Source: Sphingomonas sp. SUN039 (GTDB lineage Bacteria; Pseudomonadota; Alphaproteobacteria; Sphingomonadales; Sphingomonadaceae). Taken from it: a DNA stretch of 64,000 bases. The translations under genes and the position numbers were made by a program. The notes beneath the pieces were generated by a model. That model did not search any database. It saw nothing but the letters and a program-made list of their open reading frames with translations, and was not told the DNA's origin. The stretch lies in contig NZ_CP096972.1 in assembly GCF_024758725.1 (NCBI RefSeq), positions 1,842,001-1,906,000 of the forward strand, in the 5' to 3' direction. Positions 1-64,000 of the stretch are shown here, in pieces. Position 1 is the stretch's first letter, and each line of letters starts with the position of its first letter.

Positions 1-208
1 CGCCGGGAAACGCCATGTTGAACTGAAACAGCCGGTCGTCCCAGCTTTTCGCCTCGGCCTCGATCCCCGTGCGCGGAAAGGCGAATGCGCCATTCTCCTC
101 GACGAACCACAAGGACACGCTCTCGCGCATCTCGGGGTCGGTCGGGCAGGCGGCGAAGACATGGTCCTTGTCGAGGGCGAGGCCACTGCTGAGTTCTCCG
201 CCCGTCAT
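1..208 (-). CDS. Hypothetical protein, N-terminal 69 residues only
   Basis: The start codon and first 69 codons of a minus-strand gene lie here; the rest runs off the window. The ATG overlaps the TGA of the sulfotransferase gene (ATGA), so the two are probably translated together. The visible part has no signal peptide and reads like a soluble protein with a beta-strand pattern (WFVEENGAFAFPR). I do not recognise the family with confidence. Position in the operon suggests it belongs to the same catabolic unit as the sulfotransferase. Confidence 0.7.
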   Translation of the reverse strand, partial: MTGGELSSGLALDKDHVFAACPTDPEMRESVSLWFVEENGAFAFPRTGIEAEAKSWDDRLFQFNMAFPG

Positions 209-1350
209 CCTGCAACTCCGAAGCGACCGGTGTAGAAGGCGAACCGCGCGGCAAGGGTGGCCACGTCGATCCCGAAATCCGTCGGATCGACCTTGTGGCT
301 GCCGTGCTTTTCGCGCGCATTGGCCGCGCGCCACGCCTGCATCCGCGCGCGGGTCGTGTCGGTCAGTTCCTCGCCCAGCCAGTCGTAGAGTTGCTCGATG
401 ACCATAAAGGGATCGGCCTGAAACGGCGCAAAGTGGACGTCGAAGAAGCGGTGGTCGTTGCCCGCATCGCGGAACGCGATCATCCGGCTCATGCCCAGTT
501 CGCAGAAATCGGTGGTCAGGTCGCCGAGTGCGGGCTTGTCGGCAGCATCCGAATAGGCGCTGCCCAGTTCGAAATACAGGTCGGCGACCGAGGGGATGAC
601 CTGCGCGACATTCCGATGCGTCATCCAGAAACGCGCGTCGGGAAATACGCTATCTAGTGCGCCGATGAAGAGCGAGTGGCTCGGGTTCTTGAGCCGCCAG
701 CGCGTCGGGGGACATCGCCATTGCAGCAGTTTCAGCACGCGCTTCACATAGCGGTAGGTCGGGACGAGATCGGCGCGGTGGTTGAGCCATTCGGTATAGC
801 TCGGCACGTTTGCAAACGCCTGGAACAGCTGCGACTTGAAGTCGTAACCCATGAAGGTCTGGCATTCGCTTGGGCTTGTCGCGCTCGACGGGACCATTGC
901 CTTCATGCGCGGGAACAAGCGGTCGCGGCGTTCCATCGCGGCTTCGGCACGGGCGATGCGCGGGTCGCTGTCCTGCTTCTCAAGCTCGGGCGGCGGACAA
1001 GGTGCCTGCGCCTCCCAGTTGCGGATCGAGCGCGCGGCAGGGTCTTCGGCAAGCAGGCACGACAGCGCGGTCGATCCGGTGCGCGGCAGCCCAAGCCCGA
1101 TCAGCGGGGCGACGATCTGTTGTTCGTCGATTTCAGGATGCCGGGCGTACCAGTGCTCGACCTGCAACCGGCACGACAGCAGATCGACGATCTGCGCGTC
1201 GAACGCCGCCGCACCCATTTCGGTAAAACGTGCCTCGCGGTCCGCCGCTTCGACCAGAATCTCCAGACCTTCGCGGAAACTATCGTCACCAAATTCGGCA
1301 AGTCCTGTGGTCGCACAGGCGCGGTCCATCAATTCTGTAACGCGCGCCAT
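205..1350 (-). CDS. PAPS-dependent sulfotransferase family protein
   Basis: Predicted to transfer a sulfuryl group from PAPS to an alcohol or phenol in the cytoplasm. With the ATG at 1350 the protein has 381 residues. The 5'-phosphosulfate loop PRTGST is at residues 89-94, and a later MTHRNVAQVIPS segment fits the 3'-phosphate-binding region. The reading frame is open further upstream, but the extra part is arginine/proline-rich and not protein-like, while a GGGAGAGG ribosome site lies just before this ATG. It overlaps the next gene downstream by ATGA. Bacterial relatives often sit beside P450 and SDR genes in sphingomonad catabolic clusters, and the substrate could be a hydroxylated intermediate. 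The family is secure; the substrate is unknown. Confidence 0.85.
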   Translation of the reverse strand: MARVTELMDRACATTGLAEFGDDSFREGLEILVEAADREARFTEMGAAAFDAQIVDLLSCRLQVEHWYARHPEIDEQQIVAPLIGLGLPRTGSTALSCLLAEDPAARSIRNWEAQAPCPPPELEKQDSDPRIARAEAAMERRDRLFPRMKAMVPSSATSPSECQTFMGYDFKSQLFQAFANVPSYTEWLNHRADLVPTYRYVKRVLKLLQWRCPPTRWRLKNPSHSLFIGALDSVFPDARFWMTHRNVAQVIPSVADLYFELGSAYSDAADKPALGDLTTDFCELGMSRMIAFRDAGNDHRFFDVHFAPFQADPFMVIEQLYDWLGEELTDTTRARMQAWRAANAREKHGSHKVDPTDFGIDVATLAARFAFYTGRFGVAG

Positions 1351-1454
1351 GGCCTTGGCCTCTCCCGGCTTGGGAGAGCAGGCTAACGTCAATGCCGGAC
1401 GCGGGTCACTGTCCGGTCTCCATCCATCGGCGCGGCGATGCGACTTGCCGCCGG

Positions 1455-2018
1455 TCAGTCGGCCGCCATCGCCGGGATAACCACCAGCCGGTCGAGGATT
1501 TCCGCGATGCGATCGACCCCGAAATCCGGATCTTGGTGTAGCCACCACGCAATAATCTCGACGGTCGCGCTGACGGCAAACACGACCCGCAATTCGTCAG
1601 GAAGCCACCCGCCGACTTCGCCTTCGGAGTCCGCAATCCGTTTTGCCTGCGCAATGAATTCCTGTTTGAGCGCCGCCGCTGCCCCGCCCGTCAGCAGCGC
1701 GGACCAGAGCGCACGGCGCAACGCGACATAGTCGAATAGGGTGATGCACGACTGGCGCGTGTCCGCCGCGAACAGCACCGGCAGCGCCCGCTGAAGCAAC
1801 GCCGCGATTTCTCCCGCGGCAAGGTCGTGGAGCAGCGCATCCTTGGAGGGGTAGTGGCGAAAGAACGTCGCGTAGCCGATACCCGCTTCCTTGGCGATTT
1901 CACGGATCGTGACCTGATCGAACGGTCGCATCTCGATCAGGCGCAACAAGGCGTCGAGCAGCACCTGGCGGGTCCGCACCTGCCGGGCATCAGTCTGAGT
2001 TGACGGCGCGTCGTTCAT
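1455..2018 (-). CDS. TetR/AcrR family transcriptional regulator
   Basis: A 187-residue one-component repressor. The N-terminal helix-turn-helix is seen in VTIREIAKEAGIGYATFFRH followed by YPSKDALL, the TetR hallmark. The C-terminal half is helical and would hold the ligand pocket. An upstream in-frame GTG at 2033 exists, but the ATG at 2018 is preferred because it leaves the palindrome at 2022-2046 between the two divergent start codons. It faces the P450 gene, so the simplest reading is a repressor controlling both itself and the P450 operon. The ligand is unknown; it is probably the substrate or a CoA ester of the pathway. Confidence 0.9.
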   Translation of the reverse strand: MNDAPSTQTDARQVRTRQVLLDALLRLIEMRPFDQVTIREIAKEAGIGYATFFRHYPSKDALLHDLAAGEIAALLQRALPVLFAADTRQSCITLFDYVALRRALWSALLTGGAAAALKQEFIAQAKRIADSEGEVGGWLPDELRVVFAVSATVEIIAWWLHQDPDFGVDRIAEILDRLVVIPAMAAD

Positions 2019-2021
2019 TTG

Positions 2022-2046
2022 TTTATGATACACTATAGATCATAAA
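2022..2046. promoter_or_regulatory. Perfect palindrome, likely TetR operator
   Basis: TTTATGAT at 2022-2029 and ATCATAAA at 2039-2046 are perfect inverted repeats around a 9-base spacer. The element lies in the 43-base gap between the divergent TetR and P450 start codons and is much richer in A+T than its surroundings. Its size and position fit a TetR dimer site that would block both promoters. Confidence 0.7.
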
Positions 2047-2061
2047 AAGGCGAGGCCTGTG

Positions 2062-3276
2062 ATGACGTTGGCATTAGATATGGTCGGCGAAAGCGCCGAT
2101 GCTTGCCCCTTCCACGCCGACCGCGACGACCGCAAGACCGCGCAGGTCGCGGCACGCCGGGCCAGGCACGACAAAGGCACCAAACTGAACGGCTCGTTCG
2201 CTTTCGCGCGCGACGCTCTGCGAAGTCCGGCGATGGTCCAGGGCGGCGGGGGGGCGGAATTTTTCGACACCAGCGAGCCTGACAAAGCGCCGGTGTTTTT
2301 TCTGGAAGGCGCGCCGCACAAGAAAAAGCGCGCGACGATTGCGCGCTATTTCACGCCCAAGATCATCACCACGCGCTATCGTAATATCATCGAACAGGTC
2401 ATCGCGACGCAGCTGGGTGAATTGCAACGTACCGGTCGTGGACGCCTCGATCTGATGAGCTTCGATCTGGCGGTCGCGGTTGCCGCCGACATTGTCGGCC
2501 TCAACAACAGCGACCGGGGCAGGATGGCACGCCGTCTGGCGGTCTCGCTCTCCGCAGCGTTCGTCTACAAAGCCAATTATGTAGGTCGCCTCTATCTGTC
2601 GGCAAAAAAGGCGCTGAACGCGATCGATTTTTTCTACCGCGATGTGAAGCCCGCCATCCGCGCGCGGCGGGCTAATCCGCAGGACGATATCCTGTCGCAC
2701 CTGCTGCGCGAAGGCTATCGCGAAAAAGCCATCCTGATGGAATGCATGACCTATGCCGCCGCCGGGATGGTCACGACACGCGAGTTCATTGTGGTGGCGG
2801 CATGGCAGATGTTCGACCGGCCCGAGCTGAAAGCGCGGTTCCTGAAAGGAGACGAAGCCGAACAATTTGCGATTCTGCTCGAAATCCTGCGGCTCGATCC
2901 CATCGCGCACTTCCTCTATCGCCGCACCGACTTGGAGGGGGTGGAACTCGCCGCCGAGCCCATCGAGCGCGGTGTCAATTACGCGCTCGACTTGCGCGCT
3001 GCCAACGTCGACGAGGCTATCGTCGGCGCCTGTCCCCTGGCCATCGATCCTGACCGCGCGGCGCGGCTCAAGACCAACGGGTCGTTCCTCAGCTTCGGCG
3101 ACGGCGCGCATCATTGCCCCGGCTGGCAGGTTGCGCTGCACGAGACGCGGCTGTTCCTCGACGCGCTGTTGCGTGTTCCGGGCATCCGCCTCGACCGCGC
3201 GCCCGATATCGGCTGGATCGATCTGTTGCAGAGTTACGAACTGCGGAACGCGGTGGTGGCCTGTGACGTCAAATAG
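2062..3276 (+). CDS. Cytochrome P450 monooxygenase
   Basis: Soluble class I bacterial P450 of 404 residues that should hydroxylate a hydrophobic substrate using electrons from a ferredoxin. Visible motifs are the C-helix H-x-x-x-R (GAPHKKKRA, about 84-92), the I-helix oxygen-activation segment AGMVTT (234-239), the ExxR pair in EILR (274-277) and the heme loop SFGDGAHHCPG with Cys352 as thiolate ligand. A GTG immediately before the ATG could also start translation. The gene faces the TetR regulator across the palindrome and overlaps the next gene by 14 bases. No ferredoxin reductase is present in the window; the only ferredoxin is the Rieske-type one at 21192. The substrate is unknown. Confidence 0.95.
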   Translation: MTLALDMVGESADACPFHADRDDRKTAQVAARRARHDKGTKLNGSFAFARDALRSPAMVQGGGGAEFFDTSEPDKAPVFFLEGAPHKKKRATIARYFTPKIITTRYRNIIEQVIATQLGELQRTGRGRLDLMSFDLAVAVAADIVGLNNSDRGRMARRLAVSLSAAFVYKANYVGRLYLSAKKALNAIDFFYRDVKPAIRARRANPQDDILSHLLREGYREKAILMECMTYAAAGMVTTREFIVVAAWQMFDRPELKARFLKGDEAEQFAILLEILRLDPIAHFLYRRTDLEGVELAAEPIERGVNYALDLRAANVDEAIVGACPLAIDPDRAARLKTNGSFLSFGDGAHHCPGWQVALHETRLFLDALLRVPGIRLDRAPDIGWIDLLQSYELRNAVVACDVK

Positions 3277-3784
3277 CACCACCGCGCTTGAGACGCTGAT
3301 CGCCCGCGAGGAAATTCGCCAACTCGCCTCGCTCTATTCGCGCGGGGTCGACCGCCAGGATTTCGCGCTGTTGCGGACGCTTTACACTTCGGACGGGTGG
3401 GATTCGCACGGGAGCCATTTCGACGGCCACGCGCAGGCCTATGTCGATTTCCTCGAACACAGCCTGCCGCACATGCACATCGGCAATCACTTCGTGTGCA
3501 ACCATTTGATCTCGGTCGATGGCGATACGGGCGAGGGTGAGGTCTATGCCATCGCCTGGCACCTGATCCCTGACGGCACGGGCGGGCTGAAGCACGACAT
3601 TCAGGGCGTGCGCTACATCGACCGCTACCGGCGCGAGGACGGGCACTGGCGCTTCGCCAAGCGGACCGTATCATTCGACACGAAGATCGTCCGTCCCGCC
3701 GACGATCATGGCGCGAAACCAGATCCGACGCGCGACCTCAGCTATGCCGAGCTGACATCGGTCCTGTTCACGCGCGGCGTGTAA
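3263..3784 (+). CDS. SnoaL-like (NTF2 fold) protein
   Basis: A 173-residue protein of the SnoaL_4/NTF2-like fold, a group that includes ketosteroid-isomerase-like enzymes, dehydratases and non-catalytic binding proteins. The pattern REEIRQLASLYSRGVDRQD followed by LYTSDGWDSHG is typical of the family, with conserved Tyr, Asp and His lining the pocket. The GTG start at 3263 lies inside the end of the P450 gene (14-base overlap), implying coupled translation. A second member of the family is at 14450. Isomerase or dehydratase action on a P450-derived intermediate is an inference. Confidence 0.8.
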   Translation: MTSNSTTALETLIAREEIRQLASLYSRGVDRQDFALLRTLYTSDGWDSHGSHFDGHAQAYVDFLEHSLPHMHIGNHFVCNHLISVDGDTGEGEVYAIAWHLIPDGTGGLKHDIQGVRYIDRYRREDGHWRFAKRTVSFDTKIVRPADDHGAKPDPTRDLSYAELTSVLFTRGV

Positions 3785-3788
3785 CTTC

Positions 3789-3806
3789 GCTGCGGCGGTA
3801 TGTCGG
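3789..3806 (+). promoter_or_regulatory. Recurrent upstream motif, copy C
   Basis: GCTGCGGCGGTATGTCGG matches the element at 21521-21538 at 15 of 18 bases. It lies just after the stop of the SnoaL-like gene and about 75 bases before the SDR start at 3880, reading toward that gene. It could be a promoter part or a regulator site; no function is proven. Confidence 0.35.
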
Positions 3807-3879
3807 GTGAGGCGTTGACTAGCGCCCTGCAGATGGATGACGGCTGTGCGTCTAGACCTGCCCAATCGAGGAAAACAGC

Positions 3880-4632
3880 ATGACACGATCGCTTCAGGGC
3901 CGGGTGGCGGTCGTCACTGGCGGCGGTTCGGGCATCGGGCGCGCGATCGCGATCCGGCTGGCCGAGGATACCGCCAAGGTCGCGATCTGGGACATCAATG
4001 CAGCCGGGGCGGAGGAAACCGCTGCAATGATCCGCAGCGCGGGCGGGGTTGCGCTGGCGCTCGATGCCGATTGCTCCGACAAAGCCGCGATCAAAGCCGC
4101 CGCAGATCAGACCCGCGCCACGCTCGGCAAGATTGCGATCCTCGTCAACAACGCCGGCATTGCGCCGTTCACGCCCTTCCTCGACAGCGACGACGACCTG
4201 TTCGACAAAGTGATCCGCATCAACCTGCGCGGGCCATGGCTGATGACCAAGGAAATCCTGCCAGACATGCTCGCCGCCGGATGGGGGCGGGTTATCAATA
4301 TCACTTCCTCGTCGGTGCAGACCGGATCTCCGGCGCAGGGCCACTACGTCGCATCTAAAGGCGGGTTGCTGGGCATGACCAAGGCGCTGGCGCTCGAATT
4401 TGCGCCCACAGGCGTCACGTTCAACGTGATTCCGCCCGGCTTCATCGACACCCCGATGCTGCGCGCGGCCCCCATCGACGCCGAAGCATTTGCCCAGACC
4501 CTTCCGATGAAGCGCATCGGCAAGCCCGAAGATATTGCGGCCGCCGCCGCCTATCTCGCGTCGGAAGAGGCAAGCTACATCACCGGCCAGACCATCAGCA
4601 CCAACGGCGGCAGGTATATGGGCTCGCACTGA
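3880..4632 (+). CDS. Short-chain dehydrogenase/reductase (SDR)
   Basis: Classical SDR of 250 residues. The nucleotide loop TGGGSGIG is at 13-20, the acidic residue of WDIN near 38 suggests preference for NAD(H), NNAG is at 90-93, the catalytic Ser lies in ITSSS (about 143-145), and Tyr156/Lys160 form YVASK. It probably oxidises a secondary alcohol or reduces a ketone. The stop codon overlaps the start of a second SDR by one base, and an MFS transporter follows, so the three may form one unit. The exact substrate cannot be read from sequence. Confidence 0.92.
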   Translation: MTRSLQGRVAVVTGGGSGIGRAIAIRLAEDTAKVAIWDINAAGAEETAAMIRSAGGVALALDADCSDKAAIKAAADQTRATLGKIAILVNNAGIAPFTPFLDSDDDLFDKVIRINLRGPWLMTKEILPDMLAAGWGRVINITSSSVQTGSPAQGHYVASKGGLLGMTKALALEFAPTGVTFNVIPPGFIDTPMLRAAPIDAEAFAQTLPMKRIGKPEDIAAAAAYLASEEASYITGQTISTNGGRYMGSH

Positions 4633-5426
4633 TGCGCCTTGTCGGCAAAGTCGCGATCATCACCGGTGCCGGGTCGGGCATGGGCAAGGCAATGGCGGAG
4701 GTCTTCGTTCGCGAAGGTGCGAAGGTCGTGCTGGCCGACATCAGCGGTGAGCAGGATGCGGTGGCGATGCCGCTTCGCGATGCTGCCGTCGCGGTCCATT
4801 GCGATGTCGCCGACGAGGATCAGGTCCAGGCCCTGATCGCGACCGCCGAGAACCGCTTCGGGCGGCTCGACATCCTGTGCAACAATGCCGGGTTCGGCGG
4901 CGGGATGGCCCCGCTGGCCGAGCAGACCAGCGAGCATTGGGACCGCGTCCATGCGGTCAACATCCGCGGCGTCTTCCTCGGCATGAAATACGGCATATTG
5001 TCGATGCTCAAGACCGGCGGCGGGGCGATCGTGAACACCGGGTCGGCATCCGCCGTGATCGGCTGGAAAGGGCATGGCGTGTACGGCGCGGCCAAGGCGG
5101 GCGTGCACCAGATGACCCGCGTCGCCGCGCTCGATTATGCCAAGGCGGGCATCCGCGTGAACGCCATCGCGCCGGGAACGATGTGGACCGGCCTCGTCCC
5201 CCAGTCGAAGGAGGTGTCGGAACCGCCCGCAGGCGGCTGGCGGCTGCCCGGCATCCCGATGGACCGCTGGGGCACATCGACCGACATCGCCAACGCCGCA
5301 CTGTTCCTCGCGAGCGACGAGGCCGCGTACATCACGGGGGTTATCCTGCCGGTTGACGGGGGATATTGCATCGGCTTTTCGGGGATGGGTGCCGAACATA
5401 GCGGCGCGCCCGATCCGGCTGGCTGA
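4632..5426 (+). CDS. Short-chain dehydrogenase/reductase (SDR)
   Basis: Classical SDR of 264 residues with TGAGSGMG at 11-18, Asp near 36 (LADIS, NAD-type), NNAG at 84-87, Ser138/140 in NTGSAS, and Tyr151/Lys155 in YGAAK. The start ATG shares its first base with the stop of the preceding SDR. The two neighbours are only distantly similar, so they probably act on different steps rather than being a recent duplication. An oxidoreductase on a cyclic alcohol or ketone of the pathway is likely. Confidence 0.92.
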   Translation: MRLVGKVAIITGAGSGMGKAMAEVFVREGAKVVLADISGEQDAVAMPLRDAAVAVHCDVADEDQVQALIATAENRFGRLDILCNNAGFGGGMAPLAEQTSEHWDRVHAVNIRGVFLGMKYGILSMLKTGGGAIVNTGSASAVIGWKGHGVYGAAKAGVHQMTRVAALDYAKAGIRVNAIAPGTMWTGLVPQSKEVSEPPAGGWRLPGIPMDRWGTSTDIANAALFLASDEAAYITGVILPVDGGYCIGFSGMGAEHSGAPDPAG

Positions 5427-5543
5427 GCATCGCCCCGCCGTTATCCGGATCGCGCGATAGTCTTTACCCCACGCCGTCATTACGCTCCGCCCGAAGGTCG
5501 AAAGCGACCAGTTTTGCACGAATGGGCGGGACGAGGATCGGAC

Positions 5544-6776
5544 ATGGGCTATCTGTCGGAACTGCTGAAGAACTGGCGTCCGCTGCTGGCCGCGACCATC
5601 GGCCTCGGCTGCGGGCTCGGCATGAACAGCTATGTGATGAGCATCATGGCGCCGCATCTGATCCAGGATTTCGGCTGGACCCGTGCGACCTTCGCCGCAG
5701 TCGGCGCTCTAGGCCTGTTCAGCGTTCCCTTCTTCCCGCTGGTCGGGCGCCTCACCGATATGTTCGGCGTCAGGGCCACCGCCATGATCGGCGTGATCGT
5801 CGGGCCGCTGTGCTTTTTCGGGCTGAGCCACATGAACGGCGACATCCGCATGTATGTCGCGCTCTATCTGGTTCAGGGCATCATTTGCATCACGACGACG
5901 GCCACCGTCTATGCGCGTATCGTCGTGCAATATGTGAAGGGCGCGCGCGGTCTCGCACTTGCCATCGCGGCGTCGGGTTCCGCGCTGACCGGGGCCATTG
6001 GCGGGCCGCTGCTCAACGCATTCGTCGAAGGGCACGGGTGGCGAGCGGGTTATTGGGTGGTGATGGGCTTTACGGCAGTCGCCGGGGCTACGGCGCTGCT
6101 GCTGATGCCGCCCGAGAAGAAGGATCCCAATGCACCGCCGCGCCGCAAGGCGGCTCGCGAAGATTACGGCGCGATATTCGCCAATCGTGCGTTTTGGGTG
6201 CTGGGCGCGGCCATGATCCTGTGCAACCTGCCGCAGGTCATCGCACTTACCCAGATCAACCTGGTATTGCTCGCCAACGGAGTCACATCGGCCGGCGTGA
6301 CCGGCATGGTGGCGGTCCTGCCGATCGGCGTGCTGGTGGGGCGGTTCATCAGCGGCCTGGCGCTCGACCGGTTCCCGTCATGGATCGTTGCCATGGTCAG
6401 CCTCGGCCTGCCAGCCATTGGGCTTTGGCTGATCGCGTCGCCCTATGACTCGACCGCCGTGCTGACGCTCGCTGTCCTGCTGATCGGGCTTGCCTTCGGG
6501 GCCGAAGGCGACCTGATCACCTATCTCGTCGTCCAGCATTTCGGTGTCCGCGTGTTCAGCAGCGTGATGGGTCTGATGACCGGAATCATCTCGGTATCCG
6601 CAGCTCTCGGTGCCATCCTGATCAGCGTGACCCTGAAGATGACCGACGGCTATACTGCATTCATGCTGATCGCGGGCACCACCGCCGCCATCGGCAGCCT
6701 GTTGTTCGCATTGATGCCGCGACAGCCGACGCCGGTTGCAGACCCCGTCGTCGCGGAAGAGGCGGCCTTCGCTTAA
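5544..6776 (+). CDS. MFS transporter
   Basis: Major facilitator of 410 residues with about 12 hydrophobic segments, starting at MGYLSELLKNWRP. The loop VGRLTDMFGVR (after helix 2) is the MFS motif A. It shares the signature GAEGDLITYLVVQHFG with the transporters at 12365 and 47933, so the three are paralogues, probably monocarboxylate or sterol-like substrate carriers. The ATG at 5544 is chosen because the earlier in-frame codons precede a ribosome site (ACGAGGAT). The stop codon overlaps the stop of the convergent Rieske gene (TTAA). Uptake or efflux of the substrate or a product is inferred. Confidence 0.92.
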   Translation: MGYLSELLKNWRPLLAATIGLGCGLGMNSYVMSIMAPHLIQDFGWTRATFAAVGALGLFSVPFFPLVGRLTDMFGVRATAMIGVIVGPLCFFGLSHMNGDIRMYVALYLVQGIICITTTATVYARIVVQYVKGARGLALAIAASGSALTGAIGGPLLNAFVEGHGWRAGYWVVMGFTAVAGATALLLMPPEKKDPNAPPRRKAAREDYGAIFANRAFWVLGAAMILCNLPQVIALTQINLVLLANGVTSAGVTGMVAVLPIGVLVGRFISGLALDRFPSWIVAMVSLGLPAIGLWLIASPYDSTAVLTLAVLLIGLAFGAEGDLITYLVVQHFGVRVFSSVMGLMTGIISVSAALGAILISVTLKMTDGYTAFMLIAGTTAAIGSLLFALMPRQPTPVADPVVAEEAAFA

Positions 6777-8113
6777 CCCAGCGGCTCCGGCGCGCCCGCT
6801 CCCATGTATGCCGCCAGATTGCGGTGCAGGCTGACGATGCTGCGTTCCATATAAGGATTGGGCTGGGTGCCCCGGAACCCGACGTTTTTCATCCCCTGCT
6901 GCACGGCGGCCATGTTGGTGAAATCCTGTTGCAGGACGGGCGGCCAGTCGTTCGGTTCGGTGTAGGCCCATTCGGTCGCGGGCGCTTCACCTGCCGGATA
7001 AAGCTCGTACACCGCCGCCTCGAAGATGCATTTGTCGGGGTCGGTGCCATAGGGCCGCGCCGCGTAGCAGAGCATGTTGTTGACCGCCTGCCCGATCTGG
7101 AAATTGGGGAAGATCTGCCATGCGGTCCCGGCCTTGGCGGTATGCGCCGGGTCGACCGTCGGCCAGACGACACCGCGCGCGGCATCGGCGGCGCGGGCGG
7201 ACTGGATCCAGTGTTTCGACACGTCGGCGGCGGGCGTATCCTCGGGCAGCTCGTCGACCAGCCGCCGTGCCGCATCGACCAGGGTCATCGTCGTGTTGGT
7301 GTTGGCGTTTTCCCAGGTGAAGACCTGCATCTCGGCGGTCGAGACGCGCGGGTCGGCGCCGCTGCCCAGCCGCAGCTTGCCCGCGTCCTCGCCGATGTCT
7401 TTGGGCGCTTCATAGCCGATATGGGTGTGCAGGCCGTGGCTGCGCGCCCAGCCGCGGAACTGGCCGAACTCGTTGAACTCGGGATGCGTGGTCGAAACGT
7501 GATAGGTCTCGGCGAAGGCCTCCATCGCGACCTTCCAGTTGCACTCGAACACCACCCATTTGCGCCAGCGCGGGCGCATGTTCTGGAGTTCATAGGGTTC
7601 GAGCAGCGAGGCGGCGGGATCGAGATAATCTGCCAACGGCCCGGCGTCGGGATCGAGATTGATCCACAGCCAGCCGCCCCACTCATCGACCTGCACCGTG
7701 CCGAGGCTGGTGCGATGTTCGTCGAGGCAGCCCTGCCAGTCATCCTTGTGTTCGACGTACGTATTCTTGCCGTGCAGGTCGAAGGTCCAGCCATGGAACC
7801 CGCAAATGAAATTCGCCTTTGTGCCGCGCGCGTTGCGGGCGCCCGCAGGCGTATCGATCAGGCGGCGGCCGCGATGCGGACAGACATTGTGATAGGCGCG
7901 CAGGCTATCGGGCGCGGTCCGCACGATGATGACCGAATCCGGGCCGATATCGTAAGTGATGTAGTTGCCGACCTCGGGAATGTCCTCGACGCGCCCCGCT
8001 TGCAACCAGGTCTTGCGCCACAGTCGCTCCTGCTCGGCACGGGCGTAATCGGGCGACGTGTAAGCTTCGGGGCCGATGGTGACGGGCCGGGCAATATCGA
8101 GTGTGGTCGTCAT
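6773..8113 (-). CDS. Rieske non-heme iron oxygenase, alpha subunit
   Basis: A 446-residue ring-hydroxylating-type oxygenase alpha subunit. The Rieske cluster ligands are Cys78-x-His80 (CPHRG) and Cys104-x-x-His107 (CGFHGW). The catalytic domain shows NWKVAMEAFAETYHVSTTH, in which His205 and His210 would bind iron and Glu202 replaces the usual bridging Asp. No beta subunit or reductase follows, so the enzyme is probably an alpha-only oxygenase of the KshA/demethylase/monooxygenase kind. It is the last gene of a minus-strand operon, two bases after the crotonase gene. It likely hydroxylates a ring or side chain; the substrate is unknown. Confidence 0.93.
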   Translation of the reverse strand: MTTTLDIARPVTIGPEAYTSPDYARAEQERLWRKTWLQAGRVEDIPEVGNYITYDIGPDSVIIVRTAPDSLRAYHNVCPHRGRRLIDTPAGARNARGTKANFICGFHGWTFDLHGKNTYVEHKDDWQGCLDEHRTSLGTVQVDEWGGWLWINLDPDAGPLADYLDPAASLLEPYELQNMRPRWRKWVVFECNWKVAMEAFAETYHVSTTHPEFNEFGQFRGWARSHGLHTHIGYEAPKDIGEDAGKLRLGSGADPRVSTAEMQVFTWENANTNTTMTLVDAARRLVDELPEDTPAADVSKHWIQSARAADAARGVVWPTVDPAHTAKAGTAWQIFPNFQIGQAVNNMLCYAARPYGTDPDKCIFEAAVYELYPAGEAPATEWAYTEPNDWPPVLQQDFTNMAAVQQGMKNVGFRGTQPNPYMERSIVSLHRNLAAYMGAGAPEPLG

Positions 8114-8115
8114 GA

Positions 8116-8883
8116 TCAGCGTCCCTTCCAAACCGGTTTGCGCTTTTCGGAGAAGGCGCGCGGCCCTTCCTGCGCGTCGTCGCTGTTGTAAGCCGTCTCA
8201 TGCGCTGCATAGCCCGCGTCGAGCGCCGCGCTCCGGCCCATCTCGGTCGCGAGCATCACCGTGCGCCGTGCGGCATCGACCGACAGCGGGGCGCCCTCGA
8301 TCACCTCGCGCGCGAGTTCCAGTGCGACATCGAGCGTCTTGCCCGGCTCGGCGAGGCGGTTGACGAGGCCGATCTCATAGGCGCGCTGTGCGCTGATCGG
8401 CTTCCCCGTCAGCACGATTTCCATATAGATGCGTTGCGGGATCATGTGAATCAGCGGCGTCGACCATGGAGATCCGCGACCGACCTTGACCTCGGTGATC
8501 GCGAATTTCGCCTCGGTCGAGGCGACGCACAGGTCGCACCCCTGCGCGATCATCCAGCCGCCCGCAAAGGCGACACCGTTGACCGCGGCTATCGTCGGTT
8601 TCGACAGCGCGATATTCTCGTACGGCACCGGGAACATGTCGCGCGGCGGAGTTTTGAGGCCCGTCTCGACCATTTCCTTGAGGTCGCCGCCCGCGCAGAA
8701 TGCCTTTTCGCCCGCGCCGGTCAGAATGGCGATGCGCGCGCTGTTGTCGGCATCGAAGCGCGCCCATGCCGCACGCAGCCCGTCACGCACTTCCTTCGCC
8801 AGGGCATTGCGTTGCTCGGGCCGGTCGATGGTCAGGATCGCGATCCCGTCGCCGGTCACGTCGTAGCGGACAGCATCGCCCAT
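8116..8883 (-). CDS. Enoyl-CoA hydratase/isomerase (crotonase) family
   Basis: A 255-residue crotonase. DRPEQRNAL near the N-terminus, the oxyanion-hole segment AFCAGGDL and the second helix AVNGVAFAGGW are hallmark features. Members hydrate, isomerise, or cleave carbon-carbon bonds in CoA esters. The ATG at 8883 overlaps the stop of the CoA transferase gene (ATGA). It sits in one operon with an acyl-CoA dehydrogenase, a CitE-like lyase and a CoA transferase, fitting breakdown of an acyl side chain. Which reaction it performs cannot be decided from the residues I can see. Confidence 0.92.
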   Translation of the reverse strand: MGDAVRYDVTGDGIAILTIDRPEQRNALAKEVRDGLRAAWARFDADNSARIAILTGAGEKAFCAGGDLKEMVETGLKTPPRDMFPVPYENIALSKPTIAAVNGVAFAGGWMIAQGCDLCVASTEAKFAITEVKVGRGSPWSTPLIHMIPQRIYMEIVLTGKPISAQRAYEIGLVNRLAEPGKTLDVALELAREVIEGAPLSVDAARRTVMLATEMGRSAALDAGYAAHETAYNSDDAQEGPRAFSEKRKPVWKGR

Positions 8884-10157
8884 CAAAAACCTCGCCTTGC
8901 TATGTCGAATGCCGCGCGATCGAGTTCCTCGCGGAAGTCGGGATGCGCGATGGCGACCATCCGCTTTGCCCGTTCGGCAAGCGACCGGCCCTTCAGCTCC
9001 GCCGCGCCATATTCGGTGACGACGACATCGACTTCGCTGCGCGCGGTGGTGACCGGTCCCGACAGCGCGGTCACGATCTTGCTGATCGTGCCGCCCTTGG
9101 CCGTCGCGGCAAGCGCCATGATCGAGCGCCCGCCCGGCGAGCGTGCCCCGGCGCGGACATAGTCGACCTGCCCGCCCGTGCCGCCGAAATAGCTGCTCCC
9201 GCTCTGCTCGGCATTGACCTGCCCGGTCAGGTCGACTTCCAGCGCCGAATTGATCGTGACCATCTGCGGGATCAGCGCGTGGACGGCGGCGCTGTGGGTA
9301 TAGTCAGCGCTGCACATGCGGATCGCGGGGTTGCGGTGCGCGAAATCATAGAGCCGCTTCGTTCCGATCAGCGCGCCATTGATCGACACACCGGTATCGA
9401 TCGGCTTGCGCGCGTTGGTCAGCACGCCGGCCTCGGCGAGATCGACCAGCCCGTCGCCGAGCATCCCCGAGTGCACGCCCAGATCCTTGCGGTCGCCGAT
9501 AAGGCGCAGCACCGCGTCGGGAACTGCGCCGACGCCGGTCTGGAGCACCGATCCATCCTCGATATAGCCCGCGATATGGCGCGCGATGGCTTCGTCGGTC
9601 GGGCCGATCTTGGCAGGCGCGACCTCGACCGGCGGGCGCGCGACGTGGACCGCGACGTCGATATCGGACCCGGCGAGCAGGCTATCGCCATAGACGAACG
9701 GCATCTGGTCGTTGACCTCGGCGATCACGACCCGTGCCTTCGCCACCATGTCGCGGAGGTGGTCGGCAATCAGGCCGAAGCTGTGATTGCCGTCAGCATC
9801 GGCGGGGCTGACCTGCACGAATGCAACGTCGCAGCCGATGATGCCGTCGGCGATCATTGGCCCGATCTGACCGACATGACAGGGAATAATGCCCAGCTTG
9901 TGCGCCGCCGCCATCGTCCGCAGCACGCCAATGGCACCCATGCTCGACAAGGCAAAGCTGTCCGACGTTTCCGGCGTAAACCGGCCCGAAAAGCTGGTCG
10001 CGATGAAGGCGGACAAGTCGCCGATGCCCGCCCCTTGCGCGATGAGCGCCTCGACCAAAGTCGCCGGCTCGCCGCACGCCTGCCCCATGACGATACGGTC
10101 GCCGTGCCGCAGATATTGGCCGAGATCGAGTCCGGCAGCATCGGTTTCGACGGTCAT
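8883..10157 (-). CDS. Acetyl-CoA hydrolase/CoA-transferase family protein
   Basis: A 424-residue protein of the family that includes 4-hydroxybutyrate CoA-transferase and acetyl-CoA hydrolase. GGTGGQVDYVR near residue 315 matches the glycine-rich CoA/oxyanion motif. In characterised transferases a catalytic glutamate lies in a segment like GIHTEM-x-x-DG; the matching place here reads GVHSGMLGDG (about 228-236), with Gly231 where Glu is expected. If that alignment is right, covalent glutamyl-CoA catalysis is not possible and it may be a hydrolase or another acyl-CoA-acting enzyme. It overlaps both neighbours by ATGA in the operon 12194 to 6773. Confidence 0.88.
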   Translation of the reverse strand: MTVETDAAGLDLGQYLRHGDRIVMGQACGEPATLVEALIAQGAGIGDLSAFIATSFSGRFTPETSDSFALSSMGAIGVLRTMAAAHKLGIIPCHVGQIGPMIADGIIGCDVAFVQVSPADADGNHSFGLIADHLRDMVAKARVVIAEVNDQMPFVYGDSLLAGSDIDVAVHVARPPVEVAPAKIGPTDEAIARHIAGYIEDGSVLQTGVGAVPDAVLRLIGDRKDLGVHSGMLGDGLVDLAEAGVLTNARKPIDTGVSINGALIGTKRLYDFAHRNPAIRMCSADYTHSAAVHALIPQMVTINSALEVDLTGQVNAEQSGSSYFGGTGGQVDYVRAGARSPGGRSIMALAATAKGGTISKIVTALSGPVTTARSEVDVVVTEYGAAELKGRSLAERAKRMVAIAHPDFREELDRAAFDIARRGF

Positions 10158-11011
10158 CGCACCGACGCGAGCAGCGCCTGTGCGCGCGACAGATAGGGCC
10201 GGTCGAGCATCCCGCCCTTGTACCCGATCGCACCGACGCCCGGGTTGGCCGCGAACACATCGACAATGGTCTGCGCTTCTTCGATCTCTTCCGCCGTCGG
10301 CGTGAACGCCGCGTTGATGACATCGACCTGCGCCGGATGGATCGCGAGCATCCCGCGGTAGCCGTCGCGCCGCACCTTTTCGGCGCGCGCCTTAAGACTC
10401 TCCAAATCACGGAAGTCGCCCTGGATCGTCTCGACCGCCGTCACCCCTGCCGTCGCTGCACCAAGCAGGCACAGGCTGCGCGCGAGTTCATAGGTGAAGC
10501 CATAGCTGCCATCGGGATTGCGGTTCGAACTCGCGCCAATGGAGTCGGCCAAATCTTCCGCACCCCAGGTCAGCGCGACAACACGCGGCGCGCCCTTATA
10601 GCTGCCGGTGTGGAACATGGCCTCGGCAGTTTCGGTCACCAGCACGATCACCGGCGTCGACCCAATCGCGATGTCATGCGCCGCCTCGAACGCCGACAGA
10701 TAGTTGTCGAGCCTCTCCACATCGGCACGCCCATAAACCTTGGGCAACATGATCCCGCCCGGTTTTGCGGGCATTACGGCAGCCAGATCATCGAGCGTCC
10801 ACGGGCCGTCGAGCGGATTGATCCTCACCCACAAACGGCTGCGGTCGCCAGCATACCCAGCCAGAAAGTCGTGCACCATGCGGCGCGCGAGCGGCTTGTT
10901 TTCGGGCGTCACCGCATCTTCGAGATCGAACAGCGCGATGTCCGCCGCACTCTCCGCAGCCTTGCCCATCTTCTTGTCGCTGTCACCCGGCGCAAACAGC
11001 CAGGAGCGCAT
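10154..11011 (-). CDS. CitE-like HpcH/HpaI aldolase / CoA-ester lyase
   Basis: A 285-residue TIM-barrel lyase of the citrate lyase beta / malyl-CoA lyase family. It begins MRSWLFAPGDSDKKM, a typical opening, and has LFDLEDAV, LWVRINPLD, LPKV, TETAEAM and WGAEDLAD, which supply Mg2+ and CoA-ester contacts. Such enzymes split or form beta-hydroxyacyl-CoAs to acetyl-CoA or propionyl-CoA plus a 2-oxoacid. The ATG at 11011 fits the family start; upstream in-frame codons are not conserved in character. It overlaps the CoA transferase by ATGA. Cleavage of a side-chain or ring-derived CoA ester is inferred. Confidence 0.9.
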   Translation of the reverse strand: MRSWLFAPGDSDKKMGKAAESAADIALFDLEDAVTPENKPLARRMVHDFLAGYAGDRSRLWVRINPLDGPWTLDDLAAVMPAKPGGIMLPKVYGRADVERLDNYLSAFEAAHDIAIGSTPVIVLVTETAEAMFHTGSYKGAPRVVALTWGAEDLADSIGASSNRNPDGSYGFTYELARSLCLLGAATAGVTAVETIQGDFRDLESLKARAEKVRRDGYRGMLAIHPAQVDVINAAFTPTAEEIEEAQTIVDVFAANPGVGAIGYKGGMLDRPYLSRAQALLASVR

Positions 11012-11027
11012 TTTCAGGGGCGCAGGC

Positions 11028-12194
11028 TCAATAGGATTTGGGGAGGTCAAGCACCTTCTCCGCAATGAAATTCAGGATCATGTGCGGGCTGACCGGCGCC
11101 GTGCGCGGGATAAGGCTTTCGCGCAAATAGCGTTCGACATGATATTCCTGCGCATAACCCATGCCGCCCAATGACAGCATCGCCGTATGGCATGCCTCGA
11201 ACCCGAACTCCCCTGCAAGATATTTGGCGGCGTTCGCCTCGACCCCGCACTCCTCGCCCTTGTCGAACAAGGTCGCGGCCTTCATCGCCATCAGGTTCGC
11301 CGCCTCCAGTTGCGCCCAGCATTTGGCGAGCGGGTGCTGGATGCCCTGGTTCATGCCGATGGGCCGGTCGAAGACGATGCGTTCGCGGGCATAAGTCGCC
11401 GCGCGCTTTATTGCCGCCCGCCCCAGCCCGACCGCTTCGGCCGCAAGCAGGATGCGCTCGGGATTGAGGCCATGGAGGATGATCTTGAACCCGTCGCCCT
11501 CGGCGCCGATCCGGTCCTCCTCGGGCACGAAGAGGTCGTTGATGAACAGCATCGTCGAACCGACCGCGTGCCGCCCCATTTTGGGGATCAGCCGGTGCTC
11601 GATCTTGGTCCGGTCGAGCGTGGTGAAGAACAACGACAGTCCTTGCGTCTTGCGTTCGACCTCCTCAATGGGCGTGGTGCGAACGAGCAGCATGATCTTG
11701 TCAGCGACATGCGCGTTGGTGATCCAGATCTTCTCGCCGGTGACCAGATAACCGCCGTCGCACTTCACCGCGCGCGTCTTGAGCTTGGTCGTGTCGAGGC
11801 CGGTGTTGGGTTCGGTGACGCCGAAACAGATTTTCTCTGCGCCGCTCAGTACCGGCGGGATCATCCGTTGTTGCTGCTCGGGCGTGCCGAACAGGCGCAC
11901 CGGCTCCATGCTGAACACAGGGCCGTGGATGCTCGACGCGCCCGCCATGCCGCCGCCGGATTCGGCCACCGCCTGCATCATGATCGCGGCTTCGGTGATG
12001 CCGAGGCCGGAGCCGCCGCAATCCTCGGGCATGGCGATGCCGAGCCAGCCGGCATCGGCCATCGAGCGATAGAAATCCTCCGGAAACTTGCCCTCGCGGT
12101 CGCGCGCCAGCCAATATTCGTCCGGATAGGGCGCGCAGTGCTTCAGGATCGTGTCCCGGATGTTCTGCTGGTCCTCGGTAAAGGCAAAGTCCAC
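11028..12194 (-). CDS. Acyl-CoA dehydrogenase (full length)
   Basis: A 388-residue FAD-dependent acyl-CoA dehydrogenase. Unlike the split pairs at 19062-23688, it carries both halves of the usual signature: FGVTEPNTGLDTTK with GEKIWITNA in the middle, and RERIVFDRPIGMNQGIQHPLA plus GGMGYAQEYHVER near the C-terminus. It introduces an alpha,beta double bond in a CoA thioester. The start is a GTG at 12194 preceded by GAGGGACAG; the frame continues upstream without protein-like sequence. It is the first gene of a five-gene operon (dehydrogenase, CitE-like lyase, CoA transferase, crotonase, Rieske oxygenase). Confidence 0.93.
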   Translation of the reverse strand: MDFAFTEDQQNIRDTILKHCAPYPDEYWLARDREGKFPEDFYRSMADAGWLGIAMPEDCGGSGLGITEAAIMMQAVAESGGGMAGASSIHGPVFSMEPVRLFGTPEQQQRMIPPVLSGAEKICFGVTEPNTGLDTTKLKTRAVKCDGGYLVTGEKIWITNAHVADKIMLLVRTTPIEEVERKTQGLSLFFTTLDRTKIEHRLIPKMGRHAVGSTMLFINDLFVPEEDRIGAEGDGFKIILHGLNPERILLAAEAVGLGRAAIKRAATYARERIVFDRPIGMNQGIQHPLAKCWAQLEAANLMAMKAATLFDKGEECGVEANAAKYLAGEFGFEACHTAMLSLGGMGYAQEYHVERYLRESLIPRTAPVSPHMILNFIAEKVLDLPKSY

Positions 12195-12271
12195 GTGCGC
12201 GCTGTCCCTCGGCGACCGGCCCGGTCGCGGATTCACGAGGTAGCTGCGGCAACAGGGCCGCACAACCGAAG

Positions 12272-12287
12272 CCCGTGCACATATCGG
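12272..12287 (-). promoter_or_regulatory. Recurrent upstream motif, copy H
   Basis: Read on the minus strand, CCGATATGTGCACGGG is close to the segment at 29428-29442 (13 of 15 bases). It lies about 85 bases before the acyl-CoA dehydrogenase start and reads toward it, inside the divergent gap shared with the MFS gene at 12365. Confidence 0.35.
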
Positions 12288-12364
12288 CCCGGCGAAGGCG
12301 CAGGCCTGTTTTTCGCCGACTGTCTCGCCTAGCACGTTCGCACAAAAATTAGGGGGAGATCGAC

Positions 12365-13597
12365 ATGGCTGCACCGGAAGCCGCGAGCGAATGGCGGCGC
12401 TATCCGATGCTGCCGGTTGCCGCTGCACTCGGCTATGCGACCAGCGTCATCCATATCTACGGCCTCGGCCCCTATATCGAGCCGATCAGCACCGCCTTCG
12501 GTTGGTCGCGTACGCAAACCACCTTGGGGCTGACGCTCCAGACCTTGGTCGCCGCCGTATTTGCCATCCCGATGGGGATGCTCGTCGATCGCATCGGCCC
12601 GCGCCGCCTCGCGCTGTTCGGGGTCGTCGCGACGACCGGCGCATTCGCGCTGCTCGGCACCGCGACCGGCAGCCTCGCCAACTGGCTGGCACTCTGGAGC
12701 CTGCTGGCCATCGCCGCGCTCTTCGTTCAGACGACGATCTGGACCAGCGCCGTCGCCACCCGGTTCGAGGCATCACGCGGCATGGCCTTTGCCGTCACCC
12801 TGTGCGGCGCGTCGGTCGCCCAGGCGATTTTTCCGTTTCTGGGGGCGAAGCTGATTGCGGCCTATGGCTGGCAAAGCGCGGTGGCGACGCAGGCCGGGCT
12901 GTGGTGTGCGGTCGCGCTGCCCCTGCTGCTGCTGTTCTTTCGCGGGGCGCACGATACGGCTCCCGGTAGAGGCGAGACCAAGCTCGAGCGTGCACCGCTG
13001 TCCGGCGCAACGCTGGCCGAGGGTCTGTCGTCCAGCGTCTATTGGCGGTTGTGGCTGGCCAGCCTGTTATTCACCTTCACGATCATCGCGCTGGTCGTAC
13101 ATTTCGTGCCGATCCTGACCGGGCGCGGCATGGGCAAGCTCGAAGCGGCGGGTCTTGCAGGCCTCGTCGGGCTGTTTTCGATTGCCGGCCGCCTCGGCAC
13201 CGGGGTGTTGCTCGACCGGTATCGCGCCGCGCGCGTCGGCGCGGTCGTTTTCCTGTTGCCGGTGGGGGGATGCCTGATCCTGATCGCAGGCGGCACCAGC
13301 GCGATCGGCACTGCCGCCGCCGCCGCGCTGATCGGCCTGACCTTGGGTGCCGAAGTCGATGTCCTGGTGTACCTGACCGCCCGCCATTTCGGTCTGAAAA
13401 ACTTCGGCGCGCTTTACGGCGGCCTGCTGACAGCACTGTCGATCGGCACGGCAACGGGACCGCTCGGTGCATCGGCGGTGTTCGATACGTACGGCAACTA
13501 CACGCCGTTCCTGTGGCTCACCATCGCCTTCATGATCGCGAGCAGCCTCGCGCTGGTCACCCTGCCCCGACCGACCTTCGACGCGGCGAAGGGGTGA
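12365..13597 (+). CDS. MFS transporter
   Basis: Major facilitator of 410 residues with about 12 membrane helices and the motif-A loop MLVDRIGPRR. The segment LGAEVDVLVYLTARHFG links it to the transporters at 5544 and 47933. The ATG at 12365 follows a strong AGGGGGAGA ribosome site. It starts the plus-strand operon transporter - SDR - SnoaL-like protein, with a GTGA overlap to the SDR. The role is inferred as movement of a pathway substrate or product across the inner membrane. Confidence 0.92.
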   Translation: MAAPEAASEWRRYPMLPVAAALGYATSVIHIYGLGPYIEPISTAFGWSRTQTTLGLTLQTLVAAVFAIPMGMLVDRIGPRRLALFGVVATTGAFALLGTATGSLANWLALWSLLAIAALFVQTTIWTSAVATRFEASRGMAFAVTLCGASVAQAIFPFLGAKLIAAYGWQSAVATQAGLWCAVALPLLLLFFRGAHDTAPGRGETKLERAPLSGATLAEGLSSSVYWRLWLASLLFTFTIIALVVHFVPILTGRGMGKLEAAGLAGLVGLFSIAGRLGTGVLLDRYRAARVGAVVFLLPVGGCLILIAGGTSAIGTAAAAALIGLTLGAEVDVLVYLTARHFGLKNFGALYGGLLTALSIGTATGPLGASAVFDTYGNYTPFLWLTIAFMIASSLALVTLPRPTFDAAKG

Positions 13598-14439
13598 CGG
13601 TGGCGCAACGCCCGCCCGTCGCGATTGTCACCGGGGCCAGTCAGGGCGCGGGACGCGGGATTGCCCTTGCGCTCGGCAGCCATGGCTGCACCGTTTATGT
13701 CACGGGCCGCTCGGTCGCAGCGCTCGACGCGACAGCCGCCGCCGTCACCGCCGCCGGTGGACAGGGCATTGCCGCCGTAACCGATCACGCCGACGACGCG
13801 CAGGTTGCCGCGTTGTTCGACCGGGTGTCGCGCGAGCGAGGCCGCCTCGACATCCTCGTCAACAATGCCTGCGCCATCCACGACCGGCTGACCGATTCGG
13901 GCCATTTCTGGGAAAAGCCGCTCGAGATCGGCAATATGATCGACGTGGGGGTCCGCAGCGGTTTCGTCGCGAGCTGGTACGCTGCGCCGGTGATGGCCGC
14001 GCAACGCAGCGGGCTGGTCGTGTTCACCTCGGCCCCCGGCGCGGTCCATTATGTCTTCGGCCCCGCCTATGGCGCGCACAAGGCGGGCGTCGACAAGATG
14101 GCCGCCGACATGGCGGTCGATTTCCGCGAGTTCGGGGTGGCGGCGCTGTCGGTCTGGATGGGATCGCTTGCCACCGGACGCGTCCTCGACCTGATCGCTG
14201 CCGATCCGGCGAAATACGGGCGGCTGAGCGACACGCTCGAAACCCCTGAATATACCGGGCACATCATCTGGGGGTTGTTCAACGATCCGGAACTGATGAG
14301 CCTGTCGGGCCGGGCCGTCATCGGCGCCGACATGGGCAAACGCTACGGCGTCCCCGACGCCAACGGACGCTATCCGCCATCGGTGCGCGAGACGCTTGGC
14401 GTCGAGCCGCATGTCGCGCACCCGCATATCATCCGCTGA
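13594..14439 (+). CDS. SDR oxidoreductase resembling DHRS1
   Basis: An SDR of 281 residues starting at a GTG that overlaps the transporter stop (GTGA). It has TGASQGAG at 13-20, an altered NNAC in place of NNAG near 90-93, Ser146, and Tyr159/Lys163 in YGAHK. The middle region (FWEKPLEIGNMIDVGVRSG, then YGAHKAGVDKMAADMA) recalls the DHRS1 subgroup, whose animal members reduce steroids and other carbonyls. That likeness is from memory of the family, not from a search. A Gly-Arg pair in TGRS (38-39) would favour NADP(H). Confidence 0.88.
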   Translation: MTVAQRPPVAIVTGASQGAGRGIALALGSHGCTVYVTGRSVAALDATAAAVTAAGGQGIAAVTDHADDAQVAALFDRVSRERGRLDILVNNACAIHDRLTDSGHFWEKPLEIGNMIDVGVRSGFVASWYAAPVMAAQRSGLVVFTSAPGAVHYVFGPAYGAHKAGVDKMAADMAVDFREFGVAALSVWMGSLATGRVLDLIAADPAKYGRLSDTLETPEYTGHIIWGLFNDPELMSLSGRAVIGADMGKRYGVPDANGRYPPSVRETLGVEPHVAHPHIIR

Positions 14440-14449
14440 AAGGACCGTC

Positions 14450-15004
14450 ATGCCCGACCTCGACCAGCTGCAACGCGACGTTGCGTATCTGATGGACCGG
14501 CGCGCGATCGAGGATTGCGTCAACGGACACGCACGCGGGCACGATCGCTGCGATGCCGATTTGATCACCGCCGCCTATCATCCCGACGGCGTGGACGAGC
14601 ACGGCTCAGCGGCGATCAACAGCGGGACCGACTATGCCGAATGGGCCAACGCCATCCACCGCGGCGGGTCGGACCTGTGCCTCCACAATATCACAACGCA
14701 CATCTGCGAGATCGACGGCGATACCGCGCACACCGAAAGCTATGTTCTGGTCGGTCTGCTGAACCCCGGCGGCAAGTCGGCGCGGTTCATCAACGGGCGC
14801 TACATCGACCGGCTCGAAAAGCGGGACGGCGCGTGGAAAATCGCGCTGCGGCGCTGCACCGTCGATGTGCTGATCGCGGGCGATGCATCGATCCTCGACA
14901 TGCCGCAGTTCAAGGCGGGCGGGTTCGTCAAGGGCGCGCGCGATACCGGCGATCTCGCTTATCGCCGTCCGCTCACGCTCGAAGATCCCGTGACACGCTG
15001 GTGA
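14450..15004 (+). CDS. SnoaL-like (NTF2 fold) protein
   Basis: A 184-residue SnoaL_4-type protein, second in the window after the one at 3263. It shows DRRAIEDCVNGHARGHDRCD followed by AYHPDGVDEHG, the family pattern with Asp/His/Tyr residues facing the pocket. The ATG at 14450 has an AAAGGA ribosome site 6 bases upstream. Members range from dehydratases and ketosteroid-isomerase-like enzymes to small hydroxylation partners. Following an SDR, it may isomerise or dehydrate the SDR product; this is a guess. Confidence 0.82.
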   Translation: MPDLDQLQRDVAYLMDRRAIEDCVNGHARGHDRCDADLITAAYHPDGVDEHGSAAINSGTDYAEWANAIHRGGSDLCLHNITTHICEIDGDTAHTESYVLVGLLNPGGKSARFINGRYIDRLEKRDGAWKIALRRCTVDVLIAGDASILDMPQFKAGGFVKGARDTGDLAYRRPLTLEDPVTRW

Positions 15005-15114
15005 CCCTGGCACCTATCGGCGCAGCGATGAATGAACATGCCGCGCCGATGATGCTTGCACGCGGTTAGGCCGTCCTTACCACCCTCGGATCGAACACGC
15101 TTGAGAGGTATGCA

Positions 15115-16491
15115 ATGGCTGACATTCCGTTCCGGGTTACCGATCCCGAGCGCATTCCGGCCAAACGCTATTACGACGCAGGGTTTGCGGCTCTCGAAAA
15201 CGAGAAGCTGTGGCCGCACGTCTGGCAGATGGCGTGCCGGCTGGAGCAGGTCGAAAATGTCGGCGACTGGGTCGAATATTCGAACCTCGGCAAGTCGGTC
15301 ATTGTCGTCCGCACCAAAGACGGGGTGAAGGCGTTCCACAACGCCTGCCGTCACCGCGGTGTACCGCTCGCGAGCGAAGGCGGTCACGGCAATTGCAAGA
15401 CGCAGGGGTTCATCTGCCCCTTCCACGGCTGGCGCTGGAACGCGGAGGGGCAGAATACCTTCGTCTATGGCAAGCACATGTTCAGCGAAGCCCAGCTCGA
15501 CCAGGCCGATCTCGCGCTGAAGCCCTGCAGGCTGGAAACGGCGCTGGGATGCGCGTTCATCAACTTCGACGATGCGGCGCCGACCCTGCGCGACACCATG
15601 GGGCCGATCCTCGACCGGATGGAAGCGCATGGCGCGAGCAAGCTGCGCGCCGAATGGTGGTATGCCACCGTGCTCCCGGCGAACTGGAAGCTGGCGATGG
15701 AGGCCTTCATGGAGGGCTATCACGTCATGCGGACGCATCCGCAGCTGCAACAGGCCGCGCCGATGCTCTACAATTCGATGTACGGCATGGACACCGGCGG
15801 AATCGGTGTCCCGATCAACCCGAACCTCGACATCAAGGGCAATATCGCCGCGCAGATCAAACATCTGGGCCTGCTGAGCGAAGGCATGGCGGGTATGGTC
15901 CACGCCAAGGAAGTCGCGATTGCCAGCCAGATCACCGACATCCAGGTCGACGATCCGCAGATGGCGATCATGCACTGGTTCGGCGCGGTCAATCACCAGA
16001 TTACCGAACAGCTTCGCGCCGCCGGAGAGGACGTGCCCGATCTCAACGCCGTTGCGGTGTCCCACCCGGTCAACGCGGTCGAGTTCTTTTTCCCGCATTA
16101 TTTCCTGCTGCCGATGTTCAGCTCGATGTCGGCCTACCGCATCCGTCCCAACGGTCCGGAGAGCTGCATCTTTGAGCTGTGGTCGCTGACCCATGTCGCC
16201 GAGGGACAGGCGCACGAGACGCCGATGGAGCCAACCGTGCTGCCGTTCGACAGCGACAAGTTCCCGCCGATCCCGCGCCAGGATTATTCGAACATCCCGA
16301 TCCAGCAAAAGGGGCTGCATGCCGAAGGGTTCGATTTCATGCGGCTGGGCAAGGACATCGAAGGGATGATCAGCAACTATAACCGCATCATCGACGGGCA
16401 TCTGGGCGGGGCCGACCCGGCCAAGCTTGCGGCGGCGACCAATACGCTGGCGGGCAATTTCGACGGTAAGATCTTCGAGTATGACTTCTGA
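15115..16491 (+). CDS. Rieske non-heme iron oxygenase, alpha subunit
   Basis: A 458-residue oxygenase alpha subunit. Rieske ligands are Cys78-x-His80 (CRHRG) and Cys101-x-x-His104 (CPFHGW). The iron site lies in NWKLAMEAFMEGYHVMRTH with His203 and His208, and Glu200 sits where the bridging Asp usually is, the same change as in the oxygenase at 6773. No beta subunit or reductase is adjacent. The stop overlaps the EthD-domain gene by 11 bases. It probably hydroxylates an alicyclic or aromatic intermediate; electron donors must come from the ferredoxin at 21192 or from elsewhere. Confidence 0.93.
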   Translation: MADIPFRVTDPERIPAKRYYDAGFAALENEKLWPHVWQMACRLEQVENVGDWVEYSNLGKSVIVVRTKDGVKAFHNACRHRGVPLASEGGHGNCKTQGFICPFHGWRWNAEGQNTFVYGKHMFSEAQLDQADLALKPCRLETALGCAFINFDDAAPTLRDTMGPILDRMEAHGASKLRAEWWYATVLPANWKLAMEAFMEGYHVMRTHPQLQQAAPMLYNSMYGMDTGGIGVPINPNLDIKGNIAAQIKHLGLLSEGMAGMVHAKEVAIASQITDIQVDDPQMAIMHWFGAVNHQITEQLRAAGEDVPDLNAVAVSHPVNAVEFFFPHYFLLPMFSSMSAYRIRPNGPESCIFELWSLTHVAEGQAHETPMEPTVLPFDSDKFPPIPRQDYSNIPIQQKGLHAEGFDFMRLGKDIEGMISNYNRIIDGHLGGADPAKLAAATNTLAGNFDGKIFEYDF

Positions 16492-16846
16492 GCCGATGGC
16501 CGAATCGGTGTACAAGCTGTTGATATTCATGAAGCGCAGGCCCGGCATGAGCCTGACCGAATTCCGCGACTATTACGAAAACCGCCATATCCCCTTGTGC
16601 ATGACCTATATGCGCGGTGTCGAATGCTATCGTCGCCGTTACCTCGAACCGGCAACCGACGGCGCGGAGATGGACTTCGACGTCATCACCGAATTGGGCT
16701 TTGCCGAGGCGAGAACACGCGACGTCGTCCTCGACACGCTGGCGCGCGATGCGATGCCCGCCGATGTGATCGCCGATGAAATGAACGTGTTCGAGCGGGC
16801 GAAGACACGGGCGTTCGCGATAACCGAATGCGAGACGACAGTCTGA
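16481..16846 (+). CDS. EthD-domain protein
   Basis: A small protein (121 residues from the ATG at 16481, or 116 from the ATG at 16496) with the dimeric ferredoxin-like fold of EthD. YKLLIFMKRRPGMSLTEFRDYYENRH, read in two parts, is a classic EthD beginning with the conserved F-x-x-Y-x-x-x-H pattern. EthD proteins are found in ether and ring-degradation clusters, often beside oxygenases, and some act as small cyclases, dehydratases or accessory factors. Overlap with the Rieske gene points to a partner role there. Function is not established. Confidence 0.85.
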   Translation: MTSEPMAESVYKLLIFMKRRPGMSLTEFRDYYENRHIPLCMTYMRGVECYRRRYLEPATDGAEMDFDVITELGFAEARTRDVVLDTLARDAMPADVIADEMNVFERAKTRAFAITECETTV

Positions 16847-16949
16847 TCTAAGGGCTGCCCAACGCCCGCGCGATAAGGTGTGCCGCGCGGTTGCGTTTCC
16901 CCGACCGGCATCGGACAGCTTTCCGCAACTGTTTCAGGAGCGCTTGCCC

Positions 16950-18128
16950 ATGTCCGATCTCGCCCTAGATTGCTCCGACCTCGACCGCTATATCGGCAAG
17001 CCGATGCAGCCCGCGCGGATGGTCGACCCCTTCGCGAACAACGACATCCGCCGCTGGGTGCAGGCGATGCATTACCCCAACCGGCTGCACTACGACCACA
17101 ACTACGCAATGCAGAGCCGTTTCGGCGAGTTGATCGCGCCGCAAAGCTTTCCGGTGACGATGGACGACGGCCATGGCTCGGCCCCGTCATGCATCGGTCT
17201 CATCCCCAATTCGCACATGCTGTTCGGCGGCGATGAATGGTGGTTCTACGGCCCGCGCGTAAAGGGCGGCGACCGCATCTGGAACGAGCGCGTGCCGTTC
17301 GATTACACAATCAAGAACACCTCGTCGTTCGGCCCGACCTGTTTCCAGCGCGGCGACAATTTCTACTACAATCAGCACGGCGACCTCGTCGCCAAGCAGC
17401 GCTCGACCTCGATCCGCTACAACCAGTCGGCGGGCGAAGCGGCACAGTCGGGGACGAGCGAGGCGCAGGACGATCCGGTCTGGACCGACGACGAGCTCGA
17501 AGCGCTCGAGGCGCGCAAGTATGAGTGGATCAAGATGCTCCACGACCTCGGCCATTCGCCGCGTTACTGGGACGATGTGCCTGCGACCGGCGAACTGCCC
17601 GCGCGCGTCTTCGGCCCGCACAGTATCGTCAGCTTCACCACCGAATGGCGCAGCTACACCTTCACCCAATGGGGCTCGATGCACCGCCGCACCGATCTCG
17701 ACATGGCAGAGTTGGGCTTCACCGGACCGATGGCCGGGCCTGAGCAGGACCCCACCGAAGAGAAGAACAATCCCGAGAACACCGACGGCGCGTATATCGG
17801 CCCGTCGCGCGGTCATCTGTTCCCGCGCTGGGCCCGCTTCATCGGCATGCCGCGCGGTTACGGGTATGGCGCGTCGATGGGCGCATGGGTGACCGATTAT
17901 TTCGCGGGCTGGGTCGGCGAATGGGGCATGGTGACGCACTCGACCGCGAACTACCGCAGCCCTGCGCTGACCGGCGACATCACCGTGATGACCGGCAATA
18001 TCCTAGGCAAATCGGTCGATGCCGAGGGGCGGCATATCATTTCGGTCGATTGCAAGATGGCCAACCAGAACGGTGCCGTGCTGGCGACAGCCAAGGCCGA
18101 AATCCAGTTGCCCAAACGGCCGGTCTGA
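16950..18128 (+). CDS. MaoC-like dehydratase with FAS1-type hot-dog domain
   Basis: A 392-residue double hot-dog protein. The N-terminal half (about 1-170) resembles the FAS1-like dehydratase domain with YDHNYAMQSRFGELIAPQSF; the C-terminal half (about 195-390) has IVSFTTEWRSYTFTQWGSMHRRTD and resembles MaoC. It should hydrate enoyl-CoA or dehydrate 3-hydroxyacyl-CoA esters. The ATG at 16950 has an AGGAG site 10 bases upstream; the preceding in-frame codons look noncoding. An LLM-type oxidoreductase follows 16 bases later. Similar double hot-dog hydratases serve bulky steroid CoA esters in other bacteria. Confidence 0.85.
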   Translation: MSDLALDCSDLDRYIGKPMQPARMVDPFANNDIRRWVQAMHYPNRLHYDHNYAMQSRFGELIAPQSFPVTMDDGHGSAPSCIGLIPNSHMLFGGDEWWFYGPRVKGGDRIWNERVPFDYTIKNTSSFGPTCFQRGDNFYYNQHGDLVAKQRSTSIRYNQSAGEAAQSGTSEAQDDPVWTDDELEALEARKYEWIKMLHDLGHSPRYWDDVPATGELPARVFGPHSIVSFTTEWRSYTFTQWGSMHRRTDLDMAELGFTGPMAGPEQDPTEEKNNPENTDGAYIGPSRGHLFPRWARFIGMPRGYGYGASMGAWVTDYFAGWVGEWGMVTHSTANYRSPALTGDITVMTGNILGKSVDAEGRHIISVDCKMANQNGAVLATAKAEIQLPKRPV

Positions 18129-18144
18129 CTGGAGCCCAACGCCG

Positions 18145-19065
18145 GTGAAATTCGCCTTCGGCATGCCGCGCCTGATCGAGCTCAAGGCGACCATGCAGCC
18201 GTGGGAGCTGACTGTTACCGGCGCGGACCAGACGCGGTTGGCCAAACTGGCCGACCGCATCGGCTACGACATGATCAGCGTCCCCGAACATTTCATCATG
18301 CCCAAGGCGCATGTCGACTTATCCGGCCCGCATCATTTCCACGGCTTTACCGGCATGGGCTATTATGCGGGCGCAACGGAGCGCATCCGCATCAATTCCT
18401 CGATCGCGATCTTACCGCTCCAGCATCCCATCATTACGGCCAAGGCGCTCGCGACGCTCGACTGGATGTCCTCGGGCCGCGCGATGGTGACGTTCGGCGC
18501 GGGGTGGCTGAAAGAGGAGTTCGACCTGCTTGGCGTCGATTTCCATCGGCGCGGCGCGATGTGCGACGACTACCTCGCCGCCATCGTCGAGCTGTGGACC
18601 AGCGACGATCCCGTCTTCGACGGTGAGTTCGTGCAGTTCCGCAACGTCGCCTTCGCGCCGCGCCCGGTGCAAAAACCGCACCTGCCGATCTGGATGGGCG
18701 GAGAGGCCGATGCCGTGCTGAAACGCGCGGCGAAGTTCGCCAGCGGGTGGTGGCCCTATCTGACGAAACCGGAAGACATCCCGGCGAAGATCGACTTCAT
18801 CAAGTCGCAGTCCGGCTATGACGGTCGCCCCTTCGACGTGATGTACGGGTTCGCAACCAGCCGCATCGGCGAGGGTCACAAGGTGCTCGACGACCCCCGC
18901 GCCCGGCCCGGCATGACGGCGCCCGAAATTGTCGACCGGCTCGGCTGGTTCGGTGAGCTTGGTGTGACGATGAGCTCGGTCCCGATTCCGGCGGTGCGAA
19001 GCATCGATGAATATGCCGATTACGCCCAGTGGGTGATCGAGGAGATCAAGCCGAAGCTGGTTTAG
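18145..19065 (+). CDS. LLM-class flavin/F420-dependent oxidoreductase
   Basis: A 306-residue luciferase-like TIM-barrel oxidoreductase starting at GTG 18145, with GGAG about 10 bases upstream. Family segments are GYDMISVPEHF, RIRINSSIAILPLQHP, the GAGWLKEEFDLLG loop and PIWMGGEADAVLKRAA. Members use FMN or F420 for oxygenation or hydride transfer; I cannot tell which cofactor. It is not LuxA/LuxB: the length and loops match the generic TIGR03619-like group. It ends convergently, overlapping the small acyl-CoA dehydrogenase gene by a few bases. Action on a CoA ester made by the MaoC-like neighbour is possible. Confidence 0.88.
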   Translation: MKFAFGMPRLIELKATMQPWELTVTGADQTRLAKLADRIGYDMISVPEHFIMPKAHVDLSGPHHFHGFTGMGYYAGATERIRINSSIAILPLQHPIITAKALATLDWMSSGRAMVTFGAGWLKEEFDLLGVDFHRRGAMCDDYLAAIVELWTSDDPVFDGEFVQFRNVAFAPRPVQKPHLPIWMGGEADAVLKRAAKFASGWWPYLTKPEDIPAKIDFIKSQSGYDGRPFDVMYGFATSRIGEGHKVLDDPRARPGMTAPEIVDRLGWFGELGVTMSSVPIPAVRSIDEYADYAQWVIEEIKPKLV

Positions 19066-19982
19066 CGCCAGATCGCGTCCGCCGCCGCTAGCGCCTGTCC
19101 GCCGCGCCCGCCGAGTTCGCCGATCAGTGCTTTCAGGCGGTACGTCCACAGGTGCAGCGGGTGTTCGAGCGTCATGCCCATTGCGCCCAGGAACTGGTGG
19201 AAGTCGTACACGCAGGCCCGCGCCGATTCCTGCGCGTGGAGCGCCGCCAGCGCGGCATCCCCCGCATCGAGCGTACCCGCCGCCTTCATCGCCAGCCAGT
19301 ACACGCCGTTCGTTCGCACCTGCGCTTCGGCCAGCCGGTGGCGGATCGCCTGGAATGTCGCGAGTGGGCGACCGAACTGGTTGCGGTCGGTAACATAGCT
19401 CGCGGTGCTGGCGAGCGCCGCCGCCAGCAGCCCCGCTGCCTCCGCCGCCAGCGCGATGCGCCAGCGGGTCATCACCTCGGCGGGTGACACGAAATGGTTC
19501 TTCAAATGCGACAGCTCGGGATCGACCAGCAAGGTCGCCATCGGATAGCCGAACAGCGCCTCCGGCTCGGGCCGCAACTGATCCGCAGTCACCGTCATCG
19601 AGCATACGCAATGGTCGCCGATCATCACGACGGTCGCGCCGGGTCGCAGGAACCGCAGCAGGCGCTTGCCCTTACTTTCCTCGACGAGACACAGCGGGCC
19701 TTTCACCTCTTCGCCGAGCAGCGGGCGCACGAGCGAACTCATCGCTGCCTCGGTCGTGAACGGCAGCCGCGCCAGCCTCTCTATGATCAGTGCCGCCGCG
19801 ACCGTCCCCAAATCGGGATCGAACGCCACGTCGAGGAACCCGCCTTCGGCCAACTCGCGGTCGAACGTCTCGCTCGTCAGCGCGCAGCTATGATCGCCGA
19901 TCGGCACCGCCTCATAGGGTTTCGCCAGCGAGTCCAGCGCGTCGAGGATCGCCAGATGGTCGGGGGTGAGCGCCAGATCCAT
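19062..19982 (-). CDS. Acyl-CoA dehydrogenase, small subunit of a split pair
   Basis: A 306-residue protein, about 80 residues shorter than a normal acyl-CoA dehydrogenase. It lacks the central SEPGSGSD loop but keeps the C-terminal FAD/dimer motif RNQFGRPLATFQAIRHRLAE and GAMGMTLEHPLH. The ATG overlaps the stop of the large-subunit gene at 19982 (ATGA). Complementary halves like this are known in the heteromeric ChsE/FadE enzymes of actinobacterial steroid side-chain degradation, where one FAD is held between unlike subunits. The pairing is inferred from those motifs and the gene overlap. Confidence 0.88.
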   Translation of the reverse strand: MDLALTPDHLAILDALDSLAKPYEAVPIGDHSCALTSETFDRELAEGGFLDVAFDPDLGTVAAALIIERLARLPFTTEAAMSSLVRPLLGEEVKGPLCLVEESKGKRLLRFLRPGATVVMIGDHCVCSMTVTADQLRPEPEALFGYPMATLLVDPELSHLKNHFVSPAEVMTRWRIALAAEAAGLLAAALASTASYVTDRNQFGRPLATFQAIRHRLAEAQVRTNGVYWLAMKAAGTLDAGDAALAALHAQESARACVYDFHQFLGAMGMTLEHPLHLWTYRLKALIGELGGRGGQALAAADAIWR

Positions 19983-21127
19983 CAGCGCGGCTCGCGCGGG
20001 AGTTTGAGGACGTCGGTCGCAATGATGTTGAGCTGAATCTCCGCCGCGCCCGCCGCAATGCCCGCCACGATCCCGCGCTGGTGGTGCATCTTGAGATAGG
20101 GGTGCGCGTCGGCCAGTGCCTCGGGCAGGTACTCGACGACGAACTCTGCCACCCGCCGCTCGGCCATGATCGTCGCAAACCGCGCCGACGAGGACTCCGC
20201 GCCCACCCCCTCGCCGCGCGCCCGCGCACCGACGATGGCATAGCTCGCCATTCGCGCCGCCTCGCACAAGGCCGCTGCCTGCGCCGCCTCGATTTTCACC
20301 GCCTCGCCGTCCCAGCCGCCCTGATCCTTCAGCACCGCCACCGCCCGGTCGAGGGCCGCCCGCGCCAACGAATAGCGCGGGATGCCCAGCCGCTCGTTGG
20401 TCAGCGAAAAGCCGATGATCTCCCACGCCTGCCCCTCTTCGCCGAACAATGCGGTCGCGGGGATGACCATGTCGTCGAAGAACACCTCATGGATGTCGCC
20501 TTCGCCGATCAGCGAGGGGATTTGCCGCACGGTGATGCCCGGCGTGTCCATCGGCACGAGCAGGATCGAAATGCCGCGCTTGCGGTCCTCGCTGGTGCGG
20601 CACAGCAGGAAGCACGTGTCGGCAAGCGTCGCGTAACTCGTCCAAATTTTCTGGCCGGTGACGCGGTAGGTGTCGCCGTCGCGAACCGCCCGGGTACGCA
20701 GGCTAGCAAGGTCCGACCCGGACCCCGGCTCCGAAAAACCCTGACACCACAAGGCCTTACCCGACGTAATTGCGGGCAGATATTGCGCTTGCTGTTCGGG
20801 CGTCCCGTATTTGATGAGCGTCGGGCCGACCCAGTTGACGTTCATATACTGCCCGCCGCGCGGCTCGCCCGCGATCCACATTTCCTCGGCGAGGATCGTC
20901 TGATGCCACGGATCGAGTCCTTCGCCGCCGATTTCCTTCGGCCAATGCGGCGTCAGCAGCCCGTCGTCGGCAAGCTTACCGCAAAAGGTCTTGGCATATT
21001 CGGTGAGCGCCGGGGACGCGGGGCCGTGCTGCGAAAAGCGTTCCCAGTCCTCTGGCAACGTCGCCGCGAGAAAGTCGCGCAGGCGTTGCCGAAAGGTAGC
21101 CTCTTCCTCGGTCCAGTCGAAGTCCAT
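19982..21127 (-). CDS. Acyl-CoA dehydrogenase, large subunit of a split pair
   Basis: A 381-residue acyl-CoA dehydrogenase that begins MDFDWTEEEATFRQ. It has the substrate/FAD loop CQGFSEPGSGSDLASL and VTGQKIWTSYA, but the C-terminal third lacks the R-x-x-F-G-x-P-x-x-x-F-Q signature, which its small partner at 19062 provides. The final GAAEIQLNIIATDVLKLPR is typical of the fold's end. The pair probably forms a heteromeric dehydrogenase for a bulky side-chain CoA ester. It is divergent from the Rieske ferredoxin gene at 21192. Confidence 0.9.
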   Translation of the reverse strand: MDFDWTEEEATFRQRLRDFLAATLPEDWERFSQHGPASPALTEYAKTFCGKLADDGLLTPHWPKEIGGEGLDPWHQTILAEEMWIAGEPRGGQYMNVNWVGPTLIKYGTPEQQAQYLPAITSGKALWCQGFSEPGSGSDLASLRTRAVRDGDTYRVTGQKIWTSYATLADTCFLLCRTSEDRKRGISILLVPMDTPGITVRQIPSLIGEGDIHEVFFDDMVIPATALFGEEGQAWEIIGFSLTNERLGIPRYSLARAALDRAVAVLKDQGGWDGEAVKIEAAQAAALCEAARMASYAIVGARARGEGVGAESSSARFATIMAERRVAEFVVEYLPEALADAHPYLKMHHQRGIVAGIAAGAAEIQLNIIATDVLKLPREPR

Positions 21128-21191
21128 CGCGCTGTCGATAATTCAGCCGCCCGTTGACGAACAGGGCCGCGCGCCAGACAACGCCGGGGTG

Positions 21192-21509
21192 ATGGTCGAA
21201 CCCAAGTTTCATCCCGCGGCCGATGTCGCAAGCGTCCCCCGCGACTCCGTCAAAGCAGTCACGGTCGACACGCTTTCGGTCCTGCTCGTCCATACCGAAG
21301 GCGGCATTTTTGCGGTCGAAAACCGCTGTTCGCATGCCGAGGAACCGCTGGCCTGCGGCCGCGTGAAGTACGGCTGGATCGCCTGCCCGGCACACGGCGC
21401 ACGCTTCGATCTGGAGACGGGGGAACCGCTCACCCCGCCTGCCACGGCGCCGATCAGGACATTTCCGGTTCGTATCGACGGCGATACGATTTCGGTCTTG
21501 CTCAGCTAG
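21192..21509 (+). CDS. Rieske [2Fe-2S] ferredoxin
   Basis: A 105-residue stand-alone Rieske domain with Cys-x-His (CSHAEEPL) and, 16 residues after that His, Cys-x-x-His (CPAHGARFD). It would carry electrons to the Rieske oxygenases at 6773 and 15115, or possibly to the P450. The ATG at 21192 is chosen; a GTG directly before it is an alternative. It lies between two acyl-CoA dehydrogenase pairs and 75 bases before the next gene. It is the only dedicated ferredoxin seen here; no matching reductase is in the window. Confidence 0.88.
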   Translation: MVEPKFHPAADVASVPRDSVKAVTVDTLSVLLVHTEGGIFAVENRCSHAEEPLACGRVKYGWIACPAHGARFDLETGEPLTPPATAPIRTFPVRIDGDTISVLLS

Positions 21510-21520
21510 GCCCGCGCACC

Positions 21521-21538
21521 GCTGCGACGATATGTCGC
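21521..21538 (+). promoter_or_regulatory. Recurrent upstream motif, copy B
   Basis: GCTGCGACGATATGTCGC matches the element at 3789-3806 at 15 of 18 bases. It contains GCGAC and GTCGC as inverted repeats around GATAT. It sits 46 bases before the start of the acyl-CoA dehydrogenase gene and reads toward it. Confidence 0.35.
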
Positions 21539-21583
21539 GACTTCGCTTGCGGGAGAGTGCCGAACAGGTGCCTAGAGCAATAT

Positions 21584-22762
21584 GTGACAGTTGAGCTCGA
21601 CAGTTTTCGACATGAAGTCCGGTCGTGGGTCGCCGCGAGTGCACCGCAGGACTGGCGCGCGGCAAGCGCCACGCACGCCGACTTTCTCGCAACACAACGG
21701 GCCTGGTTCAAGGCATTGGTCGCGGGCGGCTATGCGGTGCCGCACTGGCCCGCCGAATGGCCCGGCGGCGGGCGCAGTCTGGCCGAACAGAAAATCATCT
21801 ACGAGGAGCTCGCCCGCGCCGATGCGCCGCGCCTGCTGCTGAGTTTCGTCTCGACCTATCACGCCTATTCGACGATCGAGGAATGCGGCAGCGACGCGCA
21901 AAAGGCGCGCTACCTGCCCGCAATTCTGGAAGGCGAAACCTGGTGTCAGGGGTTTTCCGAGCCGGGCGCGGGGTCGGACCTCGCCGCACTTAAGTGCAAG
22001 GCCGAGCGGAAAGGCGATGTGTACGTCGTCAACGGCCAGAAAATCTGGTCGACCATGGCGCAGTACGCCGACAGATGCCTATTGCTTGTCCGCACGTCGA
22101 GCGACGGCCCCAAGCAGGCGGGTATCACCTTCCTGCTGATGGACATGAAGGCACCCGGCGTTACCGTGCGCCCCATTCACCAGATTCAGGGCGACGAGGA
22201 GTTTGCCGAAATCTTCCTCGACAATGTCGAAGTGCCGGTCAGCGAGCGCGTCGGCGAGGAGGGCGCGGGCTGGGCAGTGTCGAAGGCAACGCTGGCGTCC
22301 GAACGCGGGCTGACCTTGATGGAGCTTTCCTACCGGATGCGCGGCGGGATGTGGCGGATCGCCGAACTGATTCGCACGAACGGACGACAGGACGATGCGG
22401 GGGTGCTGCGCGATTTCGGGCGGCTCGCGACGCAGGTCGATGCCGCGTGCGCACTCGCCGACCGTTTCCTCGAAAACCGCATAAACGGCATCGAGAACAT
22501 CGGCGACGCCTCAGTCGTCAAGAACAGCTACTCGCGCGCGCTGCGGGCCTGGACCGCGCTCGGGCTGCGGCTCGGCGGGCTGGACGAGCAGTACCGCGCG
22601 CCGATCACTTTCGGCGATCTGAATACCGGCAACTGGATGGCCGATTTCATGAACAGCTACGCCTGGACGATCGCGGGCGGCAGCGAGGAGGTGCAGCGCG
22701 ACATCATCGCCGAACGGATGCTCGACATGCCGCGCGAGCCGAAATCCTGGGTCGGCGCATGA
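21584..22762 (+). CDS. Acyl-CoA dehydrogenase, large subunit of a second split pair
   Basis: Large-type acyl-CoA dehydrogenase of 392 residues from the GTG at 21584 (VTVELDSFRHEVR); a GTG at 21557 would add nine residues. It has CQGFSEPGAGSDLAAL and VNGQKIWSTMAQ but, like the large subunit at 19982, no F-G-x-P-x-x-x-F-Q motif. GGSEEVQRDIIAERMLDMPRE closes the fold. The next gene overlaps by ATGA and encodes the small partner. Two such pairs side by side suggest successive side-chain or ring CoA-ester dehydrogenations. Confidence 0.9.
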   Translation: MTVELDSFRHEVRSWVAASAPQDWRAASATHADFLATQRAWFKALVAGGYAVPHWPAEWPGGGRSLAEQKIIYEELARADAPRLLLSFVSTYHAYSTIEECGSDAQKARYLPAILEGETWCQGFSEPGAGSDLAALKCKAERKGDVYVVNGQKIWSTMAQYADRCLLLVRTSSDGPKQAGITFLLMDMKAPGVTVRPIHQIQGDEEFAEIFLDNVEVPVSERVGEEGAGWAVSKATLASERGLTLMELSYRMRGGMWRIAELIRTNGRQDDAGVLRDFGRLATQVDAACALADRFLENRINGIENIGDASVVKNSYSRALRAWTALGLRLGGLDEQYRAPITFGDLNTGNWMADFMNSYAWTIAGGSEEVQRDIIAERMLDMPREPKSWVGA

Positions 22763-23688
22763 GCATGACCCGCGAAGAACTCCGCGATTCGGCGCGCAAG
22801 GCGTTCGGCGAAGCCGGATTGGCACCCGATGCCGCAACCAGCTGGCAAACACTTGCCGAAATGGGCTGGTTCATGATGACCGCACCTGAGGAGCTGGGCG
22901 GGCTCGGTCTCGGCTATGAGGCACTGGCTGCGATCCATTACGAACTGGGGCGCGCGCTGGTCCCGGGGCCGGCCATCGCACAGTCGGCGGCGATCGAAGC
23001 CTTGGTGGCGACCGGCCGGACCGAAATGCTCGAACGGGCGATGACCGGCGAAAAAATAACGGTCTCGCGGCTCGGCTTCATGGATGCGGACGAGGCATCC
23101 AGCGCGCTCTTCCTGAGCCCCGACCGGACAGGGTTCGGTTCGATCGGCGATGCCACCCATCGGCCAACCTGGGATGAAACGCGCCGCCTGTTCGCTGTCG
23201 GAACGAGTGAGAGCGACCAGGTGCCACTCGATGATGGTCTCGCGTCCGGGGTCTATCAGCGGGCGATGTCGGCTGCCTATCTCGCCATCGCGGCGGACTC
23301 GCTCGGCGGGGCAGATGCCATACTCGAAATGACGGTCGACTATCTGAAGACGCGCCGCCAGTTCGACCGTCCGCTGGCCATGTTTCAGGCGTTGAAGCAC
23401 CGCGTTGCCGATCTGAAGGTCCAACTCGAAGCTGCTCAGGCTCTGCTCTGGGCGCGTGCAACGGGGACGCCGACCCTTGCCGAGGCAGGTGCGCTCAAGG
23501 CATTCGCGACGGCCACTTACTGCGCCATCGCCGAGGAAGCGATCCAGCTCCACGGCGGCATCGGTCTGACCGCCGAGCATCATTGCCACCGGTTCCTGAA
23601 GCGCGCGCTGCTCAATGCCGCGCTGGGCGACGACAACGACACCCTGCACGAAGCGACCGGGCGCGCCTTGATGGAGACCTACGCATGA
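22759..23688 (+). CDS. Acyl-CoA dehydrogenase, small subunit of a second split pair
   Basis: A 309-residue short acyl-CoA dehydrogenase. It lacks the SEPGxGSD loop but has RRQFDRPLAMFQALKHRVAD and QLHGGIGLTAEHHCHRFLKR, the C-terminal FAD-binding signature absent from its large partner. The ATG at 22759 overlaps the large-subunit stop (ATGA), and its own stop overlaps the secreted hydrolase start (ATGA). The complementary motifs and strict coupling make a heteromeric enzyme likely. Confidence 0.88.
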   Translation: MSMTREELRDSARKAFGEAGLAPDAATSWQTLAEMGWFMMTAPEELGGLGLGYEALAAIHYELGRALVPGPAIAQSAAIEALVATGRTEMLERAMTGEKITVSRLGFMDADEASSALFLSPDRTGFGSIGDATHRPTWDETRRLFAVGTSESDQVPLDDGLASGVYQRAMSAAYLAIAADSLGGADAILEMTVDYLKTRRQFDRPLAMFQALKHRVADLKVQLEAAQALLWARATGTPTLAEAGALKAFATATYCAIAEEAIQLHGGIGLTAEHHCHRFLKRALLNAALGDDNDTLHEATGRALMETYA

Positions 23689-25772
23689 AATCGATCCTGT
23701 CGGCGGTACTCCTTGCCGCGACCGCCGCGACACCACTGCTCGCGCAGACGCCAGCCACACCGGCTGCGGACGCGATGTTCAAAGAGCCCTATGTCGACAT
23801 CGACGAATGGCGCACAACGCCCGTCCGTCACCGTTATGTCCATGGCGGATTCAAGGGTACGGGGACGAAATTCTCGCTCTACCTACCGCCCAAGGAGCGG
23901 TTTCAGGGGCGGTTCTTCCAATATGTGACGCCGGTTCCCGACAGCGAGAACCTGTCGCAGACGGTACAGGCGGGCGACGACAATATCGGCTTTGCCGCGT
24001 CGTCCGGTGCCTATTTCGTCGAAACCAATGGCGGCGGCACCGCGATTACCGCAGGCCCTGCCTTCATGACCGACCCCACCATTGGTGCCTATCGCGCCAA
24101 TGCCGCCGTCGCAGAATATTCGCGCAAGCTCGCTAGTGAGATGTATGGGGTCAAGCGCATCTACGGCTATATCTACGGCGGCTCGGGCGGGGCCTATCGC
24201 ACCTTCGGCAGCATCGAGAATACCACGGTGTGGGACGGCGCGGTACCGTTCGTCGCCGGGTCGCCGATGGCGTCGCCCAATAATTTTTCGATCCGCATGC
24301 ACGCGATGCGGCTGCTCAAGGACAAATTTCCGGGAATTATCGATGCGATGGACTCGGGCGGCAGCGGCGATCCCTATGCCGGACTAAACGCCGAACAGGC
24401 GGCCGCATTGCGAGAAGCCACCCGCATGGGTTTCCCGCTGCAAAGCTGGTTCGGGTACAAAACGATGGGCGTCCACGGTTTCACGGCCGTCTACCAAGGT
24501 ATGGTGATGGCGGACCCGACCTATTTCGAGGATTTCTGGACCAAGCCCGGCTATCTCGGTTTCGACAACCCGGCCACTTTTGCCAAGGCGCGGCTCCAGT
24601 TTCCGACGACGGTCAAGCTGGCGCTGTCGGCGACCGATCTCGAAACGCGCGGCCTGACGCCCAAGCGCCGCCCCGGCCAGCCGCGCGACGACGGGCGCGG
24701 CACCGCCGATCTCGCGTGGAAGGCGCTGGTCAACGACGGCTCGGCGCGCACGCTTGCCTTCGAGCTCGGCGACACGCCGCCCGATGTCGATTTCATCGGC
24801 GGCGATCTGTACGTGCTGTCGGGCGAGGCAAAGGGCAAAAGGATCGCGCTGCTCGGGCTGAACGGCAAGGTTGCCACCCTCGGCGTCGTCGATCTCGCGA
24901 CTGTCGCCAAGCTGAAAGCAGGCGATCAGGTCCGCATCGACAACAGCAACTTCCTCGCCGCGCAGACCTATCACCGGCACCAGGTGCCCGATGCGAGCTA
25001 TTACACCTACAACCAGTTCCGAGGTACCGACGGCATGCCGCTCTATCCACAGCGCCGGATGCTGCTCGGTCCGCTGTTCGCGCGGGGCGCGGCAGGCACC
25101 GTCCCGACCGGCAAGTTCAACGGCAAGATCATCCTCGTCGAATCGGGCCTCGACCGCGAGGCCTTCGCCTGGAACGCCGACTGGTACGCCCACCGCTTCG
25201 ACGAACATTTCGGCAAGGATGCGCCCAACCGCTACCGCGTCTGGTTCACCGACCGCGCGCTGCACGGCTATAACGAGGACAAGGATGCGCGTACCCGCGT
25301 CGTCAGCTATCTGCCCGTGCTGCAACAGGCGCTGCGCGACGTGTCCGCCTGGGTCGAAAAGGGGATGCCGCCGCCGGCGAATACCGGTTACCGCATCGAC
25401 GACGGGCAGGTCGTGCTCGCGCCGACGGCAGCCGCGCGAAAAGGCATCCAGCCGGTCGTAAGTTTCGCGCGCGGGCGCGTGTTGGCAAAGGCCGGACTGC
25501 CCGTAAAACTGACCGCAACAATCGACGTGCCGCCCGCAACCGGCAAAATCATCGCCGCGGCTTGGGATTTCGACGGCAGCGGCAGTTTTGCCGAAAAGGG
25601 CGTGCTGCCCGCGATACCTGCGGCGCGCGCAACAGTGTCAACGACACATAGCTTTGCGAAGCCCGGCACGTATTTCGTCACGCTCCGTGTCGAGTCCGAA
25701 CGCAGCGGCAATGCAGCAAGTCCGTATGCGCGCATTCCCAATCTGGCGCGCGTGCGCGTCGTCGTCAGATAG
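23685..25772 (+). CDS. Secreted alpha/beta-hydrolase-like protein with C-terminal PKD-like domain
   Basis: A 695-residue protein with an N-terminal signal peptide (MKSILSAVLLAATAATPLLAQ). The catalytic region holds YIYGGSGGAYRTFGSIE near residue 160, a G-x-S-x-G-type nucleophile elbow, and TDRALHGYNEDKDART near 525-540, which could give the acid and histidine. The last 100 residues (AAWDFDGSGSF, then HSFAKPGTYFVTLRV) match a PKD-type beta-sandwich. It is translationally coupled to the acyl-CoA dehydrogenase pair. An extracytoplasmic esterase acting on a substrate ester before uptake is plausible; I cannot place it in a named family. Confidence 0.75.
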   Translation: MKSILSAVLLAATAATPLLAQTPATPAADAMFKEPYVDIDEWRTTPVRHRYVHGGFKGTGTKFSLYLPPKERFQGRFFQYVTPVPDSENLSQTVQAGDDNIGFAASSGAYFVETNGGGTAITAGPAFMTDPTIGAYRANAAVAEYSRKLASEMYGVKRIYGYIYGGSGGAYRTFGSIENTTVWDGAVPFVAGSPMASPNNFSIRMHAMRLLKDKFPGIIDAMDSGGSGDPYAGLNAEQAAALREATRMGFPLQSWFGYKTMGVHGFTAVYQGMVMADPTYFEDFWTKPGYLGFDNPATFAKARLQFPTTVKLALSATDLETRGLTPKRRPGQPRDDGRGTADLAWKALVNDGSARTLAFELGDTPPDVDFIGGDLYVLSGEAKGKRIALLGLNGKVATLGVVDLATVAKLKAGDQVRIDNSNFLAAQTYHRHQVPDASYYTYNQFRGTDGMPLYPQRRMLLGPLFARGAAGTVPTGKFNGKIILVESGLDREAFAWNADWYAHRFDEHFGKDAPNRYRVWFTDRALHGYNEDKDARTRVVSYLPVLQQALRDVSAWVEKGMPPPANTGYRIDDGQVVLAPTAAARKGIQPVVSFARGRVLAKAGLPVKLTATIDVPPATGKIIAAAWDFDGSGSFAEKGVLPAIPAARATVSTTHSFAKPGTYFVTLRVESERSGNAASPYARIPNLARVRVVVR

Positions 25773-26508
25773 GCAGGGTCGCTTCGGCGAGCAGCATTTC
25801 GGCGAGGCGCTCCGGCTGGGTCGTCATCGCCTGATGACCTGAGTCGAGCGACACGATCCGCGCGCAGTGCAGCCGTTCGGCAAAGCGACGCTGCCACGTG
25901 GGTCGCAGGCCATTGTCGCGCTCGCAGACGATATAGGTCGAAGGGGTGGCAGCGAGGTGGTCGTAGCGATGGTCGCTGCGCGTCAGCACATCCATCGGCC
26001 AGTCGTCCTTGCCCATCTGGGCGAGGAAATCCGTCGCGAAGTCAGGGTCCATGTCGTTGCAGAACATCAAGCGGTAGCGCGCGTCAGCGCTGTGCGTCGC
26101 AGGATCGACCGGCCAGCCGACCTCGTCGGGGTTCGACCCTTGCAACCCCGTCCCCATTTGCCCGCGAAAGCTGATGCCCGGTGCGGGCGCGGTGCAGGTG
26201 ATATAGACGAGCCTGCGGATGAGTTCGGGCGCAATCGCCGCCACGCGCGGCAGGATTGCCCCTGCCAGCGAATGACCGACAAGGATCGCATCTGACAAGT
26301 CCGCCGCACGCATGTCCTCGACGAGTTCCGTCGCCACGGCGTCGGCATCGAGGGTGGCCACATCGCGCCCGCGCTTGACCCCGCAACCGGGGACATCGAG
26401 CGCCAGGACCCGCGCACCGTCCGCACGCAGCAAGGCGACGACATCGTCCCACACCCAACTCCCCTGCCCGCCGCCGTGCAGCAGCGCGAAGGCCGGGCGA
26501 CCGGTCAT
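25765..26508 (-). CDS. Alpha/beta hydrolase
   Basis: A 247-residue serine hydrolase. HGGGQGSWVWDDV near the start, the nucleophile elbow GHSLAG with Ser80, and DSGHQAMTTQPERLAEMLL with the catalytic His near the end are visible. This layout resembles the esterase and hydroxynitrile-lyase-like branch of the fold. The stop overlaps the convergent hydrolase gene by 8 bases, and the start overlaps the SGNH gene (ATGA). It may hydrolyse an ester or a ring-cleavage-type product; the substrate is unknown. Confidence 0.88.
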   Translation of the reverse strand: MTGRPAFALLHGGGQGSWVWDDVVALLRADGARVLALDVPGCGVKRGRDVATLDADAVATELVEDMRAADLSDAILVGHSLAGAILPRVAAIAPELIRRLVYITCTAPAPGISFRGQMGTGLQGSNPDEVGWPVDPATHSADARYRLMFCNDMDPDFATDFLAQMGKDDWPMDVLTRSDHRYDHLAATPSTYIVCERDNGLRPTWQRRFAERLHCARIVSLDSGHQAMTTQPERLAEMLLAEATLPI

Positions 26509-27380
26509 TTCGGGTGCAAGGGGCGGCCTGGCACCTCGAGCCGCGTGGCGATGGCGTCGGCAATCGCCGTCATGCCCGCGAGATTGGGGTGATAGGGGAC
26601 AAAGGCACCCCCTCCGGGCGGCGCCATGATCCCGGTCGTCCATGGCTGGGTAGCGCAAGCATTGTGCTGCACCGACAGCTTCGACGCGCGGATCAGTGTC
26701 GCACCCGAGCGTGCCGCGACCTTGGCCGTCAATCGCACCAGCCGCGCTGCCGTCTCCCGCGACTGGCGCAGGGCCGCAGGCGATAACGGGACGGCGCTGC
26801 ACCCGCCGCGCGACGGCAACACGGTCAGATAATCGACAAAGACCAGCCTTGCCTTGGGTGAGCGCACACGAACCGCCGCCGCAATTGCGGTTAGGCCCGC
26901 CTCGGCGCGCTGCCAGGCCGTCGCGTCGATCGCCGGGGGCGTCACCGAGGCAGCGCGCTGCGCCATCCCACGACAAAAGGGGGTCGCCGATGCGCCCTCC
27001 CCTTCGCACGATCCCTTGAACAGCCCCGCGACGAAGCCGACATCGTTCCCGCCGATGGTGACGGTTACCAGCGCAGTATCCGGACGCAGCGCGTCGATCT
27101 GCGGCGGCAACTCGTTCCACGGCCCGAGCAGGTGCGCGGTGGTCGCGCCGCCGCAACTGACATCGGTCAGCCGCAACCGGTAGCGCGCCGCGAGTTGATG
27201 CGCGTAGTTCCCGGTCGAACGCGTACAGCGCGTCGGCGGCGCATCTGCCGACTGCGCGATCCCCGGCCCCGCCGCATAGGAACTGCCCATAGCGACATAA
27301 TGTGAGCCCGCCGCCGGAGACCTGGCGCTTGCCGCGCCCGCAACCAGCGCCAGCGCCGCGACAGCCGCGCGGCCGATCAC
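26505..27380 (-). CDS. Secreted SGNH/GDSL hydrolase
   Basis: A 291-residue lipase/esterase of the SGNH superfamily starting at GTG 27380 with a signal peptide (about 1-21). Block I reads GSSYAAGPG with Ser34 as nucleophile, block III TIGGNDVGF, and block V YHPNLAGM with the catalytic His. Six cysteines after the signal peptide suggest disulfides, as in related extracellular esterases. It overlaps both neighbours by four bases and is coupled to the E1 beta gene, an odd partnership for an exported enzyme. Removal of an acyl group from a substrate outside the cytoplasm is inferred. Confidence 0.85.
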   Translation of the reverse strand: MIGRAAVAALALVAGAASARSPAAGSHYVAMGSSYAAGPGIAQSADAPPTRCTRSTGNYAHQLAARYRLRLTDVSCGGATTAHLLGPWNELPPQIDALRPDTALVTVTIGGNDVGFVAGLFKGSCEGEGASATPFCRGMAQRAASVTPPAIDATAWQRAEAGLTAIAAAVRVRSPKARLVFVDYLTVLPSRGGCSAVPLSPAALRQSRETAARLVRLTAKVAARSGATLIRASKLSVQHNACATQPWTTGIMAPPGGGAFVPYHPNLAGMTAIADAIATRLEVPGRPLHPK

Positions 27381-28366
27381 CCCATCATCGCCTTGGCCGC
27401 CGCGACGATGTCGTCGGGCTGCGGCACGAACGCGTCCTCGAGCACCTTGGCGAACGGCACCGCGCAATAGGCCCCGCCGAGGCGCTTCACCGGCGCTTTC
27501 AGCTGGCCGAAGAGTTCCTCGTTGATCGTCGCGGCAATCTCGGCACCGGGACCGAAATTGCGGACAGCCTCATGCACCACCAGCGCGCGACCGGTCTTGA
27601 CGACCGAGGCCAGCACCGTTTCCTTGTCCCAGGGCGAAATCGTCCGCAGATCGACGATTTCGGCACTAATCCCGGCTTCGGCCAGACCCGCCAGCGCCAT
27701 CTGACTCCGCATCACCTGCGCCGACCAGGTGACGATGGTCAGATCGGTGCCCTCGACCACGACCTTGGCCTTGCCGAGCGGGATCGGCCCCTGGTCGGCG
27801 GCGACTTCGCCCGGCACGAACAGGGTCATGCCGTTTTCGACGAAGATGCAGGGGTCGGGATCGGCGATGCACGACATCAGCAGGCCCTTCATGTCCGCCG
27901 GGTTCGACGGGCACACGACCTTGATCCCTGCCGCATGGGCAAACCAGCCCTCGAGATGGTCGCTGTGCTGCCCCGCGGTCTGCCAGCCCGCGCCGGTCAA
28001 CGTGCGGATGGTGAGCGGCACGCTGGTCTGCCCACCCGACATGAAGCGCAGCTTCGCCGCATGGTTGAAGATCATGTCCATCGCTACGGTGGTGAAGTTC
28101 ATCAGCATGATCTCGGCGACCGGCTTGTAGCCCGCCATGGCCGCGCCGATGGCCGCACCGATGATCGCCTGTTCCGAAATCGGCGTCGTGCGGACGCGGT
28201 GGTCGCCGAACTTGGTCGACAGCCCCTTCATCGTGCCGGTGACGCCGCCGCCCTCGCGGTCGGCGATATCCTCGCCCAGCACCAGCACCTTGTCGTCGGC
28301 CGCCATGGCTTCGAACATCGCGGCGTTGATTGCCTGAATGCCGTTCATTTTGAGCATCTCGGTCAT
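27377..28366 (-). CDS. 2-oxoacid (acetoin/pyruvate-type) dehydrogenase E1 beta subunit
   Basis: A 329-residue transketolase-like beta subunit. GEDIADREGGGVTGTMKGL, PISEQAIIGAAIGAAMAG and the C-terminal VHEAVRNFGPGAEIAA are typical of E1 beta of acetoin or branched-chain/pyruvate dehydrogenases. With E1 alpha at 28363 it would decarboxylate a 2-oxoacid, or cleave a related ketol, and pass the acyl group to lipoyl-lysine. No E2 acyltransferase follows; the only nearby lipoyl protein is at 36431. Overlap by ATGA with E1 alpha. Confidence 0.9.
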   Translation of the reverse strand: MTEMLKMNGIQAINAAMFEAMAADDKVLVLGEDIADREGGGVTGTMKGLSTKFGDHRVRTTPISEQAIIGAAIGAAMAGYKPVAEIMLMNFTTVAMDMIFNHAAKLRFMSGGQTSVPLTIRTLTGAGWQTAGQHSDHLEGWFAHAAGIKVVCPSNPADMKGLLMSCIADPDPCIFVENGMTLFVPGEVAADQGPIPLGKAKVVVEGTDLTIVTWSAQVMRSQMALAGLAEAGISAEIVDLRTISPWDKETVLASVVKTGRALVVHEAVRNFGPGAEIAATINEELFGQLKAPVKRLGGAYCAVPFAKVLEDAFVPQPDDIVAAAKAMMG

Positions 28367-29358
28367 GCCGCGATCTCCTCGGCGAACACATCGCGGCGCA
28401 GTTCGGCCACATCGGGCAGCGGGCTGTTCAACCCGAACTCCTGCGCGTCGGCGACCTCAGCCTCGATATCGGCGACGATCTTGTCGAGCTGCGCTTCGGT
28501 GGCATGTCCATCAGCAATCAGGCTGGCGCGCAGCGCGGGCAACGGATCCTTCGCCATCGCCGCCGCTTTCTCTTCCTTGGTCATGTAGAAATCGTCGTCG
28601 CCCAGCACGTGCCCCAAGAACCGGAAGGTCTTGCACTCAAGCAGGGTCGGCCCCTCCCCCGCCCGCGCACGTTCGATGGCAACATGGGCGTGCGCGTACA
28701 TATCGAGCGGGTCGTTGCCGTCGACGGTATAGCCCGGCATGTTGTAGCTCGCCGCGCGCTTCGCAATGAAATCGACCGACGTCGCATTTTCGTAGCGGGT
28801 ATGCTCGGCAAAGCCGTTGTTCTGGCAGACGAAGATCACCGGTAACTTCCATATCGATGCGAGGTTCAGCGATTCATGGAACGCGCCGATGTTCGATGCG
28901 CCGTCGCCGAAATTGGCGATGACCACGCGCTTGCTGCCGTCGAGCTGTGCCGCCCAGGCCAACCCATTGGCAATGGGCATCGACGACCCGACGATGCCCG
29001 TCGTCACCATGATCCCGCTTTCGGGATGCGTGAGGTGCATCGGGCCGCCCTTGCCCTTGCAGGTGCCGTCGACGCGTCCCGCGATTTCCGCCCACAACGG
29101 GCGCAGCGGCATGTCCTTTGCAACCATGTCGTGGATGCCGCGATAGATGGTGCAGATCTGGTCGTCCTTGGTCAGCAGGGTCGAAATCGCCGACGGGATC
29201 ACCTCCTGCCCCCGCGCCGAATAATACGGCATGGTCAGCCGCCCGCGCCGCACCGTCTGGCGGATCGCATCGTCATTGCGCTCGATCCGGACCATGCGGC
29301 GATAGATATCGACCAGCGTTTCCGGGCTCGGCACCGGCGCGTTGCTCAGCTCTGGCAT
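28363..29358 (-). CDS. 2-oxoacid (acetoin/pyruvate-type) dehydrogenase E1 alpha subunit
   Basis: A 331-residue thiamine-diphosphate E1 alpha subunit. The cofactor motif is GDGASN at 151-156, closing with Asn180-Asn181 (GDG-x27-NN). GKGGPMHLTH (102-111) and RFLGHVLGDDDFY near 245-257 are typical; the latter is the phosphorylation-loop region of the family. Similarity of AcoA-type and PDH-type subunits prevents naming the substrate. It starts a three-gene operon E1 alpha - E1 beta - SGNH hydrolase and faces the MDR dehydrogenase gene across a 142-base region that holds a repeated 19-base element. Confidence 0.9.
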   Translation of the reverse strand: MPELSNAPVPSPETLVDIYRRMVRIERNDDAIRQTVRRGRLTMPYYSARGQEVIPSAISTLLTKDDQICTIYRGIHDMVAKDMPLRPLWAEIAGRVDGTCKGKGGPMHLTHPESGIMVTTGIVGSSMPIANGLAWAAQLDGSKRVVIANFGDGASNIGAFHESLNLASIWKLPVIFVCQNNGFAEHTRYENATSVDFIAKRAASYNMPGYTVDGNDPLDMYAHAHVAIERARAGEGPTLLECKTFRFLGHVLGDDDFYMTKEEKAAAMAKDPLPALRASLIADGHATEAQLDKIVADIEAEVADAQEFGLNSPLPDVAELRRDVFAEEIAA

Positions 29359-29416
29359 GGGCTTCCTCGATTGGTTTTGAAGCGACGATCAATCGGCAGT
29401 CGGCAGGGTCAGGTCA

Positions 29417-29442
29417 ATCACGCCATGGCGATATGTGCGCGG
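29417..29442 (+). promoter_or_regulatory. Repeated 19-base element (copy A) with GATATG motif
   Basis: ATCACGCCATGGCGATATG at 29417-29435 occurs again, exactly and inverted, at 32489-32507. Its core CGCCATGGCG is a perfect 10-base palindrome. It lies 65 bases before the MDR dehydrogenase start in the divergent gap with E1 alpha. A shared regulator site is likely. Confidence 0.5.
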
Positions 29443-29500
29443 CGACGTTGCGCGGGCGGCACGCGCGATGGACTTGGACGGAAATTCGGGAGCCGGTGAC

Positions 29501-30496
29501 ATGCTGAGTGCCTACGCAATGGGCGGCCAAGGGATCGACGCCATCGAGGTGCGCGAGGTCGCAGTGCCCGAAGCCGGCCCGGGCGCGGCGCTGGTCCGGC
29601 TGAAGGCGGCGACGCTTAACTATCGCGACCTTCTGTTCGCGACCGGCGGGCTGACCGGCCTCACCAAAGAACCCGAATATGTCCCGCTGTCATGCGGCGC
29701 GGGCGAAGTCGTTGCGGTTGGTGATGGCGTTACCCGCGTGAAGGTCGGCGACCGGGTCAGCCCGCTCTTCTCGCAAGTCTGGCTGACCGGGCGGATGCCA
29801 TCGATGGCCATGCTCGGCGGATCGGCGGACGGCACTGCGCGGCAATATGCGGTGTTCGATGCCGAGGGCCTGGTGCTCAACCCGCCCGAACTCGGCGACC
29901 TCGACGCAGCCACCTTGCCCTGCGCGGGGCTGACCGCGTGGAATGCGCTGTTCCAGCACCGCCCGGTCCGGCCCGGTGAATGGGTCTATTGCCCCGGCAC
30001 CGGCGGGGTCAGTCTTGCCGCGCTGCAATTCGCCAAGGCGGCGGGCGCATACGTCGTGATGACGTCCTCGTCCGACGCCAAACTCGCCCGCGCCCGCGCG
30101 CTCGGGGCCGATGTCGCGATCAACTATCGCACCGTCCCCGACCTCGCCGCGGAGATCCGCAAAGGCGTGGGCGGTGGCGTCGATGTCGTGGTCGATGTCG
30201 TCGGCAAGGACCAGCTCGACCTCAACCTGTCTCTACTTAACGAGGGCGGCCTCGTTGCCGCCATCGGCATGCTCGCCGCGCATTTCTCATGGGGCGCGGA
30301 CCAGTTCGAAGACAAGCGATTAGGCCGCATCTCGGTCGGCAACCGCGACGAGCATGAAGCGATGCTGGCGTTCTGCGCGACCCACGCCGTGCGGCCTGTG
30401 GTGGACACCGTGTTCGACCTGACGCGGTTGCCAGATGCGATGCGGCATCTGGAGAGTGGGGCAATGTTCGGGAAGGTGGGGATCAATCTGCTTTAG
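29501..30496 (+). CDS. Medium-chain alcohol dehydrogenase/quinone reductase family (MDR)
   Basis: A 331-residue MDR-superfamily oxidoreductase. The GroES-like N-terminal part ends about residue 120; the nucleotide fold includes YCPGTGGVSLAALQFAKAAGA near 165-185 and LGADVAINY. Zinc-ligand cysteines of classical alcohol dehydrogenases are largely missing, so it is more like the quinone-oxidoreductase/NAD(P)H-dependent reductase branch. The ATG at 29501 follows GGGAG; an earlier ATG at 29468 is possible. The end overlaps the convergent 92-residue gene by 14 bases. Its substrate is probably an enone or alcohol of the pathway. Confidence 0.88.
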   Translation: MLSAYAMGGQGIDAIEVREVAVPEAGPGAALVRLKAATLNYRDLLFATGGLTGLTKEPEYVPLSCGAGEVVAVGDGVTRVKVGDRVSPLFSQVWLTGRMPSMAMLGGSADGTARQYAVFDAEGLVLNPPELGDLDAATLPCAGLTAWNALFQHRPVRPGEWVYCPGTGGVSLAALQFAKAAGAYVVMTSSSDAKLARARALGADVAINYRTVPDLAAEIRKGVGGGVDVVVDVVGKDQLDLNLSLLNEGGLVAAIGMLAAHFSWGADQFEDKRLGRISVGNRDEHEAMLAFCATHAVRPVVDTVFDLTRLPDAMRHLESGAMFGKVGINLL

Positions 30497-30761
30497 GATC
30501 GACCGGCCCGTTCCGCTCCAAACTCATCGCCAGACACAAATCCCACGACCCGATCGTCGATTGCGTCCCATTCTCGTGGAGCAACGTCACCCGCGCGAAC
30601 CCCGGCGTCAGGACGACGCCCACCGCCGTGTCGATCCACGCGTGAAGCGCGGCGCGGTCGCGTGCGAGGGCATCCGCGTCGAGCGTGATCTCGCCCGAGA
30701 CCTCGACTTCTTCGGCAAGCTTGACCACGCGGTCGGCCTTGTCGCGAAGGTTCTCGCTCAC
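30483..30761 (-). CDS. Small conserved-type hypothetical protein (92 aa)
   Basis: The GTG at 30761 overlaps the stop of the KSTD-like gene (GTGA), giving a 92-residue soluble acidic protein. It starts with a helix (LRDKADRVVKLAEEVEVSG) and continues with beta-like stretches (GFARVTLLHENGTQSTIGSW). I do not recognise a domain. Strict coupling to the flavoprotein suggests an accessory or stabilising role. Codon use matches its neighbours, and no other frame explains the segment between the two convergent genes. Confidence 0.65.
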   Translation of the reverse strand: MSENLRDKADRVVKLAEEVEVSGEITLDADALARDRAALHAWIDTAVGVVLTPGFARVTLLHENGTQSTIGSWDLCLAMSLERNGPVDPKAD

Positions 30762-32416
30762 AGCCTGTTTCCCACACCCGCCGCATGTTTCGCCGCGACA
30801 TAGCCGAACGTCAGCGAAGGGCCGATGCTGGCCCCTGCCCCCGGATAAACGCCGCCCATCACCGATGCGGTCGAGACGCCACAGGCGTACAGCCCCTCGA
30901 TCGGCGTACCGTCGGCGCGGACGACGCGACCATGCGCGTCGGTTACGGCGCCGCCATAGGTCGAGACGTCGCCTGGCACGACCTCGACGGCGTAGAACGG
31001 GCCGGTGTCGATACGGCCCAGCGCCGGGTTCGGCCCATGGAAGGGGTCGCCGAGCCACTGGTCGTATTTGCGCGCGCCACGGTGGAAATCGGCATCATGC
31101 CCCGCATCGACGAAGCCGTTCCAGCGGTCGAGCGTGGCGCGCAGGGTGGCGGGGTCGCAGCCGATCTGCACCGCCAGATCCTCGGGGCTGGCGGCTTCCT
31201 TCAGATAGCCCGCGCTTTTCCACATCGCGTAATATTTCTTCATCTTCACACCGCCCACCGGATAGCGCTTTGCGTAAGTCGCATCGAAGATCGCCCAACT
31301 CGGAATGGCGGGGGCGATGGCGTTTCGCTCGCGCATCGTCTGGCAATAGAGTTCGTAGCTGCCGCCCTCGTTCATATAGCGGACGCCCGATTGATCGACC
31401 AGAATCGCGTGCGGCTTGCCGGTCATCCCTTGCGCGGGCGGTTTGACATAGCCCCTGTCCCAGCCCGGCATCGTCGTCAGCTGATAGCCGACCATCTGGT
31501 CCATCTGCGCGAGCACGCCGCCGATGCGTTCCATTTCGGCATGCAGATCGCCGGTGTCGCCTTCGGGCGTATTCGACCATTCCGCCCGTGTCCCCGGCAT
31601 GTATTTGTCGCGCATCGCCTGGTTCTGGGCATAGCCACCCGCGTTGACGAGCACGCCCAGCCGCGCGCCGATCCGCCCCTGCGGCATCACCACGCCCGTC
31701 ACCTTGCCGTCTTCGACGATCAGTTCGGTGACCGGGCAATCGGTGCGGAGCTCGACACCCGCCTTCAACGATGCCTGCAACATCCGCCCTTGCAGCGCCG
31801 CCCCCGCCGCGACCCAGTGCTGGCCGAGCAGCTTGCCCATCGTCATGCCCACGCCGGTTTTCAGGAACGACCAGGCGATTGCGCGGCTCTTGCCCAGATA
31901 GGCGAATTTCATGCCGTCATCGAGCTTGACCTTCATGTGCATGAAGCCCTGACGCAGCTTGCCCTCCCAGGCACCCAGTTCCTTTTTGTTGAACGGCTTG
32001 GCGACGACGGTGCGGCTGGTGCTGCATCCGCCCGGCGCATCGTCGTAATAATCGGGCCAGAAGTTCGATCCGCGTTCGAGCGCAATTCCCTGTGCGATCA
32101 GGAAGTCGACCATTTTGGGGGCTTCGGCGACATAGGCCACACGCTTTTCGTGGCTCGACCCCGGCAAGTCCTCGCACACCGCATCGAGATAGGTGATCGC
32201 TTTTTCCGCGCTCTCGTCGGGTTCGTCGGCTTTCAGGAACCGGTTGTTCGGCACCCAGATGACGCCGCCCGACTTCGCGGTCGTGCCGCCGATGAATGGC
32301 GTTTTCTCGACGATCAGCACCGATTTCCCCGCAGCGCGCATCACCAGCGCCGACGCCATCGACCCCGCGCCGCTGCCGACCACCACCCAGTCGAATGTCT
32401 CGTCGAAACCGGCCAT
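30758..32416 (-). CDS. 3-ketosteroid-delta1-dehydrogenase-like FAD-binding protein
   Basis: A 552-residue flavoprotein. The FAD loop WVVVGSGAGSMASA is at 10-23 and IVEKTPFIGGTTAKSGG at 35-51. Near the C-terminus VYPGAGASIGPSLTFGY holds Tyr524 and Gly528 in the places of catalytic Tyr487/Gly491 of Rhodococcus KSTD1, and YMNEGGSY (347-354) matches the segment with its Tyr318. It probably removes hydrogens next to a ring ketone. The ATG at 32416 follows GAGGAGAGC. Related sphingomonad enzymes act on several cyclic ketones, so a true steroid substrate is not proven. Confidence 0.88.
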   Translation of the reverse strand: MAGFDETFDWVVVGSGAGSMASALVMRAAGKSVLIVEKTPFIGGTTAKSGGVIWVPNNRFLKADEPDESAEKAITYLDAVCEDLPGSSHEKRVAYVAEAPKMVDFLIAQGIALERGSNFWPDYYDDAPGGCSTSRTVVAKPFNKKELGAWEGKLRQGFMHMKVKLDDGMKFAYLGKSRAIAWSFLKTGVGMTMGKLLGQHWVAAGAALQGRMLQASLKAGVELRTDCPVTELIVEDGKVTGVVMPQGRIGARLGVLVNAGGYAQNQAMRDKYMPGTRAEWSNTPEGDTGDLHAEMERIGGVLAQMDQMVGYQLTTMPGWDRGYVKPPAQGMTGKPHAILVDQSGVRYMNEGGSYELYCQTMRERNAIAPAIPSWAIFDATYAKRYPVGGVKMKKYYAMWKSAGYLKEAASPEDLAVQIGCDPATLRATLDRWNGFVDAGHDADFHRGARKYDQWLGDPFHGPNPALGRIDTGPFYAVEVVPGDVSTYGGAVTDAHGRVVRADGTPIEGLYACGVSTASVMGGVYPGAGASIGPSLTFGYVAAKHAAGVGNRL

Positions 32417-32488
32417 GAAGCTCTCCTCGCGTCGGACTAGACCGCCGTGCGCGCGGGGCCACAAGCCTTATCGCCCGGGCGGCATTCC

Positions 32489-32507
32489 CATATCGCCATG
32501 GCGTGAT
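32489..32507 (-). promoter_or_regulatory. Repeated 19-base element (copy D)
   Basis: The minus-strand sequence ATCACGCCATGGCGATATG is identical to 29417-29435. It lies 73 bases before the KSTD-like start, pointing to it, and 12 bases before the crotonase start on the other strand. An exact 19-base match in two intergenic regions of one cluster is unlikely by chance. Confidence 0.5.
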
Positions 32508-32518
32508 AAGCGGGGCCG

Positions 32519-33310
32519 ATGACCGACCTGCCCACATTCAGCACCATCGCGCTCGAACGGCGCGGAAGGCTGCTGGTCGTGACCTTCAACCGCCCCGACG
32601 CGATGAACGCGGTCGATCTGGCGATGCACGACGAGCTTCCCGAGGTGCTGGAATTCGCACGCGTCGATACCGGGTCGGACGTCATTCTGCTGACCGGCGC
32701 GGGCCGCGCCTTTTCCGCTGGCGGCGACCTCGACCATATTGCCCGTAACGCCGCCGAACCCGAACGCTTCGATCATGAGGTCGAACAGGCGCGTGCAATC
32801 GTCACGACACTGCTCGACATCGACAAGCCGGTGGTGTGCCGGATGAACGGACACGCCGTCGGGCTGGGTGCGACCATCGCCTTGTTCGCCGACATTGTCA
32901 TCGCTGACGCACGCGCCAAGATCGGCGACCCGCATGTTGCGCTCGGCCTTGTCGCCGGGGATGGCGGCGCGATCATCTGGCCCGCGCGCATCGGGCTGGC
33001 GCGCGCGAAGGAGTACCTCCTGACCGGCGAATTGTTGACCGCGACCCGCGCTGCCGAGATCGGCTTGATCAATGACGCCGTACCCGCCGAGGAGCTCGAC
33101 GCGCGCGTCGATGCGCTGTGCGCAAAACTTCTGGCGGGTGCGCAGCAAGCGATCCGGATGACCAAGCAGCTGACCAACATCGAACTGAAGCGGGTAACCG
33201 AGGCCGTTCTCGATGTCGGTCTGGCCTATGAAAAACTGTCGGTCCGCACGGCGGATCACCGCGAAGGGGTAGCGGCGCTGAAAGAAAAACGCGCGCCGAA
33301 ATTCCGCTAG
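32519..33310 (+). CDS. Enoyl-CoA hydratase/isomerase (crotonase) family
   Basis: A 263-residue crotonase with FNRPDAMNAVD, the oxyanion segment AFSAGGDLDHIA and RMNGHAVGLGATIALFADI. It differs clearly from the family member at 8116, so the two probably catalyse different steps. The start codon has GCGGGGCCG upstream and lies divergent from the KSTD-like gene. It ends convergently on the esterase gene at 33307 with a four-base overlap. Hydration or isomerisation of an unsaturated CoA ester is expected. Confidence 0.92.
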   Translation: MTDLPTFSTIALERRGRLLVVTFNRPDAMNAVDLAMHDELPEVLEFARVDTGSDVILLTGAGRAFSAGGDLDHIARNAAEPERFDHEVEQARAIVTTLLDIDKPVVCRMNGHAVGLGATIALFADIVIADARAKIGDPHVALGLVAGDGGAIIWPARIGLARAKEYLLTGELLTATRAAEIGLINDAVPAEELDARVDALCAKLLAGAQQAIRMTKQLTNIELKRVTEAVLDVGLAYEKLSVRTADHREGVAALKEKRAPKFR

Positions 33311-34359
33311 ACCACCGCAATCCCGAACGCGCGGCGCAGGGCATTGTGTTTGGCAGTGTTGAACCAGCGCCCGACGGGCACGCCCGCCGCAATCCCGTCG
33401 AAGCCGTGGAATGCGCCGGGTACGACGATCAGTTCGGTTGCCACCCCGACTGCGTTCAGCCGCTGGGCATAGTCGACGTCCTCATCGGCGAAGAGGTCGA
33501 GCGTGCCGACGCCGATCCACGTCGGCGGCAAGCCCTTGAGGTCCATAACGCGCGCCGGAACGCCGCCTGCGGGAACGCGGGTGCCGCCCGCAGAACTCCC
33601 GAGGAAACTCTCCCAGCCAAAGCGATTGCGCTCAGGCGTCCAGATCAGCGTCCCGACATGCGCGGGCATCTTGCGGCTGGTGCCGGTGCGGTCGTCGAGC
33701 ATCGGATAGATAAGGCACTGGAAGCACAGCGGCACCTCGCCCCGGTCGCGCGCCGTTATGGCGAGGAGCGCAGCATGACCGCCACCCGCGCTCTCGCCCA
33801 TCACCGCGATGCGTTTCGGATCGGCACCAAGCGATGCGGCATTGGCGTGGAGCCATTTCAAACCTGCATAATTATCCTCGACCGACCCCTTATAGGTCGT
33901 CTCGGGCGCGAGCCGGTACTCGACCGACACCGCGATGCAGTCGAGCTCGGCACACAGATCCTGCAAGCCCCGCACCGAGCTTTCGGCACTGCCGAGCACA
34001 TAGCCGCCGCCGTGGGTATGGAGGATGGCAGGACGCGACGTACCGGGCTTTGAATTGATGATGTAGATCGCGACATCGGGTTGCCCGCGCCCGACGGCGA
34101 TCACACGCTTTTTATACGGAACGTCGGTGCGCGGCGGACGCTGGAGCGGGTTGCTACCGGTGCGCGCCTTGGCAAGGCCCGCCCGCGTCAAAGGGGGCAC
34201 ATTCTTCGAAAACGCCTCGATCTGCGGGACGATCGCGCGCAAATCTGGGTGGACAAGGGAAAGCGACGACGACGAAGATTGAGCGAGGGCGCGCACCGGT
34301 ATCAGTGCCGCCATCGCAGCGGCGCCGATCAGTGCACGACGGTCGATTATGAGCGTCAT
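33307..34359 (-). CDS. Exported HSL-family alpha/beta hydrolase (esterase)
   Basis: A 350-residue hormone-sensitive-lipase-type esterase. HGGG (116-119) forms the oxyanion hole, Ser190 lies in MGESAGGG, and DLFADEDVDYA and GAFHGFDG supply Asp and His. The N-terminus MTLIIDRRALIGAAAMAAL carries a twin arginine before a hydrophobic stretch ending ALAQ, so Tat export is likely. The start overlaps the stop of a second HSL gene (ATGA). Two tandem HSL esterases, one exported and one cytoplasmic, suggest ester hydrolysis on both sides of the membrane. Confidence 0.88.
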   Translation of the reverse strand: MTLIIDRRALIGAAAMAALIPVRALAQSSSSSLSLVHPDLRAIVPQIEAFSKNVPPLTRAGLAKARTGSNPLQRPPRTDVPYKKRVIAVGRGQPDVAIYIINSKPGTSRPAILHTHGGGYVLGSAESSVRGLQDLCAELDCIAVSVEYRLAPETTYKGSVEDNYAGLKWLHANAASLGADPKRIAVMGESAGGGHAALLAITARDRGEVPLCFQCLIYPMLDDRTGTSRKMPAHVGTLIWTPERNRFGWESFLGSSAGGTRVPAGGVPARVMDLKGLPPTWIGVGTLDLFADEDVDYAQRLNAVGVATELIVVPGAFHGFDGIAAGVPVGRWFNTAKHNALRRAFGIAVV

Positions 34360-35312
34360 TTCTGCATCCCCAGCATCGTGCGCGCCAACGCCATGATCTT
34401 GTCGATATCGCCCTGTGCCGACGGCACGACGCGCCGGTACGAGCAAAAGCCATGGATCGAACCCGTTGCTTCATAATAGCAGGTCGGCACGCCTGTGGCG
34501 ACCAGTTTTGCCGCGAACGCCCGGCCGCCGTCGCGCAACGGGTCGAGCGACGCGGTGACCAACACCGTCGGCGCCATCCCCTCCAGATCGGCGAGTAACG
34601 GCGAGGCGCGCCAATGGGTTTTGTCGCAGGCATAATGCAGATCGAACATCGCCATGTCTGCGCTGTCGAGCGCGTATCCGTTCCCAAACGTGTCACGCGA
34701 CGGATACGGGCGGCTGTGGTCTGCCAGCGGATAGATCGGGACCTGCAGGAGCAGCGGCACAACTGCCGGACGGCCGCGCAACGCCAGCGCCGTGACCAGA
34801 CACAGATCGCCGCCCGCACTGTCACCGCACAGGATGAGGCCGGTGAATTCGCGCCCGAACGCGGCCCCGTTTTCCGTAATCCAGCGCGCGGCTGCCTCGC
34901 CGTCGTCCATGCCCGCAGGCCAGGGGTTTTCAGGAGCGAGCCGGTAATCGACCGACACCACCGGCAGGTCGAGCTGCCGCGCCATTTCGCCGCAGAAGCC
35001 CGCATGGCTGTCGATGTTGCCGAGGCAAAACCCGCCGCCGTGGAAGAACACGACCACCGACCCGGGATCGCGTGACGCGCGGACATCGAACAGCCGCAGC
35101 GCGATGTCCCCGCCCGGACCCGGCATGGTCAGTTCGCGGATTTCGCCCAGTTCGCCGACCGGCAGGTCCATCATCGCCGCCATGTCGATGGGCATCTTGC
35201 GGATCTGGGCGATGAATTCGGCGGTGAAGGGCGGACGCGGGTTCGCCGCCATCATGTCGAGGAACGCGCGGACATCGGGACGGACATAGGGGTCAGCCGG
35301 GGGTTCGGTCAT
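34356..35312 (-). CDS. HSL-family alpha/beta hydrolase (esterase), cytoplasmic
   Basis: A 318-residue hormone-sensitive-lipase-type esterase without signal peptide. HGGGF is at 91-95, Ser165 in CGDSAGGD, ASLDPLRDGG carries the Asp, and GSIHGFCSY the His. It is less than half identical by eye to the exported neighbour at 33307. Its start lies 10 bases after the Gfo/Idh gene stop. Together with the lipoyl protein and the oxidoreductase it forms a four-gene minus-strand unit. The substrate is probably a short or cyclic ester. Confidence 0.9.
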   Translation of the reverse strand: MTEPPADPYVRPDVRAFLDMMAANPRPPFTAEFIAQIRKMPIDMAAMMDLPVGELGEIRELTMPGPGGDIALRLFDVRASRDPGSVVVFFHGGGFCLGNIDSHAGFCGEMARQLDLPVVSVDYRLAPENPWPAGMDDGEAAARWITENGAAFGREFTGLILCGDSAGGDLCLVTALALRGRPAVVPLLLQVPIYPLADHSRPYPSRDTFGNGYALDSADMAMFDLHYACDKTHWRASPLLADLEGMAPTVLVTASLDPLRDGGRAFAAKLVATGVPTCYYEATGSIHGFCSYRRVVPSAQGDIDKIMALARTMLGMQK

Positions 35313-35322
35313 GCTCGGTTCC

Positions 35323-36426
35323 TCAGACAATATCGGCAACGCGCACCCAGCGCCGTTCTTCGTTCGACAACCGGATCGCCTCTTGCAGCCGCTCGATCTC
35401 CAGCGCGGTGGCGAAGTCGGGCGACGCCGACCCTTCGCCCCTGATTGCAGCGACCATCGCCTGCATCGAACGCGCCATGGGATAGCTCGGCTGCGGGTCG
35501 CTCTGCCGGTCGAGCGCGACGCCGGGCGCGGACTTCAGCGCGTCAGGGATCGCGATGTCCTCGAGCGTCCCACCCAATTGCCCGCCGCGCAGCACGCAGT
35601 CGCGGCTCGTCGGGAAGGTCGGCGAGTTTGCGGCCAGCCGTCCCTTGTCGCCGAAAACGTCGATCGACCATCCATTGTGCAGCGTCATGCTCCAGCCGAT
35701 CTGCATCGTCATTGTCAGGCCGCTGGCGAAACGCAGGATGACGTTGGCGAAATCATTGGTCTCGGGGGCGGTGACGCCGCCATCGGGGAATACCCATTGC
35801 TTGAGTACCTGGCTGTCGTCGGCAACGAGTTCGGCGACCGGGCCGAACAAGTGCCGCAGCATATAGAGCATATGGCTGCCGTTGTTGCGGACGGCGGAAA
35901 CACCCTGCCCGCCTTCGCCGAACCAGTTGTACGGGAACTGGCGGCTCGGCGCGTTGAACAGCGAGATATTGAAGCGGCAGGTGCCACCGAGCGGCTGCCC
36001 GACATAGCCGTCGTCGAGCATCGCCTTCATCTGCGCGTGCGCCGGTATCCATTGGGAGAAGGCGTCGACCACACCCACACACCCGCTGGCCCGCCATGCG
36101 GCATCGATTTCCTTCGCCCCTGCCCAATCGGGGGCGTGGGGGCTGGCGTTGTAGATGTGCTTGCCGTTGGCCAGTGCCGCCAAGACCATCGGTTTGCGAA
36201 CCACCGGCCGCGTGCCGAGATCGACGATGTCGATATCGGGGTCGGCGCACATCGCCAGCGCATCCCAGAAGGGCCGCGCGATACCGTGTCGCGCCGCAGC
36301 CGCCGCCGCCGTCTCCTGTCGCGAGGTGCAGATCGCGGTGACCTCGACCCCCGGCAGCGCGCGCCATGCCGGCAGATGCGCGAACGCCCCCCAGCCCGCA
36401 CTGACGATGCCGACGCGCAACGTCAT
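35323..36426 (-). CDS. Gfo/Idh/MocA family oxidoreductase
   Basis: A 367-residue NAD(P)-dependent oxidoreductase. The Rossmann start VGIVSAGWGAFAHLPAW, then DIVDLGTRPVVRKPMVLAAL and GKHIYNASPHA (in place of the usual EKP motif), define the family; GSHMLYMLRHLFG lies near the catalytic region. Members oxidise sugars and cyclitols or reduce aldehydes and other carbonyls. Loss of the EKP lysine (here NASPHA) hints at altered chemistry. It sits four bases after the lipoyl protein gene. Its role in the cluster is unknown. Confidence 0.85.
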   Translation of the reverse strand: MTLRVGIVSAGWGAFAHLPAWRALPGVEVTAICTSRQETAAAAAARHGIARPFWDALAMCADPDIDIVDLGTRPVVRKPMVLAALANGKHIYNASPHAPDWAGAKEIDAAWRASGCVGVVDAFSQWIPAHAQMKAMLDDGYVGQPLGGTCRFNISLFNAPSRQFPYNWFGEGGQGVSAVRNNGSHMLYMLRHLFGPVAELVADDSQVLKQWVFPDGGVTAPETNDFANVILRFASGLTMTMQIGWSMTLHNGWSIDVFGDKGRLAANSPTFPTSRDCVLRGGQLGGTLEDIAIPDALKSAPGVALDRQSDPQPSYPMARSMQAMVAAIRGEGSASPDFATALEIERLQEAIRLSNEERRWVRVADIV

Positions 36427-36430
36427 GGCG

Positions 36431-36661
36431 TTACGTGATATAACCGATGACCGTCCCGACCTCGTAAGTCTCGCCCGCCTCCGCCTCGATGCTCAGTGTG
36501 CCGGTCGCGGGTGCTTCGACCTCGTTGGTCGATTTGTCGGCCTCGAGCAGGTACAGCGGCTGCCCCTCGGTCACCTGATCGCCGTCCTTGGCGAGCCACT
36601 CGGCAATCTGCCCCTCGTTCATCGAAAAGCCGATCTTGGGGAGGAGGATTTCGGTCGCCAT
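36431..36661 (-). CDS. Stand-alone lipoyl-domain protein (76 aa)
   Basis: A complete 76-residue lipoyl domain with the modified lysine Lys43 in LLEADKSTNEVEAP and flanking glycine-rich turns. DKS/T around the lysine points to lipoate rather than biotin, whose carriers have MKM. No acyltransferase or E3-binding domain is attached, so this is not an E2. It could carry acyl groups for the E1 alpha/beta pair at 27377-29358, about 7 kb away, with the Lpd at 50012 or a paralogue as reoxidant. It heads a minus-strand operon with Gfo/Idh and two esterases. Confidence 0.9.
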   Translation of the reverse strand: MATEILLPKIGFSMNEGQIAEWLAKDGDQVTEGQPLYLLEADKSTNEVEAPATGTLSIEAEAGETYEVGTVIGYIT

Positions 36662-36801
36662 CTTCGCAGTTCCTAGCGGTCGTTCATGCTCTGCCTATCG
36701 CGCCGATGTCGACGGGCAAGCGGGAAAAGCGGAAGATGGCACTTCATATCGGTGACGCGATGGTCGAGCGGGTAACAGATCGCAACGCAGGCCAACGATG
36801 T

Positions 36802-37521
36802 TTACGTCGCCGCGATTTCCAGCAGCATATCGGCAACCCGCTGCGGCTCGGTCATCATCAGGTCATGGCCGGTGTCGATTTCGAAGTTGCGATGACCGTC
36901 GAGTTGACGCGCGCGATCGGCCTCGGAGCTATACTGGAGCGAGGCGGTGCAATTGATGTTCGTGCGCGGAATGCGGCCCATCGCGTCGCCGTTCGTGAAG
37001 CGGAGGCGCTCTTCGAAGCACTTCCACGGATGCGGCAGCATCTTCTCGCGCAACATCGCCACATCGTCGGGCGCGCTGACGCCCATCGCGGCGACCATCT
37101 CGTCGTTCGGCCACATGACGAGCTCGATACCATCGACGGTCTGCGACGAGTTGCGCGCAAATGCCATCGATGCCGCCGCAATATCGGCAAGCGACTCCCC
37201 GTCATCGGGATGCGCCGCGTCGAGATAGACGAGTTCGCGGATGCGCTCAGGTGCCTGGTCCGCGACCCCGGTAATCACCATGCCGCCGTAGCTGTGACCG
37301 ACAAGGATGACGTCGCGCAGACTTTCGAAAATCAACAGGTTCACCACGTCGGTGACGTGGGTCGACAGGCTGGTTTCCGAAGTCAGGAGATGTAGCCTTT
37401 CGCCCAAGCCTGTGAGCGTCGGCGTATAAACATCGTGTCCCGCTGCCCGGAGCAAACGCGCCACCTTTGCGTAGCACCAGCCCCCATGACCTCCGCCATG
37501 CACGAGTACGATAACTGCCAT
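36802..37521 (-). CDS. Alpha/beta hydrolase, esterase/hydroxynitrile-lyase-like
   Basis: A 239-residue serine hydrolase of the compact methylesterase/hydroxynitrile-lyase type. LVHGGGHGGWCYAKV opens the fold, Ser77 lies in GHSYGG, and DTGHDLMMTEPQRVADMLL holds the His near the C-terminus. It resembles the hydrolase at 25765 in outline. It follows the carboxymuconolactone-decarboxylase-like gene after 46 bases and may be transcribed with it. Hydrolysis of a small ester is the likeliest role. Confidence 0.88.
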   Translation of the reverse strand: MAVIVLVHGGGHGGWCYAKVARLLRAAGHDVYTPTLTGLGERLHLLTSETSLSTHVTDVVNLLIFESLRDVILVGHSYGGMVITGVADQAPERIRELVYLDAAHPDDGESLADIAAASMAFARNSSQTVDGIELVMWPNDEMVAAMGVSAPDDVAMLREKMLPHPWKCFEERLRFTNGDAMGRIPRTNINCTASLQYSSEADRARQLDGHRNFEIDTGHDLMMTEPQRVADMLLEIAAT

Positions 37522-37567
37522 CGATGATCCTTTGGAATGAGCTAGCCGGTCGCGGTGTTGGTCTCCG

Positions 37568-38221
37568 TCAATACCCCCGCGTCTCGACCCATTCCTCGTG
37601 CTCGCCCGGCTTGTAGGTCTTCCCCGGTATCCGCCCCGACGAGGTCTTCAGATCGAAGCCCACCGCGTCGGCACCGCCCTCGATCGGCACACCGAACGAG
37701 GCCAGCGCCCAGCTGGTCATGACGTAGTGGCCGATGGTGAAGGTCAGGTCCATCATCTGGCGCTTGTCGAGCGTCTTGGTCAGCGTCGCCCAGGTCGCGT
37801 CGCTGATGACATTGTCGTCGATCAGGTCGTCGCAGGCCCGCATCGTCGCGGCCTCTTCCTCAGTCCAGCTCCCGCCATCCGGGAAATCGCGGATCGCGGC
37901 GATTTCCTCCAGCGTGATGCCCGCGTTCATCGCGTAACCGACGTGATTGTGCCATTCATACGCCGAGTTCACCCGCCAGCTGACGCGCAGGATGACGATC
38001 TCCAGCTGGCGCGTGTTGAGCGTGTTCGCCATCAGGAAATGCTTGCCCCAGATGTTGAACACCTTGCCCAGCGGCGGGTGGTTGCCCATCATCGTGATGA
38101 CATTGGTCTTCGACCCTTCCTCCCATGAATTCGGCTCGCCCCAGAAGGAGAAAACCTCACGCGTTTCGTCGGTCCATTCGGACTTCGGCGGATAGGGGAT
38201 GCGGGGCGCGATCTCGGTCAT
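37568..38221 (-). CDS. Carboxymuconolactone decarboxylase (AhpD-like) family protein
   Basis: A 217-residue all-helical protein of the CMD family. LNTRQLEIVILRVSWRVNSAYEWHNHVGYAMNAG is the core, seen in two pieces, with the conserved Glu and His (EWHNH) but no CxxC pair of AhpD peroxidases. Members include decarboxylases and proteins of unknown role that recur in steroid and ring-degradation clusters. It follows the acid phosphatase gene by 12 bases. The chemistry is uncertain; a lactone decarboxylase or isomerase-like role is possible. Confidence 0.85.
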   Translation of the reverse strand: MTEIAPRIPYPPKSEWTDETREVFSFWGEPNSWEEGSKTNVITMMGNHPPLGKVFNIWGKHFLMANTLNTRQLEIVILRVSWRVNSAYEWHNHVGYAMNAGITLEEIAAIRDFPDGGSWTEEEAATMRACDDLIDDNVISDATWATLTKTLDKRQMMDLTFTIGHYVMTSWALASFGVPIEGGADAVGFDLKTSSGRIPGKTYKPGEHEEWVETRGY

Positions 38222-38233
38222 GGGCAGGTCGTC

Positions 38234-39034
38234 CTAGCGGGTCATGCGGATGGCGGCGGCCTCTGCGGCACAGTCCGGCCGCGCCTTGGGCAGTGCACGG
38301 ATTTCGGCCTGTGCAGCGGCAAAGTCGGCCTGATAGCCAGGGTCGGCGCGGAGCTTTGCCACGACAGCTTTGGCGACCGTCCGGCCAGCCTCGATGTCGC
38401 TCAGATAATGCACGTTGCAGATGCGGCGGCTGTCGCCGAAAACCACTCCCCGCGCGATCAGCTGCCCCCGGCGTTCCGGCACGAGGTCGGCCAGTATCAT
38501 CCCCCAGCCATAGCCGAGCGCGCTATGGCCGGACGGATAGGAGCCGTCGCCGCGCAGAACCGTTTCCATCTCGGGCGTGCAGGTCGGCTGGCCGTTGTTC
38601 ATGAACGGTCGCGCGCGCATGTACTTGCGTTTCGCGCCATAGCCCGCGAGGCCGAGGTCGGGTGCGGCGCGGCGCAACAGCGCCTCAATCTTCGGCGTCT
38701 CGGTCGCGCCGATGGCGATGCCCGCCGCGCACATGAATGCCTTGCCGCCGCCCGCCAGATTGGCGTCGGCGGTGGCGAGCGTCCAGCGCGCGGTCCCGCG
38801 CAACGCCAGTGCGCGCTTTTGGGCACGCTCGTCGCGGCGCAGCGCGCGCGAACCGGGTGCCGATGGCGGCGGGAGCAGGGCGACACTGTCGGGCAGCTTC
38901 GCCTGTCCCAGATAGCCCGCGCCGAGGCTGGTCCGAGCTGGCAATGGCGCGGACATGGGCGCGGGTGGCGGGGCCGACTGCCCGCTCAGCAGCACCGCTG
39001 CGCCCAAGGCAATCCCAAGTTTTGTATTCATCAT
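38234..39034 (-). CDS. Class A acid phosphatase (PhoN/PAP2 type), secreted
   Basis: A 266-residue vanadium-haloperoxidase/PAP2-fold phosphatase with an N-terminal signal or lipoprotein-like segment. The full three-part signature is present: Lys135-x6-Arg142-Pro143, PSGH at 167-170, and Ser202-Arg203-x5-His209-x3-Asp213. It should hydrolyse phosphomonoesters in the periplasm. The start ATG overlaps the stop of the DUF1330 gene; a second ATG follows directly. Presence inside a catabolic operon suggests dephosphorylation of an external substrate or simple genetic linkage. Confidence 0.9.
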   Translation of the reverse strand: MMNTKLGIALGAAVLLSGQSAPPPAPMSAPLPARTSLGAGYLGQAKLPDSVALLPPPSAPGSRALRRDERAQKRALALRGTARWTLATADANLAGGGKAFMCAAGIAIGATETPKIEALLRRAAPDLGLAGYGAKRKYMRARPFMNNGQPTCTPEMETVLRGDGSYPSGHSALGYGWGMILADLVPERRGQLIARGVVFGDSRRICNVHYLSDIEAGRTVAKAVVAKLRADPGYQADFAAAQAEIRALPKARPDCAAEAAAIRMTR

Positions 39035-39324
39035 CCCAACCCCTCGACAAAGATCGCCCGATACGGTGCCGCACTTTTGCGGTGCGCGGCAGCGGCCTGA
39101 TAGGCGTCGCTGTGGTACCACGCCTTGGCGTCGGCCATCGTCGGAAATTCGAGCAGGACGATACCGTCGGGGGCCGCTCCCTCGAGCGTCTCCATCGCGC
39201 CATAGACGATCAGCGGCTTGACGCTGACGGGCCGTGTCCCGGCACGGTTCATCGCCTGGTATTTCGCCATTTCTTCCGGATCGGACACTTCGCCTTCGCG
39301 AATAAACAGGGCGTATGCCGGCAT
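39031..39324 (-). CDS. DUF1330 family protein (dimeric ferredoxin-like fold)
   Basis: A 97-residue protein of the DUF1330 family, with MPAYALFIREGEV and the conserved PDGIVLLEFPTMADAKAWYHS followed by Y-Q-A-A-A-A-H-R. The fold is the same as EthD and antibiotic monooxygenases, but no reaction is assigned to the family. It overlaps the acid phosphatase gene by four bases and follows the SDR by ten. It may act as a small isomerase or accessory protein. Confidence 0.9.
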   Translation of the reverse strand: MPAYALFIREGEVSDPEEMAKYQAMNRAGTRPVSVKPLIVYGAMETLEGAAPDGIVLLEFPTMADAKAWYHSDAYQAAAAHRKSAAPYRAIFVEGLG

Positions 39325-39334
39325 CGGGGGCTCC

Positions 39335-40084
39335 TTACATCGCCGCCGTGTCGATGGTCGGGCGGATCAGGATCGTGGACACATTCGCGCGCCTTGGCAG
39401 CCCCACAATGAACAGGATTGCATCGGCAATGTCGGACGTTTTCATCACGCCATCCTTCGACACATGCGCCTTGATCGCGTCGCGCCAGGTCGGGTCGGTG
39501 ATGCTGTCGGCGATTTCGGATTCGGTCGCGCCGGGTTCGATGATCGACACGCGGATACCCGCCTGCCCGACTTCCTGCCGCAGTCCTTCGGTCAGGCCGG
39601 TGACGCCGAACTTGCTGGTCGAATAGGGGCCGAACAGCCCCGCCGCCCGGCGTCCGCTGGTCGAGGAAATGTTGACGATGTCGCCTGCCCCCTGCGCCTT
39701 CATATGCGGGACCGCTGCCTTGCAGGTATAGAGCGTGCCGTAGAGGTTGATGTCGATCACCCGCCGCCACTGGTCGAGCGTCAGCGATTCCACCCCGCCC
39801 GCCTCGTTCACCCCCGCCGAATTGATCAGGATATCGATGCGCCCGAGCTGCGCGACGGTGTCCTCGACCGACCTAGTGGCATCGGCCTCGACTGCGACAT
39901 CGCCCGGCAGCGCGAGCGCCCTGCCCCCCGCCGCTTCGATCTTCGCCACCAGCGCGTCGAGCCGCTCCCTGCGCCGCCCGGAAACCGCGACGGCCGCACC
40001 CGCCGCCGCCAGCGCCAGCGCCGCCGCCTCACCGATGCCCGACGACGCGCCGGTGACCAGCGCGACCTTGCCGCCTAGGCTCAT
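39335..40084 (-). CDS. Short-chain dehydrogenase/reductase (SDR)
   Basis: An SDR of 249 residues beginning MSLGGKVALVTGASSGIGEA (loop at 11-18). It has SGRRRER after strand beta-2, suggesting NADP(H), NSAG in place of NNAG, NISSTSG with the Ser, and YSTSK with Tyr and Lys. The ATG overlaps the preceding stop (ATGA). The same frame is open far upstream into the neighbour but without coding character, so the start is set by the overlap and the family N-terminus. It probably reduces a ketone in the pathway. Confidence 0.92.
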   Translation of the reverse strand: MSLGGKVALVTGASSGIGEAAALALAAAGAAVAVSGRRRERLDALVAKIEAAGGRALALPGDVAVEADATRSVEDTVAQLGRIDILINSAGVNEAGGVESLTLDQWRRVIDINLYGTLYTCKAAVPHMKAQGAGDIVNISSTSGRRAAGLFGPYSTSKFGVTGLTEGLRQEVGQAGIRVSIIEPGATESEIADSITDPTWRDAIKAHVSKDGVMKTSDIADAILFIVGLPRRANVSTILIRPTIDTAAM

Positions 40085-41145
40085 CGCACCAGCCCTTTCG
40101 GCTGGACGATGCCGAGATCGAGATGCGTGACGATCCCCGGCGCGGCGTCGCACACCGCCGGCACCGCTGTCGCGCCGACCAGCCCGGTCCAGGGCAGCCC
40201 GAGGAACGGCCGCTCGCCGTCCTCGCCGATGCCGCCCATCAAATGCACTTCCAGCGGCGGATCGCCGTGGATCGCAACCTTGTAGCAGCTCGGGCCCGTC
40301 AGCCACTGCGGCGTCACATGCTCGCCCATTACCCAGTAGAAGTGATAGACGATCAGCGGCTTGCCATCGGCCCAGGCGGTCCATTCGAAATGCTGGCCCG
40401 CGACCGTGCCTTGCTTGACCACGCCGGTGTCGGGCAAGCCGATGCCGAGCGAATAGGGGATGTCCTGTATCGCGGTCGCGACTTCCAACCGCGTCGTCAG
40501 TCTCTCGATGCTCTTGCCCAGCCCTTCGACGACCATGCGCATCGACCCCTCGAACGCATAGGGCGCCTCTGCCGAACGGCTGGGATTGGCGAGCAACTCT
40601 TCCGGGTCGCGACCGAAGCCCATCATTTCGGTGTAGACCATCGGATTGCGGATCTTGTCGATGACCTCGGTCACTTCGATCAGGTCGACCCGGTTCATCA
40701 GGCGCGTGAGCGTCAGCGGCAGGATGTCGCCCGAAAACCCCGGATGCACGCCGCAACCGTGAAACGACGTGCCGCCCGCCGCACACGCCGCCTCGAGCCG
40801 GTCGAAATCGGCCTTGTAGCGGTCGGTCGGAAAGAACGGCCCGGCGGGCGAGACGATGTTCTTGCCCGACCGCAGCAGCCGCTCGAACAGGTCGAGGTCC
40901 TTCACCAGCCCCGCGAAGAAAACGCAATCGGCATCGAGTGCGACCAGCGCCTCGACATTGTCGGTCGCGATAACGCCAGTCGGCGGCAGTCCGACAAGGT
41001 CGCCCGCATCCTTGCCCAACTTGTCGGGATTGGTGACCGCGACGCCAACCAGATCGATCACCGGGTTTTCGATAAAGTGCTTCAATGCCGCCTGGCCGAC
41101 GACGCCGGTGGCCCATTGGATGACGCGGTATTTGCGCTGCGTCAT
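40081..41145 (-). CDS. DapB-like (dihydrodipicolinate reductase-type) NAD(P)-binding protein
   Basis: A 354-residue protein that begins with a Rossmann segment (RVIQWATGVVGQAALKHFI) as in dihydrodipicolinate reductase and 2,4-diaminopentanoate dehydrogenase. It is far longer than DapB (about 270) and lies nowhere near lysine genes. FHGCGVHPGFSGDILPLTLTR and PYSLGIGLPDTG are characteristic of this catabolic subgroup, common in actinobacterial and sphingomonad steroid/terpene clusters. Probably an NAD(P)-dependent reductase of unknown substrate. It overlaps the SDR at 39335 and is one base after the SDR at 41147. Confidence 0.85.
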   Translation of the reverse strand: MTQRKYRVIQWATGVVGQAALKHFIENPVIDLVGVAVTNPDKLGKDAGDLVGLPPTGVIATDNVEALVALDADCVFFAGLVKDLDLFERLLRSGKNIVSPAGPFFPTDRYKADFDRLEAACAAGGTSFHGCGVHPGFSGDILPLTLTRLMNRVDLIEVTEVIDKIRNPMVYTEMMGFGRDPEELLANPSRSAEAPYAFEGSMRMVVEGLGKSIERLTTRLEVATAIQDIPYSLGIGLPDTGVVKQGTVAGQHFEWTAWADGKPLIVYHFYWVMGEHVTPQWLTGPSCYKVAIHGDPPLEVHLMGGIGEDGERPFLGLPWTGLVGATAVPAVCDAAPGIVTHLDLGIVQPKGLVR

Positions 41146-41146
41146 G

Positions 41147-41953
41147 TCAAAGCACCGCCCGCACTTGACCGCCGTCGACGCGGTAGTTGGAACCGGTCAC
41201 GAACCCCATGATCGGGCTGGCCAGGGTGCAGGCCATGATCGCCAGTTCTTGCGGGGTGCCGAGCCGCCCCGCCGGCGGCAGTTCGAATACGCCCTCGCCC
41301 GCCAGCCGCGTGGTGATCTCTTCGATCGACATCGCTTCGTCGCCATAGCGCGTCCGGCCGAAGCGGATGAGGCCGTCGACCATAATAACGCCCGGCGTCA
41401 GCGTGTTGACCGTGACGCCGACGCCTTTCAGCGACCCCGCCAGGCTCACCGTGTAATTGTTGAGCGCCGCCTTCGCCCCCGAATAGTCGGACCCCATGTT
41501 GTTGGGCTGAAGCGCGACCGCGCTGGAGACGTTGATAACCCGGCCGAATTTCGCCGCAACCATCGCGGGAACGGCAAGGCGGCACAGCCGGACCGCGGGC
41601 AGCGTGTTGCCGTGATAATTCGCGATCCAGTCGTCGGCACCGATGTCGATTGGCGGCTTGGACGTGTTGCCCGTCGCACTGCCACCCGCGTTGTTGACGA
41701 GAATTTCGACGTTGCCGCCAAGCGCCGTTACAGCCTCGGCATGGACGGCAGCCGCGCCTGCGTCGTCGGACAATGCGCCGACGGCGACACCTGCGGCGCC
41801 GATCTGCGCCGCGACCTTTTCCGCCCGCTCGCGGTTGCGCCCATGGACGACGACCGCTGCACCCTCTTCGCTGAGCATCCGCGCAATCGCTTCGCCGATG
41901 CCGCTGCTGCTCCCGGTGACGAGCGCGCGCCGCCCCTTTAGTTGCAGGTCCAT
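41147..41953 (-). CDS. Short-chain dehydrogenase/reductase (SDR)
   Basis: An SDR of 268 residues from the ATG at 41953. ALVTGSSSGIGEAIA near the start, HGRNRER (NADP-type), NNAGGSATGN, NVSSAVAL, and YSGAK hold the classical residues. It is the first gene of a long minus-strand operon running to about 36802. The 119-base region in front holds CACCGACATCAACCGCCG (42000-42017), which on the minus strand resembles the upstream motif at 3789. The role is a ketone or alcohol step. Confidence 0.92.
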   Translation of the reverse strand: MDLQLKGRRALVTGSSSGIGEAIARMLSEEGAAVVVHGRNRERAEKVAAQIGAAGVAVGALSDDAGAAAVHAEAVTALGGNVEILVNNAGGSATGNTSKPPIDIGADDWIANYHGNTLPAVRLCRLAVPAMVAAKFGRVINVSSAVALQPNNMGSDYSGAKAALNNYTVSLAGSLKGVGVTVNTLTPGVIMVDGLIRFGRTRYGDEAMSIEEITTRLAGEGVFELPPAGRLGTPQELAIMACTLASPIMGFVTGSNYRVDGGQVRAVL

Positions 41954-42072
41954 GGCAGGTCTCTCGTCATCCTCGCGGTAGAGCATGACGGCGATACGAC
42001 ACCGACATCAACCGCCGAAGGATGCTTTGGTAGCAACCATCGCCGGGGCGTCACCTCCCCTCCGGCAACCCG

Positions 42073-43566
42073 TTACCGGCGGCACGCCGCATTGTCGGCG
42101 CGCACGGCGGCAAAGGCGATCGACTGGGCAGGAACCGACAGCATGCCGCGCACGGCGACCGGATCGAGACCCATGACACGCCCCTTTTCATCGATGCGCG
42201 GCATCGCGCCGTTCACCGTCACCGAGCCGCTGTCGAGCGGCGTTGCCGCCATCGCCCACGCCTCGGCCCCGGCATTCAGCGTCAACGCCTCGGGTCGATC
42301 TCCCGTATTTATCGCGAGCAGGCCGACCCCGCGCCGACCGGCGAGGCAATGGGCGTAGAGCCGCAGCGTGGATTCCGACACCGGCGGCGATGCGAGCACA
42401 ATTGGTCCCATCGTCCGCCGCCACAACACTGCGGCCCAGTAATTCGGTCGCGGCATCATCGTGTCGTAATCGATCAGGCCATAATCCGACGCCGCCAGCG
42501 TATTATGTGCGACGACTTGGACGCCGCGCTGCGCCAGCGCGCCGAGCTGGTTGAGGTAGCGAAAGCTGTCGAGAAATGTCGCCGCCCAGGGGCTGCCGCC
42601 GCAGGCAGCCTGCGCGGTTTCGTTGAGCCAGATCGGCTTGCCCGGCGCATATTTGTCACGCAGCGACGCGTAAAACGCCTGATCGGTCAAGGTCAGGTCG
42701 AGCCAGTCGGCAGCGAGTGCGCGTTCCTTTGTCCCGCCCCCGCTGGTCGCACACCGGACAGACGCCGAACCATAATGATGATAGGAAAACACGTCGAGCA
42801 TGCCCGGATTGTCACGCAGCAGATTTTCGGAGTCGAGGAACCCGCGAGCTTCATTTTCGGGCGTGTGCTTCAGCATCGTGCCTTCGGACGCACTCCCCGG
42901 CCCGGTGAGCTTCAGGCCAGGTGCCGCCTTGCGCGCCCAGGCGTGAAACACCCGGAAGTCGCGCGCGAAATCGGTCGCCTTATAGCCCTTTGGAAAGCCA
43001 CCGAACGGCGGCACCGAGGGTTCGTTGAAGAGTTCGGCACCATAGATCGACCCGCCCGATTCACGGGTCAGATCGAGCAAGCGCTGCGCCTGCACCGGGG
43101 TCCAGACGCCATTCGCGTCGCGCGCACCCGCGCTCGACGCAAAGCTGGTAACGATCTTCGCATCGACCGCTTTGGCAAAACCGACCACACCGCGCCACAT
43201 GTCGCGTCTCAGCACCTGCTGAAATCCGGCCGGCGGTGCCGTGACTTTTTCGCCCGGCAGCGGCACGTAAGTCGAATTCGCCCAGGTTCCGCTAACGCGC
43301 ATATAGGCCGGCCCAAGCGCCCGCGCGAGCGCACGGATGCGTGGTGCCGACAGGTCGAGCGGAGGCCGCATCCGGTACAGCTCGCCCTTCGGTCCGCCAT
43401 AGGGTGCCCAGAAGCGCCCGCCGGTCACCTCGACCATCTCGACATTGTACGACTGATAGCGCGGATCGACCTCGGCCACCTTGGGCAGCTTCGACAGGTC
43501 GAGGGGCTGGGCGGCAAGACTGCCGGGCAGCGCTAGTACGGCACAGAACGCAAAGAACGATTTCAT
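42073..43566 (-). CDS. Secreted glycoside hydrolase, GH79-like (heparanase/beta-glucuronidase type)
   Basis: A 497-residue protein with a signal peptide (MKSFFAFCAVLALPGSLAAQ). A TIM-barrel glycosidase is indicated by YGAELFNEPSV, with Asn181-Glu182-Pro183 as acid/base, and IWLNETAQAACGG with Glu316 as nucleophile; a beta-sandwich follows. This spacing and the NEP motif match clan GH-A family 79. Such enzymes release glucuronic acid or related sugars from conjugates or glycans. In this cluster it may free a steroid or terpenoid aglycone. Only a 119-base gap separates it from the SDR operon downstream. Confidence 0.8.
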   Translation of the reverse strand: MKSFFAFCAVLALPGSLAAQPLDLSKLPKVAEVDPRYQSYNVEMVEVTGGRFWAPYGGPKGELYRMRPPLDLSAPRIRALARALGPAYMRVSGTWANSTYVPLPGEKVTAPPAGFQQVLRRDMWRGVVGFAKAVDAKIVTSFASSAGARDANGVWTPVQAQRLLDLTRESGGSIYGAELFNEPSVPPFGGFPKGYKATDFARDFRVFHAWARKAAPGLKLTGPGSASEGTMLKHTPENEARGFLDSENLLRDNPGMLDVFSYHHYGSASVRCATSGGGTKERALAADWLDLTLTDQAFYASLRDKYAPGKPIWLNETAQAACGGSPWAATFLDSFRYLNQLGALAQRGVQVVAHNTLAASDYGLIDYDTMMPRPNYWAAVLWRRTMGPIVLASPPVSESTLRLYAHCLAGRRGVGLLAINTGDRPEALTLNAGAEAWAMAATPLDSGSVTVNGAMPRIDEKGRVMGLDPVAVRGMLSVPAQSIAFAAVRADNAACRR

Positions 43567-43628
43567 CGTATCAGGCTACTGGCACGCGCCGCACAGGCAA
43601 GACCTTTCGGGCGGGCATCGCGGGGGCG

Positions 43629-44441
43629 TCAAGCCATCGTCGCCGACGCGCCGGTTCCATATCCTGGCTGCGCGGGATCGCCGAAGGCCGCCAGAATTTC
43701 CTCGCAGCGCGCGGCGAAAATCGGGCGGTAGTCGGGATGGGTGACGATGTAGGCTTGGCCCTCCTCGATCGCACGGACGACCGCGCGGCCGCTCCAGACC
43801 GGATCCATCATGCGCGGAAGGAGTGCCGCGAGCGTTTCCGGATCCGCCGCAGGGCCGTCCTTCGGATCGAGCGACATGCGGCTTTTGGTCAGCCCAGGAA
43901 ACAAGGTCGAGACCCCCACGCCGTGCGGCGCGCATTCCTGGCGCAGCGCGTCCGACAGGCCGAGCACCGCGAATTTGCTCGCCGAATAGGCACCGAATGT
44001 CCCGAACGGATTGAGGCCGTTCATCGAACTGGTGTTGACGATATGGCCGCTGCCGCGCGCCTTCATTTCGCCCGCGAAACTGGCGATGCCGTTCTGCACG
44101 CCCGTCACGTTGATCGCGAGCACGCGCGCAAACAATTCGGGCGGCACCTCTTCCAAATCCATGCGCGGCGTCGAAATCCCGGCATTGTTGCACAGGATAT
44201 CGACCGGCCCGAACCGCGCCTCCGTTGCCCCTTTCGCCGCCGCCCAGCTCTCCAGCGAGGTCACGTCGAGCGTCAGCGCCAATGCGGCATCGCCCAGCTC
44301 CGCCGCCTTGGCCTGTGCGTGGTCCAGATCGACATCGGCGAGCACGACCCGTGCGCCCTTTTCGACCAGTGCCTCGGCAATGCCCCCGCCGATGCCGCCC
44401 CCGCCGCCCGTGATGAACGCGGTCTTGCCCGCAACCTGCAT
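43629..44441 (-). CDS. Short-chain dehydrogenase/reductase (SDR)
   Basis: An SDR of 270 residues. FITGGGGGIGGGIAEA, VLADVDLD (NAD-type Asp), CNNAGISTP, NTSSMNG and YSASK carry the expected residues. The start ATG at 44441 overlaps the stop of the LuxC-like gene, with an alternative GTG one codon earlier. Position directly behind the acyl-CoA reductase suggests it acts on the aldehyde or alcohol formed there, or on a ring alcohol. It is the last gene of the LuxE - LuxC - SDR operon. Confidence 0.92.
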   Translation of the reverse strand: MQVAGKTAFITGGGGGIGGGIAEALVEKGARVVLADVDLDHAQAKAAELGDAALALTLDVTSLESWAAAKGATEARFGPVDILCNNAGISTPRMDLEEVPPELFARVLAINVTGVQNGIASFAGEMKARGSGHIVNTSSMNGLNPFGTFGAYSASKFAVLGLSDALRQECAPHGVGVSTLFPGLTKSRMSLDPKDGPAADPETLAALLPRMMDPVWSGRAVVRAIEEGQAYIVTHPDYRPIFAARCEEILAAFGDPAQPGYGTGASATMA

Positions 44442-45868
44442 CACGCCACCCCGTCCTCATTGACCATCCAGTGGACGAACCGGTGGAGCGGATACATGCC
44501 GTCCCACGGGTTGCCGGCGGTCGAAGGTCCGGCCTCGCCCAAATGATTGACCCGCTGCGCCCCGCCCGCGCCGAGCCGGTCGCGATAATCGGCGATGCGG
44601 TCGAACGGGTAAAAGCCGATCGTCTGGGTGGCGACGTTGACGTATTTCACCGCGTCGTCGAGGCGATCGACGCGCACGACATTGCCGATCTTGTTGATCG
44701 GGTGAAAATCGACCGGCGCGTCGGAGCGGATGACCAGCCCCTTGCCGTCGGTGCGGCCCCACACACCATATTCGTCGTCCATCATCATCAGTGCCTCGAC
44801 CTCTTCCTTGAGGTCGATCGCGAGCGGACGGATGTCGCCCGACGCGGCGGCCTTTTCGGCGATGCGGCGCTGGAACTTCGCGCAGAACGCATCGACCTTG
44901 TCTTCTGGCCCCTCGACGAACTGGAAGCGGCTGGCGGCGCAGGCTTCCTGATTGAGCATCATCAGGTCGGACGCGGCGAGTTCGGCGACGCGCTCCATCG
45001 TCTCTTCGCTTTCGAGCGCTTCCTTGCCGATCATCGAGATCGAGGTCTTGGGATCGAACGACACCAGCTGGAAACCGGGGCCGATATATTTGACGACGTT
45101 GTTGATCGCGTCGCCGCCGCCCCATGCAACGATCTTGTCGAAATATTGCGGGCGGTAGAGCACATTTTCGACCGCTGCATCGCCGCCACGCCAGTAAACC
45201 GCCGACATGGATTTGACGATCGGATGTTCGGAATCGATCGCCGCCATCGTCCGCAGGATCGCGACCATGTAGAAGGGATCGGCGGAGGACATCTTGAACA
45301 GGTTGATGCCTTTGACCAGCGCGCCCTGCGCCACCGACTTGACCGCGACGCCCGGCGAATTGCCCGGCAGCACATGGATCAGCCGCGGCGCATAGGCACG
45401 CACGAAGCTCTTCCGCCCGGTGAAATCCTGCTTCGGTACCCAGCCGTCGAGTGCCTTCGGATCTGGGAAATTCTGTTCGAGCTCGCGGGTCAGGATGTCC
45501 CGGTTGAGATAGGCGACGGCATGCTTGCCGACCGCTTCGAACACGGCCCGCGGCAGGATATGTGTCGAGGCCATCCGGTCGAAACACTCATGGATGTAGT
45601 CGTTGTCCGGCGCGACCAGCCGCTGGCCTGTTTCGACGAGAAAATCGATGATCTCGGACGTCGGCACGTTGAGCAGCGGCGGCACTTCGGTGCGCGGCGG
45701 CACCGCGAGATCGAGCTGCATTTTCGGCGTGGCGAAGGTGACGCCGAGATCGCGCGAACGGTGCGTCTCGTCCATCCCCTCGACGAGTTTTCCGCGATAG
45801 AAAAACGGGGCTGAAACAACGGCTTCGGTCGAGGCTTCGGGAGCCTTGAGTTCGGTCAGAGCGTTCAT
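44441..45868 (-). CDS. LuxC-like acyl-CoA reductase
   Basis: A 475-residue aldehyde-dehydrogenase-fold reductase of the LuxC family. LPGNSPGVAVKSVAQGALVKG near 167-187 and LMMLNQEACAASRFQFVEG with Cys310 as the catalytic thiol fit LuxC, whose length is about the same. In Lux systems LuxC reduces an acyl group, handed over from LuxE, to an aldehyde with NADPH. Here it follows a LuxE-like gene (overlap by ATGA) but no luciferase genes are present. The aldehyde would feed catabolism or detoxification. The SDR at 43629 is translationally linked. Confidence 0.9.
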   Translation of the reverse strand: MNALTELKAPEASTEAVVSAPFFYRGKLVEGMDETHRSRDLGVTFATPKMQLDLAVPPRTEVPPLLNVPTSEIIDFLVETGQRLVAPDNDYIHECFDRMASTHILPRAVFEAVGKHAVAYLNRDILTRELEQNFPDPKALDGWVPKQDFTGRKSFVRAYAPRLIHVLPGNSPGVAVKSVAQGALVKGINLFKMSSADPFYMVAILRTMAAIDSEHPIVKSMSAVYWRGGDAAVENVLYRPQYFDKIVAWGGGDAINNVVKYIGPGFQLVSFDPKTSISMIGKEALESEETMERVAELAASDLMMLNQEACAASRFQFVEGPEDKVDAFCAKFQRRIAEKAAASGDIRPLAIDLKEEVEALMMMDDEYGVWGRTDGKGLVIRSDAPVDFHPINKIGNVVRVDRLDDAVKYVNVATQTIGFYPFDRIADYRDRLGAGGAQRVNHLGEAGPSTAGNPWDGMYPLHRFVHWMVNEDGVA

Positions 45869-47217
45869 GCCACACCTCTTACATAAGCATCCACGGTTCC
45901 GGCGCAGCCGATCTTATCGTCGCCCTCGAGGTCGGCGAAGCGCGCGATATCGTCGCGGATCGATACGCCCTTGTTGCCGCAATGCGGGCAGGGCCGGTAG
46001 TCGATCGAAATCCTGTCGCCGGTGATCACCCCGCCCCAGCGCCCGTCGAGCGACAGGTCGAAGAATGCCGCGCGCCCCTCGACTTCGCCGTCGTAATTAT
46101 GCGCGACGGCGGTATCGCCCTCCTTGTCGAGGATGATCGGGACGACCCAGGGCGGCACATGATAGCGGCCGGTATCGCCGCATTTCGGCATGCCCGAATT
46201 GAGTTCCTGCATCGAATAATTCTGGAAATGTCGGCCTTCGGGAATGTTGAAGGTCTGGTGGACGAATTCCTGATAATCGGCCGGCAGCTGCGCGCGCTTC
46301 AATCCGCCGCCGACGTACAGGCAGTTGTCGGGGTTGAAGTCCTTGGCGCTGTAGCCTTTGTCGCGCACCGCCTTGGCGACCGCGTAGAGTCCGCTCCACA
46401 GCCCGGAGACCATCAGCTTCTTGTCGCGGTTGGCGATCAGGAAATCGGCGGTTTTGGGGATCGCCTGTTCGACGAACTGTGCGCGCTCGCGTGAGGTAGC
46501 TTCGAACGCGGCGATCTCGTCGGGCCGCGCGCTGCCGTCGGCGATCTTCTTGCGCATGACGATCTGCTTGGTCAGCGCACCGACCGTGATCGGCGGCACC
46601 GGATAGGTCCAGCGTTCGAGCGTCGGATCGCAGAACGCCGCCGCCTGCGCTTCGGCGATCTTGCGGTTTTTGGGTACGGCGGCGACCGGCGCCATGCCGA
46701 CCTGAAGCCGGTCCTGCCTGGCCTCCACACCCGAACCCCATGAAAAGACATTGACCGTATCGACCTTGGACCAGTCCATGTCCTTGTCCGACGCGATCAG
46801 CATCGCCGACTTGCCGGTGGTGCCGCTCGAAGCGGAAACATAATGCCCCTTGGCCTCCATCCGCGCGATCCATTCATCGACATCGGCGATCCCGTCGGTA
46901 TCGATCTCGATGGGGTGCGGTGAGACCGTATTCATCCATTTGGTCAGCCGGTCCCACCGCTCGTCGATCAGAAAGCTCTCGGGATAGCTCTTGTAGGCGG
47001 TGTGCGGGAACAGCAGCGGGACGATGTCGGCGATCTCGGCAATCGTCTCGGTCCCCGCCTCGCTGGCGCGGTGCTTGAGCAATTTGATCGCCTCGCGCCG
47101 CTCCTGGAACCGCTCATCGAGCGCCGCCACCTGCGTCGCGCGCAGCTCGGCGGCGGACCGGTCGAAACGATCCGCATCAGTGGCCATCGCCATCAGTTTT
47201 TCCGTTGCTGCACCCAT
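45865..47217 (-). CDS. LuxE-like acyl-protein synthetase / acid-activating ligase
   Basis: A 450-residue member of the LuxE/adenylate-forming group, longer than the usual 370 or so. SASSGTTGKS at 128-137 is the AMP/ATP-binding loop. Cys438, 12 residues from the C-terminus (KIGCAGTVDAYVRGVA), sits where LuxE carries its acyl-accepting cysteine. CPHCGNKG near 412 could bind metal or be structural. It should activate a carboxylic acid to acyl-AMP and pass it via Cys to the LuxC-like partner. It faces a TetR gene across 40 bases and is first in the operon. Confidence 0.85.
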   Translation of the reverse strand: MGAATEKLMAMATDADRFDRSAAELRATQVAALDERFQERREAIKLLKHRASEAGTETIAEIADIVPLLFPHTAYKSYPESFLIDERWDRLTKWMNTVSPHPIEIDTDGIADVDEWIARMEAKGHYVSASSGTTGKSAMLIASDKDMDWSKVDTVNVFSWGSGVEARQDRLQVGMAPVAAVPKNRKIAEAQAAAFCDPTLERWTYPVPPITVGALTKQIVMRKKIADGSARPDEIAAFEATSRERAQFVEQAIPKTADFLIANRDKKLMVSGLWSGLYAVAKAVRDKGYSAKDFNPDNCLYVGGGLKRAQLPADYQEFVHQTFNIPEGRHFQNYSMQELNSGMPKCGDTGRYHVPPWVVPIILDKEGDTAVAHNYDGEVEGRAAFFDLSLDGRWGGVITGDRISIDYRPCPHCGNKGVSIRDDIARFADLEGDDKIGCAGTVDAYVRGVA

Positions 47218-47229
47218 CGCTTGATCTCT

Positions 47230-47258
47230 CGTTTAATGGCACCTACTACGTTTCATTA
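47230..47258. promoter_or_regulatory. Intergenic repeats between LuxE-like and TetR genes
   Basis: The 40-base gap contains CGTTTAATG (47230-47238) and CGTTTCATT (47249-47257), a near-direct repeat spaced 19 bases, and TAATG/CATTA inverted ends (47234-47238, 47254-47258). It is A+T-richer than the coding flanks. A TetR binding site is possible; the symmetry is weak. Confidence 0.35.
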
Positions 47259-47917
47259 TGACCGAGTCGCTGGAAATTGCAAGCCCCCGCTCCCGCCCCG
47301 CCGCCGGTCGACCGACGAGCGATCAGGCGGCGGCTCGGCATGCAGAACTGCTCGATACGGCGCTCGACATGTTTCTCGATCGCGGGTTCGAACCGACAAC
47401 GATGGAGGGGGTCGCGGCCGCCGTCGGCATGACCAAGCGCACCATCTATGCGCGTTATGCCGATAAGGCAGCGCTGTTCATCGCCACCGTCCAGCGCGCC
47501 ATCGAACGGCTGGTCGTCGCACCCGAAACGCTCGCCGCGCTCGACAGCGGCGACCTCGAAACGACGCTAACGGCGGTCGCACGGATGCGTGTTGCGCAGG
47601 TGATGACGCCTGCGGGGCTCAAGCTCCAGCGCATCATCAACACCGAATCCTACCGCTTCCCGCAGATTTTCAACATGTCGTACGAACAGGGCGCGGGGCC
47701 GGTGATCGCCTTCCTCGCCGACCTGCTGCGCCGCCACGATAACGCGGGGGCGGTTTGCGTGGACCGGCCCGAAATGGCAGCCAATGTCTTCATGAGCATG
47801 GTCGTCAGCGGCCCCGTCCGCATCCTCGTGTCGGGCAATCTGCTGAACCAGCAAGAGATCGACGAACGCGTGACGTTCGCCGTGCGCTTGTTCCTCGATG
47901 GGGTCCGGACACGCTAG
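47258..47917 (+). CDS. TetR/AcrR family transcriptional regulator
   Basis: A 219-residue regulator. The helix-turn-helix reads TMEGVAAAVGMTKRTIYARY followed by ADKAALF, typical of TetR. Residues 130-219 form the AefR-like C-terminal ligand domain (VAQVMTPAGLKLQRIINTES). It is divergent from the LuxE-like gene with only 40 bases between start codons and 15 bases before the MFS gene, so it probably controls the whole LuxC/LuxE unit. The ligand could be a free acid or aldehyde. Confidence 0.9.
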   Translation: MTESLEIASPRSRPAAGRPTSDQAAARHAELLDTALDMFLDRGFEPTTMEGVAAAVGMTKRTIYARYADKAALFIATVQRAIERLVVAPETLAALDSGDLETTLTAVARMRVAQVMTPAGLKLQRIINTESYRFPQIFNMSYEQGAGPVIAFLADLLRRHDNAGAVCVDRPEMAANVFMSMVVSGPVRILVSGNLLNQQEIDERVTFAVRLFLDGVRTR

Positions 47918-47932
47918 GAGAAGAGGCCGGAT

Positions 47933-49156
47933 ATGCACAGTCAGCCCGGGTATCTGGACGAGCTCAAGGCGCATCTGCGCCCGCTGGCCGCTGCGACCAT
48001 CGGCATCGCGTTCGGGTTGTCGATCAACAACTACACGTCCAGCCTGTTCGGTGCGCAGCTGATCCACGAGTTCGGCTGGGCCAAGGCCGAGTTTGCCAAG
48101 ATCGCTGTCTTCGCCATCCTGCTGGTGCCGATGTTCCCCGTCATCGGTCGCCTGACCGACGTGCTCGGCGTCCGCTTTGCCGCCGCTATCGGGGTGATCG
48201 GGATGCCGATCACCTTTGTCGGCCTCGCCAACATGAGCGGTAACATCAACACCTTCTTCGCGCTGACCGTGGCGCAGATCCTGACCGGCGGGTTCCTGAC
48301 CTCGACGGTGTTCAACCGTGTCGTCGCCGAGCGGTTTACCGTCGCGCGCGGAATTGCCTTTGCGATCATCATGACCGGGCCGCCAGTGTCGGGCGGACTC
48401 GCGGCGTGGGCGTTGGGGCCGTTGATGGTCGATTACGGATGGCGCGGCGGCTATCTGTTTCTTGGGGGCCTGGTGCTGGTGTTCGGCATTCTCGCGCTGA
48501 TCCTGCTTCCGGCCAAATCGCCCGTTCGCCAGCACCAGCCATCTACGCTCCGCAAGGATTTCGGCACCATCGCGCGGCACCCCGTATTCTGGCTGGCGTC
48601 GCTCGGCATGTTCCTGTGCAACCTGCCGCAAGCGCTCGGCTCATCGCAGCTCATGCTGATGCTTCAAGAGAATGGCGTCGCGCTGTCGGCATCCTTCTTT
48701 GTCGCGCTCTATCCGTTCGGCGTCGTCATCGGGCGGTTCGCCACGGGCGCCGCGCTCGACCGTTATCCGACCCATATCGTGGGCGCCATCGGGCTTGCGC
48801 TGCCCGCACTCGGCTTCGTGCTGCTCGCCGGCCCTTATGACGGCGCATTGCTGGTCGGGTTTTCGGTCCTGCTGATGGGGCTGGCGCAAGGGGCGGAAGG
48901 CGATGTCGCCGCCTATGCCGTTGCGCGGCACTTCCCGATCTCGATCTTCGCCTCGGCGATGGGTCCGGTCAACGCCGCGACCGCGCTCGGGGCTTCGCTG
49001 GGCGGCGCAGTGCTGGTACCGATGCTCGCGCGCTGGGACAATTACGTCCCGTTCCTGATCTTCTCCGCCGTGGTCACGCTGCTCGGTGGAATCGCGCTGT
49101 TCCTCATGGGGCGATATCCGATGCTGCCCGAAGAACCGGTAACTCTTCATGACTGA
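47933..49156 (+). CDS. MFS transporter
   Basis: Major facilitator of 407 residues, about 12 helices, with VIGRLTDVLGVR as motif A and GAEGDVAAYAVARHF as in the transporters at 5544 and 12365. The ATG at 47933 has AGGAGAAGAG upstream. It follows the TetR gene in the same direction and overlaps the SDR start by 8 bases. It is likely the carrier for the acid handled by the LuxE/LuxC module. Confidence 0.92.
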   Translation: MHSQPGYLDELKAHLRPLAAATIGIAFGLSINNYTSSLFGAQLIHEFGWAKAEFAKIAVFAILLVPMFPVIGRLTDVLGVRFAAAIGVIGMPITFVGLANMSGNINTFFALTVAQILTGGFLTSTVFNRVVAERFTVARGIAFAIIMTGPPVSGGLAAWALGPLMVDYGWRGGYLFLGGLVLVFGILALILLPAKSPVRQHQPSTLRKDFGTIARHPVFWLASLGMFLCNLPQALGSSQLMLMLQENGVALSASFFVALYPFGVVIGRFATGAALDRYPTHIVGAIGLALPALGFVLLAGPYDGALLVGFSVLLMGLAQGAEGDVAAYAVARHFPISIFASAMGPVNAATALGASLGGAVLVPMLARWDNYVPFLIFSAVVTLLGGIALFLMGRYPMLPEEPVTLHD

Positions 49157-49991
49157 GACGCGAACCGCCGTCATCACCGGTGCCAGTTCGGGCATCGGCA
49201 AGGAAGCGGCCAAGGCGCTCGCCGCATGCGGGTGGCACGTGATCGGACAAGGTCGCGACGCCGCGCGGTCCGCCGCTGCCGAGGCCGAAATCCGCGCTGT
49301 CGCCACCGGTCGCGTCGATATGCTGAGCTGCGATCTGTCGCTGCTGTCCGACACGGCGCGCATGGCCGACGAGATCGCCGCACTGACGCCCTGCATCGAC
49401 GTTATGCTCTGCAACGCAGGCGGAATGCGGCAGGAACTGGTGGTCACCCCAGAGGGCAATGACGCGAGTTTCGCGGGCAATCACCTCGGCCATTTCCTGC
49501 TCGTCCAGCAGTTGATGCCGCAGCTACGCGCCGCCGGACATGCCCGCGTGATCAGCACGACGTCGGACGGCAGCTTTTATTGCAAGAGGATCGACTGGGA
49601 CGATCTGCAACTGCTGCACAAATGGGATTCAGGTGCGTCCTATTGCCTGGTCAAGCTGTGCAACGTGCTGTTCACCCGCGAACTGGCGAGGCGGGGCGCG
49701 GCGGACGGCATCGTCGCGCACGCCTTCCATCCCGGCGTGGTCGGCAGCAATTTCACCAGCCATGTGCCCGAATCCACCCGCACTTATATGGCAACGCTCG
49801 ACGCGCAGATGCCCGAAGTCGCCGCGCAACCTTTGGTGTGGCTGGCTACATCGGCGGAGGCGGGAGCATCGACCGGCCTATACTGGAACAAGGGCGTCAG
49901 CGAGGCACCCAACCCGATCGCGCTCGACGATGAAATCGCCGCTCGGCTGTGGGCAGAGAGCGAAAAGCTGATCGCACAAGCCGGGTTCTGA
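49149..49991 (+). CDS. SDR, retinol-dehydrogenase-like
   Basis: An SDR of 280 residues resembling the retinol/protochlorophyllide-type branch: ITGASSGIGKEAAKAL, LSCDLSLLSDTA, LCNAGG in place of NNAG, and YCLVK with Tyr and Lys. The Ser is in ISTTSDGSF. The start overlaps the MFS stop by 8 bases. Ends convergently with lpdA after a 20-base gap, which marks the border between the catabolic island and housekeeping genes. A lipophilic aldehyde or alcohol is a plausible substrate, matching a LuxC product. Confidence 0.9.
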   Translation: MTETRTAVITGASSGIGKEAAKALAACGWHVIGQGRDAARSAAAEAEIRAVATGRVDMLSCDLSLLSDTARMADEIAALTPCIDVMLCNAGGMRQELVVTPEGNDASFAGNHLGHFLLVQQLMPQLRAAGHARVISTTSDGSFYCKRIDWDDLQLLHKWDSGASYCLVKLCNVLFTRELARRGAADGIVAHAFHPGVVGSNFTSHVPESTRTYMATLDAQMPEVAAQPLVWLATSAEAGASTGLYWNKGVSEAPNPIALDDEIAARLWAESEKLIAQAGF

Positions 49992-50011
49992 CGCGTCTAA
50001 CCACGCTACCG

Positions 50012-51406
50012 CTAGATGTGGATCGCCTTCCCGCGGACCCCCATCGCCGCTTCCTTCAGCGCCTCGCTGTGCGTCGGGTGGGCGTGGCAGGTGTAGGCGA
50101 TGTCCTCGCTGGTCGCGCCGAATTCCATTGCCTGTGCGGCCTGGGCGATCATGGTGCCGGCGAGCGACGAGATGATGTGGACGCCCAGCACGCGGTCGGT
50201 CTTGGCGTCCGCGATGACTTTTACGAAGCCGTCGGTGTCGCGGTTCGTCTTGGCCCTGCTGTTGCCTGCGAAGGGGAATTTGCCGACCTTGATCTCGCCG
50301 CGCTCCTTGGCGGCTTCTTCGGTCAGCCCGACGCCCGCGATTTCGGGATGGGTATAGGCGACGCTGGGGATGACGTCGTGGTTCACGATGCCGGTCAGCC
50401 CCGCGATGTTCTCGGCGACCGCGATCCCCTCATCCTCGGCCTTGTGCGCCAGCATCGGGCCGGGCACGACATCGCCGATTGCCCAGATGCCGGGGACGGC
50501 AGTGCGGAAATCATGCGCGATTTCGATCTGTCCGCGCGCATTGACGGCGAGGCCCGCCTTGTCGAGCGACAGGCCATCAGTGTTGGGACGGCGACCGATA
50601 CTGACGAGGACCGCGTCGGCACTGAGCGTCTCGCCCGCGCCACCGGCGGCGGGTTCGACGGTGACGGTTGCCTTGCCGCCCTTGACCGCAACGCCCGTCA
50701 CCTTGGTCGAAGTCTTGAACTCGAAACCCTGTTTCTTGAAAATCTTGGCCGCTTCCTTGCGGACTTCGCCGTCCATGCCGGGCATGATCTGGTCGAGATA
50801 TTCGACGACCGTGACCTTGGCACCGAGGCGCAGCCAGACGCTCCCGAGCTCCAGCCCGATGATGCCGCCGCCGATGACGACCAGATGCTGGGGCACCTTG
50901 GGCAGCGCGAGCGCGCCGGTCGAGTCCACGACGACCTTCTGATCGACCTCGACGCCGGGGAGCGGGGTAACGCTCGAGCCGGTAGCGATCACGATGTTCT
51001 TGGCGCGGACCGACTGCCCAGCGATAACCACTGTATCGGCGCTGGTGAACGCGGCGCGGCCCTTCAGCCATTCGACCTTGTTCTTCTTGAACAGGAACGC
51101 GATGCCGCCGGTCAGTTCCTTGACTGCGAGCGCCTTCTCCGCGTGCATCTGGTCGAGGTCGAGCGTCGCACCGGCAATATTGATCCCGAATTTGGCGAGC
51201 GCGCCGCTGTGCGCTTCCTCGTACAATTCGGACGCGTGGAGCAGCGCTTTCGACGGAATGCAGCCGACGTTGAGGCACGTGCCGCCCAGCGTCTCGCGGC
51301 TCTCGACACACGCGGTCTTGAGGCCGAGCTGCGCGGCACGGATCGCCGCGACATAGCCGCCGGGACCGCTGCCGATGACGAGGACGTCATAGTCGTAATC
51401 TGCCAC
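50012..51406 (-). CDS. lpdA: Dihydrolipoyl dehydrogenase (E3)
   Basis: A 464-residue flavoprotein disulfide reductase that reoxidises dihydrolipoamide of 2-oxoacid dehydrogenase complexes with NAD+. The FAD loop VIGSGPGGYVAAIRAA is near 10-25, the redox disulfide Cys44/Cys49 lies in GGTCLNVGCIPSKALLH, the NAD loop GGGIIGLELGSVW is near 180, and HAHPTHSEALKEA carries the His-Glu pair. It is the last gene of the sucA-sucB-lpdA block, 13 bases after sucB. It may also serve the stand-alone lipoyl protein at 36431. Confidence 0.97.
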   Translation of the reverse strand: MADYDYDVLVIGSGPGGYVAAIRAAQLGLKTACVESRETLGGTCLNVGCIPSKALLHASELYEEAHSGALAKFGINIAGATLDLDQMHAEKALAVKELTGGIAFLFKKNKVEWLKGRAAFTSADTVVIAGQSVRAKNIVIATGSSVTPLPGVEVDQKVVVDSTGALALPKVPQHLVVIGGGIIGLELGSVWLRLGAKVTVVEYLDQIMPGMDGEVRKEAAKIFKKQGFEFKTSTKVTGVAVKGGKATVTVEPAAGGAGETLSADAVLVSIGRRPNTDGLSLDKAGLAVNARGQIEIAHDFRTAVPGIWAIGDVVPGPMLAHKAEDEGIAVAENIAGLTGIVNHDVIPSVAYTHPEIAGVGLTEEAAKERGEIKVGKFPFAGNSRAKTNRDTDGFVKVIADAKTDRVLGVHIISSLAGTMIAQAAQAMEFGATSEDIAYTCHAHPTHSEALKEAAMGVRGKAIHI

Positions 51407-51419
51407 GTGGGGCTACTCC

Positions 51420-52616
51420 TTACAGGTCGATCAGCAACCGCGTCGGGTCTTCGATCGCTTCCTTGACGGTTTTCAGGAAGGTGACCGCCTCGCGCCCGTC
51501 GATGAGGCGGTGGTCGTAGCTGAGCGCGAGGTACATCATCGGGCGGATCACGATCTGGCCGTCGCGGACGACGGGGCGGTCCTCGATGCGGTGGAGGCCC
51601 AGTACTGCCGACTGCGGGGGATTGATGATCGGCGTCGACATCAGCCCGCCGAACACGCCGCCGTTGCTGATCGTGAAGGTGCCGCCCTTCATGTCGTCCA
51701 TGGTCAGCGTGCCGGCCTTGGCCTTTGCGCCGAGTTCGCCGATGGCCTTCTCGATGCCCGCGAACGACATTTTGTCGGCGTTGCGGACAACGGGGACGAC
51801 GAGGCCGTTGGGCGCGCTGACCGCGACCGACACGTCGAGATAGTCGAAATAGACGATTTCCTCGCCGTCGATCTGCGCGTTTACGGCGGGGATGTCCTTC
51901 GCCGCCAGCACCACCGCCTTGGTGAAAAAGCTCATGAGCCCCAGGCGCACACCGTGCTTCTTTTCGAAGCTGTCCTTGTAGCGCGCGCGCGCGTCCATCA
52001 CCGCGCCCATATCGACGTCGTTGAATGTCGTCAGCATCGCGGCAGTGTTCTGCGCGTCCTTGAGCCGCTTCGCGACGGTCTGGCGCAGGCGCGTCATGCG
52101 GATGCGTTCCTCGCGGCGTTCGCCCGTCGGCGCGGGAGCAGCAGCGGGCGCAGGCGCGGCAGCCGGCGCAGCCGGTGCGGCGGGCGTCGGCGCGGGGGCC
52201 GACATCACATCCTCCTTTGTGAGCCGACCGTCCTTGCCGGTGCCCTTGATCGAAGAAGGATCGACGCCCTTTTCAAGGACAAGGCGACGGACCGAAGGCG
52301 ACAAGGTCGGCGCAACGGCTTCGGTCGCCGGTACGGCCACCGGCGCGGATGCTGCGGGGGCAGCAGCGACCGCACCGGCCCCGGCTTCCACGGTCGCAAT
52401 CGTCGACCCCACATTCACCGTATCGCCGACCTTGACCAGCTGTTCGCCCATCACGCCCGCGACGGGCGCAGGCACTTCGACCGACACCTTGTCGGTCTCC
52501 AGCGACGCAATCGGCTCGTCGGCGGCAACCGCTTCGCCCGGCTTCTTCAGCCATTCGCCCAAGGTCGCTTCGGTAATCGATTCGCCCAGCACGGGCACTT
52601 TGACTTCGGTGCTCAT
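51420..52616 (-). CDS. sucB: 2-oxoglutarate dehydrogenase E2, dihydrolipoyl succinyltransferase
   Basis: A 398-residue E2. The single lipoyl domain has Lys43 in [11 protein letters not shown]; an Ala/Pro-rich linker follows; the subunit-binding domain is [20 protein letters not shown]; a second long Ala/Pro linker leads to the catalytic domain with [16 protein letters not shown]. It transfers succinyl from the lipoyl arm to CoA. The long linkers cause extended open frames on the opposite strand that are not genes. It lies nine bases after sucA and 13 before lpdA. Confidence 0.97.
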
Positions 52617-52625
52617 TTCAGCTCC

Positions 52626-55463
52626 TCAACCGGGATTGCCGGTGACGGGTTTGGCAGTGGTCTTCGTGCTGCGCTGGCGGCGGATTTCGCCGCGCACGCT
52701 TTGGCCCAGCGCATCGGCGACGAGCGCCGCCTGTTCGGCCTGGTGGCGCTTCATCAGGCCGGTCGCGGGCGATGCGCTCGCTTTGCGTCCGGCATAGCGC
52801 GCGCGGTGCGGGGCGACCTTGGCGCGCGCCAGGCATTCCTCGATGAACGGTTCGACGAAGAACCAGTAACCGTTGTTCTTCGGCTCTTCCTGCGCCCAGA
52901 CAACCTCTTCGAGGTTGGTCATGCGGTCGAGCCGCGCGACCAGCGGATCGCCGGGGAAAGGATAGAGCTGTTCGATGCGGACGATCGCCGTATCGGTCTG
53001 CCCCGCCGCATCGCGCGCGTCCATCAGGTCGTAGGCGACCTTGCCGCTGCACAGCACGAGGCGCTTCACGTCGGCATCAACCGGCGCGTTCGGATCGGAC
53101 AAGATCCGCATGAAATGCGACGCGCCTTGAAAGTCCGCCGCCTTCGAAACCGCGCGTTTGTGACGCAGCAGCGATTTCGGCGTCATGATGATCAGGGGCT
53201 TGCGGAACGACCGGTGCATTTGACGGCGCAGCGCGTGGAAATAATTCGCCGGCGTCGTGATGTTCGCCACCTGCATATTGTCCTCGGCGCAGAGCTGTAG
53301 ATAGCGTTCGGGGCGGGCGGACGAATGCTCCGGCCCTTGGCCCTCGTACCCGTGCGGCAACAGCATCACGAGGCCGTTGGCGCGCAGCCATTTCGCCTCG
53401 CCCGACGCGATGAACTGGTCGATCATCACCTGCGCGCCATTGGCGAAGTCGCCGAACTGCGCCTCCCACATGACAAGCGTCTTGGGATCGGCGCCCGCGA
53501 ACCCGTATTCGAAACCGAGCACGCCGAATTCGCTAAGCGTGGAGTCGAGCACTTCGAACCGCCCGTGCGGCACGGTCGAGAGCGGGATGTATTTCCGCTC
53601 GTCGGTCTGGTCGACCCAGACCGCATGACGCTGGCTGAAGGTACCGCGTCCCGAGTCCTGCCCCGACAGGCGGACACCATAGCCCTCCGACAACAGCGCG
53701 CCGAACGCCAGCGCCTCGCCGGTCGCCCAGTCGAAGTTTTCGCCGCTCGCAAACATCGCGCGTTTGGCGTCGAGCACTCGGTTGAGCGTCGGGTGGATCG
53801 CCAGATCTGCAGGCACGGTGGTCAGCGTGCGGGCCAGGCCGTCGAACAGCTTCTTCTCGATACCGGTTTCGACATTGCGCCGCGATGTCTCGGCATCGGT
53901 CGGCTTGTGCAGCCCCGCCCAGCGACCGCCGAACCAGTCGGCCTCGTTCGCCTTGTACGACGCGGCGCTGGCGAACTGGTCCTCCAGCATGGCGGTGAAG
54001 CGCAGCGTGTGTTCGGGTGCCCAATTCCTGTCGATCACGCCCTGTTCGACCAGCCGCGCGGCATAGACGTCGCTGACGCCGGGATGCGACTTGATGACCT
54101 TGTACATCAAAGGCTGGGTGAACATCGGTTCGTCACCCTCGTTATGGCCGAACCGGCGGTAGCACCACATGTCGATCACAACGTCGCGGTGGAACCGCTG
54201 GCGGTATTCGATCGCCATCTTGCACGCGAAGGTCACGGCTTCGGGATCGTCGCCATTAACGTGGAAAATCGGGGCTTGCACGCCCTTCGCCACGTCGCTC
54301 GGATAGGGCGAGGAGCGCGCGAATTGCGGGCTCGTGGTAAAGCCGATCTGGTTGTTGATGACGAAATGCAGGCAGCCGCCGGTGTTGTAGCCGCGCACGC
54401 CAGAGAAGCCGAAGCACTCCCAGATAACGCCCTGTCCCGCGAACGCCGCATCGCCGTGGAGCAGCACCGGCAGCACCTGGATATGGTCCTCCAGATCGTT
54501 GCGGTCGGTCTGGATCGCGCGGACCTTGCCGAGCACCACGGGGTCCGCGGCTTCGAGATGCGACGGATTGGGCACCAGCGACATGTGCACCTTGATGCCG
54601 TCGAACTCGCGGTCGGTGCTGGTGCCGAGGTGATACTTCACATCGCCCGAGCCGCCGACGTCGTCAGGGTTCGCAGTGCCGCCCGAAAATTCGTGGAAGA
54701 TGATGCGGTAGGGTTTGGCCATCACGTTCGCGAGCATGTTGAGACGCCCGCGATGCGCCATCCCGTACACAATCTCGCGCACGCCCATCGCGCCGCCGTA
54801 TTTGATGACGGCTTCCATCGCCGGGATCATCGCTTCGCCGCCGTCGAGGCCGAAGCGTTTGGTCCCGACGTATTTCTTGCCGCAGAACCGTTCCCACTGC
54901 TCGGCTTCGATCACCTTGGCGAGGATCGCCTTCTTGCCCTCGGGGCTGAAGGTGATCGCCTTGTCCTTGCCCTCCATGCGCTCCTGCAGAAAGCGGCGCT
55001 CCTCGACATCGCCGATGTGCATATATTCGAGGCCGACATTGCCGCAGTAATTCGCGCGCAGGATGTCGATGATCTCGCGGAACGAGGCACGCTCCAGCCC
55101 GAGCGCACCATTCAGCCAGACCTGCCGGTCGAGATCGCTGTCGGCGACATCGAAGAAGCTCGAATCGAGATCGGCCGGCAATTCGCGCTTCGACAGGCCG
55201 AGCGGATCGAGATTGGCGGCCAGATGCCCGCGCACGCGGTAGGTGCGGATGATCAGCATCGCCTTGATCGCGTCGGACGCGGCGCGTTGCAGGTCGGTCT
55301 CGCTGACCGCAACACCGGCCTTCGCCGCGACTGCTTTGATCGCCACCGCCATTTGCGTCGGGTCGAGCGCCGCGGTCAGGTCGTCGGTATCGATACGCCA
55401 GGACGGGCGCGCCCAGCTGGGGCCGGATTCGGTTTCGGTCGGGTCGTCGAGTGCCATCGTCAC
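52626..55463 (-). CDS. sucA: 2-oxoglutarate dehydrogenase E1 component
   Basis: A 945-residue thiamine-diphosphate E1 that decarboxylates 2-oxoglutarate and succinylates the SucB lipoyl arm. It is the usual length for the proteobacterial enzyme. Recognisable parts are GMAHRGRLNMLANV, the TPP segment GDAAFAGQGV, YRRFGHNEGDEP and SERYGVR-like GYGVRLSGQDSGRGTFSQRHAV. It stands between sucD and sucB in one minus-strand operon with gaps of 9-11 bases. Confidence 0.97.
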   Translation of the reverse strand: MTMALDDPTETESGPSWARPSWRIDTDDLTAALDPTQMAVAIKAVAAKAGVAVSETDLQRAASDAIKAMLIIRTYRVRGHLAANLDPLGLSKRELPADLDSSFFDVADSDLDRQVWLNGALGLERASFREIIDILRANYCGNVGLEYMHIGDVEERRFLQERMEGKDKAITFSPEGKKAILAKVIEAEQWERFCGKKYVGTKRFGLDGGEAMIPAMEAVIKYGGAMGVREIVYGMAHRGRLNMLANVMAKPYRIIFHEFSGGTANPDDVGGSGDVKYHLGTSTDREFDGIKVHMSLVPNPSHLEAADPVVLGKVRAIQTDRNDLEDHIQVLPVLLHGDAAFAGQGVIWECFGFSGVRGYNTGGCLHFVINNQIGFTTSPQFARSSPYPSDVAKGVQAPIFHVNGDDPEAVTFACKMAIEYRQRFHRDVVIDMWCYRRFGHNEGDEPMFTQPLMYKVIKSHPGVSDVYAARLVEQGVIDRNWAPEHTLRFTAMLEDQFASAASYKANEADWFGGRWAGLHKPTDAETSRRNVETGIEKKLFDGLARTLTTVPADLAIHPTLNRVLDAKRAMFASGENFDWATGEALAFGALLSEGYGVRLSGQDSGRGTFSQRHAVWVDQTDERKYIPLSTVPHGRFEVLDSTLSEFGVLGFEYGFAGADPKTLVMWEAQFGDFANGAQVMIDQFIASGEAKWLRANGLVMLLPHGYEGQGPEHSSARPERYLQLCAEDNMQVANITTPANYFHALRRQMHRSFRKPLIIMTPKSLLRHKRAVSKAADFQGASHFMRILSDPNAPVDADVKRLVLCSGKVAYDLMDARDAAGQTDTAIVRIEQLYPFPGDPLVARLDRMTNLEEVVWAQEEPKNNGYWFFVEPFIEECLARAKVAPHRARYAGRKASASPATGLMKRHQAEQAALVADALGQSVRGEIRRQRSTKTTAKPVTGNPG

Positions 55464-55474
55464 TCTCCTTGGCT

Positions 55475-56359
55475 TCAGCCGTTCAACAGCGCCTTAAGGG
55501 TCACACCCAGCTCGCTCGGGCTCGGCGACACGCGGATGCCCGCTGCCTCCATCGCCGCGATCTTGCTGCCTGCGTCGCCCTTGCCGCCCGACACGATCGC
55601 CCCGGCATGGCCCATGCGACGTCCCGGCGGCGCGGTCAGGCCCGCAATAAAGCCGACCATCGGCTTTTTGCGACCGCGCTTGGCCTCGTCGATCAGGAAC
55701 TGCGCGGCCTGTTCCTCGGCATCGCCACCGATCTCGCCGATCATGATGATGCTTTCGGTCGCGTCGTCGGCGAGGAAGAGTTCGAGCACGTCGATGAAAT
55801 TCGTCCCGTTGACCGGATCGCCGCCGATGCCGACGGCGGTGGTCTGGCCCAGCCCCTCGGCCGTCGTCTGGAACACCGCCTCATAAGTCAGCGTGCCCGA
55901 TCGCGACACGACGCCGACACTGCCCTTCGAGAAAATCGACCCCGGCATGATGCCGATCTTGCACTCGCCGGGTGTCAGGACGCCGGGGCAGTTGGGGCCG
56001 ATCAGCCGCGACTTGCTGCCCGACAGCGACCGCTTCACCTTGACCATGTCGAGCACCGGAATGCCTTCGGTGATACACACGATCAGCGGCACCTCGGCAT
56101 CGATGGCTTCGAGGATCGAGTCCGCAGCAAAGGGCGGCGGGACATAGACGACGCTCGCGGTCGCGCCGGTCTTCGCGACCGCTTCGTGCACGGTGTCGAA
56201 CACCGGCAGGCCGATATGCTCGCTCCCGCCCTTGCCCGGCGTGACACCGCCGACCATCTGCGACCCATATTCGAGCGCGGCGAGCGTGTGGAACTCACCG
56301 GTCTTGCCGGTCATCCCCTGTGTGATGACCTTGGTGTTCTTATCGACGAGGATGGACAT
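55475..56359 (-). CDS. sucD: Succinyl-CoA synthetase alpha subunit
   Basis: A 294-residue alpha subunit that becomes phosphorylated during succinyl-CoA/ATP interconversion. The CoA-binding start [25 protein letters not shown], and the phosphohistidine segment [12 protein letters not shown] with His251 are present. The beta subunit gene sucC does not precede it; instead an 86-residue membrane protein gene lies between it and mdh. SucC must be encoded elsewhere. It is followed by sucA after 11 bases. Confidence 0.97.
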
Positions 56360-56376
56360 TTAATGGGTCCCTATTC

Positions 56377-57696
<1,320 letters not shown>

Positions 57697-57703
57697 AGAA
57701 GCA

Positions 57704-59110
57704 TCACTTCCCCGCCATTTCCTGCACCAATATCATCCAGTGCTTCACACCGTCATCGAGCGCTGCGACCGGCAACCGCTCGTCCTTGCCATGCGCGCGG
57801 AGATCGACCGGCACCCGCACCCATTCGCCGCCGACGCCGTAAACCGGGATGCCTGCCACGCGGAACGGGCGCGCATCGCTCGCGCCGGTGGACATCTCGG
57901 GTGCAACCGGCATGCCGGGATGCAATGTCTGAACCGCCTTCGTATAGGCAGCCACGACGTCGGGGCGCAGCGGACTGGTCAACGAGGCGACATAATCGTC
58001 GTTGCGCGTGACCTTAACGCCGTCGCCCGCAATCTTTTGCAGCTCGGCGAGCGTCGCATTCGGATCGATGCCGGGGAAGATGCGGCAATTGACCATCGCG
58101 GTTGCCAGTTGCGGCAGCGCGTTATCGGCGTGCCCACCGAACAGGCGCGTCGCCACACAGCGCGTCCGCGTCAGGCCCGCATAGGTTTCGTCCGCCTCGA
58201 CAATGTCTGCTGCCATATCGTCGCCGCCGAGCCATTTCGTAATCGCCGCGGTCAAATTCGGGCGCGGATCGATCTTCGCCGCCGCCGCGAAATAGGCGCG
58301 CGACGTCTCGTTGAGCATCGGCTGGAAGCGGTACGCCTCGAGCCGCTCGAGCGCATGCGCCAGTTCGTAGATCGCGTTGTCCTTGCGCGGTTTCGACGAA
58401 TGCCCGCCGCGGTTGGTGACAGTGAAAGTATAGCCGGAGAACGTTTTTTCCGCCGTCTGCAAGCTGGCCCCCAGCGGCTTGTCGCCCGGCAGGAAGCCGA
58501 TACCGCCGCCGTCGGCGTTCAACCCGAGTTCGGGATTGCCCATCATTGCGCGCCACTCGGTCGCGCCCTTTTCCGCGCCGATGCCGTTGGTCTCCTCGTC
58601 GCCGGTGAAGAATACGACGACGTCGCGCTTCGGCTTGAAGCCTGAGGCTTTCAACTGGATCAGCGCGCGGGAAATGCCGACGATCCCCGCCTTCATGTCG
58701 ATCGTCCCGCGCCCGTAATAATAGCCGTCCTTTTCGGTCAGGACGAACGGATCAGTGGTCGAATCTTCGCGCTTCGCCTCGACCACATCCATATGGCCCA
58801 TCAGCATGACCGGGCGCTTGGCCGGTTTCCCTGCGGCGCGCCAGACGACCATCAGCACCGCGGTTTTGTCACCTTTGGTATCGTACGGCATGACCATGAC
58901 ATCGGCGTCGGCAAAGCCCGCCTTTTTGAATTCGCCAGCCAGGTAGGTCGCCATTTCGGGCACCTTGCCGCGCCCGAGCACCGTCGGCGTGTCGATGATC
59001 GTGCGGAACATGTCCTTGGTCGCGGCGCTGTCGGCGGGCGACATTGCGGGGGGCACCGCGAGCGCGGGCGTGGCAGCGAGCATGGTTGCGGCAAGCAGCA
59101 GATATTTCAT
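57704..59110 (-). CDS. Secreted M20-family metallopeptidase
   Basis: A 468-residue zinc peptidase with a signal peptide (MKYLLLAATMLAATPALA). Metal ligands are visible in MGHMDVV, GRGTIDMKAG, TGDEETNG (catalytic Glu and ligand Glu), NADGGG and the C-terminal RAHGKDERLP. The dimerisation domain lies between about 200 and 320. It should cleave dipeptides or other small amides outside the cytoplasm. Upstream of mdh and downstream of the COG4705-like gene, it is probably its own unit. It is a normal length for the family. Confidence 0.92.
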   Translation of the reverse strand: MKYLLLAATMLAATPALAVPPAMSPADSAATKDMFRTIIDTPTVLGRGKVPEMATYLAGEFKKAGFADADVMVMPYDTKGDKTAVLMVVWRAAGKPAKRPVMLMGHMDVVEAKREDSTTDPFVLTEKDGYYYGRGTIDMKAGIVGISRALIQLKASGFKPKRDVVVFFTGDEETNGIGAEKGATEWRAMMGNPELGLNADGGGIGFLPGDKPLGASLQTAEKTFSGYTFTVTNRGGHSSKPRKDNAIYELAHALERLEAYRFQPMLNETSRAYFAAAAKIDPRPNLTAAITKWLGGDDMAADIVEADETYAGLTRTRCVATRLFGGHADNALPQLATAMVNCRIFPGIDPNATLAELQKIAGDGVKVTRNDDYVASLTSPLRPDVVAAYTKAVQTLHPGMPVAPEMSTGASDARPFRVAGIPVYGVGGEWVRVPVDLRAHGKDERLPVAALDDGVKHWMILVQEMAGK

Positions 59111-59166
59111 GTGAGTCCTCCGTTGCCGCGCACGCTAGCGCCGCGCACGGCCAGCGCAAGCAGATG

Positions 59167-59970
59167 TCAGGCGTCGGCCCGTTCGCCGCGCCGCGCGCGC
59201 TGGGGCAAGAACGCGACAAGCGCGACGATCGCCACCGCGAGTACGGCAGTCGCCAGCGGACGGCTGAGATCGAGGCCGCCCTTAGCAAAGGGCTTGTCGA
59301 GGAAATCGCCGACCGTCGCACCCAAGGGCCGGGTCAGGATGAAAGCGAGCCAGAACAGCAGCACCCGATTCACGCGGGTCCAGAAATTCAGCGCTGCACA
59401 GATCGCCAGCGCCGCCGCAAACATCGTCGCACCACCGAGGTAGCCAAGACCGTTGGTGTCGGCGACCCAATCGCCCAGCGCGGTGCCGAGCGTCTGCGAA
59501 AAGGTGATCGTGATCCAGTACCATGTCTCGGCGCGCGGGGTGTGGATGTCGTCGACCGACACCGACCCGACGACCATTCGCCACAGCGCGAGGCTGGCGA
59601 CAACGCACGCCAGCAGCATCGCCGACCCGCCAGTATAGCCGATACCGAGCGACCGCGTCGCAAAGTCCGCGAGCGTCGTGCCCGCCGTGGTCGAGGCAAT
59701 GATCGTCGCCCAGTACAACCAGGGGTTGAAGGCACGGGCGCGGATTTGCACCCAGACCAGCCCGACAAGCAGGATGCCGAAGATGGCGGTCCCGATCAGA
59801 TAGCCGCTGACCCCCGATGCCCCTGCTTCCGGCGTGGTTTCGCCGAGCCAGCTCATCGTCACGGCATCGCCACCCGTTTCGCCCAGCGTCGTCGCCAGAA
59901 TTTTGATGAGCCAGAAGCCCAGGGTGACGGCGGGGACTTTGGCAACGGTCTTCAGGTCGTCGGCGGTCAT
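59167..59970 (-). CDS. COG4705-type multi-span membrane protein
   Basis: A 267-residue integral membrane protein with 7-8 hydrophobic segments. Four similar pieces repeat through it: ILATTLGETGGD, TAGTTLADFATRSLGIGYTGG, TLGTALGDWVADTNGLGYLGG and LTRPLGATVGDFLDKP, each with a T-x-[GA]-x-x-x-[GA]-D core. This internal repetition and the motif fit the uncharacterised COG4705 family, sometimes reported near metal or stress genes. The start overlaps the zapE stop (ATGA). The transport or signalling role is unknown. Confidence 0.85.
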   Translation of the reverse strand: MTADDLKTVAKVPAVTLGFWLIKILATTLGETGGDAVTMSWLGETTPEAGASGVSGYLIGTAIFGILLVGLVWVQIRARAFNPWLYWATIIASTTAGTTLADFATRSLGIGYTGGSAMLLACVVASLALWRMVVGSVSVDDIHTPRAETWYWITITFSQTLGTALGDWVADTNGLGYLGGATMFAAALAICAALNFWTRVNRVLLFWLAFILTRPLGATVGDFLDKPFAKGGLDLSRPLATAVLAVAIVALVAFLPQRARRGERADA

Positions 59971-61088
59971 GGCGCATGTCCGCTTACGCCGTGCCCGGAC
60001 GCGAGATAGTCGCGCGACTGCATTTCCATCAGCCGCGACACGGTGCGCTCGAACTCGAAGCGGCCGTCGCCTTCCTCGTAGAGCGCGGCAGGCTCGGCGT
60101 CCGCGGTTGCGATCAGCTTGACCTTATGCTCGTAGAGCGCGTCGATCAGCGTGACGAAGCGCGCGGCCTCATTGCGGTTTTCCGGCCCCAGCTTGGGGAT
60201 GCCGACCATGATGACGCTGTGATAGCGGCGCGCGACGGCGAGGTAATCGCTAGACCCGCGCGCCTCGCCGCAAAGCCGCTTGAAGGAGAAGACGGCAACG
60301 CCTTTGAGGCTCTTAGGAACATGCAGCGTGCGGCCGCCGCCCAGCTCGATCTCCGCCGTCGGCACATGCACCGCGTCTTCGGGTGGATAGTCGGTCAGCT
60401 GGAAAAATGCCTGCCGCACCGCCGCCGTTGCCTCCGCCCCGTTGGGCACGTGCCAGGTCTTGACGCCCGCCATCCGCTCCATGCGGTAATCGGTCGGCCC
60501 GTTGAGCGCGACGACATCGAGCCGCTGGCCGATCAGGTCGATGAAGGGCAGGAAATGCTCGCGGTTGAGGCCGTCCTTGTAGAGCTCGGTCGGCGCACGG
60601 TTCGAGGTCGTCACCACCGTCGTCCCTGCCGCGATCAGCCCGGTGAACAGCCGCGACATGATCATCGCATCGGCGCTGTTGTTGACGACCATCTCGTCGA
60701 ACGCGAGACAGCGCGCCTCGTCGGCCAACGCCGCCACGACCGGCGCAATCGGGTCTCCCGCTTCCTTGCGCCGCTCGTCGCGCAGACGGTCGTGCACCTC
60801 CAGCATGAATTCGTGGAAATGGACGCGGCGTTTGCGGCGGATGTCGAGGCAGTCGAAGAACAGATCCATCAGCATCGACTTGCCGCGCCCGACCCCGCCC
60901 CACAGGTAAAGCCCGCGCGGCGGCGGCGCTTTGGCCTTGCCGAGCCGCCAGAGGATCGACCCGCGCGGGGGAACGGCTTCCAGATCGGTTTGCAGCCTGT
61001 CGAGACGGGCGGCGGCATCGGCCTGAGTCGCGTCGGGGCGAAGTTCGCCAGCGGTAACAAGGGCGTGGTAGCGGTCGAGGACTTTCAC
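59967..61088 (-). CDS. zapE: Cell division protein ZapE (AFG1-like ATPase)
   Basis: A 373-residue P-loop ATPase of the AFG1/ZapE family starting at GTG 61088. Walker A is GGVGRGKS at 64-71, Walker B ARCLAFDEMVV near 130, and TSNRAPTELY contains the sensor region. The family supports membrane-protein quality control and Z-ring function under stress. It is regularly found near sdh and mdh genes in alphaproteobacteria. It overlaps both neighbouring genes by four bases. Confidence 0.95.
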   Translation of the reverse strand: MKVLDRYHALVTAGELRPDATQADAAARLDRLQTDLEAVPPRGSILWRLGKAKAPPPRGLYLWGGVGRGKSMLMDLFFDCLDIRRKRRVHFHEFMLEVHDRLRDERRKEAGDPIAPVVAALADEARCLAFDEMVVNNSADAMIMSRLFTGLIAAGTTVVTTSNRAPTELYKDGLNREHFLPFIDLIGQRLDVVALNGPTDYRMERMAGVKTWHVPNGAEATAAVRQAFFQLTDYPPEDAVHVPTAEIELGGGRTLHVPKSLKGVAVFSFKRLCGEARGSSDYLAVARRYHSVIMVGIPKLGPENRNEAARFVTLIDALYEHKVKLIATADAEPAALYEEGDGRFEFERTVSRLMEMQSRDYLASGHGVSGHAP

Positions 61089-61549
61089 CCCGCTACGATC
61101 CCCGTGCCGACACCCTTTCGCACTGTGCCCGAGAACGCCGCCAGCCGCGCCTCGCCCTGCACCACCAACCCGCGCATGAAGATCAGCCGCCGGGTTTCGC
61201 GCAACACCTCGACCTCGGCATCGAGGAAAATGTCGGGCCGGCCGGTGCCGATGAACTGGAAACTCATGTCGAGCGTCACCGCGCTCCCAGCCTCGATCAT
61301 GCCCATCATCCGGGCGGCGGCGAACAGCGCGACATCGGCGAAACCCATTGTCGTGCCGCCGTGGATCGAGTCCTGCAAATTGGTGTGCTGGCGGAGCGGC
61401 AGCATCCGCACCCGCGCCAGATCGCCTTCGCGCCGGACAAGCAACGGCCCGAGAAACGCATTATACCGCGTCGCATCGCGCAGCCGCCAGCTGTGCCAGC
61501 CGGGATGATCGGGGTCTTCGCCGAATGCGAATGCGGGTTCGTCGGACAC
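61085..61549 (-). CDS. PaaI-type hot-dog thioesterase
   Basis: A 154-residue hot-dog protein beginning at GTG 61549. IHGGTTMGFADVALFAAAR is the family's catalytic and helix segment (GG-x5-D in the long helix), followed by TLDMSFQFIGTG. It would hydrolyse acyl-CoA or phenylacetyl-CoA-like thioesters. It lies between sdhB and zapE with a four-base overlap to zapE. The physiological substrate is unknown; a housekeeping CoA-recycling role is likely. Confidence 0.88.
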   Translation of the reverse strand: MSDEPAFAFGEDPDHPGWHSWRLRDATRYNAFLGPLLVRREGDLARVRMLPLRQHTNLQDSIHGGTTMGFADVALFAAARMMGMIEAGSAVTLDMSFQFIGTGRPDIFLDAEVEVLRETRRLIFMRGLVVQGEARLAAFSGTVRKGVGTGIVAG

Positions 61550-61553
61550 GCGG

Positions 61554-62339
61554 TCAGATGACCCGCTCGACCGCCATCTTCTTCACTTCTGCGATGGCTT
61601 TTGCCGGGTTCAATCCCTTGGGGCACACGTTCGCGCAGTTCATGATCGTGTGGCAGCGATAGAGGCGGAACGGGTCTTCCAGCTCGTCGAGCCGCTCGCC
61701 GGTCATCTCGTCGCGGCTGTCGGCCAGCCAGCGGTACGCCTGGAGCAGGATCGCGGGGCCGAGAAACTTGTCGCTGTTCCACCAATAGGACGGGCACGAC
61801 GTCGAGCAGCACGCGCATAATATGCACTCGTACAGGCCATCGAGCTTCGCGCGGTCGTCCGGCGATTGCAGTCGCTCCTTGCCCGACGGTGTCGGCGTCT
61901 TGGTCTTCAGCCACGGCTCGATGCTCGCGTACTGCGCGTAGAAATGGGTGAAGTCGGGGACCAGATCCTTGATGACCTCCATGTGCGGCAGCGGCGTGAT
62001 CTTCACCTCGCCCTTCACGTCCTCGATCGCCTTGGTGCAGGCCAGTGTGTTGGTGCCGTCGATGTTCATCGAGCACGACCCGCAAATCCCCTCGCGACAC
62101 GAGCGGCGGAAGGTCAGCGAGCTATCCTGTTCGCCCTTGATCTTGATCAGCGCGTCGAGGACCATCGGGCCGGTCGTGTCGAGGTCGATCTCGAAGCTGT
62201 CGTAGCGCGGGTTCTCGCCGCTGTCGGGATCGTAGCGGTAGATTTTGAACGCCTTGGTCCGTTTCGCGCCCGCCGCCGCCTTGTGCACGCGGCCCTTGCC
62301 GCTGATCTTCGAGTTCTTGGGGAGCAGAAATTCGGCCAT
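61554..62339 (-). CDS. sdhB: Succinate dehydrogenase iron-sulfur subunit
   Basis: A 261-residue iron-sulfur subunit of complex II. The [2Fe-2S] ligands lie in [13 protein letters not shown] and later Cys in [10 protein letters not shown], and the [4Fe-4S]/[3Fe-4S] ligands in [17 protein letters not shown] and [17 protein letters not shown]. It passes electrons from SdhA flavin to quinone. The ATG at 62339 fits the family; upstream codons do not. SdhA, SdhC and SdhD are not upstream here: a repeat element and hsp20 follow instead. Confidence 0.97.
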
Positions 62340-62411
62340 CGGGGTTTCCTGTCGGTTCCCTTCCCCATTTGCGCTGCCAGTGCGAGAGTGCAACCCCTGT
62401 GTCAGTGAAAT

Positions 62412-62487
62412 GTGCTCCTGCGAAAGCAGGAGCCTTGACGATCGTCAGGGTTGCTCGTCGGCAAGGCTCCTGCATACGCAGGAGTAC
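62412..62487. repeat. REP/REPIN-like double hairpin
   Basis: Two 26-base units, 62412-62437 and 62462-62487, are inverted copies with three differences. Each is itself a hairpin: CTCCTGC-GAAA-GCAGGAG on the left and CTCCTGC-ATAC-GCAGGAG on the right. TGACGATCGTCA (62436-62447) is an extra 12-base palindrome between them. The arrangement is that of REP sequences paired into a REPIN/BIME, placed in the gap between sdhB and hsp20. Confidence 0.8.
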
Positions 62488-62512
62488 GGCGAGATAATTT
62501 CACATAATCCCG

Positions 62513-62540
62513 CTTGAAACGCCGCAACCGCTTCCCATTT
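62513..62540 (+). promoter_or_regulatory. Sigma-32 (RpoH)-type heat-shock promoter of hsp20
   Basis: CTTGAAA (62513-62519) and CCCATTT (62534-62540) are separated by 14 bases, matching the RpoH -35/-10 pattern (CTTGAAA, CCCAT-x-T). Transcription should start near 62547, giving a leader of about 57 bases before the small heat-shock gene. Confidence 0.75.
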
Positions 62541-62546
62541 CCGCAA

Positions 62547-62596
62547 TCCGGATGCCGCTTACGGGTCCGGAAACAACCAAGTCGCTTTGAAAGGAC
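62547..62596 (+). promoter_or_regulatory. ROSE-like RNA thermometer in the hsp20 leader
   Basis: The leader can form two hairpins. TCCGGA (62547-62552) pairs with TCCGGA (62566-62571), with an inner CCG/CGG. GTCGCTTTGAAAGGAC (62581-62596) folds as GTC/GAC, a bulged G, then CTT/AAG, hiding the AAGGA ribosome site 8 bases before the ATG. A U-Y-G-C-U strand with bulged G opposite the ribosome site is the hallmark of ROSE thermometers of alphaproteobacterial small heat-shock genes. Confidence 0.65.
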
Positions 62597-62603
62597 TAAA
62601 CCC

Positions 62604-63065
62604 ATGCGTACCAATTTCGACTTCACTCCGTATCGCCGCAGCACCGTCGGCTTCGACAATCTGTTCGACCTGCTCGAAACCTCGACGCGGGCGGCGACCG
62701 TCGACAACTACCCGCCCTTCGACATCGAACGGTCGGGCGACGACAGCTACCGCATCACCATCGCCATCGCCGGCTTCAAGGCCGACGAAATCGAGATGGT
62801 CGCGCAGGCGAACAAGCTCGTCGTGACCGGTAAAAAGGCCGAGGTCGAGGGCGACGACACCCGTCAGTTCGTCCACCGCGGCATCGCGACCCGCGCGTTC
62901 GAGCGGCGCTTCGAACTCGCCGATTATGTCACCGTGTCGGGTGCCAATCTCGACAACGGGCTTCTGACTATCGACCTCGTCCGCGAGGTTCCGGAGGCGA
63001 TGCGTCCGCGAAAGATCGCCATCGGCGGCCAGACCCCGCAGCTGGAAGTCGCCAAGGCTGCCTAA
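62604..63065 (+). CDS. hsp20: Hsp20/IbpA-type small heat-shock protein
   Basis: A 153-residue alpha-crystallin-domain chaperone that binds unfolding proteins in the cytoplasm. The crystallin core runs from FDIERSGDDSYRITIAIAGF to LLTIDLVREVPE, and RKIAIGG near the C-terminus holds the I-x-I oligomerisation motif. The ATG at 62604 with AAGGA upstream is the true start; the frame is open further up over the leader. Control by a sigma-32-like promoter and a ROSE-like hairpin is visible. It ends convergently on creD with a three-base overlap. Confidence 0.95.
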   Translation: MRTNFDFTPYRRSTVGFDNLFDLLETSTRAATVDNYPPFDIERSGDDSYRITIAIAGFKADEIEMVAQANKLVVTGKKAEVEGDDTRQFVHRGIATRAFERRFELADYVTVSGANLDNGLLTIDLVREVPEAMRPRKIAIGGQTPQLEVAKAA

Positions 63066-64000
63066 GCGGTAACCTGGGGAGGGGGCGCTGCCGTCTCCTC
63101 CCCTCTCCGCGCACCCCAGTCGAGGCGGCGCGTCACGTACATGACCGCCGCGAGTGCCACGAACAGCATTAGCGAGCCGATCAGCAGCGAGTAAGCCTCC
63201 AGGCTCAACAGGATATAGAGCACCGCATAAAGTGCGGTCAGCAGTCCCGCGATATAGGCCGCGCGCCGCCAGCTCTTCAGTACCGCTGCCGAATAGGCCG
63301 TGATCAGCCCGATAATCCCCGCGCCCGCGATCAGATAGGCGAGCGTAAACCCGACCACCTCGGCGAACGCCAGCAGCAGCACGAAGAACAGCACCAGCGC
63401 CGCGCCGACCAGCAGATATTCCACCGTCGAGACCCGCACCCCGCCGATGACGTCGAACATCAGGAAGGCGAGGAAGGTGAAGCCGATGAACAGAAACCCG
63501 TATTTGGTCGCGCGGTTGACCTGGTCGTACAGGTCGATGGGCTGGATCAGGCTGATGCTCATGCTGCCGCTGGTCGCGGCGCTCCCGTCGGCGATTTCTA
63601 GCGATGCCAAGCGACCGTCTTTCGGCGTACTGACGGCCTTGTCCTCGGCATCGACGAGAGCCTGCCCCAGCGCAAGATTGCCGACGCGGTAGGTTGCATC
63701 GAACCCGGCGGGACCGATGCCGCGCTTCACCGGCAGGAACCCGCCGCCGAAACTCGGCGATGGCCAACTCGACGTGACGTGCCACTGGGTATCGCCCGCG
63801 CGCGGTGCCAGCGTCAGCGAGGCATTGCCGCGGAACCGGTAATCGAAATCGGCCGCAATCGGCCCGCTCGGCAGTCCCGATGCGTCGAGTCCGGCAAAAA
63901 AGCCCGAATTGCCCGTCGCGCCCAACCCATGGCCGGGTTCGAGCACCACTGCCTTGCCCCCAACACGCACCACCGGCGGCGGGCCGAACAGCCCGCGCGC
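63062..64000 (-). CDS. creD: Inner-membrane protein CreD (partial, N-terminus missing)
   Basis: The C-terminal 312 residues of a CreD-family protein; the frame runs off the right edge without a start. The visible part begins in a periplasmic segment (ARGLFGPPP), continues through a beta-rich region to about residue 175, and ends with five or six membrane helices starting YGFLFIGFTFLAFLMFDVIGG, which with the NRATKYG segment is typical of CreD. The family's exact function is not settled, with links to envelope integrity and beta-lactam response. Its partners creB and creC are not in the window. Confidence 0.88.
   Translation of the reverse strand, partial: ARGLFGPPPVVRVGGKAVVLEPGHGLGATGNSGFFAGLDASGLPSGPIAADFDYRFRGNASLTLAPRAGDTQWHVTSSWPSPSFGGGFLPVKRGIGPAGFDATYRVGNLALGQALVDAEDKAVSTPKDGRLASLEIADGSAATSGSMSISLIQPIDLYDQVNRATKYGFLFIGFTFLAFLMFDVIGGVRVSTVEYLLVGAALVLFFVLLLAFAEVVGFTLAYLIAGAGIIGLITAYSAAVLKSWRRAAYIAGLLTALYAVLYILLSLEAYSLLIGSLMLFVALAAVMYVTRRLDWGARRGEETAAPPPQVTA

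Follow-up and report, generated by a model that had tools for sequence, protein, structure and literature searches.

What might a LuxE-like and a LuxC-like protein do in a sphingomonad when their genes lie outside a luciferase operon? In the window (the whole 64,000-nucleotide stretch of Sphingomonas sp. SUN039 DNA that was analyzed), a gene for a putative adenylate-forming, acyl-protein-synthetase-like member of the LuxE/PaaK superfamily (E; 45,865-47,217, minus strand, 450 aa) overlaps by 4 bp a gene for a LuxC-family acyl-thioester reductase with a predicted catalytic Cys310 (C; 44,441-45,868, minus strand, 475 aa). The end of C overlaps a short-chain dehydrogenase (SDR) gene (43,629-44,444, minus strand) by another 4 bp. 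Facing them on the plus strand are genes for a TetR/AefR-type regulator (47,258-47,917), an MFS transporter (47,933-49,156) and a retinol/LPOR-type SDR (49,149-49,991), the last two sharing 8 bp. All six are open reading frames, and their positions, their order and the E/C overlap agree with a sequence-only reading of this DNA. The 40-bp gap between E and the divergent TetR gene (47,218-47,257) is likely an operator/promoter zone, and one sigma-70-like match runs on the minus strand from 47,282 to 47,255. The TetR regulator probably controls the E-C operon, and its presence is what suggests that the operon would be inducible. The transporter has similarity to PgtP and to monocarboxylate carriers that falls below the cut-off.

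C is a LuxC-family reductase with an aldehyde dehydrogenase-type fold, and its sequence predicts NAD(P)H-dependent reduction of acyl thioesters. It scores 171.4 bits against the Pfam LuxC family (PF05893, cut-off 21) over profile positions 3-401 of 401, and a profile search of the PDB finds the LuxC chain 7xc6_A (E-value 2.3e-61). The same chain is the best Foldseek match to the AF2 model of C (pLDDT 85.4; E-value 1.7e-25, TM 0.78), followed by aldehyde dehydrogenases from 4e-16. C is far below the cut-off of the NCBI equivalog for luminescence LuxC (NF052251; 146.6 versus 750 bits). Cys310 is maintained in all 79 paired C proteins, that of the window included.

The assignment of E is less direct. 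It has an SSGTTGK loop (130-136), E338, D401, R426, a candidate acyl acceptor at Cys438 and a metal-like residue set (C346/H353/C410/C413). Searched alone, E matches no curated family in Pfam or NCBIfam: PF04443, the Pfam LuxE family, lists no match to it even at an E-value of 10 or below and none in the whole source genome at 0.001 or below, the NCBIfam LuxE model gives 0.012 (14.6 bits versus a cut-off of 550), and the single sequence reaches LuxE at 0.011 only. Among 27 aligned relatives of E, eight match PF04443 at 0.1 or below (best 6.9e-7). The profile of these 27 sequences finds LuxE (7xc6_E, 1.1e-10) ahead of the PaaK-type protein 4r1l (2.4e-8), and an hhalign comparison with six PF04443 members gives 99.6% (E-value 7.1e-24) with the terminal Cys residues aligned. 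In a MAFFT alignment this Cys also lines up with the GCS of L145-L147 and L150. The sequence-only view of E as LuxE-like stands at the level of profile-profile homology and the terminal Cys, which place E in the LuxE superfamily, although the protein by itself goes unrecognized by the Pfam family and falls far short of the NCBIfam cut-off. E is without the C-terminal domain of PaaK-type CoA ligases, which has about 100 residues and carries the A10 lysine (its role is treated in the portion of PMC8388817 that we consulted). Only 24 residues follow the conserved R426, versus about 100 in L151, a protein called PaaK-like by sequence and named without a profile scan. Cys438 is present in 108 of 110 unique E proteins, the other two having alignment gaps at this position, and G132, T133, G135, E338, D401 and R426 are each kept in 108-109 of the 110. 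Both Cys438 and Cys310 lie where they had been claimed, and both are conserved.

E and C are closely linked. A simple codon-position gene caller, used for the neighborhood maps, missed some E or C genes, and pair counts were therefore taken from HMM searches of all open reading frames; these gave 116 E matches, of which 114 were long enough and 110 remained after removal of duplicates. For 82 of the 110 (78 in the order E-C and four C-E), a same-strand C gene is no more than 300 bp away; the other 28 have none within this distance. Pairwise distances among E and among C proteins are correlated (r = 0.91 over 79 pairs, three of the 82 having been dropped by the C length filter; none of 2000 permutations was as high), as either co-evolution or shared descent would produce. 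A survey of 298 genomes, with unequal thresholds for E (1e-10) and C (1e-15), found both genes in 16, E alone in three, C alone in one and neither in 278 (p = 1.3e-22). The sole C-only genome has a partial match of 27% identity. Twelve of 13 tested genomes with an E gene that has no adjacent same-strand C still hold a C, two of them (L055 and L059) nearby on the opposite strand. The E of the single exception (G096, L060) has no Cys tail, and the gene may be a decayed remnant next to an RHS gene; a supposed NRPS/PKS setting for this locus was rejected once its neighbor proved to be an RHS protein. The sequence-only reading had suggested looking for the pair in other sphingomonads. It occurs there, in Burkholderiaceae and in actinomycetes, and overall E and C are found in Alpha-, Beta- and Gammaproteobacteria and in Actinobacteria.

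We favor the reading, at a probability of roughly 0.77, that E and C constitute a two-component carboxylic-acid reductase dependent on ATP and NAD(P)H, which would use LuxE-LuxC chemistry on separate subunits. The homology, the catalytic-type residues, the missing CoA-ligase tail, the pairing and the co-occurrence are all read directly from sequences, and it is from these that an activity is predicted. E would bind ATP and a free carboxylic acid to form an acyl-adenylate. The acyl group would then shift to Cys438 of E itself, and not to CoA; the corresponding Cys of LuxE-type proteins is presumably an acyl carrier. Transfer from Cys438 to Cys310 of C could follow, and C would reduce the thioester with NAD(P)H, the predicted cofactor, to release a free aldehyde. 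An adjoining oxidoreductase may process this aldehyde further. An SDR or alcohol dehydrogenase (by labels) directly follows the pair in just 11 of 82 cases, so a step to the alcohol is not general. The sequence-only reading is supported in its core, namely that E and C form an acid reductase of the LuxE/LuxC type, that a TetR gene diverges from them and that they lie in catabolic-looking surroundings outside a luciferase operon.

E could instead be a shortened PaaK-like CoA ligase that supplies free acyl-CoA to C as an ordinary acyl-CoA reductase. PaaK-type CoA ligases do come first among the 50 Foldseek matches shown for the E model (2.7e-9, TM 0.5-0.6; PaaK1, PaaK2 and BT_0428 top the ranking), LuxE does not appear among these 50, and C is named acyl-CoA reductase in public plasmid records. 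This route nevertheless seems unlikely given the short tail of E and its close pairing with LuxC, and it leaves the conserved terminal Cys unexplained. A related proposal, that the pair replaces a CoA ligase, is not supported: the window does contain no AMP-binding (PF00501) match, as had been noted, but 19 such matches above the cut-off occur elsewhere in the genome, and 11 of the 82 related pairs have a CoA-ligase homologue no more than 10 kb away. It is more improbable still that C runs oxidatively, with an aldehyde passing as an acyl group from C to E and E freeing the acid or conserving ATP. The aldehyde dehydrogenase-type fold and the catabolic-looking surroundings would suit such a direction, but it has no need of an adenylating partner, and yet the adenylation-type residues of E are almost invariant. 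LuxC is moreover a reductase in the bacterial light system.

The least credible alternative is a lux-like cycle in which a luciferase-like monooxygenase consumes the aldehyde from E-C. LuxA, LuxB and LuxD had been described as absent. No LuxA or LuxB gene is among the genes of the operon, but the window does hold a distant luciferase-like monooxygenase gene (18,019-19,065; PF00296, 159 bits). Its PDB scores are unspecific (70 bits to 8cbb_A, an "alkanal monooxygenase alpha chain", 70 bits to dimethylsulfone monooxygenase and 43 bits to luciferase 1brl_A), and the gene cannot clearly be called luxA on this basis. The luxD profile (PF02273) matched neither the source genome nor any control genome. 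Orthologues of the monooxygenase gene with 68-70% identity occur in three E-C loci (L035, L065 and L110), and on an M. avium plasmid E shares 4 bp with another luciferase-like gene. However, the window's gene is about 25 kb from C, and the nine PF00296 matches in this 3.5-Mb genome lead one to expect about 0.16 per 64 kb. Homologues of the pair are not always encoded with luciferase genes: the window apart, just 12 of the 110 loci fetched have luciferase-like matches, several of them weak.

The substrate is less certain than the chemistry. The sequence-only reading proposed one catabolic role, in which the pair would reduce a steroid or terpenoid side-chain acid; we regard this role as doubtful. 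A gene like that for 3-ketosteroid-delta1-dehydrogenase (KstD) does lie in the window (30,761-32,464; 7p18_A, 6.3e-79), together with acyl-CoA dehydrogenase and Rieske genes. A distant relative is carried on a megaplasmid of Sphingobium TomTYG74, which was isolated from soil treated with alpha-tomatine according to the part of PMC10653915 available to us, and the surroundings of the pairs on plasmids of US6-1 and M. avium look catabolic. Against this role, about 12 kb separate the KstD-like gene from C, only eight of the 82 pairs have a gene with the KstD-like label within 10 kb, the term "acyl-CoA reductase" is absent from the main text of PMC10653915 as available, and one Pseudonocardia pair is inside a type I polyketide synthase cluster. 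Besides this one case next to a polyketide synthase, pairs are found in catabolic-looking surroundings.

Neighboring genes were compared in a 73-locus set and, by label, around the 82 pairs; both sets include the window, whose stretch from 33 to 61 kb was examined. Clusters containing the window's genes recur for the TetR/AefR-type regulator (46 of 73 loci), the retinol-type SDR (37) and the MFS transporter (12). On the minus strand beyond the operon, a gene for an NAD(P)-binding protein like 2,4-diaminopentanoate dehydrogenase (40,081-41,145) has a homologue within 10 kb of 13 of the 82 pairs. Genes for a PAP2-type phosphatase (38,234-39,121, minus strand) and a carboxymuconolactone-decarboxylase-like protein (37,568-38,221, minus strand) are syntenic with E-C in L079, L085 and L087, and that for a GFO/IDH/MocA oxidoreductase (35,323-36,426, minus strand) is so in these three loci and in L083 and L088. 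Although 29 of the 73 loci contain an HpcH/HpaI aldolase cluster, it has no member in the 33-61 kb stretch, and we therefore base no mechanism on it. The families most common downstream in Novosphingobium loci (release factor, AhpC/TSA, nitronate-monooxygenase-like and ABC transporter ATPase, then M28 peptidase, methyltransferase and ammonium transporter) were rejected as pathway evidence, as they resemble genes of general function located at a chromosomal site common to these loci.

Several known systems resemble this pair. The LuxC-LuxE fatty acid reductase of Photobacterium phosphoreum luminescence (PDB 7xc6), which supplies the fuel of the bacterial light system, shares the fold of C, which aligns over nearly its full length, and the nucleotide loop and terminal Cys of E. 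The E-C locus differs in having no luxAB, and E is longer than 7xc6_E (450 versus 373 aa), adds the metal-like set and, alone, misses PF04443, while C remains far under the luminescence cut-off. Single-chain carboxylic acid reductases (CARs) convert acids to aldehydes with ATP and NADPH, a phosphopantetheine carrier domain being part of the same polypeptide. The net reaction would be alike, but here two proteins are involved, and Pfam scans detect no carrier domain in either: E has no match above the cut-off and C matches LuxC only, so the A-PCP-R arrangement is absent. EhpF and EhpG of the phenazine (griseoluteic acid) pathway probably reduce a carboxyl group. The short PaaK-like structure 3hgu ("phenazine antibiotic biosynthesis protein"), which we take to be EhpF, matches E in Foldseek at 1.9e-6. 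The excerpts of PMC11278526 that we used place ehpF (AMP-binding) next to ehpG (aldehyde dehydrogenase family) and give ehpF 1062 nt, which is shorter than the E gene. Aeromonas flagellar glycosylation islands contain acyl-protein synthetase and acyl-CoA reductase genes, with no luciferase mentioned in the consulted part of PMC7874193; these proteins are likened to ours by description alone. In L150 and L145, PF04443 and PF05893 genes are neighbors with 4-bp overlaps. E is longer than the PF04443 proteins fetched (364-391 aa) and falls outside that family. LuxE/LuxC-type genes outside luminescence are thus already known, and for this reason E-C is a fresh version of a familiar type, with E as an unannotated new form, and not something wholly new.

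Five clusters have multiple E genes with a single C (L069, L074, L106, L115 and L137), and L078 has an E-E tandem without a local C. Together with the C genes retained in nearly all of the solo-E genomes tested and the wide spread across phyla, these clusters lead us to a tentative idea, that a single C, encoded in cis or in trans, serves several E proteins that differ in acid specificity. It is equally speculative that acquiring a further E gene would extend the acids that a bacterium can reduce. Some pairs have a P450, TauD or luciferase-like gene nearby, and, more speculatively still, the aldehyde may be removed oxidatively, in a route that reduces and then deformylates acids barred from beta-oxidation. 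If the two-component reading is true, two-protein reductases without a carrier domain would be alternatives to single-chain CARs, and aldehyde steps would be predicted in pathways that are drawn today via CoA esters. Among the matches listed in a search mostly of open-access literature, there was no paper on the E-C pair in sphingomonads. Naming E as a LuxE-type partner would give a function to a patchily distributed pair in sphingomonads, Burkholderiaceae and actinomycetes. In 17 plasmid records, relatives of E are called "hypothetical protein" 16 times and left unannotated in the 17th, while the C partner in five public plasmid records is annotated as acyl-CoA reductase with the misleading label "bioluminescence".

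The window covers positions 1842001-1906000 of a 3.53-Mb single-contig genome, and the six genes claimed by the sequence-only reading are all open. On the minus strand, the genes for the LuxE-like protein E (450 residues, 45865-47217), the LuxC-family protein C (475 residues, 44441-45868) and an SDR (43629-44444) follow one another with overlaps of 4 bp at both the E/C and the C/SDR junctions. Genes for a TetR regulator (47258-47917), an MFS carrier (47933-49156) and a retinol-type SDR (49149-49991) lie on the plus strand and are transcribed away from the first group across a 40-bp gap. Just downstream of the E-C-SDR genes is a gene for a heparanase-related protein (42073-43566, minus strand; 5la4_A, 2.1e-23) that has no Pfam match at E-value <= 0.001.

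C belongs to the LuxC family. The Pfam LuxC model (PF05893) matches it with 171.4 bits across the full profile, and a profile of 30 C sequences has a single PDB match at E-value <= 0.001, the LuxC of the Photobacterium phosphoreum LuxC-LuxE structure 7xc6 (2.3e-61). A structure search with the AlphaFold model of C (pLDDT 85.4) also places 7xc6_A at the top (E-value 1.7e-25, TM 0.78), with aldehyde dehydrogenases ranking behind. Cys310 is kept in all 79 paired C proteins, the window counted. That C is the luminescence LuxC itself is ruled out by its score of 146.6 bits against the NCBI equivalog model, which has a cut-off of 750. The genome's three further PF05893 matches score low, at 22-25 bits, and presumably represent ordinary aldehyde dehydrogenases.

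E belongs with the LuxE-type proteins and has been overlooked by databases. A search with its sequence by itself matches nothing in Pfam or NCBIfam at E-value <= 0.001; looser limits bring in NCBIfam LuxE (0.012) and the LuxE of 7xc6 (0.011). A profile of 27 E sequences reaches LuxE at 1.1e-10 and next PaaK-type ligases, from 2.4e-8, and 8 of the 27 match Pfam LuxE (PF04443) at E-value <= 0.1, the best at 6.9e-7. Profile comparison with six PF04443 proteins, taken from another class within the same phylum, gives 99.6% (E-value 7.1e-24) and aligns the last cysteines. The model of E (pLDDT 88.4) has an adenylate-forming fold whose nearest structure is PaaK (E-value 2.7e-9, TM about 0.55); the short phenazine protein 3hgu ranks lower, and LuxE is absent among the best 50 structure matches listed. 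Two features, the tail and the terminal cysteine, discriminate between a LuxE-like and a ligase-like protein. E has 24 residues after its conserved arginine (R426) and LuxE-family proteins have similarly few, against about 100 in a PaaK-like protein (L151). In alignments, Cys438 of E falls on the cysteine of the terminal GCS in LuxE-family proteins. Of 110 unique E genes, 108 keep it; the other two show a gap, where the gene stops before the motif (locus L060) or the frame is damaged or fused (L057). Model confidence falls below 50 at residues 132-134 and 438-443, with which a mobile cysteine arm would be consistent. The tailless E homologue of L060 (9295-10674) has an RHS-repeat gene of great length as its neighbour, and its genome gives no C match at 1e-15.

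Residues C346, H353, C410 and C413 of E are kept in 104-105 of the 110 genes. Because several LuxE-family proteins, and the PaaK-like protein too, show similar residues, the set probably forms an old metal site that was not invented by the E clade. All three metal-type cysteines are missing in four E genes (L043, 13601-15049; L044, 12985-14343; and both E genes of L137), having gone together while Cys438 is retained.

The E and C genes go together. Among 298 surveyed genomes of the family (thresholds 1e-10 for E and 1e-15 for C), E occurs in 19 and C in 17. The same gene pair, which the sequence-only reading proposed to seek in other sphingomonads, is found there: 16 genomes hold both, 3 hold E only, 1 holds C only and 278 hold neither (Fisher p = 1.3e-22). 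The E-only cases are a contig that stops just past E (genome G025), a 5.4-kb contig with a match to E residues 15-147 only (G067) and an E without the cysteine tail (G096); the single C-only match, in G143, is partial and has 27% identity. Across all loci, C lies within 300 bp of E on the same strand for 82 of the 110 unique E genes (78 in the order E-C, 4 in the order C-E), and a 4-bp overlap is estimated in 34 of 57 loci with an adjacent C (window and named loci). Among the other 28 E genes are cases at contig ends, tandem copies whose C lies a little farther away, and solo genes. Thirteen genomes, part of those whose E has no adjacent same-strand C, were tested; 12 have C, two of these nearby on the opposite strand. 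Sequence distances for E and C are correlated over 79 pairs (r = 0.91; 0 of 2000 permutations as high), which demonstrates joint inheritance and cannot alone prove physical partnership. At L069, L074, L106, L115 and L137, at least two E genes cluster with a single C gene.

The best-supported reading, drawn from conserved residues and from what is known of LuxE and LuxC, is that E would activate a free acid in an ATP-dependent step, after which the acyl group would be moved onto Cys438, passed to Cys310 of C and reduced by C to an aldehyde. The SDR overlapping C might reduce this aldehyde, or its target might be another part of the molecule.

A steroid or terpenoid side-chain acid had been proposed as the substrate. 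The window does carry genes that fit cyclic terpenoid or steroid catabolism, but they do not link such a pathway to E-C. They include a flavoprotein resembling 3-ketosteroid-delta1-dehydrogenase (KstD-like; 30761-32464, minus strand; PDB 7p18_A, 6.3e-79), which scores 558 bits with NCBIfam NF009478, under the cut-off of 789, and acyl-CoA dehydrogenase genes, a Rieske oxygenase, abhydrolases and SDRs. A CoA ligase is missing from the window, as had been noticed: none of the 19 AMP-binding matches above cut-off in the genome falls there. Because all 19 lie elsewhere in the genome, there is no need to suppose, as had been done, that E-C takes the place of a CoA ligase.

Neighbour clusters in 73 loci (window counted) comprise TetR in 46, retinol-type SDR in 37, HpcH/HpaI aldolase in 29 and MFS in 12. 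Within 10 kb of the 82 pairs there is an SDR homologue in 62 cases, which says little because SDRs are so common, a P450 in 13, TauD in 9 and a KstD-like gene in 8. The window's own block of PAP2, carboxymuconolactone-decarboxylase-like and GFO/IDH genes is syntenic in Sphingomonas cavernae, Sphingomonas sp. LaA6.9 and Sphingobium arseniciresistens (L079, L085 and L087) and partially so in L083 and L088.

Annotated contexts were examined for 6 of 17 plasmid matches. One belongs to Sphingobium TomTYG74, described as isolated from alpha-tomatine-treated soil (PMC10653915). P450, amidohydrolase and flavin oxidase genes accompany the pair on US6-1 pLA3, and P450s on a M. avium plasmid; the gene order is C-E-SDR-E in Paraburkholderia and E-C-alcohol dehydrogenase in Caballeronia. 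On a Pseudonocardia plasmid (L139, 6638-14810), a type I PKS gene overlaps E, which overlaps C, followed by genes for a hypothetical protein and a P450. This arrangement suggests aldehyde release within a biosynthetic cluster, and the PKS-linked pair suggests that E-C can serve a biosynthetic product besides catabolism.

Neither E nor C occurs in the five other same-genus genomes in the sample, and this patchiness suggests horizontal transfer of the pair. A genome scan with E gives 72 loci, some of them metagenome bins, chiefly in Novosphingobium and other sphingomonads and also in Solimonas, Hydrocarboniphaga, Acidocella, Nocardia, Parafrankia and Trebonia; plasmid matches add Paraburkholderia, Caballeronia, Pseudonocardia and Mycobacterium. 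The pair seems rare overall, since among the matches listed at least 3 of 398 genomes in a phylum sample are positive (the window's own counted; first four candidates per genome scored).

LuxC/LuxE-type genes occur, for example, in Aeromonas flagellar glycosylation islands, where they are described with luciferase left unmentioned (PMC7874193). The LuxE-family loci L150 and L145 have PF04443/PF05893 neighbours with the same 4-bp overlap as E/C. Such genes without mention of luciferase are thus already known; what is new is that the E proteins form a clade of their own, so far unannotated, whose partners are LuxC-family reductases. A luciferase-like monooxygenase gene (PF00296; 18019-19065, plus strand) in the window has orthologues, 68-70% identical, in three E-C loci (L110, 8107-9066; L065, 18521-19465; L035, 1728-2648). 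On the M. avium plasmid (L138), a different luciferase-like gene shares 4 bp with the start of E.
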